A stretch of 64,000 nucleotides of DNA from Spinacia oleracea (lineage: Eukaryota > Streptophyta > Magnoliopsida > Caryophyllales > Amaranthaceae): positions 2,170,001 to 2,234,000 of the forward strand of contig NC_079491.1 in NCBI RefSeq assembly GCF_020520425.1, in the 5' to 3' direction. The notes under the pieces were generated by a model. The model saw only the letters and a list, made by a program, of their open reading frames with translations. It was not told the origin of the DNA and did no database searches. How positions within the stretch are numbered: position 1 is the first letter of the stretch; every line of letters starts with the position of its first letter. Made by a program: the position numbers and the translations under genes. Positions 1 through 64,000 of this stretch are shown piece by piece.

Positions 1-143
1 GTTCCTGTTTAGACTTCTGGGGACTGGATGAAACCTGTGTACTCAACTCAACCAACTACTCATGACCTTGACATAAAACTCAAATCTGATACGAACACAT
101 GTGTGATGTGTCCGCTTAAAACATTTGTTGCGCTGTTCTTTTT

Positions 144-940
144 GGAGATTACAGATTCCAAATTTCTGATCTGTTATAGAGATATCTGAGAATAAATTGA
201 CTAATGCTGGGTTTATATCGGGTACCGCTTACCCGGTTATGCTTATTTGATTCTTAAACGGGCCCTCCCCGCCCCACACCAAGCCCACTCTGCTTTGTGC
301 CAGGCCAGGCTGAAAAGTCCAAAACAAGGCCCATGCCCACGGGCTGTCTGGCCGGGCCTAGCCGTCGTGCCTTAGCCTAATTGGCTAATTTTACTAAATT
401 TAGTGTGGTTTGTCGTGGCGGATCGAGTCGTGCCGTGCCTTGTCGTGTTTTTTTCCGTGCTCATGCAGGCCGGGTTTTTTCGTGTTCTCTGGAGATTACA
501 GATTCCAAATTTCTGATCTGTTATAGAGATGTCTGAGAATAAATGACTGATGCTGGGTTTATATCAGGTAGTAATCAGGTACCGCTTACCCGTTTATGCT
601 TATTTGATTCTTAAACTCCCCCGCCCCATGCCAAGCCCACTCTGCTTCATGCCAGGCAAGGCCAGGCTGAAAAGTTCAAAACAAGGCCCATGGGCCGCCG
701 AGCTTGGGCCAAATTTAGCGTGCTTTGTCATGGCGGGTCGAGTCGAGTTGTGCTTTTTCCAAAAAAATGCGGCCCTGGCCAGGCCCACGATTTTGTGCTA
801 GTGCAGGTCGGGCCGGACTTTGTTCATCTTCTCTGGAGTTTACAGAGATTACAGATTCCAAATTTCTGATCTGTTATTGACATATCTGATGAGAATGAAT
901 GACTAATGCTGGGTTTACATCAGGTACCAGTTATGCTTAT
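144..940. repeat. Three-copy tandem array with a period near 350 bp
   Basis: The phrase beginning GAGATTACAGATTCCAAATT recurs at about 144, 491 and 845, each time followed by a similar stretch (CTGATCTGTTAT, then TGCTGGGTTTA, then CAGGTACC-like, then TTATGCTTATTTGATTCTTA). Copies 1 and 2 continue directly into a GC-rich 'GGGCC' repeat. Copy 3 runs from TTGATTCTTA straight into unrelated AT-rich DNA, so it looks like the site without the GGGCC insert. No protein or RNA function is visible. Confidence 0.8.
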
Positions 941-1387
941 TTGATTCTTACACATGCATCCTTTTGGTGGATGGAGACACTCGAAACTTTGAATCATGAT
1001 TCATGGCTAGTGTAGAATTGTAGATAGGTTATGTGTTTAATCTAACTTTTGGTTCTGGTTCGAAATGCTGGAATTCTTTTTTTGTGAGAAAGAAGTTGTG
1101 AGTGACAGTTTGGGGTCCCAGAACAAATATGGTGCATAGGTTTCAAATCTCACCTTTTTTTTTTTTACAGGAATCTAAGTTTTTTTTTTTGCTGGCAACC
1201 GTCATTTTTTTCAATGGATGGATGGTATAGTTTTCATCGTTTAGGGACTTTGGTACGAAACCGTTATAACGACCTTTTAGGCTGTTGGGTATAAGTTACA
1301 ACTACATTTTTCTTACTTTTGTTTTGCAGAGATGTCATCTTACTGCTACGCGATTGTGTGCTGGATGGCAATGGGGCTGTGCGGAAC

Positions 1388-1737
1388 GATGATTGTAGGC
1401 CGGGCTGGGCTTCGGGCCGAGCCCAGTGGCCATGTGCCTAAACGGGCCTGGCCCACGCCAAACCCACTCTGCTTCGTGTCGGGCCATGCTGGACCGGACT
1501 GAAAAGTTTAAAGCAAGCCCCATGTCCACGGGCTGTCGGGCCTCGGGCCGGGCTGTCGTGCCTGTCTAAGTTTACTAAATTTAGTGTGCTTGTTGTGCTG
1601 GGTCGAGTCGTGTCATTGCCTTGTCGTGCTTTTTCAAAAAAAAAAAGTATGGCGGTCCACGACTTTGTGCCCCTACCAGGCCAGGATTTTTCTTGCCGGA
1701 TCGGACCTCGGGCCGGGCCACGACCATTTTTAGTCTT
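1388..1737. mobile_element. GGGCC-rich MITE, copy 1
   Basis: A GC-rich element in an AT-rich background. It opens with GATGATTGTAGGCCGGGCTG and closes with GGGCCACGACCATTTTTA, an imperfect inverted repeat of the opening. Inside is the family core: a run like GTGCTTGTTGTGCTGGGTCG, then TTGTCGTGCTTTTTC, then an A-tract. The same layout recurs at least five more times in this window. The short ORFs in it on both strands are low-complexity by-products. The superfamily is not assigned. Confidence 0.7.
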
Positions 1738-1749
1738 GTGCCAGCACGA

Positions 1750-2690
1750 AGGGCATTCTACACGGTCCTTGTGATTTCAAAGAAAGGACTGTGGTCTAGC
1801 ATGAACTGACACGACACGTGCATCGTGCATTGGACTAACCCATTAGCCACTGCTCCTGGGCCGGCGGCTAGCCTACACAACACTGAGTACGCGACTGTTG
1901 TGAGTTGTAGATGTTAAATATGAACTATGAAGTTTATATGGAGTCTAAAATTTTCCTAGAATTTGTAGTTGGGCAATTAAGCACTAGTCTAGCAGTAGTG
2001 GGCATTGTGATATTTGATGGGACTTCCCCTCACAAATCACAATATTTGTTCATACGCTTTATGGTTGTCAATCTAACATAATTTCGTGGCTTTTAGCTCA
2101 AACTTAGCTTGTTTTTTTGATGCTAACTCTAGCTTATTTTGTGGACAAAGTTATTGCTTCTTCTCCACCATTCATAGGTGTCATTAGCGGCGTATCTTGA
2201 ACAATTTTGAGGGTTATTAAACTGCACAATTTGTATCTTGAGCAGTTTTAAGCGGCGTAGCTTGAACAGTTTTAAGGGGTCTGATCCGCCATTGGTTGTG
2301 ATTTGTATCTACACCCTTCATTTTACGAGTTATACAAATAACATGACATGTTTTTAGGGATTATCCTAAAATGGAAAATGAGGCATACAAATAGGGACAA
2401 TCGAGAAAGGTTTCCCGAACAATACCATTTTTCGGTTTAATCAGTATACGAAGTACTCGGTACGTAGTATGTGGTCTAGGCTCCTGATGGCTTGTAGACC
2501 ATAAGTCCAGTGAATTAAGGTAGATTAGGAATATTGAATTATTGATGACTTGGGTATATTTTCTTTTCGTAGGTAAGTTAGTAAGTTATAGTCTTGAAAA
2601 AAGACTAGATTATTTTTGTTTTCCTTTTCGGAAAAAATAAATAAATAAACAAATTATATTATTCGAATTCCATAAGCATCCTAATTAGCA
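1750..2690. other. No gene seen
   Basis: AT-rich DNA without a convincing ORF. A short near-repeat (GCGGCGTATCTTGAACA and GCGGCGTAGCTTGAACA) occurs near 2188 and 2251. Nothing else stands out. Confidence 0.6.
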
Positions 2691-2697
2691 TAAGTTC

Positions 2698-3623
2698 TAG
2701 GCCTTGTTTGGTAGATAGAGTTTTGGAGAAAAATTAGAGGTTTGGGTCACTATCAGAGGTTTGACTAGTCGAACCATCTAATAGTGGTGTTTGGTAAAAG
2801 GAGGATTGAAAGAGTGGATTGGACTTAATCCTCCAATTTCAAATACGTTGCTATGAGCAGCGTTTTCAAAAGAGGATTGAAGTTGAAAAGTGAAAAGTCA
2901 CTTTTATCCCCATCTTCATTCTCTTTTCCTCTACCTTGTATCCTCCATTAATAGATCTTGATTTTTTTTTCTTTAATGTTTTTGTAAATTTACTTCAATG
3001 TAAGGTTTAATTGTGAGTTTAGATTAATAATTGCTTTTAACATTGAAACAAAGAGGGTATAGATGAACAAAGCGTTGAAGATTAAGAGATAAATTAGATG
3101 GTACTTCGTATTAAAAATGACCTTTAAAAGAAATTGGGTGGAGCAAAGGAGAGGTAGAAGGACGGTGGTTTTTGTCCTTTCGGAGATTTTTTTTGGAGTT
3201 TTGATATTTTGTTATTTATTTTTCTTTGCTTTCAATTAATACAGAGAAGTATAAATTACTAAATGCCACAAATACAATTAACTAGTTGCACATCAGGTAA
3301 TCATTTGCTGTATTGCCGGTTTACTAGTTTTTTTTCCCCCCAAAGTTACACTCCGTAATTAAATTACAATTCACGAGTAAAATATTTATCTTAATTATTA
3401 AGAAAATGTTAATGTTATTGAAAATCAATGTCTATAAATGTCATTTAACACAATAAAATAGTTACCAGCTTTTAGCAATCAGCTAAGTGTTACCAAACAC
3501 GTTTATACAAATAGCTAGTCAAATCAGCAGTCAAATCTGCTAAACAAAAAGGTAATCAGCTAACTGCTAATCCAAACAGTAAACAACTATCCGCTAAACT
3601 CTGATTACCAAACAGGGCCCTAG
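2698..3623. mobile_element. hAT-like non-autonomous element
   Basis: The left end reads TAGGCCTTGTTTGGTAGATA and the right end reads TTACCAAACAGGGCCCTA. Together they form an inverted repeat built on GGGCC-TGTTTGGTA, the usual end of plant hAT-type MITEs. The roughly 920-bp interior is AT-rich and non-coding. A target-site duplication could not be fixed with certainty. Confidence 0.65.
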
Positions 3624-3760
3624 ACTTCTAGGTATTTTTTTTTTTTAGGATTTAAGATGAGTTTTCAAAGTGTTATTTGAAGTATAATAGCCTCTTGCCC
3701 CTATAAGGACTAGACCATAGGTCCATAGTCCTATAGTCCAAAAAAGAACGCTTTTTATGC

Positions 3761-3903
3761 GGAGGCCTCTATTCTTTTGCTGAAACTTCGACACTCAGAG
3801 AAAGAATCGAGAGTGCTATAGCGATAGGGTGTGAAAACGCCATTATAGAGGGAGACAATTTAATGGTGATCGATCAACTCGATGAATCAAGTATGGCTCC
3901 CAT
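3761..3903 (+). pseudogene. RNase H-like (RVT_3) fragment
   Basis: An uninterrupted stretch of about 47 codons reads as part of a plant RNase H-like domain of the RVT_3 type found in LINEs. The diagnostic parts are AETSTLRERIESAI followed by IIEGDNLMVIDQL, where the GDN aspartate belongs to the RNase H active site. Only a middle piece of the domain is present, with no start, so it is a fragment. It sits between two 21-bp direct repeats (3715-3735 and 3900-3920) that differ at one base. The source could be a LINE or a captured gene piece. Confidence 0.6.
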
Positions 3904-4439
3904 AGGTCCATAGTTCTATAATAAATTGATTATTCGATTTAAAGTATTTAATAGTTATTTATGATTTTAGAGCGAAATGTACAAGTGTGTTGTTCGTCTC
4001 ACATCACAAAAGAAGAGTGATACTACGTATATAGTCGGTGATTTTAGTTCATTTAAGTTATGGAAATGGTACCCGTGATTTGAGATTGAATCTTGTCTAC
4101 ATCGTTTTTCTGTGATTCTTTCTGCACCTAAAAAGACGGAGTCACTCTACACTAGAGCATATTGCCAACTCGTGGCAACTTGAAAGTCTAATTCAACTTG
4201 TTTGTTGATTACACTTTCTTTCTATACTAACCTATGCACATTCCAATTAATATGTTTATCATTGTCGTGATAACAAACAACTTTTTCATAACTAAATGTA
4301 CGAAGATAAACAAACACACCTATCAACCTCTCCACGAGTTAAACAAACAATTTTGTTCATAACCAATGTACGAAGTTAAACTAACACACCTACCAACCTC
4401 TCACGGAGATAAACAAGCTAACTCATGTCAGTAGAGGTA

Positions 4440-5275
4440 TAAATGCGACGAGACTCTCAATAAACTATTTGGGTTCAGGCTTGGCTAAAACTCGTTTATG
4501 TTGGATTATTTAATAAATGAGCCGAGCTTGAACAACTTTGAAGCTCGTTTAGTAAACGAGCTCGAACATGAACATATGTATACCCGTTCATTTAAGTTCA
4601 TGAACAACTCGTTTATTATTTATTTTCATGAACAAACTCGTCTATTTATGTTCATAATCAAATTTTCATACATAATTTTTTTTTTATTATAGACAAAAAT
4701 CATATTTTGACTTTTAACATCAAAAAATATATATATCATAGAATAAAAATATTTTAAAAATAGAATTTAAATTGCTAAACTGTTACTCCCTCCGTTTTTA
4801 AATATTAGTCCTGTTTTGACTTTTCAACTCGTTTCAACTCAATATTTAAACGTAAATATCTCCAAGTACGTATGTTAGAAAAATATTAAAATTGATATTG
4901 TTAAACTACACATTAAGACGAACAAAATAAGATATCACATGAATATGTTTTGAAGTACGTATTTGAAAGAAATTAGAAAATTCTCTTCAATTGTGAATAG
5001 TGTCAAGATTCCAAAATGGACTAATATTCGAGAACAGAGGGAGTACACATTTCAAATTATGTTTCAAATGGTTGAACTCTAAAGCGCAAAGCTCGTTTAT
5101 AAAAAGGTCATTTAAGAAAGAAAAAAAAAACTCGTTTATAAACTTAGCTCCAATAATAAACGAGACATCCACGAATCGTACATGCATGAACACAAAATTT
5201 CTTAGACTAACCGAGCTTGAACGTATTTTTAAGCTCGATTGCAAGCTCGGGTTCGGACTCGAGCTCGCCTAAATT
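4440..5275. mobile_element. Element rich in GAGCTCG / CTCGTTTA, split by a MITE
   Basis: Both arms carry the repeated words CTCGTTTA, AAACGAGC and CGAGCTTGAAC in opposite orientation. The left arm runs to about 4785 and the right arm from about 5044. A Stowaway-like MITE occupies the middle, so this element is the older one. It is non-coding; the ORFs across the arms are repeat by-products. Confidence 0.6.
4786..5043. mobile_element. Stowaway-like MITE (nested)
   Basis: The ends are CTCCCTCCGTTTTTAAATAT and ATATTCGAGAACAGAGGGAG, flanked by TA on both sides, the standard target duplication of Tc1/mariner-type MITEs. The interior is AT-rich and non-coding. Confidence 0.8.
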
Positions 5276-7148
5276 GAATGATGAACAGTGTAGTACTCTG
5301 CTTGGGTCGCCTCGTTTGCAAAGTGCAGCCTAATTACTGTAGTAATCACCAGTTCATACTAATGGAAGTATGATTTTATTGATGCAAAAACAGTATTACT
5401 TGTCTAACCCTTTCTTATAGATTGCCTGATAACTAGATTGCATGTCTGCAAATCCAACAAAATCGGTGCGCAATAGTTTTCTTGTTACCTCTTAAGCCAT
5501 CCTTAATTGACACTTGGAAAATCATCAATTTTCTCAAAAATCTACAAAAATAAAATAAAAATCCAACCTTTTATTTTTAGGAAAAGCATGTATTCATGGG
5601 GTTTTTACACTTTCAAATAAAAAGAACAAGCATGGTAATTAGATTTGCTTTCTTTGTAGTAGGGCCTTTTAATTTTAATTATACAATACAAAAGATTAAG
5701 AACAAAAAAAAAAACTTGGTTTGTTCAATGTATGGCAATCATATTAAATTATTAATCATACATTTTTGTCAAAATTAGAAATAATTAATATAATTAATAT
5801 ACAAAAAGTAAAATGGTGTTTTCAGTGTAGAAATAGCCAATATATATAGGTGATCATTGGCCTCATTGGATTCCTTATTATAACTTAAGATTTACTTAGT
5901 GGTCCCTATGGAAGTGAGATTTGTGAGGGTCATCAAGCCTCATGGTTTACTCATTATCTTTCTAGCATGGATTGTTAATCCCATACTCATCTTTGGTTTT
6001 TCTTAATAAATTTTAAAAACAAATTAATTAAACAATTCAATGAAGATATAATTGATTTTCCATTTTTCTTTTAAAGTTTTGGATTGTACTCCCTCCATTC
6101 TCATTATTACGGATTACTAATATAGGTTTTTCTCAATGTGATAGAAGTGTACATGCATCAATTTATGGGTTAAGATTTTGTATAAAGCAGATGTTGGAAC
6201 ATTTATTGGTTATCGGTCAGGGTCTGGTGTAGAACGGTAGTGCTCAACTCCAAAAAGAATTGTAGTGATATGGCAAATTAAATATTATTGGAAAAATACA
6301 TTTTTCTGCAGGTTGTAGGTGGAGGAGTTGAGATTATAATACGCATAATATTAAATACCGTGCTTTTATTTAACTAGTGTTATTTATTTACATGAGAAGC
6401 TAAGGTAATTAATGATGTTATGTTGTCCTAGTGTTTTGGTAATCTAAGGTGTTATGATAAATTTCCATTATCAATGTTGTTTTCATTAGTGATTTTTCCA
6501 TTAATAAAACCTAGCCTTTCATTTGATTTTCCCCAAAATAATAATCCATAATTTGTGTTTAATTTTCCTCAAGAAAAAAAAAATTGTGTGTAATAATTTT
6601 GATTGATTAATGGTAGATTGGTGCAACTTTATGTATTTCGTATTTGGGTTTCTTAAAAACAAAACATACACATACAAAACCACCACCAACAACAACAAAG
6701 GTGGGCTATAGGAATTTAGGGGAGGTGGAAGGTTGACTAAACTGGTTAGGCAGGCTAGTCAAAGTTTGAATGTAAACCTCATTACAAAATTTAAAAAAAA
6801 AAAAAAAAAACAATTGCCTTGTAAATTTTATTTTTCATCCTTGTGTATGCCTTGTAAATTTTTTTTTTAATCCTTGTGTAAGGTTATGCTACTCTTCTGT
6901 GTATCATTTTAATTTTATCAGATGTCTTCAAAGAGACTTACTTTTTATGTTAGTATCCACATAATTATAGCTAGGTTCGACCTTGACATATATACTTTTG
7001 GTTTCGTGTCCGGCTTCAGGCTAGGGTTAAAAACTTAAAATCCAAAGAATCAGGGTTTTCCCCCTAAATCGAGCCAGACTTTATTTTTATCAGCTCTAGT
7101 TAATTTCTAGAGCTGCATAACTTTGAAATCAATATGGGCTATTATGAA
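5276..7148. other. No gene seen
   Basis: AT-rich intergenic DNA. A lone MITE end (TACTCCCTCCATTCTCATTA) lies near 6087 with no partner found downstream. Homopolymer A runs occur near 6790. No ORF looks like protein. Confidence 0.6.
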
Positions 7149-7151
7149 ACT

Positions 7152-7511
7152 ACTCCGGCCTTCTGTCTCTTTTTGTTCCTTACGTTTAATATTTTACACG
7201 CGTTTTAACGACTAATTAATGTATGTGCATTGAGATTCCTCTATTTTTTATTTAAACAAGGAAAATAACGATTGTTTATAATGTTTTCACTTTTATCAAA
7301 AATCCGATATTGGAAAAATGGGAAAGATTTAATGTCCAAACGAAAAAGTGTGAGAGATTAAATGACTCAATGAATTTAATTGGTTAAAATAATCACTGGA
7401 CACAAATTTTGATATATTAAGGCATTTATGTGATAATAAAAAAGAAAATTTAAAGAACATTTTGAGACACCCAAAAAGAAAAACGTAAAGAATAAAAAGA
7501 AATGGAATGAG
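7152..7511. mobile_element. Stowaway-like MITE
   Basis: The left end CTCCGGCCTTCTGTCTCTTT continues to TTCCTTACGTTT. The right end, AAACGTAAAGAATAAAAAGA then AATGGAATGAG, is its imperfect inverted complement. TA flanks both sides. Non-coding interior. Confidence 0.7.
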
Positions 7512-7677
7512 TAATTATCATGCTAAAAAGTAAGGGGTTATGAAGTTTAGCATTTCATTAATCTTATAATCCAACTTTAAAATACCTTTTGACCTTTAAC
7601 TAACCTTAGCTAGGTATGAAGTTATTGTAGTTGACCTATCATGTTAGTGTACATAAGAATACTTAGAAGAGTTTTAT

Positions 7678-7680
<3 letters not shown>

Positions 7681-7768
<88 letters not shown>
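7681..7768. repeat. (AT)44 microsatellite
   Basis: An unbroken run of 88 bases of AT dinucleotides. The Ile-Tyr ORF across it is an artefact of the repeat. Confidence 0.97.
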
Positions 7769-7769
<1 letters not shown>

Positions 7770-7770
<1 letters not shown>

Positions 7771-10766
7771 TACCTACCCAAGAAAACCAAAAGAAGAGTA
7801 CATTATACTATACATATATTATACTCCTAATTAAACTTTAATCATCGCACCACCTAAACACTATTTGAAGTATACCTTCAATTCTAAAATGCAATCTCAC
7901 ATATTTTCTAAATTGGTAATCCATTTTCTCGCTTGATTATGTTGACTATAATGTGTTAAGAGAAGACATTAAAGAGAGAGAAAGAATGTGTGTTTTTTGT
8001 TTGTGGAAGAAGTACTTAATTGGTAGAAAGACTTAGAAGTCATCTCTATAGATTGCAATGTTGCTAAAAAGCCAAGCTACAAAATCTGGTTAACTTGATT
8101 TTGGTTCCCCTTCCTTTTATAAACAATAAGTAGGGAGGCTAAAAGAAATACAAAAGAATTTTAAAGGGATCAAAACCTAAGAATTTTCCATTAAAATGTT
8201 GCAAAGTTGGATATAGTTTGATTTTCATTTATGCATGTGTGTAACTTTGAGAGAAAGGGTGTTCCACTTTTTTTTTTAATAAAAGTTTGCCCGTTTGATA
8301 TATTATAATTTGGTTTAATAAAGAATTTAGATGTTTAGATTCTTTTGAAATCCTTAAAAAGCAATGCAAGATTATCGTTTTATATATACATATTGAATCA
8401 GCATGCTACGCAGGTCAACACTTGAGAGCAGTACGTGAAATGTAAAAGCAAGAGCAGATGGTGAGACTCGAACTTGTAAACTCTAAGTTCGTGAGCTTCT
8501 CACTATCTCCACAAAACAAAGTTGGTGGTGTGGAGTATGTAGTTGTATAAGTAACTATCTAGACATGTAAATTGAATTTATACATAATAAATCGAATAAT
8601 TATTATGCAGTAATTCATACAAGAATATTTAAGCGCGTTTTACCCATTAGAATATACGATTAATTACACAATATTTACCTCATAACATAATCTTTTTGAC
8701 GGGACCTCATAACATAATCTAATTATAGCATGGTAGGAAAATGACTTGAAACAATGGACCAATCTAACTAGAATTTGAACACCTAATATTATGGAGTACT
8801 TCTTCAATTCGATCGTATAGGGTTGACAAAAAGAGAGAAGAATGTTGTATCATTGTCATTTGTCTCTTTGTACTCATGATCATCTTATTCACTTTTTTTA
8901 TTCCATTTTTTATTATTTTTCTATGGTTGGAATATGACGTACCATTATTATTTTTTATACTTCGTATTTTCTATGATGGGATTAACAACTACATCCCTTT
9001 AATTAATTACTAGGTGTCTCTCTAATTATCACCTCAAATCAAGTGATAAGACTCTTTTTGTTCGAAATTAGTTGTCCAATTATCGTTATGACAAACTTTT
9101 ACATAAAATCTCTTTGGAATACTCCGTAGTAATACGTTGTGTCCCCACCCTAGGAAAAGTAAGGGTGGAAGTCTTAATAAAAAAACCTTATTTTTGCATT
9201 TTTTATGAGGAACTGGTTAAGTAAGACAATTTACCTACTTTTTTAAATTTACAATATGTATAAACTAGAAATTTCAAAAGTATTGAATCGAGGCTACCGC
9301 TCGCCCCCTATATTCCGCCCCTGGTGATAAGTAATTATTTCCAAAATTAAAATGATGTTTTCGCTATTAATTTTTGACATAGCTAGAAAATATTATATTC
9401 GAATACTAGGTATTCAATTAAATTAGTAGCAATTTCATGCAAAATTTTGGTTTTGTCTTTTATATTAATAATAGAAGTCAATAAAGACCATACAATAATT
9501 AATTATCCCTACTTGATAAAGTTTATATTTCTTTTCTTGAAGAGTGCTTGTAAAAAGTTATAGTTGACATAGGTAATTTGGAAAAACAAGTTGACGATCC
9601 AAAAATGATGCATGTTGTTTTATGAGAGATATGTTTAATTATTATGGTCGATAATTCCTCCATAAAATTGTATTTTTCATGCTTAAGAAAATTGAAACAG
9701 TTTTTAATAAATGAAGTGATTTAAGTGATGATTTTTGCCAACAAATAAGTAGTCAATAGGTGTATGCCATTTTCATTTGTTACTTCCGACAAAGTGAATC
9801 TTCTTGATTAAAGCAATATATATATGTGATAATTTACCATGATTGTTTTTTATTTCTATTTTTATATGATTTTACTTTCTTATTACTATTTTTGTTTCTA
9901 CTTCTACACAGCCATTAAGTTAAATACAATACAAGTTCTTAGAAAACATCGTCTGACATTTTACTAACTGTCAAATTATGAAATATCACGTACTATTAGT
10001 TAGACATGACCTGACAGTTAAATAAGTATATGACGACTTGATAAGAAAAGTAGTCGGAATTTAATTGATTACCTCAATATATACAAATATGAAGAGAAGA
10101 TAAAAAGTTGGGAGTATGAAAAAAAATGATTAGAATTGATCAATGGTAATAATCATTATAGACCATTGTCATATTAATGATTATACTTGGAAGGATAATG
10201 TTGAGTTGGTGTGGTGCAAGAATAAAAACCATCAATACACCATGTCATGAATTATGGATTGGAGAAATAATTCAAATTAAAATTGCATTTCAAAAGAAAT
10301 AGTGAACTTAACAAAATTCTAGAAGCTAAAATTTTTGGTGGTAAAAGAGTTATGAATAATAGGATTTGCATGCATGCATGCATTGGAGTACTATACTTGT
10401 TGTATGGGTTTTACTTATCTTGCTAACAACATTTCAAAGCTAGGTCAACACTAATTAAGTAGAATATTTAAATAATCTATAAAAGCTTGGTGTTTCTTTG
10501 ATTTAACTTAATTATTTCACACAGAATAAGTTACGCTAACAATGGAAATATGTACACACACAACTAAGTTGTGCTATAATTAATGAAAATAAGTTCAGCT
10601 AATTATCATGGAGTATGAATTAAAGATGTTTAATAGATATACTATACTATTCCGTATAATATTTTCATTATTACCTGACTGTACTCTAAATTTATTCTCT
10701 TACAACGCTACAACATATGAAACAAACTAAAGGGGTTACAAAATATTGGTGAAGTAGACAAGTAAT
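7770..10766. other. AT-rich intergenic DNA; possible SINE near 8390-8525
   Basis: No gene is visible. Read on the minus strand, 8525 to 8390 contains AGTTCGAGTCTCACC, which resembles a tRNA B box, so a tRNA-derived SINE is possible. No clear A box, tail or target duplication supports it, and it is left as a hint. The rest is AT-rich sequence without repeats I recognise. Confidence 0.4.
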
Positions 10767-10767
10767 A

Positions 10768-11085
10768 CTACATTCGTTTCAAAATGATCTTTATATTATT
10801 TGCACAACTATTAAGACAAAAGGAAGATTGTGTAAAAAGGTGAATATATATACTCCGTAATAAAATATGGATAAAGTAAGAGAGATGTGTAAAAATGTGG
10901 GTGTGTGTAAGAAAAAATGAATAAAGTAAGAAAAAAGTGAGTGAAAATCTAACACGTTGTAGGGTAAGATAAATTTGTAAGGTGATAAATTTTGATGTTC
11001 AAAAATAATACTACAACACAACATAAATAACATTATAAAACAGATTAAAACAAAAGATGTAAAGATCATTTTAAGGCGGAGGTAG
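10768..11085. mobile_element. Stowaway-like MITE
   Basis: The left end CTACATTCGTTTCAAAATGA and the right end TCATTTTAAGGCGGAGGTAG are inverted complements with TA flanks. The end sequence (TTTCAAAATGA-CTT) is shared with the copy at 22166-22458, so the two are one subfamily. Confidence 0.75.
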
Positions 11086-11089
11086 TACA

Positions 11090-12190
11090 TAACTACATAT
11101 GCATGGAAAATTTGATTAAATGATGTCTAATGTGACACATTCAATTGAATAGGATCAATAGATATAGCAAAGGAAATAAACCAATAATTGTTTGAGAATA
11201 GTAAGATATAGGGAGTAGAGTGTTATTAGTGAATGTCTTTTGATACAATTTATGGTACAAACATTCTTTTCCTACAAGATAAGACTCCTAAACCATAAAT
11301 CAATTATCATGTTAATGAGATTTCATCTTTACAAGTTTAAAACCTCAAAAAAATCCAAATTAAAAGTAAAAAACACATACACATGAAAACCATAGATTAT
11401 AAAGATAAGGACAAAAGATTTAAGGTGGGTGGGTGTCACAACTTTTAGCAGTAAAATCATAGTTAGAAAAGTAAAATTAGAAAGTTTTGATTTTTTTTTT
11501 TTTTTTGTTTTTTTTTTTCAATAAAAGTTTTGATTTTTGGATGTGTAATAAGAAGAGTGATGTGAGGATAAGAAGCAATTCCTCACATTGGCATCATTTT
11601 GTTGGCCATTGATTCACTTCTCTTATGACCTACTACTCAATTACTTATTAGATTTCATTTTTAATAAAACCCCAACAATTTCCCCACTACCCAAATCATA
11701 AAAATTAAAATTAAATTTCCAACCAAAAAAAAAAAAATTAAAATTTCAACCTTCTCTCTAGAATCTCTTCAATTTTTTTTCTACATTTGTGGGTAAATTC
11801 ACTATTCAAGCATAGTAAAGAAATTTTTGTGGTGATGTTTTTTGGCAAAGACTAGAGTGCACATGGTGCGCAGGATAAAGGAAGTGTAGGGGGGTGCGTA
11901 GTGGTCATGGCGGCGTAGATTAGAGATTGGCACTTCACATTGCACACTCAAAAGCTAGAAGGAAAAAAAAAATTAAAGAAAGAAAACAGAGCAATTTCAA
12001 AAAGCTACTCCTTTTTTTGTTTATTTAGTTTAATAAACAACACACAAAAAGGAGGCTAAAGATCAAAACTTGGCTCCAATTTTGCTGATTATTTTTTAAC
12101 AAAAAATAAAGGGAAATTAAAATTTAATTCAAGGAGTCGCTTTCTCTTTCTACTTTTTGGGAATTTTCTCTCTCTTAAAAGGGGTGGGAG
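11090..12190 (+). promoter_or_regulatory. Upstream region of the LHW-like gene
   Basis: AT-rich non-coding DNA leading into a pyrimidine-rich leader near 12120-12180 (CTTTCTCTTTCTACTTTTTG), which is usual around plant transcription starts. The exact start site cannot be read. The leader before the main ATG is about 800 nt, long for a plant mRNA, and contains several upstream ATGs. Confidence 0.4.
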
Positions 12191-12730
12191 GTGATGGAAT
12201 TGATTGATTTTCAGAGGATTGAGCTTCTTCTTGTTGTTGAAGAACTTGCTGTAAGAGAAAGACTCAAACTTTGAGCTCAGTCTTTTTAGAAAAAAAGTTC
12301 ATTGCTTTCATCCAATTTGTTTACAGCTTCTTCTTCAGAATCTTGGTTTGCAACTGAAACTACTCTCCTTTTTCAGTTAATTTGTAGCTTCAATTTTTAA
12401 TTTCTGTTGAGAAATTGCAGCTGTGTCTTCATCAATTCTTCATCAATTGATTCATATTTTTTTAACTAACAATGTCTTCTGATATTAGTTAAATTATAAG
12501 AATTATTGAGTTTTGGAGTGAACTTTAGATCTTTCTGGTGAATTTAGGTTATACCCATTTTTGCAAATTTGTGTGTATAAGTTTGAGGAAAGGTGTTTAT
12601 ACTTTATAGGGTGAATTGTGATATGGGTATGATTAGTTTTGTGAAATCCTTGTGTTTATAAGCTGTTATTTAGTGTAATTTGATTAGGAACTGCTACTAG
12701 GGTTTGTATTTAGGGTCTTTCTTTACTCCA

Positions 12731-12835
12731 ATGGGGAGAGGTTGTTTGTTGCTACCATCTGTTGGACCGCCATTAAAGCGGCGAGCAGGGTTAAGGAGGA
12801 AACAAGCAGGTAGAGGTTCATATAGGGGAAGTTAG
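12731..12835 (+). CDS. Upstream ORF, 34-residue basic peptide
   Basis: A complete small ORF in the leader of the LHW-like gene, ending 147 nt before the main ATG. The peptide begins MGRGCLLLPSVGPP and is then very basic (KRRAGLRRKQ, then GRGSYRGS), with 9 Arg/Lys in its second half. The Arabidopsis relative At2g31280 (bHLH155) is, as I recall, one of the genes with a conserved-peptide uORF (CPuORF7). A comparable role here, repressing translation of the downstream bHLH, is inference. An earlier uORF of 26 codons starts at about 12194 and looks unremarkable. Confidence 0.55.
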   Translation: MGRGCLLLPSVGPPLKRRAGLRRKQAGRGSYRGS

Positions 12836-12982
12836 ATTATAGAATTGAGGAATTAGGTTGGTTATTTTGTGTGGGAAATTGACATTTTTAACTAACAAAA
12901 ACCCGAGTTAGCCCGGGTAGCCCGTGTTCTTAGTTTGGGAGGGGGGGTTTTAGAGAGTTTAGATTTGCTGGTGAGGGCTAAG

Positions 12983-15900
12983 ATGGCCACTCACTTGCAA
13001 CAGTTGCTTCGGAGCCTATGTTGGAATACCGAATGGAATTATGCCGTATTTTGGAAGCTCAAACATCGTGCTCGAATGTAAGTTTGCAATTTTCTGCTTG
13101 ATATTGTGCTTTACTACTTCTCCATTGATTTTTTGAGTATTATTTGATTACTGTCTTAAACTTTTCTTGTTAGTTAAAACTTGTAGGAAAATTAGTGAAA
13201 CTTTTAGGTGGCATTTGAGATATGATCGCACACTATTCTTTATCACCTACACTTGATATTGTGCTTTACTCCTTCTCCATTGATTTTTTGAGTATTATTT
13301 GATTACTGTTTTAAACTTATCCAGTTAGTTAAAACTTGTAGGAAAGATTAGTGAAACTTTTTAGGTGGCATTTGAGATATGATCGCACACTATTCTTTAT
13401 CACCTACACTTAACATTGTGCTTTACTCCTTCTCCGTTGAGTTTTTGAGTATTATTTGATTACTGTCTTAAACTTATCCAGTTAGTTAAACTTGTAGGAA
13501 ACATTAGTGAAACTTTTTAGGTGGCATTTGAGATATGATCGCACACTATTCTTTATCACCTACCCAAAAAACACAGTTGGTAAGAATAGGAAATAATCTA
13601 TGTCACAGGCCTCATAGAATGTAATTATGTCACTTCGTTTTTAATTTTCCAAATAAATGGGTAAAGCTTATCAAAGAATGTCTGCTTTGTTCTAGAGTTG
13701 TCATTTTGTTTGGATCTCTCTTCCCAGTTTGATTTGGTTACATCTATGATTATGTGTGTAGAACATTTGACAAACTACTTGACATCTCAAATGTCATGTG
13801 TAAGACTCTCATCTTTACACAACTTGTTTAGCTTGAAGTGTTGCAATTTCACAGTAGAAAAATTGATGTTTTAACCCTAATTTAGTAAAAAAATCTCATT
13901 TTCTTTCTAGGTTCAACCCTAAAGAGTAAAGTCTTTGATGTGGAAATCACTGAAAAGTCTTGTCTGAGATGTCATTTTGTTTTTATATTGTTGCTACTTT
14001 GATTTTGTATGTGCATATGTCATTAGAACATTCTACAAACTTGTTTTGTGACACTAAGTTTTGAATGATAGATCATCTTTGAGTGTTTTTCCTAAAGTGT
14101 TACGATTTCACAGTTTACAAAAGTATCACAGTGAAATAGATGTTCTGGTTTTGCTTGAAGCAGATAAGGCTTTGTTTCCTTATCCTTCCCCTCTCCCTCT
14201 CCCTCTCCCCCATATATGTTAAACACAACCATTTACGAACCTCAATCCTACTTGTACGTAGACACGATGACATGTTTGTCAGTTAAATTCATTTATGTGA
14301 AACTTATTTCCAGGGTACTGACTTGGGAAGATGCTTTTTACAATAATCACATTGATTCTTCGGAGAGTAAAAGCTTTGGTGAAGCACTTGAAAGCTTGCA
14401 TGACGGGCATGTTGCACATGACCCTGTTGGTCTGGCCGTGGCAAAGATGTCTTACCATGTATATTCTCTTGGTGAAGGGTAAGTTTTGCTAGATACTTCC
14501 TCCATTTTTTTTTATAGTTGCACCATTTGAGATTTCACGTTTGCCAATGCACTATTTTAACCGCTAATGTCTCTCATTATACAATTGAAAAAATTACAAA
14601 AAATTGATAATTTGTAAGTATATTTCGAGACGAATCTAACAAGATCGCACGTGAATATATTAGAATAGTGTTAAAACCCAAATGGTGCAATTATTAAAAA
14701 ACGGAGGAAGTATAACTTTTGCAAAGAGTCTTCACTACGGCTCAATTTCCTTCTATGTGGAGTTTTATTTTTAACATGATTTCTTGAACAGGATTGTTGG
14801 TCAAGTGGCTGTTACAGGGAAGCATCGTTGGATTTTTGCTGGTGAACAAGCAATGAGTTCCTGCACACCGTTAGAGGTGTGTTGCCACTTAAGAATGGTA
14901 TTTTAGCTTCATAAGCTTATAACTATGACTATATTTCCACTAATTACCTTTTGTATATGTTGTTTCTGTAACCAGCTCTGTGATGGATGGCAAGCTCAAT
15001 TTGCAGCTGGAATTAAGGTATGTGTCTTCTCTGAGGTTATTCTAGAAGTTTCTAATGTTCCGTGTCTGCATTATGTTGGAAATGAACTTGCTTCTTTAAG
15101 AAATGGGCAATTATATTTTGATATACAAGTAACTTTTATTTACTGGATCGTAGTTTTTGCTCATTTTGAACTTCATTCTACTGCAGACAATTGTTGTCGC
15201 GCCTGTTGGTTCACAGGGAGTTGTACAGCTTGGCTCTCTGAATAAGGTGAGATATTAAAACTTAATTCATTTAGAATTCCACTTTAATACTTCTTCTGTT
15301 TCCTTTTGGATGGCCTGTTTATTTAGTCATGCTTTCCAATGTATAACTCCGACCACTAATATAATGATATCTTTAATTATCAATAAGTAAAAGTTTTTAA
15401 AAAATTGATATTTTGAAAATATACACAGAATATACACTGGGTCGAATCTAACAATATCCGACATGACTATTGTTTTTCTCAAGGATAAATCACAAAATAT
15501 AGTCAAAATACAGTATGTGAATAGTGCAAAGATAAAAGCTGGTTGAGTTAAGAAACAAAGGTAGTATAAAAACACATTTTTCTACGGCCGTGTTGTTGGA
15601 AAAACTGTCACTAGTTTTGTCTTACTCTCTTACCAATACAGTTGCGCTCATTCAAAATCTTACACTGTATGCAATTTGAAAGTTATTCTCTAGAACTAAT
15701 GAAATGACAAATATTTCATGCATTATAAACTTAGCTTGTTGCCCTAGACAGGCTCAGTTGGACCTAAAAGGTTAACACTTGTATCTTTGTTAGAGGCAGT
15801 AATTCCCTTTCAATCTCAAACTTAAAATGGTGAAGATGATTTCAATTCACTCATCTTCGTGTTACTCTCACAACCCGTTTGGTAATGTGTCTCCACCTTT

Positions 15901-18900
15901 AAGTTTGTGTTTTTCTTCCTAAATTTTCATTATCACTCAGTACCACCTCTAAACGTGGTAACGGAAATTTATGAAGAGAAACACGTACTTGGAGATACGG
16001 GGAGTTGAGTAACATGTATTGTAAATACAGAGTATAATTCTTATCTTTGTCTAACATGTGTTGTCTATAAGTTTGTCTAAGATGAAAATATTTGCTTCTT
16101 GGATGACATCATACATCTCTCTAATATTGGTTTCTATTCGGTGTAGGTCCAAGAAAATTTACAGTTGCCGACTCATATTAGATATTTGTTTTCCTCTCTT
16201 CAAGAGTCAGCATGCCATATCCAGACTCCAAATCTGCAGAATGTGTTGCAGATGGTATGAAAACTCCCTTCCCCCTTCCCCCTTTCTCCATTTATAGAAT
16301 TATTCCTTCTTTTACACATTTTGAACTTATCTTTCTTCTTTAATCTTTACAGTCAGGTATAACACCAGTGAGAAATTTCGGTCCAGATGTCGTTCAACTT
16401 GATCTTGATAAAATTACACATAAAGAGAACATTTCTTCACATTCTCTTGATATTCAATCTTCCACTAGACACCTTGTTGATTCTTTTGGGGGCGAGGCAA
16501 TGGAATTGATGTGGAAAAATGGACTAATCCAGTCAATGTCTGAAAATCAGCAATCTACTGATCTGTTGTTCAATGACGCGAATTGTGGAAGTAACATTTA
16601 TATGACCCAAAACGGAGTTGCATCCTCACAAAGTTGCCTTACAGAAAATAGCTCTTTATATGATGTTAAACTTTCTGCTGAAAAGTCCAGATTTCAAAAA
16701 CTGGTAGTTGAAAATAGTTTGGAGAAACAACCAGAATTCACATACTCTGCTGGAACTGAGCTGCATGAAGCTTTGGGACCCGCTTTTCTGAAACAGTGTT
16801 ACCCTTTTTCATGGGAATCTGAAAATCAAGAAGAAAGACTAGCTTCTCAAATGCCAGAACCTATGGAAAGCAGCTTACTTACTACAGATTCTGGGAAAGA
16901 TCATCTTTTAGAAGCCGTTGTAGCTAATATTTGCCAAAAGGATACCGGTTTTAAGAGTGCAAATGCAAAGTTACTTTCGACATCTGAATCTATGTTAACA
17001 ACTGAAAAAATGCCAGAGCAGTCTATTAATACTACAAGCCATACAATTGGTTCATCATCATATTACTCAATTGGTGGTTCATCACTTCTAGAGGGAAGTA
17101 CACAGAACAGCTGCTTGAACTCTTCAGAATCTTGTAGTATTAGGTCTTCAACTAGTTCATACAGAGATCCGGTAGCGAGGCCCGTTGACCCGGGTAAGGG
17201 TAACAAGAAGAGATCAAGACCTGGTGAAAGTTCTCGGCCTCGGCCTAGAGATAGGCAGCTTATTCAAGATCGGATTAAAGAGCTCCGAGAGCTCGTGCCT
17301 AATGGATCAAAGGTATGTCTCCCTCCAATTAGTAGAAGTTACACCAGGTTGCATGTAGCTTTACATGCAACCGGGTCGTTTTGTATTTTTAATCCTTCTA
17401 AAAGCACATTTTTATTGTTTCAAAGCACATATTTACCGATTAAAAGCACATTTTTACAAATAAATAACACAATATGTTTTAAAAGCACATATTGTTAAGT
17501 ACAACACAATCAGTAAAATGAAAAGAACTTTTCTGAAAAAATGTATGTGCCTTTGAACAGTAAAAATATGCTTTTCAAAAATGTGCTTAGAACTGCAAAA
17601 TTGGGTTTTCAAATTGAAAAAATGTGCTTTTAAACCGTAAAAATGTGTTTTTAACCGGGTTGTCTACATACAACCGGGTGAACCTTCTAATTAAAGTGGT
17701 TGTTAGCCTCGGCATAGAGATAGGCAGCAAAATCTGATGAGTGTGCAAAGTTAAACTTGTAAACATTTTTTGATTTGTTCCCTTATAATTGTGCAGTGTA
17801 GCATTGATTCACTGCTGGAGCGGACAATTAAGCATATGGTTTTCATGCAGAGTGTCACTAAGCATTCTGACAAGCTCAGTAATTGCGTTAAGTCTAAGGT
17901 AAAAACAATCTAACATAGCCCTCTTCAGTGTAAAATTTCCTCACATTTAATCATGTTGTTGCTTTGTGATATCTAAAGATGCTGTTTTTAATTACATGAT
18001 CAACCGAATTTCCTGTATTAGCAAATTTGTGGGTGTATTTGATACATGATCAACCGTATGTTCTAAAAACTTATGAATGTTACACCATGTATTTGAACGT
18101 GTAGGGTTGCAGTAATGAAACGGGAGTTCTAGGATCTGGTTATGAGCAGGGTTCAAGCTGGGCTGTGGAGGTTGGAGGACACATGAAAATATGCCCCGTT
18201 GTGGTGGAAAATCTCAACACGAATGGACAAATGCTAATAGAGGTATGTGTGTATATCATTGTTTAAAGAATTGTTAAAGAAAGACATTAAATGGGAGTGC
18301 CTAAATATTTTCTTTTTATTATCATAGATGTTATGTGAGGATTGCAATCATTTTCTGGAGATAGCAGAAGCTATTAGAAGCTTGGGCCTGACTATTCTGA
18401 AAGGCATGACCGACAATCACGGAGATAAAACGTGGATGCGTTTTGTAGTTGAGGTAAAAAATCTGAACATATTATTTACCATATCATTACAAGGTGCTTG
18501 TAGTTGGGATTTTTTTTTCAGGAACAAGGAGAAACAAGGCTCCGTTATTTTGTCTGAACTTATTTCATCTGAACTTACCTGAACTTATTTTATCTTAAAT
18601 AAACTTATTTGTGTGTGAAAATGTCGGAAAAAAACTTATTTTTGCTGAACTTATATTATCTGAACTTATTTTGTCTGAAATAAGTCTAAACAAATCGTAC
18701 ATAACGCAGCCTAACCTCTAAAGGTTTTTGTATAACTAAACACCGAGGCATCCCTTTGGAAAAACCAAGACAACACATGCCTAAAATTCAACATTTTACA
18801 TGATTTTCTAACAACACAACTTAAATGATTATAGGATCTGAGCAGGTTTCGTTGTACTATCTTTTATCCTGTTTACTGAATGTTCTCTTGTTCTATCATC

Positions 18901-19234
18901 TATGTATACTTACTATACATGTATCTCTAACATTCATCTGTTCAACAATATACATGTATCTGCAAATATACAAAAGCTTATTCATTATCTGCCTAGATGT
19001 TGATCTAATAATTGTATATTCTTCATAATTGGCTTGTCTTTTTTCTTCCCCCGATTTTTCTGTAAACTATATAACACCTTAATGTATCCCTAAGTAGTTA
19101 CGTAATTATTTGGTCGCATTTTCTAAGTGATTTTTATATGTTCTACATTTCAGAGTCAGGGCAACAGGAACTTGCATAGGATGGATGTCTTGTGGTCACT
19201 TGTCCAGCTACTTCAATCAAAAACTACTGTCTGA
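12983..19234 (+). CDS. LONESOME HIGHWAY-like bHLH transcription factor (EMB1444/bHLH155 type)
   Basis: Eleven coding exons join in frame to 653 residues: 12983-13077, 14314-14478, 14792-14876, 14976-15017, 15187-15246, 16147-16254, 16353-17312, 17797-17898, 18105-18242, 18328-18453, 19154-19234. All introns are GT-AG. The start gives MATHLQQLLRSLC, matching the N-terminus of the family. Residues 1-185 form the bHLH-MYC N-terminal domain (VLTWED, DPVGLAVAKMSYH, SLGEGIVGQVA). Residues 186-470 are low-complexity and Ser-rich. Residues about 475-530 are the atypical bHLH (RPRDRQLIQDRIKELREL, then CSIDSLLERTIKHM), which lacks the usual His-Glu-Arg DNA-contact set. Residues 540-650 form an ACT-like dimerisation region. 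Known members act in the nucleus as partners of TMO5-type bHLH proteins in vascular cell division; EMB1444 relatives affect embryo development. The closest type is LHL1/LHL2 rather than LHW itself. A possible AATAAA lies at 19555. Confidence 0.93.
13097..13563. repeat. Three tandem ~156-bp copies in intron 1 of the LHW-like gene
   Basis: Units 13097-13251, 13252-13408 and 13409-13563 each run from CTTGATATTGTGCTTTACT (or CTTAACATTG in unit 3) to CTATTCTTTATCACCTAC. They differ at only a few positions, so the amplification is recent. Confidence 0.92.
14496..14710. mobile_element. Stowaway-like MITE in intron 2 of the LHW-like gene
   Basis: The ends CTTCCTCCATTTTTTTTTAT and TTATTAAAAAACGGAGGAAG are inverted complements; further in, GTTGCACCATTTG pairs with CAAATGGTGCAA. 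TA flanks both sides. Confidence 0.8.
15290..15564. mobile_element. Stowaway-like MITE in intron 5 of the LHW-like gene
   Basis: The ends CTTCTTCTGTTTCCTTTTGG and TAAGAAACAAAGGTAG are imperfect inverted complements with TA on each side. The interior is AT-rich. Confidence 0.65.
17342..17690. mobile_element. Inverted-repeat element in intron 7 of the LHW-like gene
   Basis: The left end has CACCAGGTTGCATGTAG and TTACATGCAACCGGGT. The right end has AACCGGGTTGTCTACATACA and ACCGGGTG. Between them, TAAAAGCACATTTTTA-type words recur many times in both orientations. It lies just after the exon that encodes the bHLH basic region. Confidence 0.6.
18538..18715. mobile_element. CTGAACTTATTTT-repeat element in intron 10 of the LHW-like gene
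   Basis: CTGAACTTATTT-type words repeat at short spacing through the segment, ending with AAATAAGTCTAAACAAATCG and ACGCAGCCTAA. This matches a common plant non-autonomous element type. The boundaries are approximate. Confidence 0.5.
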
Positions 19235-19726
19235 TTCTCTGACGACTGTTGCCAGTTCGATGTCAGCAACTTCAACGCCGGCTCACTGTCTTTTTGAGGT
19301 TCTGTGAGTTGTTTTATGATGTTTTTATAACGAACACGTTACAAAGTAGTTTTATTTTTTCATTTTTGTGTGTGCGTTTGTGTGTTTTTTGGGTTTGCTT
19401 GCTCCCTTCAAGTATAAATAGAGTGTCACAGAAAAGAAACCCTGTAATTCTGAAGAAACGGGTCTTTTCTGCTTACTTTTTTTGTTGTGGTTTTACCCCC
19501 AAGTTAAAAAAAAATCCTGAAGTTTGATGAAACTCTTGTTAATGAATCTAAAGTAATAAAGTATGCATCTTTTTTCATCATTTCTGTATTCTTTCTATCC
19601 TTGTATCTTTTAGCAATACATGAGAAATCTCTGCACTACTTTTTATTAGAAATCTACTTTTATTTGATTACAAGAGAAGCAAAGAACTCTCTGCATTCTT
19701 GCATTCTTGTGACCCCTGAAAGATAG
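19235..19726. other. 3' region of the LHW-like gene
   Basis: Probable 3' UTR of the LHW-like gene with AATAAA at 19555-19560, then AT-rich spacer. No other gene is seen before the convergent dioxygenase gene begins at 19977. Confidence 0.5.
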
Positions 19727-19819
19727 GGCTGACAATCCCTGGCCCGACCCTATAACCCCACTCGAACCCTATCTGAAGTTACTAAGAGAAACCCAAACCC
19801 GACCTAAACCGAACCCAAA

Positions 19820-20035
19820 TGACCTGAAATCGACCCGATTTGACCCGTTTATCATATTTTGTAGTAATATTAAGTTTTACAATATTGTTTGACACAACCC
19901 GGAATCGACCCGAAACCAAACCTGAACCTGACCCATTGACCCGAATTTTCACCCCTACCGAAAGATATGAGTTTTATCACAACTCAAAATGGGGAAGGGC
20001 TGACTGTCCATCAAGTCCTCTTGCCCTATAATAGG
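19820..20035. repeat. Segment copied into a neighbouring intron (source copy)
   Basis: This stretch contains a CCCGA-rich element (ATCGACCCGATTTGACCCGT) and the last ~60 bp of dioxygenase exon 3. A similar stretch lies at 20713-20936 inside intron 2 of the same gene, including GAGTTTATCACAACTCAAAA and GTCCATCAAGTCCT. The intron copy has a stop inside what would be the coding end, so it is not an alternative exon. Confidence 0.75.
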
Positions 20036-23000
20036 TTAGATATTCGGTGACGCTTGTTCCCCTATACAAGGGTGGATTATCTTCTGATAGAAACTTCTCT
20101 ATCGGTCTGTATATTTCGTTTTTCTTCTCGGTGCTCGGGTAGAAGAAACACGCGGCTGATACCCTTGGACAGTTTTTCCTTAGACGTACTCTGTGCTCAA
20201 CGCTTTTGAACTTTGCATTTGTGATCAGCTGCATTTAGTCAAGAACATATGAAATTAGACTGTATTCCTGTTATGCTGGCTTATACAGGGAGAGAAGCTG
20301 ATATAAGCCAAAAAACTGAACTGGTGTATATACTAGACCTGCCAAGATCCGAAAATATCGGGTCATGTAACCCGATTTTATCCGAACCCGAACATCCCGA
20401 GAAGTATTGAGTCAAAAAAACCGACCGATTGAAAATCATTGTAGTTATAGTAATAAATGAGATTATTTAGGAACTTTAAACACAGTAAACACGTTGTTGT
20501 TACTATTGTCGGTTGGGCCGTGTAAATGTGTAATATGATTTTGATTTTGAATTATACGTCATTTTATGGTTGAATTTCAACTAAATATGAACTTTGTGTA
20601 TAAAAATTTGTTAAATTTTACGTATATTTTGTACGGAGTATAGATTTATTATCCAAGTTAATGAAAAATATAATACGCGTTTTAAAATCTCTCAACCCGT
20701 TGGGTCGACCCAAATGACCCGAAATCGACCCGATTTGACCCATTTATCATATTTTGTAGTAATATTATTTTTTTTTTACAATATTTCTGATATTTTTTGA
20801 CACAACTCAAAATCGACCCGAACTTGACCCATTACCCGAGTTGCCACCCCTACGGGCTACGGAAAGATATGAGTTTATCACAACTCAAAATGGGGAAGGG
20901 CTTACTGTCCATCAAGTCCTTTGGTCCAATAATAGGTTCAAGAACCCGAAAGTTCTGGTTCTTGAACAAACATTTATAACCCGTGAACGCGAAAGTGACC
21001 GGCCTGAATTAACTCGAACCCGAAAGTAAATTCTTTACAACCCAACCCGGCTCGGCACGGCCCGTTTGACAGGTATAGTACTACTATCATACCATCCTGG
21101 CCTGTTTGGCCACATCAGAAGTTAAGGGTACGTACCTGCATTAAATCGCCGAGATGGACCAACAGAGCTCCCGGCCTAGGTTGAATATCGATCCATTGAT
21201 CCCGGTGGAAGACTTCGAGGCCGCCGGTGTTATCTTGTAGGAGAATCGTCATGAAAGACGGATCGCAATGCTTCGTTGCACCTAAAGTTAGGTGTGGTTC
21301 TGGGCATGCAGGGTAGTAATGGCACACCAGGTTTGCAGTTCCCATGCATTCAATCTTGGTTAAGTACTCCTTTTCAAGTCCTAAAGCCATTGACATTGTT
21401 TCAGAGAGTTTATTCTTTAGTCTTAGTATGTTTTGAATGTACTCTGTTACTGCTTCCCTGCAAAAATGCACAAAGCAACATCAATTGTGGTTCTAAACAG
21501 TTAAATCTCTTGTACAGAGTTACTTGTTATAATGGTTACTCTGTAGTATAATCTGTAATTAGAACTAGTAACGTGACCAAGTAATCATGCATAGGGGTTG
21601 TGGCCTGGTCAGTCCGTAAAATAGTGGGCTTTCTGCATAATTTAGGCCCGCCTTTTGGGCCCGGTCTGATTAAAAAAAATTGAGTGGGTTTTGGGCAACT
21701 TAAAAGTACAGTTTTAGTTATAAATTTGGCCCGGAATAGCGGGTTTTGGTAGAGCTGATCATCACCGGCCAGCCCCGCTGGCCTGACCCGACCCCGCTCG
21801 AAAATTAAGGGGTTTTCAGCAGAATATTCCGGCCCGAACTTTTTAAAAAATTTGCGGGCTTTGGGCAACGTAAAACAACAATTTTAGTTATAAATTTGGC
21901 CCGACTCGAAAATGGCCCAAAAAGCCCGCTAATTTTGGCCTGAAATAGCGGGTTTTGGGCACAAAAAATTGGCCTAAAACTTGGCCCGGCTCGACATAAT
22001 GGGCATATTTTTTCTCGGCCCAGCCCGCCTTTTTTTTTTTTTATCAAGTCTAGGTTTTGGGCTGTGAAATTCGGCCCGAAGTTTGGCCCAGCCTGACCTA
22101 AGGGATAGAATTTTCAAGGTGTGGCCCGACCCATAGTTGACAAGGTCTAAGATTAAAACGTAATACTATCTCTGTTTCAAAATGACCTTCACACTTTCAA
22201 TTTTAGTTTGTTTCATAATGTTTTTTACACTTTGCTTTATTCTATTTTTGTACATGAAAACTTATTACTTACCCTACAATATTTACAATTTCCCACTCAC
22301 TTTTTCATACTTTATTCATTTTTTCTTACATTCGCCCACCTTTTTACACATTTCTCACTTTATCCACATTTCATTAGTACATTCAACCAACTTTTTCCAT
22401 TTTTATCTTAACATTTGTACAAATAGTAACCGTAAAGATCTTTACAAAACAAAGATAGTATGTAAGTGACATAGACTTTGATTTATATAAAGAGGGATGG
22501 AAGAAATAACCTGCAAACAAGAGGCAGTTCATCAGAATTCAAATCACCATCCTGATACTCAAAACTTACTGAATCCCTCCAATTAGCAGCCCTTGAAACC
22601 AACAGATCACCATTAGAGTAATACCTCACCTTATTATTAAACTCACGAGTATAGAACCTTCTTTTTTCAGTTACAGGCTGTTCATGGAACCTTCTAATCC
22701 CTTCCAACAACTCCTCCATAACTTCCAACTGTATTCCATGGTTAACTACCTGGAAAAACCCCCATGTTTCAGAAGCCTCGCGTACTTCCTCCACTATCGC
22801 GTCACTTTTAAAGTCTATTACCGGAAACTCAACCAAACGGGAAGAGTTTCCGTTTATGGAAAGGTTTTCAGGCGGGTGGATGAAGATTCGGGGTATTGTG
22901 GATATACCGGAGTCTGTAAGACCTTTGACTCCGGCTTTTGTTTGATCGAACAATTCGACTTCTTTGGCTCGATTGTAAGTGAGTTCGTGGTTGGGAATGG

Positions 23001-23124
23001 TGGATATACCGGAGTCTGTAAGGCCTTTAACTCCGGCCTTTGTTTGATCGAATTGTTCGACTTCTTTTGCTCGATCGTAATAAGTAAGGTTATCATGGTT
23101 GGGAATGGTTGAGTTTTTTGCCAT
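19977..23124 (-). CDS. 2-oxoglutarate/Fe(II) dioxygenase, ACC-oxidase-homolog type, with duplicated N-terminus
   Basis: Three minus-strand exons, 23124-22511, 21457-21136 and 20228-19977, give 395 residues with GT-AG introns. Fe(II) ligands are His268-x-Asp270 (in KHCDPSFM) and His324 (in VEHRV); Arg334-x-Ser336 (PRVSAAC) binds 2-oxoglutarate. The N-terminal DIOX_N part has [19 protein letters not shown]. Family members oxidise small soluble metabolites in the cytosol; the substrate cannot be read from the sequence. The oddity is at the start: residues 5-40 and 41-74 are two near-identical copies of the segment that occurs once in relatives ([12 protein letters not shown] in both), making the protein about 30 residues longer than its neighbour. 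Intron 1 holds GGGCC-type debris and a MITE. The start is the first ATG; an internal start is possible. Confidence 0.88.
21585..22140. mobile_element. Two abutting GGCCCG-rich elements in dioxygenase intron 1
   Basis: Near 21650-21760 and again near 21840-21990 the words TGGGCAAC, TTTTAGTTATAAATTTGGCC and TAGCGGGTTTTGG recur, so this is a repeated or doubled element. A relative in the opposite sense lies at 30828-31050 (GGCCAAATTTATAACTAAAA). Non-coding. Confidence 0.6.
22166..22458. mobile_element. Stowaway-like MITE in dioxygenase intron 1
   Basis: The ends CTATCTCTGTTTCAAAATGA and GATCTTTACAAAACAAAGATAG are imperfect inverted complements, flanked by TA. Same subfamily as 10768-11085. Confidence 0.7.
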
Positions 23125-23709
23125 GGAAGTGAAGTGAATTGTGTGAAGACAATGTACTATAAGGTGGAGTTGTTTGGTATGGTATATGTAGTGATGGTTG
23201 TGAAGTAAAAGACAAAGACTACCTCCTTAAGTTACCTTGGATTGTCAAATGTATATTGATGTTCATGAAAATACAAAGTTTTTGGACAAAAGACCAAAAA
23301 GAAGAGATGAGGTTACTAGTTTGGCATTTTCCTCTTTTGGAACCAATCATCAATTTAAAACTTTTAAGAAAAAAATAGCAAGTGTGTTCATTTTTCCAAG
23401 AAGTGGTTACCTAGGTTGCACAAATTCGGGCTACGGATACGGTCCATACAAATATGTACGGGGAAACGACAAAACGAGAACCAAAGGTTGATACCGTAGG
23501 GTGATAAGCATGTAAACACGTTTCGCTGTGTCGGAGTGTCGCGTGTCCGACACGTTTTGGAAACGGTTATAGTCATATTTTTGTCGTGTACGTGCACCAT
23601 AAGTGGTTACATTATATATATGGTACAACACAAGAACATACGTGAAACCAATTTCACTCCAACTTTTTGATGATACGATTACTAGCCAGTCGATCGAGCC
23701 CTTGGCCTT
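23125..23709. other. Upstream region of the first dioxygenase gene
   Basis: Non-coding. No clear TATA box or regulatory motif could be assigned. Short ORFs on both strands around 23240-23630 lack family features. Confidence 0.4.
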
Positions 23710-23712
23710 TTA

Positions 23713-24006
23713 GAGCATGAGCAATGGCAAGCAACAACATTTGTTGTTTTGCTTTGACACATCAACTCCTCAGACCAAAGTACAATATCTCACGATGGTA
23801 AACTACAACATTATTAGCTTTGGTCGATCCCACGTGTCAGTTTTTACTCTCTAATGAGGTTGCTTGGGATCACTTAGAACGTACAAGCTTTTCCCAAGCT
23901 ACAAGCTTGCATGTTTAGCATTGGTTGAGCTTGTAAGTTGTAACTCTAAGTATTTACGTAGTAGAAATTACAAACATGCCTTTATTGACAACCAATGCAG
24001 ATGCTC
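23713..24006. mobile_element. Tourist/Harbinger-like MITE
   Basis: The ends GAGCATGAGCAATGG and CCAATGCAGATGCTC are inverted complements, and TTA lies on both sides (23710-23712 and 24007-24009), the target duplication of PIF/Harbinger elements. Confidence 0.75.
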
Positions 24007-24009
24007 TTA

Positions 24010-24429
24010 CAGTATTTTTGTATTGTTGCAAGGTGATTTGTTACGTGTCTCGGGGTCATTTTTTCGGATATCAGATATGTGTGGCAACCCACATATCAGC
24101 TGAAAAAAAAATAGCTAAAGACAAAAAAAGATGTTCATTCTGCAAAAAAAAAGTACCATTTTTGTTTAAAAAAGTACCATTCAATTTATTTTTTGCCTTT
24201 TTTTTTCTTATTTTATCTTTTGCTATAATATGCATTTGCAAACACATATTAGATATCCGAAAATACTCTCACCTATAAATCGAAGAAACCGTTACCCAGA
24301 AACGTTGAATGGAGTCGGATGTAGTTGACAATAATCATGCAAAGCCGAAATATATATGGTAGTGGTTACTTTCTAGCCGAAATAAGCTACAAAGCCAAAA
24401 GAGGAAACAAATAGTACGGATTAGAAGAT
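24010..24429. other. No gene seen
   Basis: Low-complexity AT-rich spacer with A- and T-runs. GGATATCAGATATGTG near 24066 and CACATATTAGATATCCG near 24243 are inverted and may be the ends of a degenerate element. Confidence 0.45.
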
Positions 24430-24430
24430 A

Positions 24431-24756
24431 CTCCCTCCGTCCCGGAATACTCGACCCGGTTTGACCGGCACAAAGTTTAAGGGACTTGAATTGACTTATT
24501 TAAATTAATAGGTAGTAGTTGATAGTGGGATATTATTTTAATGTAGTTAGTGGGAGGTGGGTTAAGAGGTGGGGTTGTGGGAGAGTAGGGGTCGAATTTT
24601 TAATTATTTTTTGTATGAAGTAGGGGGTAGGTGGGTTAATAGGGGTGGAGAGAAATAATATAATATTGTTAGAATATTTCCATTTTTAGAAACAGGTCAA
24701 GTATTAAGGAACGACCCGATAAGGAAAACAGGTCAAGTATTCCGGGACGGAGGGAG
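24431..24756. mobile_element. Stowaway-like MITE
   Basis: The ends CTCCCTCCGTCCCGGAATAC and GTATTCCGGGACGGAGGGAG are perfect 20-bp inverted complements with TA flanks. The perfect ends suggest a fairly recent insertion. Confidence 0.9.
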
Positions 24757-25268
24757 TATATTACAAGTCTTTTCAACGTTTTGTGTATGGTTGCCCTAAT
24801 CTGCATGTGATCTGCATAGCTAAGATTTTGAAGGCCTCTCAAAGAGTTAAAATTTCATTTTTGTTCGAGTAATTGGACTCTTGTGAGGCAAGAACTCTTA
24901 TGTTAGGATAATGATCCCAAAACTTATCCCGAATTAGTATTTCAGATACCTTCATATTGTTAGGTTGGCAAAACGGGCATAATTTCACGTACAGGTATAA
25001 TATGTTAATATATTTGTAGGAACGGTATAAGTTCAAACCAAATGAACCTGAACCTAGACCCACTTATTAAAGGCGGTAGCGTTTCAACTTTTAAAAGTAT
25101 GGCAAGTCCGGCCTAGCATGAATGTGCCAAAAATGTATCTCTTTCTCAATAAAATGACATTAGTTGTGAAAAGTTAACTGTGTTTTATGATTCACCTAGT
25201 AATTACTCTGTATTAATTACGTTGTAGATATGGACGTGTTAGTTCTTTATTTTACTCGACGCCTTATT
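24757..25268. other. No gene seen
   Basis: AT-rich spacer with no supported feature. Confidence 0.5.
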
Positions 25269-25269
25269 G

Positions 25270-25572
25270 TAAACATGGATGTGGGCCAAGATTCGTGTTG
25301 AGCCCACGTGTTGGGCCTGAACATGTTAGGTGTTGTGCCAAAAACTTTAAAAATGCGACTCGAGCAAGGCACAATCCCACGAGTTGAGTTGTCGCGCCTA
25401 AGCCTAATTTGACTCAATTTAACGTGTTTCGTCGTGTCACATCATGCCTTGCTGTACTAGCTTTTTCCAAAAAAAAAAACCGATCAGACGCAGTCACAAT
25501 TCACGACTTCATGCTCGTGTCGGGTCGTGTCGTACTTTGGCCCATCCCGACCCAGCCCAGTGACATCTTTAC
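25270..25572. mobile_element. GGGCC-rich MITE, copy 2
   Basis: It starts TAAACATGGATGTGGGCC and ends CCCAGTGACATCTTTA, matching the family ends (TAAAGATGG..GTGGGCC / GGCCC..ACCATCTTTA). The core has CGTGTTTCGTCGTGTCAC and CTTTTTCCAAAAAAAA. Confidence 0.7.
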
Positions 25573-26324
25573 GTTACTGTGACAAATATGTATAGAGAAG
25601 TGTTTTGTGGACAGGAACTTTTGTGTAAGAACGCCTTACCGAAAAGACCGCTTTGATTGCTTAACTAATTGGTTCATTGCTTAACTAATTAGTTCAATTG
25701 TTTAACTAATTGGTATTATTGTTTAAGTAATTAGTTCCACTGCTTAACTTAGATGACACCAAATTGATCTTTTGTGTGAAATCTACCTTATATAAAAGTT
25801 TGTATTTTGCGGAAGTCAATGGCCCCTGTTCTTTTAATCATCAAGTAGTACGGAGAATAATGAAAGTAAAGCTAGATTAAACAACCTCCCTCCCCAACAA
25901 GGCAACAAAAGAAGCTTATCTTGCAACAATAATTTTCAGTGGAAAAAAAACAATTCCAATATCAAGAATATATGCAAAGTTAAACATATTTATTTATTTT
26001 ATCTTGTTGATTTTATAACCAAAAAAATCAAAATTATTTAAGTAAAATTCTAAATCTCTTTTTTAATCAATGAAATTCTGTATCCAAGTGTCATTTGACT
26101 ACATAAAGAGACCAAATCAGTGCAATATCATAAAGAGTATGGATCCTATCTTAATTTCTAGCTTTTCACCCTTTTCCTTGAAAGGAAGTTTTGTGAAATG
26201 GAGTTAATTTGTAGTAAGACAAGGATTCCTTTTGTAAGATATATAGAGTGACCTTAACATTAACCAAAGGGATACGTGCACGTGACCGTGCATGTGCGTG
26301 CGTTCACGTGCGTGAGCCTGTTCG
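25573..26324. other. No gene seen
   Basis: A short diverged tandem repeat near 25657-25750 (TGCTTAACTAATTGGTTCA-type words, four copies) is the only structure. A GTGCGTG-rich stretch follows near 26275-26330. Confidence 0.5.
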
Positions 26325-26339
26325 TGTGCTTGACTTATG

Positions 26340-26463
26340 TTTTTTTGTTGCGCGAATGAGCCATGTAGGGCAATACAAATTGTAAATAAGATAGTGATAT
26401 TCGAACCTGGAACTTATCGTACACATACCCTAGGTTTTAACCACTAGATCAAGACCTCATTGG
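26340..26463 (-). mobile_element. tRNA-derived SINE
   Basis: On the minus strand the element starts with a tRNA-like head (GGTCTTGATCTAGTGGTT), then a B-box-like GGTTCGAATATC, and ends in a short A-rich tail (AACAAAAAAA). It is flanked by 15-bp direct repeats that differ at two positions: TGTGCTTGACTTATG at 26325-26339 and TGTGCTTGGCATATG at 26464-26478. Confidence 0.75.
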
Positions 26464-26491
26464 TGTGCTTGGCATATGGGTGTGCTGTGTG

Positions 26492-26968
26492 CAAAGATGG
26501 TCGTGGCCGGGTCAGCCCGAGCTAACGGGCCATGGGCCTAAACGGGTCAGGTCCACGCTAAGTTCAATCTCCATCGTGTCTGGCCGAGCTGGGATGAAAA
26601 GTTCAAAATAGGGCCCATGCCCACAGGCTGTCGTGCCTAAGCTTAAATTTAACGTGCTTTGTCGAGCCGTGTTGTGTCTTGTCGTGTTTTTTCCATTAAA
26701 AAAAAAGCGGACCGGCCCAGGCCCACAACTTTGTGGTCGTGACGGGCCGGGCTGGGATGAAAAGTTCAAAATAGGGCCCTTGCCCACGGGTTGTCGCGCG
26801 TAACCCTAAATTTAGCGTGCTTTGTCGTGCCGGGTCGAGCAGTGTTGTGCTTTTTCCAAAAAAAAAAAAGCAGCCCACAACCCACAACTTCTACTTGGGC
26901 CAGGCCGTGTTTTTTTCATGCCAGGTCAGGCCGGGCTGGGCTTTTTCGTGCCGGGCTGGGCATCTTTA
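26492..26968. mobile_element. GGGCC-rich MITE, copy 3 (internally doubled)
   Basis: It starts CAAAGATGGTCGTGGCCGGG and ends GGGCTGGGCATCTTTA. The core phrase GGGATGAAAAGTTCAAAATA occurs twice (26590 and 26754), so part of the element is duplicated. Confidence 0.7.
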
Positions 26969-27250
26969 AGAATAGCACAGTTGCGAACTTGGTGTATGTG
27001 TGTGTGTGCAGCAGTTGCAACTTTTATACTGTTAAGTCTGTGATTACAAGTTCTGTGAATTACAATAACAGCACCAGATCTACATTTACAGAGCAGAAAA
27101 CAGTCCAACAATTGAAATAAACACTTGATTTTTAACTGAACTGAATATCAAATTATATGGGGGTTTCTGAATTAACACAAATACTCTCACAATGTGGGGA
27201 AAGAATTGAACTTTTCTAAGTTCAATGATTATTCCTGTTGGTACAATTCT

Positions 27251-30060
27251 TTAAAGCTTGATATGAGGAAGAACTTTAGTACTGCAACTTCCATGTAAAC
27301 TGAAAAGCTTGAGATATTCAATCTGTGATATTTCTTTGTAAACTGCAGGATTTTTATCAGAAAGAAGTTCCTGTATTGGTTCATATTTTCGATTGTTATT
27401 TCTGCTATTTGGATACAGAAAACATGCTGCTGATAACCTGGGTCCTTTTCGATTTGCCAGTACTCTATGTTCAGCACTTCTGAACATATCATTGCTTATC
27501 ACCTACACGAAAAAAAACCAAATGGGAAAGTTTAGTGTGTGCAAGTAAAGATGGTTGTGGGTCGGGCCGTCGTGCCTAAGCCTAGTTTTAATAAATTTAG
27601 CGTGCCGTGCCTTGTCGTGCTTTTTCCAAAAAAAAATGTGGCTCAAGGCCGTGCCTGTTTTTGAACTTTCGGCCCGGGCCGGAACGAAACATATTCAAAT
27701 GTGTGGGCCCGACTCGGAATGATACAGAGCCAAATGTATGGACCCGACCCGTTGGGCCCATGGCTCATAGGCTCGGCCCGAAACCCGTACGGGAACGATA
27801 CAGAGTCAAATGTGTGGGCTCGACACGAAATTATACCGAGCCAAATGTATGGGTCAGGCCCATTGGGCACATGGCTCACATGCCCGGCCCGAAGCCCGGC
27901 CTAGAATGATACATAGTCAAATGTGTGGGCCCGACCCGGCACGATACAGAATCAAATATATGACTCGTGGGCCCTGCCCGTGACCATCTTTATGTGCAAC
28001 AGCGCAATAGTAAAAGCTTTTTTTTTTTTTGTGTATGCCAAAATAAGGCTTTGGAAAACCTTTATCTGAACATATTTGAGCTTATTTTGGTTTTAAGGTG
28101 AAAAAAAAAACGATGTCTTACCTGCAGCATATCACCTATCATAACGATAAGCGAACCCTCCACCGGCGGCACGTGTACCCACTGATTCTGATGCAAGACT
28201 TGGAGTCCGTCTATGTCGCCTTGTAACAGAATGGCTAAAAAATAAGGATCAGTATGGTGCACCGTGCCCAGAGTCAAATGCGGCTCGGGGCAAGGTGGGT
28301 AGTAATGACCCACCAACTTCCGAGCTTCCATGCATTCCATTAGTTCAAGGTGGTCACTCTCTAACCCTAAAGCCTCAGAAAGCAACTTGCATAACTTCCC
28401 TTTCAATTCAACAATGTGTTTGACATAATCAGACATAGGCTTCCTGCAGAATTCAATACACAACAATACAAATGTTATATTAATAGAGCTGGTAAGCTTA
28501 CCCAACCCAACAAACCGACTCGAACCCAACTCAACAACCCAACCCAAACCAAACCAAACCCAATAATAAAGGGTTGGTCAAGTTTTTCAACCCATTTAAT
28601 TAAATGGGTCAACCCAACTCAACCCGTTTAATTAAATGGGTCAACCCAACTAAACAGTCTAAACCCAACCCGTTTAATTAAATGGGTTGGGTCGGGTTGA
28701 AATTTTGAACCAAAAAACAACCCGCTTAATTCATATAACTAATTCAGTCAGGTCAACCCTTAAAAAAAAAATTAATTTTGGGTCTTTTTAGCTTTTATAC
28801 AAATTGTAAATATGAAAAACTTAAACTAACGTCTACCAGCCACCAATACTTATTTTTCTCTCTATATATATACATATTGGAGTACTCCCTCTGTATTTTT
28901 TTAAGGGATACACTTGCCTTTTCCGGCCGTATTTATTTAAGAGATACACTTACCATTTTAGTAACTTATTAACCCTACCATCTAATTAAATAATACATCT
29001 AATATACCCCATCACCCACCATCCTATTAAACTAATATTTTCATAAACTCACCCCACCCTCCACCCACCAAAATGACATGGTCCCCACATATTTAATTAT
29101 TAAAATATCTATCCAACCCCACTTGCTTTATTATTTTAATTCATTCAATTATTCTTCTTAATACCCGTGCCCGGCCAAGTGTATCTCTTAAAAAAATACG
29201 GAGGGAGTATTAGTTTTTGTTTTTTTAATGAGATTTGCCTCGAAAAACTGATCCCTTTAGATATAAAATTCAAAGAAACTTGCACTTAAAACGGGAAAAA
29301 AAACTTATACGGGTCAACTTCGGGTCAACCCGGAGTATAACCATGTCGGGTTGGGTTGAGAATCTCAACCCGTTTAAGTGGTCATGTTAGGTTGGGAAAA
29401 TCTCATCAGTCTATAAATGGGTCAACCTTATTCCAACCCAACCCATTACCAGCTCTAGTACTTAATACACCCCAAAATGTATAGATTTTCAGTTGTTAAA
29501 CTAAAACAGAGAAGAAGAAGAGTTACTAACTGAAACCTGCAAATTTTAGGTAAGGCTTCAAAATCTGCTGTCAAGTTCTCAAACTCACAAGCAATTGTAT
29601 CTTTCCAAAATGCAGCTCTAAGAACCGGGTGAATAGTCGCATAATACCACACCTTCCTCGAAGAATCATGTGAATAATACTCCTCCTTCATCTCTTTCGC
29701 CTGCTCGTGAAAATCACAAACACTTTCCAACATGTTCATCATCACATCTGTTTGAACTCCATGGTTGATAACTTGAAACATACCCCATTTCCTCGAAGCT
29801 TCTAATACTTCATTAACAATAATCATACGCCTTTTACTTTCATAACCCTCGAGATTTATGATTGGAACTTGATTCTCGATACCATCATTATCAGAGTTCG
29901 CTTGCTTCAGATGATTCCTGTCAGAAGAAACAAACATTTTGGGGATTTTAAGGATACCAGAATCAACAAGTCCTTTTACACCTGATTTTGTTGACATAAG
30001 TTCACTCAAATCTTTCTCCCAATCATAATCATGATCATAAGTAGTACCATTACTCCCCAT
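27251..30060 (-). CDS. 2-oxoglutarate/Fe(II) dioxygenase, ACC-oxidase-homolog type
   Basis: Three minus-strand exons, 30060-29537, 28443-28122 and 27502-27251, give 365 residues, a normal length for the family. Fe(II) ligands are His238-x-Asp240 (HHTDPYF) and His294 (AEHRV); Arg304-x-Ser306 (PRLSAAC) binds 2-oxoglutarate. The N-terminal part has [11 protein letters not shown] and [16 protein letters not shown]. Exons 2 and 3 are the same lengths (322 and 252 nt) as in the gene at 19977-23124, on the same strand 4 kb away, so the two are tandem duplicates that have since diverged. No break is seen. The role is likely oxidation of a specialised metabolite; the substrate is unknown. Intron 1 carries a nested pair of MITEs. 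Confidence 0.9.
27546..27992. mobile_element. GGGCC-rich MITE, copy 4, in dioxygenase intron 2
   Basis: It starts TAAAGATGGTTGTGGGTCGG and ends CCTGCCCGTGACCATCTTTA, a clear inverted pair. Inside, CCAAATGTATGG-type words with GGGCCCGACCC recur about every 60-70 bp, giving a short internal tandem. Confidence 0.75.
28484..29457. mobile_element. AACCC-rich MITE in dioxygenase intron 1, split by another MITE
   Basis: The ends TAGAGCTGGTAA and TTACCAGCTCTA are perfect inverted complements. The arms are full of AACCCAACCC and AAATGGGTCAACCC words. A Stowaway-like element at 28885-29207 interrupts it. Confidence 0.8.
28885..29207. mobile_element. Stowaway-like MITE (nested), copy 1 of a matched pair
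   Basis: It starts CTCCCTCTGTATTTTTTTAA and ends TTAAAAAAATACGGAGGGAG, with TA flanks. The interior matches 52423-52747 almost base for base (CACCCACCATCCTATTAAAC, TTTCATAAA), so both derive from a recent burst. Confidence 0.9.
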
Positions 30061-30827
30061 CTTATAAATCAGTATGTGGATTCAAAAAATGTCAGAAAAT
30101 GTTACAGAATGATTTTATACTCATCAGATGTAAAGCATATTGTCTTTAATCAACCCATAATATTAGTGAAAAGTTGATGAAATGTTAAATATATGTTTAA
30201 AAAGAAGAAAGCAAAATGTTTCTGCAACTTTTTAAAGATTCACAAATTTCTGCAGCAGATACTGTGTTTGTCTGTAGTAAGGGACTGATTGTAGGAGAAT
30301 GCTTAGTTTAATTTGCACCCCCATAACGGATATATTTTTCTAACAAAGCATACACTGTCAACATGTTTTTATATATTCCTGATTTTTACACCAAAAACAA
30401 AAACAAGAAAGTGATTTTTTTCGGATAAAACTTGGCTTTTAGGACTCACGAATGAATACAGTCATATACAGAGATGAACGTATGACATGATGTCGTAGTG
30501 ATCTAGGCTCTGTTTTCTGAAAGTTCTTTACGCCTTGAAATATGAAATATGTGTCCAAAGTATTAAAACTTTTGACCGTAAATTCTCACTATTCTGTACA
30601 TCAAAACGTTATCACGTAAGATCTATTTAGATTGATTTCGGTATGTAATTTTAGAATATCAACTTTAACATACGAAATTAGATATATTAGTGGTTAGATA
30701 TTGCATTGGAATCTGTGCAAATAGTAAGTGTAAAGAATTCTAAGGAACAATCTAAAATTTGTAAACACATGTATTATGTTTACAAATTTGGTTAGGTTTA
30801 TCACCGTTTTCACATCCAACCTAGACC
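30061..30827. other. Upstream region of the second dioxygenase gene
   Basis: AT-rich, non-coding. No motif could be assigned with confidence. Confidence 0.4.
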
Positions 30828-31050
30828 TGGTCAAAAGGCGGGTCGGGTCGGGCCGAGGGCATAAAAGTCTGACCATTATGTCGGGTCGGGCCAATTTTAG
30901 CGCCATTTTGGACCGGGCCAAATTTATAACTAAAAATGTTGTTTTGCGTTGCCCAAAGCCCGTAATTTTTTTAAAAGTTCGGGCCAGGCCGGCCAAGATA
31001 CTCTGCCCAAAACCCGCTAATTTTCGGGCCGGGCCCATGAAGATCAGCTC
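30828..31050. mobile_element. GGCCGGG-rich element
   Basis: It opens CAAAAGGCGGGTCGGGTCGG and closes TCGGGCCGGGCCCATGAAGA. The inner phrase GGCCAAATTTATAACTAAAA also occurs reversed at 21715-21905 in dioxygenase intron 1. Non-coding. Confidence 0.55.
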
Positions 31051-32460
31051 TAATCCAACCCTATTGTGATCAGTTTGCACAAAACTCAAAGCAAGCACAT
31101 GAAAATAACATCTATAGTTGTACTCTTGTATAACAAAAGGTGGAGTTTGTTGGTTTGTTTCACCTGATTGCAAATTTTGATTGCAACAAAGAGCTGGAAT
31201 TTGGTAAATTTTGATAATTATACAGTTATACACAACTGTCAGCGGTATAACTTGTCTATTGTAACTTGTCAGTTTTGCCTCTTTAACTCTTAATAATTAA
31301 TCAAAAAGACCACAGAATTCCAACCTTTCTGTTTTCTGCTCTTTTGTTAGGTACAATTGTGTTGCATCTTGTTCTGCAAATCTGCAAAAGACAAAATATA
31401 TACTCTGATCAGTGATCATACATTCATACCAGTAGAATCCTGCTTCCTAACTTAGTTGGCTGAAAAATGAAAAAAGGAAGGAAATGTAACAGCATTTTAC
31501 AAGATCAACAACTGTCATAAAAGATGTCACATTTCTCACACAGAGTATGCACAGAAATACAGAATGTATTGAAGTCTGATTAGTGAATCAAGCTAATTAA
31601 AAGCAACTAATTAACAAGAAGTTGCCTAAAACAATAATAGTATTACTTCTGATCTGAGCACCAACTAACTTGTCATTTTTATTAATCTACGGAGTAATAT
31701 ATTGTTTCCACAGGAGAACACAATACAATGCTAAATGTGAGCCGTCTTATGGCATAAACATACAATAACAGTAGAATGCTCTATAATTCAGTAGAGAAGA
31801 TTTGGCATCTTTACACTTAACATGAGTATCTGCAGGCTGCAGCATTGTAGATTTGTAGCAGTTGATCTTTGTATGAAAGCAGTAACCTTATGTCCAAAAT
31901 CAGATATTACCACTGTATCAGTTGATATTTTCTTTCTGAAATTTACAATAAGATTATTGTGCAGAGTTCCAAGCTCTAACAATTAAAAGGGTAAATTACC
32001 AGAAGATTGAACGTGAGCCGAGTGTTGCCACCAAAGTACATCAGAAACAGAAAGTAAGCAAGCAGTTGTCTGAACAATACAATCTGAGCAGTGAGCACCA
32101 ACTCATCAAGTGCTTAAGAGAAACTCTTCAACTCTATCAGACTAGACTACATCACTACAACATATCTGAAATCCTTTTGAGAGCACAACTTCTGGCACTG
32201 ACATACAAATGCAGTAGAATTCTCCATACTACAGCACAGAAAATGGAGCATCTAGTTACTCCGTAATATGCAGTATTGTAGATTTGTCCTGAATCATATG
32301 TGTTCCGGTATGAGTTAAGAACGGTTGGAGAGGTCTTGCTGGTTGAGTGATTCTGATTCCGTGATGAGATCCTCCACAAGTGACACTGGTAAAACTAGCC
32401 TCGGAGGTGATTCGAGGATCCCAAAGTCAGAGAACGGTTGGAGAGGTCTGAATCCAAGCC
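31051..32460. other. Unassigned region with local duplication
   Basis: No protein gene. Some phrases occur twice: GAGCACCAACT (31659, 32095), AGTAGAAT-CTC (31771, 32212) and GAACGGTTGGAGAGGTCT (32319, 32422). A GC-richer inverted stretch lies near 32365-32415 (GATCCTCC and GAGGATC). It may be the 3' part of the minus-strand transcript that starts near 34.1 kb, but this cannot be shown. Confidence 0.35.
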
Positions 32461-32467
32461 AAGATTG

Positions 32468-32966
32468 TACCTTAAACCAATTCAGCAAGTTCATTTCATT
32501 TTAGTCTAGTTGGTAAACAATCTGAATCCAAGCCAAAATTGTACCTTTAACCAAACCAATTCAGTGAGTTCACCTCGTTTCAGTCCAGTTTGTATCGATG
32601 TTCTAATCCCCAAAAAAAGATTGTGCCTTTAACCAGTTCAGTGAGTTCATTTCGTTCTAATACAGATCAAGATTGAAACATTAACCAGTTCAGTAAGTTC
32701 ATTTCGTTCTAATACAGATCAAGATTGTAACTTTAACCAGTTCAGTGAGTTCATTCCGTTCTAATACAGATCAAAATTGAAACTATAACCAGTTCAGTAA
32801 GTTCATTTCGTTCTACTCAGTAATACAGATCAAGATTGAAACATTAACCAGTTTCAGTAAGTTCATTTCGTTCAACAAGATTGTAACTTTAACCAGTTCA
32901 GTGAGTTCATCTCGTTTTAATCCGGAAAAGATTGCAACTTTAACTAGATCAGTGAGTTAGTTTCGT
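32468..32966. repeat. Minisatellite with ~45-60-bp units, about ten copies
   Basis: The phrase TTAACCAGTTCAGTGAGTTC (or AGTAAGTTC), then ATTTCGTTCTAATACAGATC, then AAGATTG recurs about ten times with small changes. Units near 32630-32800 are the most alike. No coding frame is kept. Confidence 0.85.
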
Positions 32967-33436
32967 GTTCGGTTTTCGTTTGTTTAAGTGGTTCATTTTG
33001 TTCATCATTTCATACGATTTTAACAAATCTGTTCAATCCAGAATTTGCAGTTTCATGGACCTTGCAAAATCTGCAAATTTTTGCACAAAATACAGGTGAA
33101 ATGACAGCCATCCAAAATTCCAAACAAAGCATTCAGCAAGTTAAACAAAACCAATCAAAACTGTTGTTTTCGAAATGATTTTAAACCCAAAAAAGCGCAA
33201 GAATTTGCAAATATTCGTCATTACTTCAGAAATTTTCCAGCTAATTAAAAAGAGCTAGAAAAACATTGCAACGACAAATTACATAAAAATCAATTTTGCA
33301 CAAATATTGAGCTCAAACAGAGATTTAATTTACCCGGTCAAGCCTTCGATATGTGCTTCTCTAAAAGCATTTTGTAAATCCCCAAATTATTAAATAAATT
33401 CATCAAAATCAAATCCCAGAAAAATACGAAAAAATG

Positions 33437-33524
33437 GAGAATGATCAGACAGTACGAATACATTTAACACCATCATTCTGGTGAATCAAACCAATAGGAA
33501 ACAATTGTTCATCACTTCATTCTC
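33437..33524 (-). ncRNA. Box C/D snoRNA candidate B2
   Basis: Read on the minus strand, the segment is closed by an 8-bp stem (GAGAATGA / TCATTCTC). Box C is GTGATGA (33515-33509), C' is ATGATGG, and box D is CTGA (33448-33445). Next to box D lies GTATTCGTACTG, complementary to 12 nt of 25S rRNA (CAGUACGAAUAC, just before the ACCGUGAAAGCG segment, from memory). Before D' lies a CCTATTGG stretch complementary to 25S CCAAUAGGGAAC with one G.U or mismatch. By the D+5 rule the target is the U of CAGU. It would guide 2'-O-methylation in the nucleolus. Confidence 0.75.
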
Positions 33525-33815
33525 TATTATTTTCCACCAATTTTATAATTTATTCAGATTCTACAAAATTGGGAAATATTTTTTAAATAGTGTAGTCGCC
33601 ATTAAAAAGGAATTCTCAAGCAATGAAATAAATAAATAAATGAACAAGAAAATCCCTAAAAATGGCGACCTTAAAACAATCTAGCATAACAAATGAGCTT
33701 AACAAGGTACTGATATGATTTAACCTATAAAGCACTCGAGTATGCATTAATCTAGCAACAAAATAAATTAAAATCAAGAATAGTTTTAGGGGGAAAATAA
33801 AAATTAACTTGGAAG

Positions 33816-33912
33816 GAGAGAAATTAGGATCAGATAGAGCTAATACAAATAATCGCCATCATACTGACGGATCATCCCAATAGGGAAAATTTGCTCGTCA
33901 TTTCGAACTCTC
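33816..33912 (-). ncRNA. Box C/D snoRNA candidate A2
   Basis: Minus strand. Box D CTGA is at 33833-33830, and upstream of it GTATTAGCTCTA is complementary to 12 nt of 18S rRNA (UAGAGCUAAUAC). A second guide, TTCCCTATTGG, complements 25S CCAAUAGGGAA (33877-33887 in sense). Box C is ATGACGA, one change from the consensus, and the closing stem is weak (GAGAG / CTCTC, with several unpaired bases inside). It may be a decayed or poorly expressed copy of A1. Confidence 0.6.
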
Positions 33913-34080
33913 AATCGCAAAAATGATCGAAGAAACTTTTGAAGAAGACAAGAAAATAATTAAATTGAAAAAACTGGAGGAAGATGAAAACGATTTGTAA
34001 TTGAAACTTGGAAATTTGTTAATTTTATAGAGGAATCTTGATATTGCGGCGTCGCGTGTTCGGAGAACAGCAAGGTTGTG

Positions 34081-34186
34081 AAACCCTAATTTCCGATAAA
34101 CCCTAATTCTGGAGAATATGGGTTTTGTGGGTTTGAATTTAAAAGGGTACAACCGTACAACCCTTGGATCAAGCTATTGATGGGCC
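34081..34186 (-). promoter_or_regulatory. Promoter of snoRNA locus 2 (site II plus telo-boxes)
   Basis: Read towards the minus strand: site II (TGGGCC at 34181-34186 on the plus strand), a TTTAAA-like TATA near 34138-34143, then two telo-boxes (AAACCCTAA at 34098-34106 and 34081-34089). Site II with telo-box is the known signature of plant ribosomal-protein and snoRNA gene promoters. It lies about 170-270 bp upstream of snoRNA A2, in the right direction. Confidence 0.6.
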
Positions 34187-34666
34187 AAGCTTGAGACATC
34201 TGATATTGAAAATGTGAAATTTTGTAAATTTTGAAGGCAATGAAGTACATATTTTAATGTCTTTTTCTTTATGATTTCTGCTTATTATACGGTCATTTAA
34301 TTACTTATCTAACGCCCACGATTGCTTGTTATTGACAAAATAACGTCTAACTCTTTAATAATCGCACAAAATTGACAACTTAAGTATTGATTTACTTTAG
34401 GTTGATAACATTTTAGTTAGCGATTTATGAGTTAACAAATCGACAAATGAGTTGACGATTTAATATAGAAACATCTCATTTTCACGTCAATTGACGATTT
34501 TACCAGGAAACTGCAGATAAATAAAGAATCTCACCAATTCAAGTTCGAGTGTTCGTTGGCAAACCAAGAAAAGCAATTACAAACTTGGGCTTACTCAAAT
34601 GGTAGATTGAGAAATTTACACACAAAAATAAAGGTGTATTTACGAATTTTGACATCCAAAATTGTA

Positions 34667-35313
34667 CTCCCTCCATTCCTAAATGATCTTCATATTTGGA
34701 GTTTGGGGTGGAAAATAAGAAAATGGAATCTTGTAATGATTGGGTGTAAAAGAAAGTAATAAATAAATGAAGGAAAGTAATAAAGAAATGAAGGAGATAA
34801 AAGATTTTCACAAATTCTTATTTACAATAGGTTTACAATAAATATTGTACACCGGAGTAAAAGTTAACTCAAAATGCTTAAAAGTTCAGCTTTTATATGT
34901 AAAAGTTATCTTTTCTTAAGTGATAAATTTTTTCATTTTAGTAAACTTATTTCTTCAAAATCACTAATAATGTATAAAATTAATCATTTAAAATATTTAT
35001 CTATCATTTTTTTACCTAATATAAAAGTTAATCAAAACTATAATAAAGTTACAAAAAAAGGGTTAAAGTTATCTTGGTGTACAATAAATTTATCGTACAC
35101 CTTGTGCGCGCAAGACCTTTTGAAATATATTTTGTTTAAAGTAATAAAAAATCATAAAAGTGGGGTTGGTGGGTGAATGGGGAAATGTGAATGAATTAAA
35201 TAAGGGATGATGGGGAAATTTATGGTAAAAAGTCATGTCCGAAAATAGAAATAGAAAGATCATTTAGGAACGACATTTATAGAAACAGGAAGATCAAAAA
35301 GGAATGGAGGGAG
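34667..35313. mobile_element. Stowaway-like MITE interrupted by another element
   Basis: The ends CTCCCTCCATTCCTAAATGA and AAGGAATGGAGGGAG, flanked by TA, are inverted complements. Further in, AAATGATCTTC pairs with GAAAGATCATTT. A separate hairpin-ended element fills 34809-35125. Confidence 0.8.
34809..35125. mobile_element. Hairpin-ended element, copy 1
   Basis: It starts CACAAATTCTTATTTACA and ends GGTGTACAATAAATTTATCG, then TACACCTTGTGCGCGCAAG and ACCTTTTG. Both ends carry near-palindromes of the GGTGTACAAT..ATTGTACACC kind, and the far end adds a second small hairpin (CTTGTGCGCGCAAG). Copy 2 lies reversed at 51567-51895; a worn relative lies near 37793-37990. Confidence 0.7.
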
Positions 35314-35405
35314 TATTCTTTTTAAATTAAAAAGTACTCCGTATAGTGTGAAGTCAAATACAAGCTTGTGATGTCAACTACAAGAGATGTTTACAACTCC
35401 CCCCT

Positions 35406-35728
35406 ATAGATGGTTGTGGGCCGAGCTGGCCCGAAGCCCCGACCGGCACGAAAAAAGTTCGGCCAGTCACGGGCACGAAGTCATGGGCCATAGGCCGGGC
35501 CTGTGCCTTATTTTTTTGGAAAAAGCACGACAGGGCACGGCACGACAAAGCACGTTACACGATGGGCCAGCCCGGCACGAAAGCCCGTGGGCCGTGGGCT
35601 TGGGGGCCTGGGCCCTTTTAAACTTTTCGGCCGGCACAACACGGCACGAAACAACGTGGGCCTGTCGTGGGCCGACCCGGTTATGCTCGACCCAAAGCCC
35701 GGGCCAGGCCGGGCCACGACCATCTTTA
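35406..35728. mobile_element. GGGCC-rich MITE, copy 5
   Basis: It starts TAGATGGTTGTGGGCCGAGC and ends GGCCGGGCCACGACCATCTT. The core has TTTTTTTGGAAAAAGCACGA and CACGGCACGACAAAGCACGT. A C-tract of 14 follows at once. The overlapping ORFs on both strands are by-products. Confidence 0.75.
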
Positions 35729-35802
35729 CCCCCCCCCCCCCCCGCCCTCTCCCTCGTATCTCTCTCACCCCCTAACATCTATTAGTGAATCTTATAGAGA
35801 CG

Positions 35803-36153
35803 TAAAGATGGTTGTGGGTCGGGTCAGCCCGAAGCCCGACCCAGCACAAAAAAACCTGGCCCGGTACAAGCACAAAAATAGCACGGCCCAGCACGGGCAC
35901 AAAGTCGTGGGTCGAGCCTGTGCCTTATTTTTTGGAAAAAGCACGACACGACTCGACCCGCCACAACAAACCACGCTAAATTTAGTAAAATTAGCCTTAG
36001 GCACAAAAAACTGGGGGCTTGGGCCGGGCCTGAACCCTATTTTTAACATTTCGGCCCCGTCCGGTCCGTCACGAAACAACATGGGCCTGCTATGGGCCAA
36101 GCCGGTTAGGCCCACGGCTCGACCCGGCCCAGCCTGACCCGCGACCATATTTA
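35803..36153. mobile_element. GGGCC-rich MITE, copy 6
   Basis: It starts TAAAGATGGTTGTGGGTCGG and ends CCTGACCCGCGACCATATTTA, an inverted pair. It lies 75 bp from copy 5 in the same orientation, so the two may have arisen together or targeted the same site type. Confidence 0.75.
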
Positions 36154-36900
36154 CTAAAGGACGTCCATTATTTTGTACCGGTGAAAAAACGCATCTTTTT
36201 CTTTTTTGCCTTTTCTTGTGTAATAATACTTGGTAGACATTTGCTTCGAATATTAAACGCAATCAGATTAAAATCATTCTCGCAACTATAACAAATCGTC
36301 AAGATTACCGTGCTAGATCTACCAAACAGTCAATTTTTTTAGAATTATGTTATGATTTTCGAATGGAAGAACAAATTCACTCTTAACTAAAAGTTAATTT
36401 AAACTAATCAAGATTTGAGTCAGCCATTTATGAGTTAACAATACACACTAGATCATTATGCCAAAGTTTGCTTATACCTAATTATTCTGTAAATGCTTGC
36501 TTACACTCCATGTATTTATTCTGTAAATGTCCAAGTATTCAATTCGCTTCAACAATGTCACACAGTAAATACTGTATAATTAACCCAAATCACTGTATCC
36601 TGATTATCAATTTTTTTAGAGTCCAGTAATCTATATCAATGAATAAATTACGTCATATTTATGGTATGCATTTATCGACCAAATTGCAACAAAATTATTG
36701 ATTGACGAGACATCTCACATCTCCCGCACAGGCAATGGTTTCAACAGGGATAATTTAGTCTTTTTAACTGCCTAGCATTCAATCCTTTGCCAAAAATGGT
36801 AGCCATTAAAATTAATTAAGTAACCTTGATTATTCATTCATTCAAGGTCAAGATTGTTCAATCATGAAAAATAAATTAATTATAATGAGTTTGTTTAACG
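36154..36900. other. No gene seen
   Basis: AT-rich. TTATTCTGTAAATG occurs twice (36484, 36527). A purine-rich tail follows towards the snoRNA locus. Possibly the 3' end of the minus-strand snoRNA transcript. Confidence 0.4.
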
Positions 36901-36928
36901 AAAACCTTTTTTTTATTCTGAAAATAGA

Positions 36929-37023
36929 GAACGATCAGAGTACGAATACGTGAATTCGCCATCATTCCGGCGATCAAACCTTGAAATTTCAAGGATTTAA
37001 TGAAAATGTTCATCAAATCGTTC
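36929..37023 (-). ncRNA. Box C/D snoRNA candidate B1
   Basis: Minus strand, closed by a perfect 7-bp stem (GAACGAT / ATCGTTC). Box C is TTGATGA (37016-37010; first base off consensus), C' ATGATGG, and box D CTGA (36938-36935). CGTATTCGTACT directly abuts box D and complements 12 nt of 25S rRNA (AGUACGAAUACG). The D+5 rule puts the target on a C two bases beyond the U predicted for B2. The D' guide seen in the other three copies is replaced here by a palindrome-like stretch (CCTTGAAATTTCAAGG), so this copy seems to keep one guide only. Confidence 0.72.
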
Positions 37024-37081
37024 GATTTTATAGAAGAAAAGAAAATTAATTAAAGAAAAAGCTGATGAAAATGGGGGAGAT

Positions 37082-37179
37082 GAGTAATAGGATCAGATAG
37101 AGCTAATACATTGTTGCCATCATATCGGCGAATCAAACCAATAGGGAACAAAATAGTTCAATCATCATTTCAATTACTC
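37082..37179 (-). ncRNA. Box C/D snoRNA candidate A1 (double guide)
   Basis: Minus strand, closed by a perfect 7-bp stem (GAGTAAT / ATTACTC). Box C ATGATGA (37168-37162), D' TTGA (37136-37133), C' ATGATGG (37123-37117), box D CTGA (37096-37093). The box D guide GTATTAGCTCTA complements 18S UAGAGCUAAUAC; D+5 gives the A of UAGA, which may be the plant Am162 site guided by U45-type snoRNAs (name and number from memory). The D' guide GTTCCCTATTGGT complements 13 nt of 25S (ACCAAUAGGGAAC). This is the best formed of the four. Confidence 0.82.
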
Positions 37180-37354
37180 TCCGTAAATTCTAACTTTATA
37201 AAAATAAATGAATCAAAACTTCGTAGATCTGAAAAACAAAGCGAAAAAGAAAAAAATTAAGTTTTGAAATAGAAGGGAGATACGATAATGGCGACAGAGG
37301 ATGAAGGGTGGTAGTGACGCTACTGTGGAGGTGGAGATGAGGTTGAAGATGATG

Positions 37355-37453
37355 AAACCCTAATATTTTGATCGGGAATTTATAGGATATGATGAAGTTG
37401 ATGCCTGGGTTTTGAGACCCTAAATCCCTAATTAGGGCATATGGAAGTGGGCC
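37355..37453 (-). promoter_or_regulatory. Promoter of snoRNA locus 1 (site II, TATA, telo-box)
   Basis: Towards the minus strand: site II (TGGGCC at 37448-37453 on the plus strand), a TATA box CTATAAATT (37385-37377), and a telo-box (AAACCCTAA at 37355-37363, read as AGGGTTT near the likely start). The distance to snoRNA A1 is about 180 bp. The order matches locus 2. Confidence 0.65.
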
Positions 37454-37553
37454 GGGTGTGACTATTAGCGCATTAATATATCTATTAAGGTCCATATAGC
37501 CAAAATCTTAGGCCCAATAACATTTTTAACTTGAAGACCATTTACCAAGCTCT

Positions 37554-37720
37554 ACCAATTGCTTGTTGGTTCAGTGGTGATTGAGACTGAACTTGGTAGG
37601 GAGAATCCGTGTTTGATCTCTCGCAGCAACAATTGGGAGGGGACTGGAACCTAACCACCCAGAACTCGCCTCGAATTCGGATTAGCCCTGAGGGTGAACA
37701 GGTGCTAACACCAAAAAAAC
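37554..37720 (+). mobile_element. Au-like SINE, copy 1
   Basis: The tRNA-type A box TGGTTCAGTGG is near the start, a B-box-like GTTTGATCTCTCGC follows, and the element ends CTAACACCAAAAAAAC. A perfect 16-bp target duplication, CCATTTACCAAGCTCT, lies on both sides (37538-37553, 37721-37736). The body strongly resembles the copy at 38969-39145. Confidence 0.9.
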
Positions 37721-37736
37721 CCATTTACCAAGCTCT

Positions 37737-38100
37737 TAAAAAATGGGTGAAATTGAATCAAGTAACAAGTATTGGACCAACAATAATTATTGTAGCATTT
37801 GGTGTATAATAAATATATTGTATATAGGGTAACTTTATCCAGTTTTGGGTTATTTTTGACATGTTTTTTATTAAATTTTTTATATTGTTAGTAAATTTTG
37901 ATAGATGATTTTTGTAAAGTGTTGCATGGTTATGTTTATACATTATTAATTATTTATCATTCAATTAAAAGAAAATACACAATAGTTTCTCATAATGATG
38001 TTTTGAGTAAAATAACATTCGATAATTGATTATCATCTGATAAGATAAGTGAGCATTTTCTTTTGAGGGAAAGATAAGTGAGCAAACTAGAACCTGATAA
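37737..38100. other. AT-rich spacer with a worn hairpin element
   Basis: About 37793-37990 resembles the hairpin-ended element at 51567-51895 (TTTGGTGTATAATAAATATA, then TATCCAGTTTT, then GTTTATACATTATTAAT). Near 38040 and 38073 AGATAAGTGAGCA occurs twice. Confidence 0.5.
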
Positions 38101-38641
38101 AAACCAGAAGATTACCATGATCACCAGCTTGCTGCAATTCTAGTGGATGTGACTGCTTTGCTCAAAAGAGATTGGAACGTGACAATTCAACATGTGAACC
38201 GCGAAGTTAATGGTGTAGCACATGATCTTGCTGATATTGGCCGCAACATTGATGGAGAACGCACCTATTATTTCCAGCCACCGAAAAAAGTCTTGCAGAC
38301 CTCTCTTCAAGAGATCCACCCGCAGGGGAGTCTTAGCTGTTTGAAATTCAATCCGATTATGAACTCAGAAGTATTTTGTTGTAATATATCTAACCTAGCT
38401 TATGTTGCAAAAAACAATCCAAGTTGGTTATTGGTACTCCATGGCTTGGGGGTGTTGTAATATAGGAAGCCGTCTGATCTTATGCGTAAGTAGTCTTACT
38501 AGCTATGGTTAGATTTGAAGGTTTTTGGTCTGATCGGATTCATAATTGGCCTTTGTTTTTGCTGGTCATGTTAAAAACATTAGGTTCCTTTGGAGCCCTT
38601 TTAAATGTAATATAAGCTAACTTCGTTTCTGCGTTAAAAAA
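38101..38641 (+). pseudogene. LINE 3' fragment with RNase H-like (RVT_3) end
   Basis: The reading frame open from 38101 contains DYHDHQLAAILVDVTALL, then VTIQHVNREVNGVAHDLADI, the C-terminal half of an RVT_3 RNase H domain with its conserved HV.RE.N..A pattern. The frame runs to 38460. The following sequence ends with CTTTGGAGCCCTTTTAAATG, then TTTCTGCGTTAAAAAAAG, like a LINE 3' end with a short A tail. No upstream reverse transcriptase is present, so it is a 5'-truncated copy. A host gene fragment is the alternative. Confidence 0.6.
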
Positions 38642-38968
38642 AGTACCGGCTACGCTGTACCTCACCTTAAAATTCTGCCTATTAGGTCGGGTCGGGCTAG
38701 ACCGGGGCAAACTTCGTGTCAAAATGTCTGCTCATAACCTGTTATTTTGGGCCAAAAGTAGCGGATTTTTGGGGTCATTTTCGAGCCGGACCATACAAAA
38801 ATTTCAACTTTGAATTTCCCAAAAATCATGTCCAAATCCGCAAATTTTCGAGTCGGACCAGAGGACCGGGCTCATGATAATCAGGTATAGAGCAAACTAA
38901 AATACCGTATTTCCACTCTTAAAGACGTGGAAATGGGCCAAGGAATCACGAATAATGAGGATCATTTT

Positions 38969-39145
38969 TTTTTAATTTTTTTTTGGTGTTAGCACTCGGT
39001 TCATTCTTTTGGCTAATTCGGATTCGGGGTGATTTCTGGTGGTTAGTTTCCAGTCCCCTTCCAGTTATTATCGCGGGAATCAAACACGGGTTCTCCTTAC
39101 CAAGTTCAACACCAATCACCACTAAACTAACAAACAACAGACGTT
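38969..39145 (-). mobile_element. Au-like SINE, copy 2
   Basis: On the minus strand: A box with TTTAGTGGTGATTGG, then CGTGTTTGATTCCCGCG (B box), ending GCTAACACCAAAAAAAAATT. A 15-bp target duplication with two mismatches flanks it (38954-38968, 39146-39160). It sits about 300 bp upstream of the lipase start codon. Confidence 0.85.
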
Positions 39146-39186
39146 AATGAAGTTCATTTTACAGATGTGTCAAGTTAACGTAGCCC

Positions 39187-39282
39187 AAAGCGGCACCACC
39201 GTCCACCGCGCCTTTTTCTCTCTCTCCCCGTATCAAAGCGGCACCACCGTCCACCGCGCCTTTTTCTCTCTCTCCCCGTATC
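39187..39282. repeat. Perfect 48-bp tandem duplication just upstream of the lipase gene
   Basis: Units 39187-39234 and 39235-39282 are identical (each starts AAAGCGGCACCACCGTCCAC and ends TCTCTCTCCCCGTATC). They lie 165-260 bp before the ATG, probably in the promoter or leader, and contain a CT-rich run typical of plant leaders. Confidence 0.95.
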
Positions 39283-39446
39283 GTCTTCTTCTTCGTCTCT
39301 ACAAACACATTACGAATAACACACAGTAAACACACAAATTGACAATACTAACCTCAAGTATTTCAGATAATCCCTTCACCATTTTTTCCGTAACCAACCT
39401 CCTTAACCCCCTCTCACTCTCTCACTCTGCACTTAATCGGTGAACA

Positions 39447-42400
39447 ATGGCGACTTTTTCATTGCGCCGTATTTTACATCAATTCGGTAAATTCCCTATT
39501 TTTTGTTTTTTCAATTTTCATTTCCTTTTTTTTTAGTGAATTGGAATTTGCATGATCTTTTTTTCGCTATTAGTAACTCTAATTTTGTATGATTTTGGCT
39601 GTGTTTTGTGATACTTATGATCATATATAGTTAAAATGCGAGTAACATAATTTGTGGAATTTCAAGCTCAATTGAAGATTAATTTGGTGTTGTTAGAATG
39701 CTAATTTGAATGTTGGATTGAGTTTTCAGCTTCAAAGAAGGATTCTTGTGGTGTTAATCAGTTGTATGTGTAACCAATTTCAGTTCTATTTAGTTATGAT
39801 ACAACAGTTGAAATTGAAGGGTTTTATTGTTTTTGAATCTTCAATTTGGAAAATTTGCCTGCTTATAATTTGAAGATTTTGATTAAACAGTTGCAAATTA
39901 TCCTTGCCACGCCATTCTCCGTCGTATGAATGACTCTCAGTGTGTGTGTGTGAAACCAAAGGGACAATAGGGTGCACACAATTTGAAAACTTGAAGCTTC
40001 AGGGATAGTTATAATGAGGTCGAGTTTGACTTTGATTTGGAATCATTTATTTGTGAGTGCCCGACACGGGTAATTTTCCAAGTGCCAAACACTGTTTTAT
40101 GGAAATCATGCCTAATTTTGGCCAAAAATGAAGTATCATAGTGTCGTACTTATGTTTGACTGTCGAGTATTCGACTATTCGGCACGGGTACTTGTGGTAA
40201 AATGAAGAGTCGCAGTAACATAGTGGAGGTTTCTTCCTGAAAGTAATGCATGATTGTATAGGTATACTTTGTCCATTTATGAATACTATGATGCCTCGAG
40301 TGAGATACATCAGAGTGTACAATTTCATTGCATATGAAGATTTAAGTGGTCTTGACGCTTGGGACTAGTTATTATAATTTGCTCCGTTTTGATGTTGGTC
40401 TATATCGCAGGCCTTGTGTGTTTGGAACTTTAGATCTATACCGTTTGTTGTCTTTATTCTTTGTATTTCAACTAGAAGTTAAGTCACCTACCTTTTTCAA
40501 CTTAACTATAGAAAAATGGTACATATTAAGTATTTAAGTCATATCCTTTTTGTATCTTGATCGATTGCTCTATGATAACATCAGTAGCTGATCACAGTTG
40601 TTAGTAGAAAAAAATATTTCAGAAACTTCTGACCCGAATGGAATTTATAGGGGAAAACCCTAAACATTTAGTAGTGTAGGGGTTTCTTTGTCTCAAACCA
40701 TACATCTGAACGTAACGCTTCCTAGAGGACTCTTTCTTTGACTTGGAATGTAAGCATTAGTTAGATGCTCAAAATGCAACTTCTCTTCCTGCTCCATGAT
40801 TCTATCCCATGATTGGCCCTTATTTCTTTCTGCTGCTTGATTTTTGCCTTCCATTGGTAAATCTATATGGTAGCTCAGTGTGCATACCTTCTTTTATATA
40901 ACGTCAAACCAGTTTATTTATGCCATTTTGGTCGCTTTTCTACCACGATCTTTGTTTTGTTACGCTGAAGCACTTAGCCTGTATTTGCTCGTCCTAGTAT
41001 TCTGATTTCTTCTGTTAAATCTGATTATTATAATTTTAAAATCATCTGTAGATAAGCACATACTAAAGAAACATGAATCATATGGAATGCTCGTATATGG
41101 CGCTCTTACCAGGTATCGGTCACTATCGTCAAAGTCTGAAAGCAAAGGTTCGTGTGATATGTCTAAGAGGCCCGAGCTCATTGATAGGACAGACTTTGAT
41201 CGCGCAGTTGGAAAGTACAGCTCTGATGATGATGAAGTGAATGATAGTAAGCGGAAGGTGGAACTTGCATGGCTTACAAAGGCACTTGAACCTGCACTAC
41301 AGCTTTGTAGGTGGGCTTTCCCAGGTCTGGTAATTTTTTTTTTGTTGTTATTTGGATACGAGGCTTTTTATTAAATGGAATAAACGTTTAACTGAATGGC
41401 TAAGTTGTTAGTCAGGAAGTTGTTAGTCAGGAAAGGGATTTCAGCTTTATGTCAAGGGTTTATTTGGAACAACTTCTTTGTAATTGTTTGTATAGAATTG
41501 CTTATATTCCTGCTCATTATCCCTCCGGGTAGAGGAATTGACGGCCCGTTTGGTAGCCGGCGATAAATGGTGTCAATGGGTACGAATTTGTAAGGAAAAT
41601 CAATATCCATTCCCTTGGTAATGCTAATTCACTCAAAATTATCTCTTTTTCTTTATAAATTTCCATTACCATCCATTAAAATTTGGGGAGTGGTATTAGG
41701 TGAGAATGCAAATTTATGAAGAAAAACACAAAGTTTAAGACAAATTTCATTACCATGGACATCATAATGTTATTTTCTTGCCAAATAACACTAAGATTTA
41801 TTCTCACCCCACCATTTAGTAGCGGCTAGCAAACGGGCCCTGAGAGTAGTGGCATTAAAGCTTTCCATATGGCCTTATTTATGATTTCTTTTAGAACAGT
41901 TATTTTTGTCATGGTGTCATGTTGACCTTACTTAAAAATTGCATAATGCACATATTTAATCTCAACCGTTCCAACTTAACCAGTTAAATACAACCACAAG
42001 CTTTTGCTTGCCGATATCTTTGTTTTTCATTACCATCAAAAGAAGATAAAATTCATCAAACAAAAAGAAACTGGCGAGGCATTGACCATGCTACGCCGTG
42101 GGATTCCCTTTTTGTCGGAAGTTCAATTTTTGATTGTTTGTTTGTATGGGGTATTCTTTGAAGTGTTGTTCATTCTTTCAGTTGGTAACTGGGGCAGTTG
42201 TTTTACGTAGCAGGAAATGGTTCTGAAAGCAAGATTCCACCTAGTAGTCATTCAATTGCTGAAATTATTGCCAGTATCCAGAGAAGTAAGACTGGAATAC
42301 AAGACTGGAGCCTTGCTGATCTCACAATTGGACTGTACCTTATGTATCTTCGTCAAGCATCTGCAACTCCACATGAAGATGTCAAGGGTGCTCAAATCAC

Positions 42401-45400
42401 CTCCGAATCCGTGGTAATTTTAGAATTAATGTCTTTATATAAATTTAAATTATGTTAATCAACCAATACACCAGTTGCTGCAAGATTCACACTAAGCTGT
42501 TCTATTTTTGTTTGTGTTCTATTTTTGTTTGTATTAAGATTATTAACTATCTCTCTTCTTGATGCTTATGTGAACTAGGTAGAAGACCTTATATATCACT
42601 TGGAATTAGCTAGAGGATCGTATAGGGACACACCTGCAGGCCTCGCCAGATTAAGCATGCTTCGAGAAAGTAATATCCTGAAATTTATCAGGAATTCCAG
42701 CGTGATGAGACCTGGCTATTACATCGGTATCGATCCGCGCAGAAAACTTGTAATTCTTGGCATTCGTGGAACTCATACAGTATATGACCTTGTAACTGAT
42801 ATTGTGTCAACAAGTGATGGAGATGTCACCTTCGAAGGCTACTCAACCCACTTTGGTACTGCTGAAGCTGCTCGCTGGTTTCTGAATCATGAAATGGGAA
42901 CGATAAAGAAGTGCTTGCATAAACACGAGGTTGGTGAAGCTTTTTCTGTAGCTCAATTTGATATCTGTTTTTTTTCTGAGTTTTTTTTAGGATTTTTTCA
43001 TATTTAACACCTACAAAGTTTCACTTTTTTTTGTTTACCACCTTATAAGTTGGAATTTTACGCTTACCACCTAAAACTTATCAAATGTTTTATAATCACC
43101 ACCACTTAATGGAATCCATCCAATTTACCATCCATGTGGGTCCCACTCAACTAACTACGTTGGTTTCACTCCTAACCCTGAACTTTGTAGGTGGTAAACA
43201 TGAAAAAAGTGAAACTTTGTAGGTGGTAAATATCAAAAAAGTAATGAACATGTTTACATCTTACCTGCTCCGCTTTGTTATTTTGGCCTGATTCCCTTAC
43301 AGGGTTATAGGTTGCGGTTGGTGGGGCATTCTCTTGGAGCTTCTACAGCTTCTTTATTGGCAATGATGCTTCGTAAAAAATCAGCCACAGAACTAGGATT
43401 TGATCCCAGTACTGTAACTGCTGTTGGGATTGCTCCTCCTCCTTGTGTGTCCAAAGAGCTTGCTGAAAGCTGCCGTGACTATGTCAGCACTGTTGTCATG
43501 CAGGTAGGCATTCTGGGATCATTAGGAGAGTCTTTTCCCACACGTTTTCAGAAGTAAATTATTTTAGAGTAATATCTGTCATCTTCTTGCAGGATGACAT
43601 TGTTCCTCGGTTGAGTGTCGCTTCTTTGGCAAGGCTGAGAAATGAAATAATTCAAACCGACTTGTAAGCTACCGCCCCTATTTTCCAAAACTTCTGCCCT
43701 TATTTACCTTCCACCCTTATTTTCTTTGAGCGATTCTGACCTAAAATTTCCGTGACTGCAATTTAAGTAGTGGTGAGTTTTCTCTTTGCTTAATGTTATT
43801 TGGAAGAACTTTTTTTCTCTTGTTGGTGTCATCTAGGAAATGGTCTTGTCTATGTCAGTTTCTGAAAAAGCGCGTTTAAGGCGTGTCTAGGTAATAGGGT
43901 GTAAGCACTTTTTTAGTTCCAGGCGAGGCACACTTAAAGCGCCAGAGGCGCACTTCAGTCAAAATTTTGATCTTCATAAAGTGCGCCTCATTTCAACGAG
44001 ACGCACTGAAGCGCGCCTAGGGGCAACAAGACCCTATCGCCTTGGTGCACCTTGAGCTTTTTTACGCTAACTCTTGTAAAAAGGTTTTTTCCTTTCTTTT
44101 AAGAAATAGAAACACATTGAAAAGATTACAAAATTAGATCAGTAACTTAAACATTTTGAACCTTCTCTAACCTTGCCTATGGACTAATGGTGAGACCCAT
44201 ACTGAAATGATGTTGCTTTCCCTATAAAGAGATGTGCCAGAGGTTGCTGTTTTGTGGATCCTTATTTGAGCAATTAGTGAACCCTTTCGTTGCTAGGAAA
44301 GGGGTCATGGTTGTCGACAGATCAAAATCACCAGGCCTTTTGTTTGCAATTGAACCGGGTGACCCTCGTGAGATATTGGAGTTATAAAGGAGAAAAAATT
44401 ATGGAAACCAATCATAACTACTGAAACACAAAAATCCAAGAAGAAAACAATATTTTGAGCTTTTTTTTGTTTCGTGTAAATTAACAAGTTTAATTAGAAC
44501 ACCTTTACAAGAACTGGAAAAAGATGCAGCATTTTGATGGTGACACTTATGATATATTATATTTATAGAGGAAATAATTATGGGAACCGATCATAACTAC
44601 CGTAACACAAAAATGCAAGGAAAAAATAGTAAGTTTTTTCTGGTTGTGCGTTTGGGGTAATTTATTTTCAAATGATGCAATTTCTCTGTGTTTCTATTTG
44701 GGGTTTCTCTATGTATAAGAGTTGAGTTTTTTTTTCTTTCTTTTTCTCATAGAGCTCTAGAAGAAAAGTTGTACAACTTGGAAATAGAAGTTACAACTTA
44801 TAAGGAGGTCAATACTCTTTCGGTATGTGTTAGGGGTTGTCTGTAAATGGATCATCGTTTTGAGAGCTCACTTTCCCCCGGCCCTAGTGAATATAGGTCT
44901 TATTTTCGGGTTTCTAATTTAGAATTTCCAAAGACTAAATTCATATTATATGTCCAGTCTACTAGAGTCTACACTGCTTGTCTACAAGTGTACCTCCTGT
45001 ATTGCCCTTTCTTTATGCCGATTCACTATCTGTTATCATTATACTTATCATTATACTGTAGCAGTTAACAAAATTCGTGAGCTTCTTTTATTATTCTGAT
45101 TTTCAAGTGTTACCATTATCTTATTGCTTTTAGAGGCTCTCAAGTGTAGAGAACTTTACATTTTTCTTGGCTTGTTACACCCAGTGGTGAAGTATTAAGA
45201 TGATGCGGAACTTTTTAGAGTTGAGTACTTAAGTATCATATATGTGTGTCGGGTCTTGTACTCTCGTGAAATATGGCATGTAATTTTTAAGGATTTGGCA
45301 TGCTATTTGTGAATATATGGCCTTGTAGGGTGGTCAAGAGGGTGGATTTTCTCCCTATGTTGACATGAGGGTTTGCTTCAGCCTCTTAGTGAAAATTAGT

Positions 45401-48400
45401 CAAAGGACAACTACAAAGGGGTCCTTGTTGTCACGTGCTACTCGGCTAACACGCTGTATACTAGCGTCACACTCACTACTAGTCAAAGACACTCTGATGC
45501 TTGGCTAATGCTTAGTGATGCTACAGAAGTATAAGTGTGAAAAGGCTAAGTGTTTATGGCTTTTAAGAATGCTTTCTATTGCTTGAGAGAATTGTACAAG
45601 TGTTTGTTGATCTGTACAAATGAATGCCAAAGCCTATTTATAGGCCCTTAAGGTCCTCTAGACTTCTATGTCTAAAACAATCCATAACCTTCTTGATAGA
45701 GTGTTCCCTAAACTTCTAGAGAGTTCCCATCTATAAAGGAACCTTAAGATACAAGGAGACTTCTAGAGAATACTTCACAAATATGTACAAAGGTGTTCTA
45801 GAGTCATCCATGCTAGAACACTCTAAAGAAAAATAAGCTAGAATACCCGAGAGCACTCTAGAACCTTCCGGAGGTATCCCGAGAAGTTTGCTGCACCATC
45901 GGGCCTTTGCGGGCCACAAAACCTAATTCTGGCCCGACCATTGTCTTTATTAAGCCAAAATATGCGGGACCCCAAGTTTCTTCCCGATCCATGTTCGTTT
46001 GACCTACCAAACAACCCATTATAGAGTTATTGTCAAGTGGGTGTTCACTAGGAAATTGTGACTAATTCAAAATAATCCTCCATAGGGGGTGGGTGCTCCT
46101 CGTGCTGTCAGTGCCAGGCGCGTCCCCGTGGCCCATGTTGCTGCCTTGCCGCTTATCGATAGCGCCCATGCGATGACTTCCGTTGCCTTGTTGCCTTGGT
46201 GAGGGGATTTTAGAGATGGCTCGTGACATTGTGCTGACTGGCTTCTCACTTTTCTCACGTGCTCTCTTTTTTTTTTTCTTCTATCATACTGTTTCCGAGC
46301 CTGAGGTGAAACTGTGTTGTGTGGAGGAAGATGGATGGAAAAGGTTAATAATGTCTTTAGTATTATGTTATTGGTTTGCTCAAATGATGATCTTGTCTCA
46401 TGATGCTATTGTTACACGCACAAAGAAAGTTGGAGGCTGAATGGCTAATAAGTGAGTATTAGGTAAATAGAGTTTGGACAGGAAATTTAGAGAGTTGGGG
46501 CATCATCTTTCGTTATATATGCTTTTGAGCAAGCTCATGGAATCTATATCACTGGATAGCTTCTACTGATGTTTTCTTGTTTTCCTTTTTTTTTCCCTTT
46601 TTCTTTTTCTTTTTCTTTTTCTCAACCTTCTTTTTGTAGGGTCGAAAATTCTGAGAATACTGGGGAAGGTTGGAAAGTGGGAGTCATATTTTCCTTGTAA
46701 TTCTTTAACTTGAGTATGAACCAATGATGTAGCTGTGATAATTGGAGCCTTGAAAGATTTGGATTTGTTGGATGTGATGTATACAAGGAATCCCTTTTTG
46801 TTCTAATACGTCTGAATTGATTATGCCCAACAGCCCTAGCATGTACTAATGTGTATTTTCCAGTACATACGTGTTAAATACACATATGACGTGGAAGGCT
46901 GAGGAGTTGAAATCCTCATTAACAAGAATCAGTAATGACTACAACGAGCAATGGGTGAGTGTTTGACTAACAACCTCTTTTCCTTGATAACTTAAAGACT
47001 TTAGAAAGTTGTATTGAACAATGTGTCGCCTACGTAGATTGATTTGTTTATCGAATATTGACGTGTTTGGAGTACCAGAGTTTGATAGATATTTATGGTG
47101 CTTGAGGCTGAAAAGGAGGGTTCCTTTTGCTGGTAAATGTTTACCCTTTCCTGGCGTTTGGCATGTGGTAATTGGACTTTGGGACTTGATGGTGGGATAG
47201 GGATTGGAATGGGATAGGGATGGGATTGGGATTGGGATTAATATATGGGAATTCATCGGCATATTGCTCGTCCATTGTTTGGGGGAATAAATAATAAAAT
47301 TACCCAAAATTTCTTATCAAACCACCCTTCCTTCTCTTCAGAATGACATTTTAGTCAATTTGTGCCCCTCTCAATTGACCTCCTCAAATACCTTAACCCC
47401 GCTAAAGGTATTTAGAAATTGGTTCAGCCCTTCCAACTCCCATTCCCCTTCTATCCCCCCAAAACAATCAAGCATTTTAACAAAGAGCAATTAGAAAATC
47501 CAAGTCCCTCTTCCATTTCCCACAAAACAAATACCCTCTTTTGCGTATTTGCTAATTGTGTTTTTCTTCCTCTATATCCCTTTAGAGAATAACAAAAGAG
47601 AGCATAATTTTTCCCTCCTTTATCTGCATATGCATCCAGCATATATGTTTGCTTAATATCCCAGATGCATTGGTAATATAGTTGATTTCCATTCTTCGGT
47701 AGTGTACTATCATACTATGTCGTCATCCTAGTGTAAATCTGACAAGTCATTCTGTTTTAATAATACGCTGTAATATAAAAGAAAGTTATTTTGTGTATAT
47801 ATACTGGTTTGCCCTTGTCGACTGTCATGAATCACGGCTAGCCATTTTGATTTCTGAATCCGTCTCCTGATCTTCTATAGGATGAGTGTTTTGGAGAAGG
47901 AAGATTGGAAAAGTGCTATGGAACTCCTCATGAATGCAAAACTGGTCATGTCTTCAGTACAAGATGTAGCTCGGAAAGTGGCTGATTATGCAAATTTTAG
48001 AAGCAAAACCAACCACTCTGGTATGACCCCGTGTCCTTATAAAGTTGTAAATATACCCATTGGAAACAGTTACTGTTTCAATTTATCTGTAATTTTCACC
48101 ACTGAAAATTTGGTTTTCTTAATATAAAAATCACTACCATCAATCATACTCACTTCTATAGGTGGGTGAAAGTGCTAATGGGAAATAAAATAACCAAAAT
48201 TTGCTGTTTTTTGTAGGACATTCATATTGGACAAAGCGTAAAATTGCACACATCCTGAAATTGTTACTTCATATGTAGTTTATACCATCAATTGGCTTAA
48301 TTCTTACCTTATTTGCTGATTTTGCTGGTTTGCTTTTATGTGTGCTCACCGTCTAGGTGACCTTGTGTTTGAGCTCAGTATTTAAGGCAAATGAACTTTA

Positions 48401-49367
48401 GTTTATTAAGGAATTCTTTGATATATGCTAGAATTGTTATTCTCTTTCATGAGTTTAGTCTTTTGGTGATTTCGCCATAGGTTTCCCTAAAGTAGCCAAG
48501 AACGGGGTTTGGGTTTTCTTTTCAAGGTTTCCACTTAGGGTGAGTTTATCACTTAGACTCTAACTCCAGACTCTGCCACATCAACTTTCCACTAACTTTT
48601 ACCTTCTTTTTCATTATCCAGAGTTTTCAGACTGACACAAGACTCTCCCTATTTTTACACATTTTCCACAGACTCACCTTAACTCCTACAAAAAAGATAA
48701 TTGGTAGGATAAAATGTAACAATGTGGCATGATTTGATTTAGTTGGAGAAAAAAAGTAGAATTTTAAGTGAGTCTTGAATTTTCAAACTCATCTCTAGAC
48801 TTGCTAATAGTATTTTACCATACTATCCCAAGAGTCTAGCTCCAGAATCCCCTCCAGACTAGGGATAAACTCACACTTTTGGGGGTTAAGGTTTGACTGC
48901 ATTGTTTTGATATGCTGCCTTGAGTGGTGAAATATGTAAGAAGTTCAAACATCAAACTATGGTAATTACTATTTACGTGATAAGTAGAAGTTGCGTCTTG
49001 ATTAACAGGTATATTAACAAGCAAGGATTCACTTGCCGGGACAGATAATCCCCCAATCTCCAAGCCAACTGCTGTTATCAGAACTAAACAACAAAATCCC
49101 GCTTTGGTTCAGCATGAAGAGTTGTTTGTTCCTGGCACCGTATACTATCTAAAGAGAAATCCCGATACCCAAACCAGTATCAGCAACAATGGAAGCAAAG
49201 CGAAGGAGTTCTTCACACTCTGGAAATGGCCGCCTGGGCAGCATTTCCAGAAAATATTACTGTCGAGCAACGTAATTTCAGATCACAAATGCGAAAGCCA
49301 TTATAATGCTCTCAGAGATGTCATCAAAGGCTTGCCTATATCATCTAGTGATGATTTTATTTTTTGA
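39447..49367 (+). CDS. Class 3 lipase, sn-1 diacylglycerol lipase-like (At2g42450 type)
   Basis: Eight exons with GT-AG introns: 39447-39486, 41052-41324, 42214-42413, 42579-42929, 43303-43503, 43593-43663, 47881-48020, 49009-49367, giving 544 residues, about the length I recall for At2g42450. Exon 1 (MATFSLRRILHQF) is the least certain. The N-terminal Lipase_3-N region includes LADLTIGLYLMYLRQAS. The alpha/beta hydrolase core has GYYIGIDPRRKLVILGIRGT and the nucleophile elbow VGHSLGAS (Ser298). The acid is probably Asp356 or 357 (QDDIVPRLS), and the histidine is His518 (SDHKCESHY). The C-terminal part ends ELFVPGTVYYLKR...KGLPISSSDDFIF. It would hydrolyse acylglycerols or related lipids; the membrane is not predictable here. 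Intron 6 is 4.2 kb. A partial duplicate follows at 56493. Confidence 0.9.
41543..41840. mobile_element. hAT-like MITE in lipase intron 2 (left copy)
   Basis: The ends GGCCCGTTTGGTAGCCG and CGGCTAGCAAACGGGCC are inverted complements. The same element sits at the matching place in the duplicate (56982-57291), so it was there before the duplication. Confidence 0.85.
42990..43241. mobile_element. Foldback MITE in lipase intron 4, left copy only
   Basis: Inverted ends of about 38 bp begin TTTTTTCATATTTAACACCT, then ACAAAGTTTCACTTTTTT, and return as AAAAAAGTGAAACTTTGTAG, then GTGGTAAATATC. The matching intron of the duplicate lacks it, so it arrived after the duplication. Confidence 0.85.
43664..47880. 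other. Lipase intron 6
   Basis: A 4.2-kb intron holding diverse AT-rich sequence, a CGCGCCT-rich stretch near 43865-44060 and direct near-repeats around 44330-44640 (AACCAATCATAACTAC, CTACCGTAACACAAAAAT). The joined protein is seamless across it (QTD-LMSVLEKEDW), so no missing exon is needed. Confidence 0.7.
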
Positions 49368-50230
49368 TGACTAAAAATGTTGTGTAATATTGAGTTCATA
49401 CGTTTTTGTAAATAATTGTAGAAGTTGTATAATTAAGATCCAGTAATTTTTACTTAACAGGAAATTATCCTAGTTGGTGGTCGGTTTTTTTTTTTTCAAT
49501 TTTGGCCGCCTAGTTAAGATACGATTCTGGATGTTATTCAGGTGTAAGAATAATGCTGTTGTGGAAGATTTTTTTTTTTTTTTTCATTTTGAATTTAATG
49601 AAAATGACTTTATAGGGGTAAGGTTGTGTACGTTTTGACCCAGTTGGTTTTGTTAACTAGGAATAAGTTAGGTATGACATGTGGGTATAATTTTATGGAT
49701 TCCGCACCGTACCCATCACGATTAGAGCTATATGGGTATGACTTTGGTCGGTAGTGGAAGGATATGAATGTTAAAAGTCTTACCCGTCATGGTAATGGGC
49801 GGGTGGGTAGAACTTTGTGGATTTCACACCGTACCCTCCCTAATTGGAGCTGGTATGGGTATGACTTTGGCGGGTAGTGGAGAGTGTGGACGTTAAAAGT
49901 CATACTCGCTATGGTAGTGGGCTAAGTGGTGGATATGAACTCGATCATACCTGCTCCAAATCCATCCGTTTGTCCAATTCTTACTCAATACCCACAACTA
50001 CTTGATAACTTTTAACAAAAAATATTCTTATGCGGTTACTCCGTATAAAAAGAGTATACGCGGATAGTAGGAGGGCATAACTCATAAGCAGATGTTATAT
50101 GGGTCGGGTAATGGATACCTACTTGGATGGTCACCTAGGCGGGTATGGATATTGATTCTGTATCCGACATGGATGATACGTGATGGTGAATATGGGTATG
50201 GAGGAGGGGTATCCGCACCTGCCCCGTCCG
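49368..50230. repeat. Lipase 3' flank, then a diverged tandem of GGGTATGACTTTGG units
   Basis: After the 3' UTR (to about 49620) two ~120-bp units, 49676-49800 and 49801-49920, share GTGGGTA, then TTGTGGATT, then CACACCGTACCC, then TATGGGTATGACTTTGG. A related GGGTATGG-rich part runs to 50230. No coding function. Confidence 0.65.
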
Positions 50231-50839
50231 TGCACGAGGAGTGCTATTTTAGCGTCTTTTTAAGCATACGTTAAGCTTCTTTTGAGATTGTTAGGCACCA
50301 ATTTGCATCACACAATTACAGTACTAAATAATAAAGGCTAAGATTGTTAAGTATATTTGAAAAGATCGTTGTTTTGTGCTTTAAAGTTTTGATTAGACTA
50401 ATTGGTCCTAGCTAGTATAGCCCATAAAGGCATAATCTGGTTCTCTTGTCTTGCCATTTTCTACCCCTTGAACAGTTGATCATTGACAAACACCTGTAAT
50501 TAAAAGTGTCTTTATAAATAACACATACGACATTTAGTAGTTGTTTGGTTGACATAAAAATGCATATGAAGTTTATGGTATTGAGAAGCTTAAATTGTTA
50601 CATGCTTGGTTGACATAAGGAAGTGCCTTAACTATTCTCGATTAGATAAGTAGAAGTTTTATTTCATGTAGTCGATTAAAAGTATATTTGTATTTCCTAG
50701 GAAATGCAACCGACTAGAATAAAAAAAAAAGTTGTGTTACGTTCAACCAAACAACCCCTTTTACGGTCATCGGTGTTAGTGCACGACTATTTTAGGCATA
50801 ATCGAATAGTTATTGGGTGTAGAAAATGGAGGAAGTCTT
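50231..50839. other. No gene seen
   Basis: AT-rich spacer. TTGGTTGACATAA occurs twice (50547, 50606) with no further structure. Confidence 0.5.
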
Positions 50840-51157
50840 AATCTATACTAGGTATACCATTGAAATGGTATACTAACATTCTGCATTTTTATTTAGTACC
50901 AAACTTCATAGTTTGGTACAAGAAAAGTAGTTGTATTTTCTCATGTGATACCAAACAACATAATTTGGTAACATGGATTCTTTTTTATTTGATTCCAATC
51001 AACATAGTTTGGTACTCACAAGTCAAAAATAAATGTTATTTTTCGTGAGACAGACTCAATTTATTACATGAATTTACCATTTAACCCTTAATATGCCAAT
51101 AAAAGCTACTATTTTACCCTTAGTATACCTTTTTTAATGGTATACCCAGTATAGATT
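50840..51157. mobile_element. MITE with AATCTATACTAGGTATACCA ends
   Basis: Left AATCTATACTAGGTATACCA and right TGGTATACCCAGTATAGATT form a 20-bp inverted repeat with one mismatch. The interior has ACCAAAC...TAGTTTGGTAC words in several copies. Confidence 0.85.
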
Positions 51158-51566
51158 CAGAAAACCTCGTAGAAAATGGGTATCACGGAATTCCCCATTA
51201 TAGAATTACGAGAACTCAAATTCCAGAAACTATAATTAATTGCAGTATTACAAAAATAGTGTCAATATGATTGTGATTCAGAGTGAATTATGTGGTTAGT
51301 AGATTTGATAGTCATGTTTAGTTTACCAAATATATTGATTAGATGTAAGAGTCACCAAACATGTAGGTAATTGTTTTGATGACATTGTAGAGTAAGTGAG
51401 TAAAAACCTATGAGTAATTTCTGGGTAAATCAATTAATAGAATTAAAAATTGTTATTTAGGTAATGATTAGAAATAATTGAGCAAATTAAGCTAGCTTTC
51501 TATATTAGTGCTAAACCCTTTCCGACCATGGGCAAATGACCCTAATCTTAATTAGAATGCTATTAG
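51158..51566. other. No gene seen
   Basis: AT-rich spacer without supported features. Confidence 0.5.
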
Positions 51567-51895
51567 CTAGCAAAAGGTCTTGCATGCACAAGGTGTACAA
51601 TAAATTATTGTACACCAACATAACTTTTATCCAGTTTTCTCTAACTTTTACCCAATTTTCTCTAACTTTTATATTATTTAAAAGAAGTTGATAGATAAAC
51701 ATTTTAAAGGGCTAAATGATAAAATTTATACATTATTATTGATTTTGAAGAAATATTTTTTATTAAAATGAAAAAATTTATCAGTAAAAAATAGATAACT
51801 TTTACCTATATAAGGGTAACTTTTAAGCATTTTACGTTAACTTTAACTTCGGTGTACAATATTTATCGTACACCCCATGTAAATAAGAATTTGTG
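51567..51895. mobile_element. Hairpin-ended element, copy 2 (reversed)
   Basis: In plus-strand reading it starts CTAGCAAAAGGTCTTGCATG, then CACAAGGTGTACAATAAATT, and ends ATTTATCGTACACCCCATGT, then AAATAAGAATTTGTG. Reversed, it ends in a small hairpin (CTTGTGCATGCAAG), 8 nt, then CTAG. That layout resembles a Helitron 3' end, but the 5' end is not diagnostic. Confidence 0.65.
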
Positions 51896-52422
51896 ATTAG
51901 CTAGACTCAATTAGCTGTATTAGTTGTGACATTTACATATTAGAGTAGGCTTTAGCTAGGGTTTTGTAGCATGTAAGAAAATTGCTTATTTCTTCTTTTC
52001 ATGTAAAATAGTACGTTGGTGATTTTTTTTTTTTTTTTTTTGGTGAAAATGAGTTACTTGATTACTTAAATATTAGAGTGCACATACATAATAAGTTTTC
52101 AGCTAACTCCACTCCGTGTGGAGGTCAAAATACAGGCACATATCGCCCAATTACTTTGAAGCAAACATGCTCCCAAAAAATTAGTGTCATTGTTTGATGA
52201 GATATCAGTAGTTAAACTGGGGGGTTTCTAAATCACTGCCTTGATCCAACAGACTCAGCCTGTTGGTGATAGTTTCTCTATGATTAATGCACTCGTGTGA
52301 TCGATGTAATTCTTGTTGTATTAATCACCACCGTGTAGACGTGTAGTGGTAGATTTTGACCAAAAAATATAAGTGACCAAAGTTTAGAACTTCAACTTTA
52401 ATACAAGAGTGTTTAGTTAATA
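51896..52422. other. No gene seen
   Basis: AT-rich with a T-run near 52026. Nothing else is supported. Confidence 0.5.
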
Positions 52423-52747
52423 CTCCCTCCGTATTTTTTTAAGAGATACACTTGCCTTTTTCGGCCGTATTTATTTAAGAGATACACTTGTCATTTTTAG
52501 TAACTTATCAACTCCACAATCTAATTAAATAATACTATCTAATATACCCTATCACCCACCATCCTATTAAACAAATATTTTCATAAACCCACCCCACCCT
52601 CCACCCATCAAAATGACATGGTCCCCACATATTTAATTATTAAAATATCTATCCAACCCCACTTGCTTTATTATTTTATTTCATTCAATTATTCTTCTTA
52701 ATACCCGTGTCCGGCCAAGTGTATCTCTTAAAAAAATACGGAGGAAG
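52423..52747. mobile_element. Stowaway-like MITE, copy 2 of a matched pair
   Basis: It starts CTCCCTCCGTATTTTTTTAA and ends TTAAAAAAATACGGAGGAAG, with TA flanks. Nearly identical to 28885-29207, 23 kb away. It lies about 290 bp upstream of the PPR start codon, so it may be part of that promoter region. Confidence 0.9.
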
Positions 52748-53032
52748 TACTAGTATTCTATACGGAGTATGTCACAATATTTTATATGTATTGAAAATAC
52801 TATCCCCGACCCGAACACAATCAAACTTTTGTTGACCCAATGGATAGGTATCCGGGTCGTCCCCTTTCCCCCTACGTTCTTCAATTCTGTGTTTCCTCCC
52901 TCCAAAAACTTCAAACTCTCATACTTTCATCACACTGAACCAAAAACTGCGCACAAATCAAACGTCAATGGTTCCTGCACTCGGAATTCACTTCTTCAAC
53001 TCTAACACACTCTCCCTTTCACTGTCTCTCTC

Positions 53033-55513
53033 ATGTCCAAAAGACTACTCTCTCTCATCAAACCTCGCCAAAATCCCAACTCAAAACCAGCAAAAATACC
53101 TCTCTATGAACCCCATATAAAGAAATTGGCCAATGAAGCATGCAATTTACTTAGGACCCACCAAAATTGGGAAAAATTACTGGAACCCCAACTCGCTGAA
53201 GAATCAATTGAAGCTTCAGAAATAGCCCATCTTGTGTTTGATCGAATTCGTGATGTTGGTTTAGGTTTGAAGTTTTATGAATGGTTTTCTCATCGACAAT
53301 ATTGTTCTCCTCTTGACGGGTATGCGTTTTCTTCCCTTCTTAAGCTTTTAGGGAACAGTAGGGTGTTTGATGAGGTTGAAAGTGTGTTAATTTGTATGAA
53401 AAATGAGGGTATTTTGCCTACTATTGAAGCTTTTGATGTGTTAATTCGAGCTTATGCTGATGCTGGGTTGGTTGATAAAGCTAGGGAGTTGTATAGATTT
53501 GTAAATGATAGGTTTGACTGTATGCCTAGTGTTTATGCTTGTAATTCGTTGCTTAATGGTCTGGTGAAAGTTCGTCTCATGGAGGTTGCACAAGAGGTGT
53601 ATGATGAAATGCTTAAGAGAGATGGTGGTGGTGGGAGGTGTTGTTTGGATAATTATAGTACGGCAATCGTGGTGAGGGGTTTTTGCGAACTAGGCAAAGT
53701 TGATGAGGGCAGGAAAATGATTGAGGATCGGTGGGGAAGGGGTTGTGTGCCGAATGTGGCATTTTATAATACTCTTATTGATGGGTATTGCAAGAGAGGT
53801 GAGACTGCGAGGGCGAATAGGCTTTTACAAGAGATGAACTTCAAAGGGTTTTTACCTACTGTGGAGACATATGGAGCTATGATAAATGGATTTTGCAAAG
53901 AAGGGAAGTTTGAGGAGGTTGATAGAGTTTTGGCGGAGATGAAAATGAGGGGTTTGAAGGTCAATGTTCAGATTCATAATAACATAATTGATTCCCAGTA
54001 TAAACATGGTTGTTTAGTGGATCCTTACGGCGTGATTAGAAAAATCAAGGGGAGTTGTTGTAAGCCGGATATCATGACATATAACATTCTAATTTCTGGT
54101 TTATGTAATATTGGGAAGGTTGGGGAAGCTAATGCACTTCTAGTTCAGGCCATGAAAAGGGGTTTGACACCTGATAAATATAGTTACACTCCTTTCATTC
54201 ATGTCTATTGCAAACAAGGCGACCCTGACAAGGCTTTCTGTATGCTTATTGAAATGACAGAGAGAGGTCATAGACCTGATATGGTTACTTATGGAGCACT
54301 TGTTCATGGACTTGTTGTTCGGGGTGAAATTGAAGCTGCATCAAACATTCAGAAGCAATTGATTGAGAGGGGAGTTATCCCTGATGCTGGAATTTACAAT
54401 GTTCTTATGAGTGGATTATTCAGAAAAGGGATGCTCTCTGCTGCAAAGCAGTTGTTTTGTGAGATGCTTGACCAAAATGTACATCCCGATGCATTAGTTT
54501 ACACTACATTGGTTGATGGATTTTCTAGAAACGGTAATCTAGATGAAGCAAAGAAGATCTTTGAACTTGCTGTTGAAAAACATTTGGATCCTGGTGTTGT
54601 GGGATACAATGCCATGATTAAGGCATACACTAGACTTGGGAGGATGAATGATGCAATTCTATGCTTCAAGAAAATGTCACAGAGACGTATCTCTCCTGAT
54701 ATATTTACTTATTCAACCTTAATAGATGGCTGTGTCAAGCAACATGACCTTGATAATGCATTGAGGATATTTAGAGAGATGGTAGAAAATAAACATAAAC
54801 CAAATGTGGTCACTTATACTTCTCTGATTAATGGGTATTGTCGCCAAGGAGATACATTTGGTGCTGAGAAAACTTTCAAGGAGATGCAATGCCATGGTTT
54901 GGCGCCTAATGTAATCACATATAGCATACTTGTAGGTGGATTTTGCAAAGGGGGCAATCTTGTCAAAGCAGTTTTCACCTTTGAAGGGATGCTAATAAAT
55001 AAATGCACCCCAAATGATGTTACATTCAACTATTTAGTAAACGGATTTACTAATGCCGTGCCAGCTGCAATATCTGAGAAGGAAAATGGATCTGAAAAGC
55101 ATGAAAGTTCTGTCTTTCTGGAACTCTTTAAAAGAATGATTTCAGATGGTTTGCCTCCAAGAAAGGCAGTATATAATTGCATTCTCATCTGCCTTTGCCA
55201 TCATAGAATGCTCACAACTGCTTTGCAGCTGACACATAGATTTGTGAATAGGAATATCCTTGAAGAATCATTTGTTTTTGTTGCCTTGCTTCATGGTATT
55301 TGCCTGGAAGGAAGGTCAAAGGAATGGAGAAATTTGATCACGTATAAGTTGAACGAGCAGGAGATCCCGATTTCTTTAAGATACTCAAAGTTGTTGGATA
55401 TGCACCTTCCCAAAGGGATATCGCCTGATGCTTCATTCATTTTGCATCAACTGGCTGAGGATTGCAAGTTCAACAGTCATGAAAAAGAACATCGTACGGC
55501 TTCTGTGGGATAA
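53033..55513 (+). CDS. Pentatricopeptide repeat protein, P class (At1g52620 type)
   Basis: A single-exon gene of 826 residues. The start MSKRLLSLIKPRQNP and most of its length resemble Arabidopsis At1g52620 (recalled at about 819 residues). The basic, Ser/Lys/Pro-containing N-terminus without early acids fits an organelle transit peptide, probably mitochondrial. From about residue 110 to 680 it is built of 35-residue PPR units with the usual VxTYNxLIxGxCKxG pattern, for example VAFYNTLIDGYCKRG, VETYGAMINGFCKEG, IMTYNILISGLCNIG, IFTYSTLIDGCVKQ and VVTYTSLINGYCRQG. There is no E, DYW or SMR domain, so P class. Such proteins bind a specific organelle transcript for processing, stabilisation or splicing; the target is not known. 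The C-terminal 140 residues hold worn repeats. No break is seen. Confidence 0.95.
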   Translation: MSKRLLSLIKPRQNPNSKPAKIPLYEPHIKKLANEACNLLRTHQNWEKLLEPQLAEESIEASEIAHLVFDRIRDVGLGLKFYEWFSHRQYCSPLDGYAFSSLLKLLGNSRVFDEVESVLICMKNEGILPTIEAFDVLIRAYADAGLVDKARELYRFVNDRFDCMPSVYACNSLLNGLVKVRLMEVAQEVYDEMLKRDGGGGRCCLDNYSTAIVVRGFCELGKVDEGRKMIEDRWGRGCVPNVAFYNTLIDGYCKRGETARANRLLQEMNFKGFLPTVETYGAMINGFCKEGKFEEVDRVLAEMKMRGLKVNVQIHNNIIDSQYKHGCLVDPYGVIRKIKGSCCKPDIMTYNILISGLCNIGKVGEANALLVQAMKRGLTPDKYSYTPFIHVYCKQGDPDKAFCMLIEMTERGHRPDMVTYGALVHGLVVRGEIEAASNIQKQLIERGVIPDAGIYNVLMSGLFRKGMLSAAKQLFCEMLDQNVHPDALVYTTLVDGFSRNGNLDEAKKIFELAVEKHLDPGVVGYNAMIKAYTRLGRMNDAILCFKKMSQRRISPDIFTYSTLIDGCVKQHDLDNALRIFREMVENKHKPNVVTYTSLINGYCRQGDTFGAEKTFKEMQCHGLAPNVITYSILVGGFCKGGNLVKAVFTFEGMLINKCTPNDVTFNYLVNGFTNAVPAAISEKENGSEKHESSVFLELFKRMISDGLPPRKAVYNCILICLCHHRMLTTALQLTHRFVNRNILEESFVFVALLHGICLEGRSKEWRNLITYKLNEQEIPISLRYSKLLDMHLPKGISPDASFILHQLAEDCKFNSHEKEHRTASVG

Positions 55514-55870
55514 TGTGAAGGAAACTTACATTCTAATTCTGTATAGACCAATCAATGAGTTGGGTTCAAGTGAATGCTGGTGCTGTAATATCCTTTGCGG
55601 ATTTTCCCGTGCTCTTGTTTTCATTTTGATATAAGTCTTCATGAACTCAATGGATTGGTGGTTGAAGGAGACATTTTTGGAGGAGTCGGGTTATTGTGGT
55701 CCTAAGGTCATCGTGCTCTTTCCTCTGCGGGTGCAGCTTTTGGTATGTTTTGAAATCCTATTGATTGTTCAGTTTTTTTCTTCAACCTTGTCTTTTTTGT
55801 AAGACATGTAGATATTTTGGTTCTTATTGTCCTATTCAAATTATATTAACTCATGAAGTAATGTCCTAAC
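55514..55870. other. PPR 3' region up to the duplication edge
   Basis: Probable 3' UTR and short spacer. At about 55871 (CATCCAGTAGCTGATCACAG) the sequence switches to lipase intron 1, which marks the left edge of the right-hand duplicate. Confidence 0.6.
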
Positions 55871-56492
55871 ATCCAGTAGCTGATCACAGTTGTTAGCAGA
55901 AAAAAATATTTCAGAAACTTCCTGACCTGAATGGGATTTATAGGGGAAAACCCTAAACATTTAGTAGTTTAGGGGTTTCTTATCTCAAACCATATGGACT
56001 GTAAGCATTAGTTAGATGCAATATTACCTAAATCCCTATTCACCCCACGAGTCAAGAACCGAAAAAGCGAATTACAACATGAAAATGGTATTTTTTTGCT
56101 TTAATTTAGCAAATTAGGTAGCGAATTGAGAACCCGTACCCAATCTCATACTAGCGAATCAGGTAACAGTTGTTAGATGTTTTTATATTGCAGCTTCTCT
56201 TCCTGCTCCATGATTCTATCCCATGATGGCCCTTTCTCATTGCTTTCTGCTGCTTGATGTTTGCCTTCCATTGGTAACTTAAATCTATCCGGTAGCTCAG
56301 TGTGCATACCTTCTTTTATATAACGTCAAACCATTCTACTGTTTTCTGTCCACATGTTTATTTATGCCATTTTGGTCGCTTTTCTACCACGACCTTTGTT
56401 TCTGTACGCTGAAGCACTTGGCCTGTATTTGCTCGTCCTAGTATTCTGATTTCTTCTGTTAAATCTGATTATAATTCTAAAATCATCTGTAG

Positions 56493-59400
56493 ATAAGCAC
56501 ATAGTAAAGAAACATGAATCATATGGAATGCTCGTATATGGCGCTCTTACCAGGTATCGGTCACTATCGTCAAAGTCTGAAAGTAAAGGTTCGTGTGATA
56601 TGTCTAAGAGGCCTGAGCTCATTGATAGGACAGACTTTGATCGCGCAGTTGGAAAGAACAGCTCTGATGATGATGAAGTGAATGATAGTAAGCGGAAGGT
56701 GGAACTTGCATGGCTTACAAAGGCACTTGAACCTGCTCTACAGCTTTGTAGGTGGGCTTTCCCAGGTCTGGTAATTTTGTTTTTGTTGTTTGGATACAAG
56801 GCTTTGTATTAAGTGGAATAAACGTTTAACTGAATGGATAAGTGTATCATAAAGTTGTTAGTCAGGAAAGGGACTTTCAGCTTTATATCAAGGGTTTATT
56901 TGGAACACCTTCTTTGTAATTGTTTGTATAGAATTGCATATATTATTCCTGCTCATTACCCCTCCGGGTAGAGTCATTTACGGCCCGTTTGGTAGCCGAC
57001 CATAAATGGTGTCAATGGGAATGAATTTGTATGTAAATTTGTAAGGAAAATCAATATCCATTCCCATGGTAATGCTAATTCACTCAAAATTATCTCTTTT
57101 CTTTATAAATTTCCATTACCATCCATTAAAATTTGGGGAGTGGTATTAGGTGGGAATGTAAAATTTATGAAGAAAAAATCAAGTTTAAGACAAATTTCAT
57201 TTCCATGGAACTCATGATGTTATTTTCTTGCCAAATAACACTAAGATTTATTCCCATTCCCACTATTTAGTAGCGGCTAACAAACGGGCCCTGAGAGTAG
57301 TGGCATTAAAGCTTTCCATATGGCCTTATTTATGATTTCTTTTAGAACAGTTTTTTTTGTCATGGTGTCATGTTGACCTTACTTAAAAGTTGCATAATAC
57401 ACATATTTGATCTCAACCGTTCCAACTTAACCAGTTAAATACAACCACAAGCTTTTGCTTGCTGGTATCTTTGTTTTTCATGACCATTCATCAAACAAAA
57501 AGAAACTGGCGAGGCATTGATCATGCATTCATGCTAGGTCTTGGGATACCCTTTTTGCCGGAAGTTCAGTTTTTGATTGTTTTTTTGTATGGGGTATTCT
57601 TTTAAGTGTTGTTCATTCTTTCAGTTGGTAACTGGGGCAGTTGTTTTACGTAGCAGGAAATGGTTCTGAAAGCAAGATTCCACCTAGTAGTCATTCAATT
57701 GCTGAAATTATTGCCAGTATCCAGAGAAGTAAGACTGGAATACAAGACTGGAGCCTTGCTGATCTCACAATTGGACTGTACCTTATGTATCTTCGTCAAG
57801 CATCTGCAACTCCACATGAAGATGTCAAGGGTGCTCAAATCACCTCAGCATCCGTGGTAATTTTAGAATTAATGTCTTTATGTAAACTTAAATTATGTTT
57901 ATCAACCAAATAGACCAGTAACCAGTTGCTGCAGGATTCACACTAAGCTGTTCTATTTTTGTTTGTATTAAGACTATTAACTATCTCTCTCGTCTTGATG
58001 CTTATGTGAACTAGGTAGAAGACCTTATATATCACTTGGAATTAGCTAGAGGATCGTATAGGGACACACCTGCAGGCCTCGCCAGATTAAGCATGCTTCG
58101 AGAAAGTAATATCCTAAAATTTATCAGGAATTCCAGCGTGATGAGACCTGGCTATTACATTGGTATTGATCCGCGCAGAAAACTTGTAATTCTTGGCATC
58201 CGTGGAACTCATACAGTATATGACCTTGTAACTGATATTGTGTCAACAAGTGATGGAGATGTCACCTTCGAAGGTTACTCAACCCACTTTGGTACTGCTG
58301 AAGCTGCTCGCTGGTTTCTGAATCATGAAATGGGAACGATAAAGAAGTGCTTGCATAAACACGAGGTGCTGAAGCTTTTTTCTGTAGCTCAATTTGATAT
58401 CTGTTTCTTTTTTGAGTTTATTTTTACGTACATGTTTACATCTTACCTGCTCCCGCTTTGTTATTTTGGGGTGATTCCAAATCATCTATAACTGTCATTG
58501 ATGTAGTACAAATCACATGGCAAAATCGTAAATAAATAGACTTTCGACATATACATTTAACTTCAATTTTTATTCATTTAAGATTTTAAGCTAACCTTTT
58601 ATTCTGTTAACCTCATATTTTATTCATTTAATTCACTTTTTTCGTTTCTTTTTTTATTTCCACCCTTTTTTTTAGTTTTCCTACCGATTTATTTACGAAA
58701 ATGCCATGTTATTTGCATTATTCCCAAATAACAGTTATTGATATATACTTTTCTGTTATTTTCGCATGATTCACTTACAGGGTTTTAGGTTGCGGTTGGT
58801 GGGGCATTCTCTTGGAGCTTCTACAGCTTCTTTATTGGCAATGATGCTTCGTAAAAAATCAGCCACAGAGCTAGGATTTGATCCCAGTACTGTAACTGCT
58901 GTTGGGATTGCTCCTCCTCCTTGTGTGTCCAAAGAGCTCGCTGAAAGCTGCTGTGATTATGTCAGCACTGTTGTCATGCAGGTAGGCATTCCGGGATCAT
59001 TAGGAGAGAGCTTTTTCCCACACGTGTTCGAAAGTAAATTATTTTAGAGTAATATCTGTCATCTTCATGCAGGATGACATTGTTCCTCGGTTGAGTGTTG
59101 CTTCTTTGGCAAGGCTGAGGAATGAAATAATTCAAACCGACTTGTAAGCTGTTGCCCCTATTTTCCAAAACTTCTGCCCTTATTGTCTTTTATCCTTATT
59201 TTCTTTGAGCGATTCTGACCTAAAATTTCCGTGACTGCAATTTAAGTAGTGGGGAGTTTTCTCTTTGCTTAATGTTATTTGGAAGAACCTTTTTCCTCTT
59301 GTTGGTGTCATCTTGGAAATGGTCTTGTCTATGTCAGCTATGAAAAAGCGCGTCTAAGGCGTGTCTAGGTGATAGGAAGCACTTTTTTAGTTCTACCAGA

Positions 59401-62400
59401 GGTGCACTTCAGTCAAAATTTTGATCTTCATCAAGTGCACCTCACTTCAAATGAGACGCACCGAAGCGCCCCTAGGCGCAACAAGCCCCTATCGCCTTGG
59501 TGCAACTTGAGCTTTTTTTTTACACTGGTCTATGGCTAAGTTTTTTTTTTCTTTTTTCTTTTTAGCTTGTTGTCATTTCTTCTTCTTGCAGAGTTCAAAA
59601 TGTTTAGGTTACTTTACCCAATTTCGTACTCTTTTCAATGTGCTTCTATTCTTATTGTTGTTTTTGTTATAAACTTATAATTATAAATTATAATCATTAC
59701 ATTGTTATTGTTATTATTACTATTTCTATTTCTCAAAAGAAAGGAAAAAACTTCGTTTTTTTAACAAGAGTTTGCTTCTTATAAATTTCTTCTATCTTCT
59801 ATTCACTATCTATTTTCAAGAACATGTACGGTTGCATTTTTAGCATCTTCTCTAACCTTGCCTATGACCAACGGTGAGACCCAAACTGAAATGATGTTGC
59901 TTTTCTGGGTGTGCATTTCCCCCTATAAAGAGCTTGTGGATCCCCTATTAGGGCAATTAGTGAAGCTCGTTGCTAGGGAGGGGTCATGGTTGTCGATAGA
60001 GCAATCGCCTTGAATTTATTTTTTTCCAGAATAATAGTAAAATAAATCTTGTTTTTTTTGGTCTTTTTAAGTTAGCAAATTACCAGTTTTAATTAGAATA
60101 CTTTTACAAGAACTGAGGCCTTTTGATTGCAATTGAACCGAGTGGCCATGGGAACCAATCATAACTACCGAAACACAAAAATACAAGAAGAAAACAATAT
60201 CTTGAGTTTTTTTTCTTGTGTGTAAATTGCCAAGTTCAATTAGAACACCTTTACAAGAACCGGATAAAAGGCGACCTTTTGATCCCAATTGAATATAACA
60301 ACCGGGATAGAAGGCGGCCTTTTGATAGCAATTGAAAAGGATGGACCCTTGTGAAATAATGTATTTATAGAGGAGAAAATAATAATGGTAACAATCATAA
60401 CTACCGAAACACAAAAATGCAAGGAAATAACAATTAGTGTTTTTTTGTTTTGTTTTGTTGTTGTGTGTTTGGGGTGATTTATTTATAGGAGTTGAGAAAT
60501 CTATTAGTATAATTTTTTTTACTCCATAGAGCTATAGAAGAAAGGCTGTACAACTTGGAAATAGAAGTGATAACTAATTCAATATTCTTTTAGTTTTCGG
60601 TGGTGTGTGCTGGGGATTGTTTGTAAATGGATCATCGTTTCCTGATTTTACAAGTGTACCTTTCTGATGATATTTCCGATATGCTGATTCACCACCTGTT
60701 TCTTTATAGTGTAGTAGTTAACAAAATTCGTGAGATTCTTTTATGATTCTGATTTTTAAGTGTTACCATTGTTAGTATTATATCCACCCCAGCCCTAGCT
60801 AGGTAACTGATGTTCTTGTCCCTTGAATAATTATATCTTATTATTCTTGGAGTAGTTCTCTCTATTGAGGAATACAGTTGAGGATGAGATGCTGCAGGAT
60901 TTCAAGTGTGAAGAACTTTACATTGTTCTTGGCTTATTGCAGTTAGTGGGGAAGTATTAGAGATGATGGGAAACTTTTTAGAGTTAAGTACTTAAGTATC
61001 ATATATATATATGTGTGCTGGGTCATGTACTCTTGTGAAATATTTAAGGATGTGACATGCTACTTGTGAATATATGGCCTTATATGGTGGTCAAGGAGGT
61101 GGTCAAGGAGGGTGAATTTTCTTCCTATGCTGACATGAGGGTTTGCTTCAGCCTTTAGTGGGAATTAGTCAAAGGACAACCACGAAAGGGTCCTTGTTGT
61201 CACGTGCTGCCCTTTTTCCCTCGGCTAACACGCTGCTTACTAGCGTCACACAGCTAAGTGTTTAAGACTTTTAATAATGCTTTATATTGCTTGAGAGAAT
61301 TGTACACGTGTTTGATTATCTGTACAAATGAATGCCCATGCCTATTTATAGGCCCTTAAAGTCCTAGAGACTTCTATGTCTAGAACAACCCATAACCTCT
61401 CTAAAAGAGTGTTCCCTAAACTTCTAGAGAGTTCCTACCCTCCAAAGGAACCTTAAGATACAAGGAGACTTCTAGAAAATACTTTACAAATCTGTACAAG
61501 GGTGTTATAGACTCATCCATGCTAGAATACTCTAGAGAAAACTAAGCTAGAATGCCCAAGAGCACTCTAGAACCTTCCGGAGGCATCCCGAGAAGCTTGC
61601 TGCACCATCGGGCCTTTGCGGGCCTCAAAACCCAATTTTGGCCGACCATTGTCTTTATTAGCCAAAATATGCGGGACCCCAAGTTTCTTCCCAGTCCATG
61701 TTCATTTGACCCACCAAACAACCCATTATAGAGTTGCTGTCAAGTGGGGTGTTCACTAGGAAATTGTGGCTAATTAAAAATAATCCTCTATAGAGAGTGG
61801 GTGCCTCCTGTTGTCAGCGCCCAGGCGCGCCCCCATGGTCCATGTTGTTGCCTTGCCGCTTATCGATATCGCCCATGCGATAACTTCCGTTGCCTTGTTG
61901 CCTTGGTGAGGGGATTTTAGAGATGGCTCGTGACATTTTGCTGATTGGCTTCTCACTTATCTCACGTGCCCTTTTTCTTTTTAATTTTTTATGATACTGT
62001 TTCTGGTTGAGCCTGAGGTGAAACTGTGTTGTGTGGAGGAAGATGGATTGAAAAAGATAATAATGTCTTTAGTATTATGTTTTTGGTTTGCTCAAATGAT
62101 GATCTTGTCTCGTGATGCTATTGTTACATGCACAAAGAAAGTTGGAGGCTGAATGGCTGATAAGTAGTATTAGGTAAATAGAGTTTGGACAGGATATTTA
62201 GAGAGTTGGGGCATCATCTTTCATCATATATGCTTTTGAGCAATCTCATGGAATCTATATCACTGGATAGCTTCTACTGATGTTTTCTTGTTTTCCTTTT
62301 TTTTTTCTTCTTTTTCTCAACCTTCTTTTTGCAGGGTCGAAAATTCTGAGAATAATGGGGAAGGTTGGAAAGTGGGAGTCATATTGTCCTTGTAATTCTT

Positions 62401-63521
62401 TAACTTGAGTATGAACCAATGATGTAGCTGTGTTAATTGGAGCCTTGAAAGATTCGGATTTTGTTGGATGTGATGTGTACAAGGAATCCCTTTTTGTTCT
62501 AATACGTTTGAATTGAATATGCCCAATAGCCCTAGCATGTACTCATTGTATTTTCCAGTACATACGTGTTAGATACACATGTGACGTGGCAGGCTGAGGA
62601 GTTGAAATCCTCATTAACAATAATCAGTAATGACTACAACGAGCAATGGGCGTGTGTTTGACTAACAACCTCTTGTCCTTGACAACTTAAACACTTTAGA
62701 AAGTTGTATTGAACAATGTGTCCCTTACGTCGATTGATTTGTTTATCGAATATTGACAAGTTTGGAGTACTAAAGTTTGGTAGATATTGACGGTGCTTGA
62801 GGCTGAAAAGGAGGGTTCCTTTTGCTGGTAAATGTTTACCCTTTCCGGGCGTTTGACATGTGGTAATGGGAGTTTGAGGACTTGATGGTGGGATAGAGAT
62901 TGGGATGGGATAGGGATGGGATTGAGATTGGGATTAATATATGGGATTCATCGGCATATTGCTAGTCCATTGTTTGGGGGAATAGATGATAAAATTACTC
63001 AAAAACTCTTATCAAACCAAGTCCCTCTTCCATTTCCCACAAAAACAAATACCCTCTTTGCTTTTTTTTTTTTGGATAAGTAAAAGGTATATTAGACTTC
63101 AATCTAGAGGAGTACAAACTAAGCCCAAGACTAGAGAGTAAACCATCTAGGATGGGCTCCTCTTCTAGAAGAGAGCACCAATAAACCACCAACCTAAGAA
63201 CAATTTCAACCACAACTTTACAGATTGTTAAACCAATTACTATCTATAGCACTAATCTTCCTAGGAACTATATTCAGAATTCTAGTGTTCACTATATACT
63301 TAATCTGTTGTACAGTATAAGCCACTGTCTGGACTTTTTGTGACCAAAACACCACACTAAAGCTGCTGTAGTGGCATACCAAACCGATTTTCTAAATTTG
63401 GACCCATGACTTTTTGCTTATTTACTAATTGTGTTTTTCTTCCTCTTTATCCCTTTAGAGAAAAACAAAAGAGAGCATAATTTTTCCCTCCTTTATCTGC
63501 ATATATTTTGGGACTAAGGCT

Positions 63522-63559
<38 letters not shown>

Positions 63560-63930
63560 ATCTGCATATGCATCCATCATATATGTTGCTTAATATCCCT
63601 AATGCAAGTGGTAATATAGTTGATTTCCATGCTTCGGTAGTGTACTGTCATACTATGTCGTCATCCTGGTGTAAATCTGACAAGTCATTCTGTTTTAATA
63701 ATACGCTGTAACATAAAGAAGAAGTTATTTTGTGTTTACTGGTTTACCCTTGCCGACTGTCATGAATCATGACTAGCCATTTTGATATAGGATGAGTGTC
63801 TTGGAGAAGGAAGATTGGAAAAGTGCTATGGAACTCCTCATGAATGCAAAACTGGTCATGTCTTCAGTACAAGATGTAGCTCGGAAAGTGGCTGATTATG
63901 CAAATTTTAGAAGCAGAACCAACCACTCTG
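56493..63930 (+). CDS. Lipase duplicate lacking exon 1, continues past the window
   Basis: Six exons match exons 2-7 of the 39447 gene in length and phase: 56493-56765, 57657-57856, 58015-58365, 58781-58981, 59073-59143, 63791-63930. Splice sites and frame are kept, and the VGHSLGAS serine and QDDIVPRLS acid are present. Exon 8, with the histidine, would lie beyond 64000. Residue changes are few (for example KYSSDDDE to KNSSDDDE, CRDY to CCDY, GYRLR to GFRLR). No exon 1 or promoter equivalent is present, because the duplication starts inside intron 1 just after the PPR gene. It may be silent, use the Met in ESYGMLVYG of exon 2, or be transcribed from a new promoter. Intact frames argue for youth or selection; it could be a pseudogene in the making. 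Confidence 0.75.
56982..57291. mobile_element. hAT-like MITE in lipase intron 2 (right copy)
   Basis: The ends GGCCCGTTTGGTAGCCG and CGGCTAACAAACGGGCC. Partner of 41543-41840; carried along by the duplication. Confidence 0.85.
58478..58772. mobile_element. 289-bp insert in lipase intron 4, right copy only
   Basis: TGATTC at 58472-58477 and 58767-58772 flanks sequence that the left copy lacks; there a single TGATTC precedes the acceptor. A 6-bp duplication suggests a transposon, but no inverted ends were found. Its right edge is within 10 bp of the exon 5 acceptor, which stays intact. Confidence 0.65.
63064..63412 (-). mobile_element. 5'-truncated LINE 3' end in lipase intron 6, right copy only
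   Basis: On the minus strand a reading frame ends with QTVAYTVQQIKYIVNTRI, then LNIVPRKISAIDSNWFNNL and a stop, the typical C-terminus of plant L1-type ORF2. A ~140-nt 3' UTR and an A tail follow (seen as a T run from 63062 on the plus strand). A 7-bp direct repeat, TTTGCTT, flanks it. The left copy has no insert here. Confidence 0.8.
63505..63558 (+). mobile_element. SINE 3' tail with (TTG)n, right copy only
   Basis: GGGACTAAGGCTTTG followed by TTG repeats, the known 3' end of some tRNA-derived plant SINEs, is inserted between two copies of TATCTGCATAT (63494-63504, 63559-63569). The left copy has one TATCTGCATAT and no insert. Only the last ~54 bp of a SINE is present, so it is severely 5'-truncated. 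Confidence 0.8.
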
Positions 63931-64000
63931 GTATGACTCCGTCTCCTTGTAAAGCTGTAAATATACCCATTGAAAACAGTTCTTGTTTCAATTTATCTGT

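Follow-up and report, generated by a model that had tools for sequence, protein, structure and literature searches.

In Arabidopsis, the box C/D snoRNA SnoR18 is assigned to two sites, 18S A162 and 25S A2935 (PMC8053127, Table 1). According to an excerpt of PMC5122169, snoR18 belongs to a set of seven C/D families that land plants have conserved. In the excerpted table of PMC2780460, A. thaliana snoR18 and human U44 (SNORD44) are grouped at the 18S site of Nc CD32; the likeness to U44 is that of a shared 18S site in this table. Because Am2935 has been mapped in Arabidopsis and not in tomato or tobacco, the 25S target, which is read by the D′ guide, may not be in use everywhere. Another 25S nucleotide, U2730, is the site of human U41 (SNORD41) and yeast snR51. 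Its equivalents are methylated in tobacco (Um2732), human (Um4306) and yeast (Um2729), and its methylation is unmapped in Arabidopsis and tomato. In the U41/snR51-site row of the excerpted table of PMC2780460, the entry for an Arabidopsis guide is a dash.

We analyzed a stretch of 64,000 nucleotides from Spinacia oleracea (the window). It contains four box C/D snoRNA genes on the minus strand, arranged as two pairs in which an A member is followed by a B member (A1-B1 and A2-B2). When the whole window was searched with Rfam, A1 (76.3 bits, E 3.1e-11), B2 (72.1 bits) and A2 (64.5 bits) cleared the gathering score of RF00359, which is 40 bits, and the model was aligned over its full length; the other two E-values above the cut-off were 2.9e-10 and 1.6e-8. 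B1 scored 37.7 bits, 2.3 under the cut-off (E 0.0017 for a 4.4-kb stretch). Thus, B1 is a diverged relative of the family and is not filed as a member. The family itself is already known, both as RF00359 (snoZ102_R77, clan CL00060) and by the target pair of SnoR18. It should be noted that SnoR77Y is assigned to 18S U582 (PMC8053127, Table 1); therefore, the R77 of the Rfam name should not be taken to mean SnoR77Y.

All four D boxes are CTGA, and internal C′ and D′ boxes are present in every gene. The C box (RUGAUGA) is exact in A1 and B2 and one base off in A2 and B1. Targets were read by the box-plus-five rule, and pairing was counted through the N+5 base. Guides of at least 10 nt to rRNA were found upstream of D in 4/4 genes and upstream of D′ in 3/4, with an Arabidopsis-like stretch serving as 25S. 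The first-pass annotation had described four such segments, three of them closed by perfect 7-8-bp stems, and all of this was found again. Its division of the D-adjacent complements also stands: A1 and A2 pair with 18S and B1 and B2 with 25S, each by at least 12 Watson-Crick (WC) pairs, and a second 25S complement before D′ occurs in A1, A2 and B2 and not in B1. The earlier reading, two A-B loci of box C/D guides for methylation, is supported.

We consider it fairly probable that the window carries two independently transcribed two-snoRNA genes. This explanation draws on the sequence, boxes, stems, complementarity, family match, promoter-type motifs and the rarity of guide-plus-box words in the assembly; to these it adds transcription, processing, methylation and an order of duplications, which we infer. 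RNA polymerase II would probably start at each pair's own telo-box/site II promoter and copy the pair into a single precursor. Cutting and trimming of this precursor would then leave RNAs of about 85-95 nt, which would enter fibrillarin particles.

A1 (37082..37179, minus strand) is closed by a perfect 7-bp terminal stem (37179-37173/37088-37082), which lies four nt off box C and four nt off box D. Box C is at 37168-37162, D′ (TTGA) at 37136-37133, C′ at 37123-37117 and D at 37096-37093. The guide before D (37111-37098) forms 13 WC pairs and 1 GU pair with the 18S of the same assembly, and the guide before D′ (37150-37137) pairs with 25S by 13 + 1. A2 (33824..33908, minus strand) has a C-like ATGACGA at 33901-33895, D′ (ATGA) at 33875-33872, C′ at 33862-33856 and D at 33833-33830. 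Its D guide (33847-33835) forms 12 WC + 1 GU pairs with the assembly's 18S and its D′ guide (33887-33877) 11 + 0 with 25S; when the sequence was checked, a perfect 7-8-bp terminal stem of the kind present in A1, B1 and B2 was not found in A2. For both genes the predicted targets are 18S A162 (D guide) and 25S A2935 (D′ guide), the two assigned targets of Arabidopsis SnoR18, so that the likeness to SnoR18 is one of targets. In the two-gene explanation, A1 and A2 would direct 2′-O-methylation of these nucleotides, the role assigned to SnoR18 in Arabidopsis. With at most one mismatch, the assembly contains the A word TGTATTAGCTCTATCTGATC only twice, each time in this window.

B2 (33437..33524, minus strand) has a perfect 8-bp terminal stem (33524-33517/33444-33437), which, like the stem of B1, adjoins boxes C and D, intact boxes (C 33515-33509, D′ 33489-33486, C′ 33476-33470, D 33448-33445) and two guides. 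The D′ guide (33503-33490; 12 + 2 pairs with 25S) retains A2935. The D guide (33462-33450; 12 WC + 1 GU) places 25S U2730 at N+5, the same nucleotide as that of human U41 and yeast snR51. The consensus D guide of RF00359 is unlike the D guides of B2 and B1 in the alignments, and the best pairing of these two D guides with 18S was only 8 pairs, so neither was found to be an 18S A162 guide. Because the body of B2 is snoR18-like, B2 would be a functional counterpart of U41 and not necessarily its orthologue; the SNORD41 model gave 27.2 bits on B2 against a cut-off of 41. B2 is a candidate for guiding methylation at the U41/snR51 site in a plant and apparently arose by the swap of one guide in a snoR18 copy. 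As a paralogue it would direct methylation of U2730 by its differing D guide and keep the A2935 guide. Most of the two gene pairs is an ordinary known family; one copy, B2, looks like a guide for a ribosomal site to which we found no named guide assigned in plants. It offers a testable candidate for an rRNA methylation that varies among plants, and paralogues told apart chiefly by a single guide are a clean case for the gain of rRNA modification sites.

B1 (36929..37023, minus strand) is the aberrant copy. Its perfect 7-bp stem (37023-37017/36935-36929) overlaps box D by one base, and its boxes are a C-like TTGATGA (37016-37010), D′ (36977-36974), C′ (36965-36959) and D (36938-36935). The D guide (36950-36939) pairs with 25S by 12 WC + 0 GU. 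Because this guide lies two bases nearer to box D than in B2, the N+5 base moves from U2730 to C2732. No D′ guide to rRNA was found in B1, with at most 7 pairs in the 18S and 25S pieces used, and we make no claim of a D′ target for it; the place of this guide is occupied by the palindrome CCTTGAAATTTCAAGG (36994-36979, minus strand). Judged by the shifted D guide, the lack of a D′ rRNA guide in these pieces and the score under the cut-off, B1 and B2 would not be alike in function. In the two-gene explanation, B1, a diverged B copy, would either guide C2732 or be failing. The fold of B1 gave a z-score of -2.2. Folding stronger than in shuffled sequences was not seen for A1 (z -0.06), A2 (z -1.16) or B2 (z -0.81); C/D RNAs commonly fold no better than shuffled sequences.

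As a tentative proposal, the B RNAs may represent a lineage of plant guides that serves the U41/snR51 site, derived from a D-guide swap in a snoR18 copy. Relatives of B2 might then lie behind tobacco Um2732, and in B1 the change of spacing by two bases might have turned the guide to C2732, with a kept hairpin in place of the D′ guide. Another possibility, which we regard as unlikely, is that function is confined to the A members, or to one of the two, and that the B members are decaying copies, their 25S complement being a useless remnant. The state of B1, with its C-like box, missing D′ guide and low score, would fit such decay, as would the unmapped state of U2730 in Arabidopsis and tomato and the damaged copies of this family elsewhere in the assembly. 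However, B2 combines intact boxes, the 8-bp stem, two guides and 72.1 bits, and its D guide hits a nucleotide that carries a methyl group in tobacco, human and yeast; decay should not readily lead to such a match.

Next to the two pairs, the motif scan found promoter-like motifs on the minus strand at 37355..37453 (pair 1) and 34024..34186 (pair 2). For pair 1, these are the site II word GGCCCA (37453-37448), the telo core TTAGGGT from 37423, TATAAA from 37384 and the telo box TTAGGGTTT (37363-37355), and an additional TATAAA starts at 37200. For pair 2, they are GGCCCA (34186-34181), telo boxes at 34106-34098 and 34089-34081, and TATAAA from 34029. Both pairs have a telo box and a site II word upstream of the first RNA, as an excerpt of PMC3022908 describes for snoRNA loci of plants that are non-intronic; in the window scan, telo/site II combinations at most 150 bases apart were found only upstream of the two snoRNA pairs. 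The snoR18-type genes of one plant are now placed together with their promoter-type regions. That the four RNAs are instead intronic in a non-annotated host gene and freed by splicing is very improbable: rice often has its snoRNA genes in introns (PMC3022908, excerpt), but each A is preceded, at a distance of 173-278 bases, by telo boxes and site II words. Moreover, only one of the eight stop-to-stop frames of at least 160 aa in the window falls within 33-38 kb (35622-36137, plus strand), and it lies within GC-rich repeats on the opposite strand. A tRNA-snoRNA transcription unit was rejected, since zero tRNA was found in the window.

The 25S piece used for pairing was an Arabidopsis-like stretch of 321 nt and not the species' own sequence, because no intact 25S was found in the assembly. 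An exact 25S pattern matched nothing in the assembly, and the 321-nt stretch gave three diverged relics, the best at 79%. An own-genome 25S relic (L022) carries CAGTACGAATAC and, at the other 25S site, that of the D′ guide, CTAATAGGGAGT. The Rfam LSU consensus there is CaCuAAUAGGGAAC, and with this sequence the D′ guide would have a G-U pair in place of one G-C pair. As a control, all CTGA words in the window, on either strand, were compared with this 25S piece and a 600-nt 18S piece from the same assembly (L020), both picked for containing the targets; 4/401 words had at least 12 WC pairs, and these were exactly the four D boxes. Chance coincidence of box words and short rRNA complements is practically negligible, since, although boxes and stems are singly short and the control pieces contain the targets, it is contradicted by Rfam E-values down to 3.1e-11 and by the four D boxes being the top four words. 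The fifth-best CTGA word lies at 53971 (minus strand), with 11 WC pairs.

The first-pass annotation had further proposed a duplication within a locus followed by duplication of the whole locus. The order of the genes and the A1-A2 (82.5% over 63) and B1-B2 (79.4% over 63) matches agree with this, but there is also a match between A1 and B2 (73.7% over 114), and similarity found outside the RNAs was scant: one short match (80% over 51, E 1.6e-5) links sequence downstream of A1 to sequence upstream of A2, and the rest were chance-level words. This history is plausible, not proven. A third A-B pair, degenerate and in the same order, lies on another chromosome (L015), which suggests that the A-B pair may be an old unit. 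Outside the window, the matches found in the 894-Mb assembly are damaged copies, three of them inside Helitron-like elements. Because the promoter part and some of the terminal stem are missing from the Helitron-like copies, and their 18S guide is altered, they would descend from a locus like that in the window and not the reverse, and we rejected the idea that the window genes are copies inside a mobile element. Pfam gave nothing over the curated cut-off in three reading frames of one Helitron-like element. Finally, the hairpin of B1 is CCUUGA/UCAAGG and that of the degenerate pair is CCUUAA/UUAAGG; both sides have changed, as read directly from the sequences with a reverse-complement check.

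On the minus strand at 33.4-37.2 kb, four box C/D RNAs are present as two pairs, A1-B1 and A2-B2, each in the A-then-B order that the first-pass annotation had claimed. When the whole window was scanned with Rfam at gathering thresholds, three matches were obtained, all to RF00359 (snoZ102_R77) and all at these pairs: A1 (37175-37086, minus strand, 76.3 bits), B2 (33522-33439, minus strand, 72.1 bits) and A2 (33908-33824, minus strand, 64.5 bits). B1 (37023-36929, minus strand) scored 37.7 bits, under the cut-off of 40, when 33200-37600 was scanned permissively. The permissive scan also gave weak sub-cut-off matches for B2 (snoZ122, 28.4; sn2841, 27.9; SNORD41, 27.2; ZL2, 25.3). In a fold test, B1 had a z value of -2.2, with 5 of 200 shuffles equally good; the folds of A1, A2 and B2 did not stand out against shuffles.

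Methylation sites were predicted as the rRNA base opposite the fifth guide nucleotide upstream of box D or D' (N+5). In this register, the D guides of A1 and A2 are directed to 18S A162, with 13 Watson-Crick plus one GU pairs and 12 plus one, respectively; the position of A162 comes from an 18S fragment (L020) found in this assembly. For 25S an Arabidopsis-like stretch was used; its numbering was set by the 192-nt distance to U2922 and agrees with published yeast and tobacco numbers. CAGTACGAATAC is present in a diverged 25S relic of the spinach genome itself. On the Arabidopsis-like stretch, the D' guides of A1 (13 + 1 pairs) and A2 (11 + 0) are directed to A2935, which is retained as the D' target of B2 (12 + 2), and the D guide of B2 to U2730 (12 + 1). 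The D guide of B1 forms 12 Watson-Crick pairs with the same stretch as that of B2. Because it sits two bases nearer box D, its N+5 base is C2732. B1 shows no D' guide to the rRNA pieces searched (600-nt 18S and 321-nt 25S). The 18S and 25S complements earlier described beside box D, and the second 25S complement before D' in three genes, are borne out. As far as searched, the rRNA of the assembly (L020, L021, L022 and L023) consists of fragments or diverged relics, and a total of 5646 N separates and surrounds the rRNA pieces of L020.

The snoRNA family is already known. Arabidopsis SnoR18 is assigned 18S A162 and 25S A2935 (PMC8053127 Table 1), exactly the two sites predicted for A1 and A2, and a passage of PMC5122169 lists snoR18 as conserved across land plants. 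Because the same Table 1 gives U582 for SnoR77Y, the "R77" of the Rfam name should not be taken for SnoR77Y. Am2935 has been mapped only in Arabidopsis among Arabidopsis, tomato and tobacco (PMC11542601 Table 2), and this counts against a simple picture. According to Table 2 of PMC11542601, the nucleotide equivalent to U2730 is methylated in human (Um4306), yeast (Um2729) and tobacco (Um2732), and no methylation is mapped there for Arabidopsis or tomato. The yeast methylation is made by snR51, according to a passage of PMC5199042, and a table of PMC2780460 lists snR51 and U41 for this site with a dash for Arabidopsis. No plant guide named for U2730 was found in the literature searched, which included few subscription papers and so leaves absence unproven.

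As a chance control, every CTGA word of the window on either strand (401 in all) was compared with the 600-nt 18S and 321-nt 25S pieces. Only four have at least 12 Watson-Crick pairs through the fifth base, and these are the D boxes of A1, B1, A2 and B2; one further word reaches 11. Because the rRNA pieces were chosen to contain the targets, this control measures specificity within the window, rather than amounting to a search of all rRNA. With at most one mismatch, the A guide plus box D word occurs at two places in 894 Mb, both in the window, and the B2 word at one.

The upstream region of each pair carries the site II word GGCCCA together with telo boxes (TTAGGGTTT) and TATAAA. The window holds five telo 9-mers and 47 GGCCCA/TGGGCC words; combinations of the two within 150 bases occur only upstream of the two pairs. 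PMC3022908 reports that, of 40 Arabidopsis snoRNA loci that are non-intronic, 37 have telo boxes, accompanied at 34 by site II or TEF1 boxes; it adds that in plants many snoRNA genes are clustered polycistronically, with either homologous or heterologous members. Because the upstream motifs follow this plant pattern, each pair is likely to be expressed as a Pol II precursor carrying two snoRNAs. No minus-strand reading frame of 160 aa or more was found in 33-38 kb.

A1 matches A2 at 82.5% over 63 bases, B1 matches B2 at 79.4% over 63, and A1 matches B2 at 73.7% over 114. Beyond the RNAs themselves, the only similarity between the loci other than chance-level words is a single short match (80% over 51). 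These matches are consistent with tandem copying of an old A-B unit, in which B would be a copy of A with a different D guide. The duplication proposed in the first-pass annotation is plausible; its order, within the locus and then of the whole locus, is more than sequences of ~90 nt can settle.

A search of the assembly with RF00359 gave at least nine matches, at least seven over the cut-off, as a lower bound, since scoring covered 56 of 440,044 first-look candidates. The window genes account for four of these matches, three of them over the cut-off. Three others lie in Helitron-like elements on C3 (L026, 67.1 bits), C4 (L025 1639-5889, 67.1 bits) and C6 (L027, 70.8 bits), which are 92-98% alike across ~2.9 kb. 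The C3 and C4 elements have ~4.25 kb in common, with TCTCTATTATATAAG directly after an A at one end and GCACGCATCGCGTGC-ATATAAGA-CTAG directly before a T at the other, the form of a Helitron. The C6 element shares this 3' end and differs in its 5' part. Exact copies of the 3' terminus number 799 across the assembly, against none for the reversed control. The A1-B1 transcript region (window 37312-36809) is present in all three elements with 80-89% identity and lacks the promoter motifs there. In their A part the terminal stem lacks its 5' side, and the 18S guide is altered by two inserted bases in two copies and by two substitutions in one. A limited literature search gave no account of a Helitron carrying a captured snoRNA pair.

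L015 1495-1760 (C2:100.2 Mb; 41.4 bits to RF00359) holds a third A-B pair, degenerate but ordered as in the window, without an 18S guide. The palindrome of B1 is CCTTGAAATTTCAAGG in the window and CCTTAAAATTTAAGG in the B part of L015, both stem arms being changed; as one event in a degenerate copy, this may serve as a lead only. The match at C6:74586862 (35.5 bits, under the cut-off) has none of the guide words. L034 and L035 hold only 49 bases from the 3' half of B1 (88-90% identity), with unrelated sequence after or before them.

Between the pairs, a high-copy repeat of ~330 bases occupies 34798-35125, on which 44 of 46 among the matches listed fall. Inverted, Stowaway-like ends resembling CTCCCTCCATTCC flank it near 35.31 and 34.67 kb. 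At 35420-36150 there are GC-rich, imperfectly repeated stretches, and the one long open frame within them (35622-36137, plus strand) probably results from base composition. A search of the window for tRNAs found none. The neighbours are an LHW-type bHLH piece (16344-17498, plus strand), 2OG-Fe(II) oxygenase gene pieces (22483-30081, minus strand) and a PPR protein frame of 835 aa (53006-55513, plus strand).
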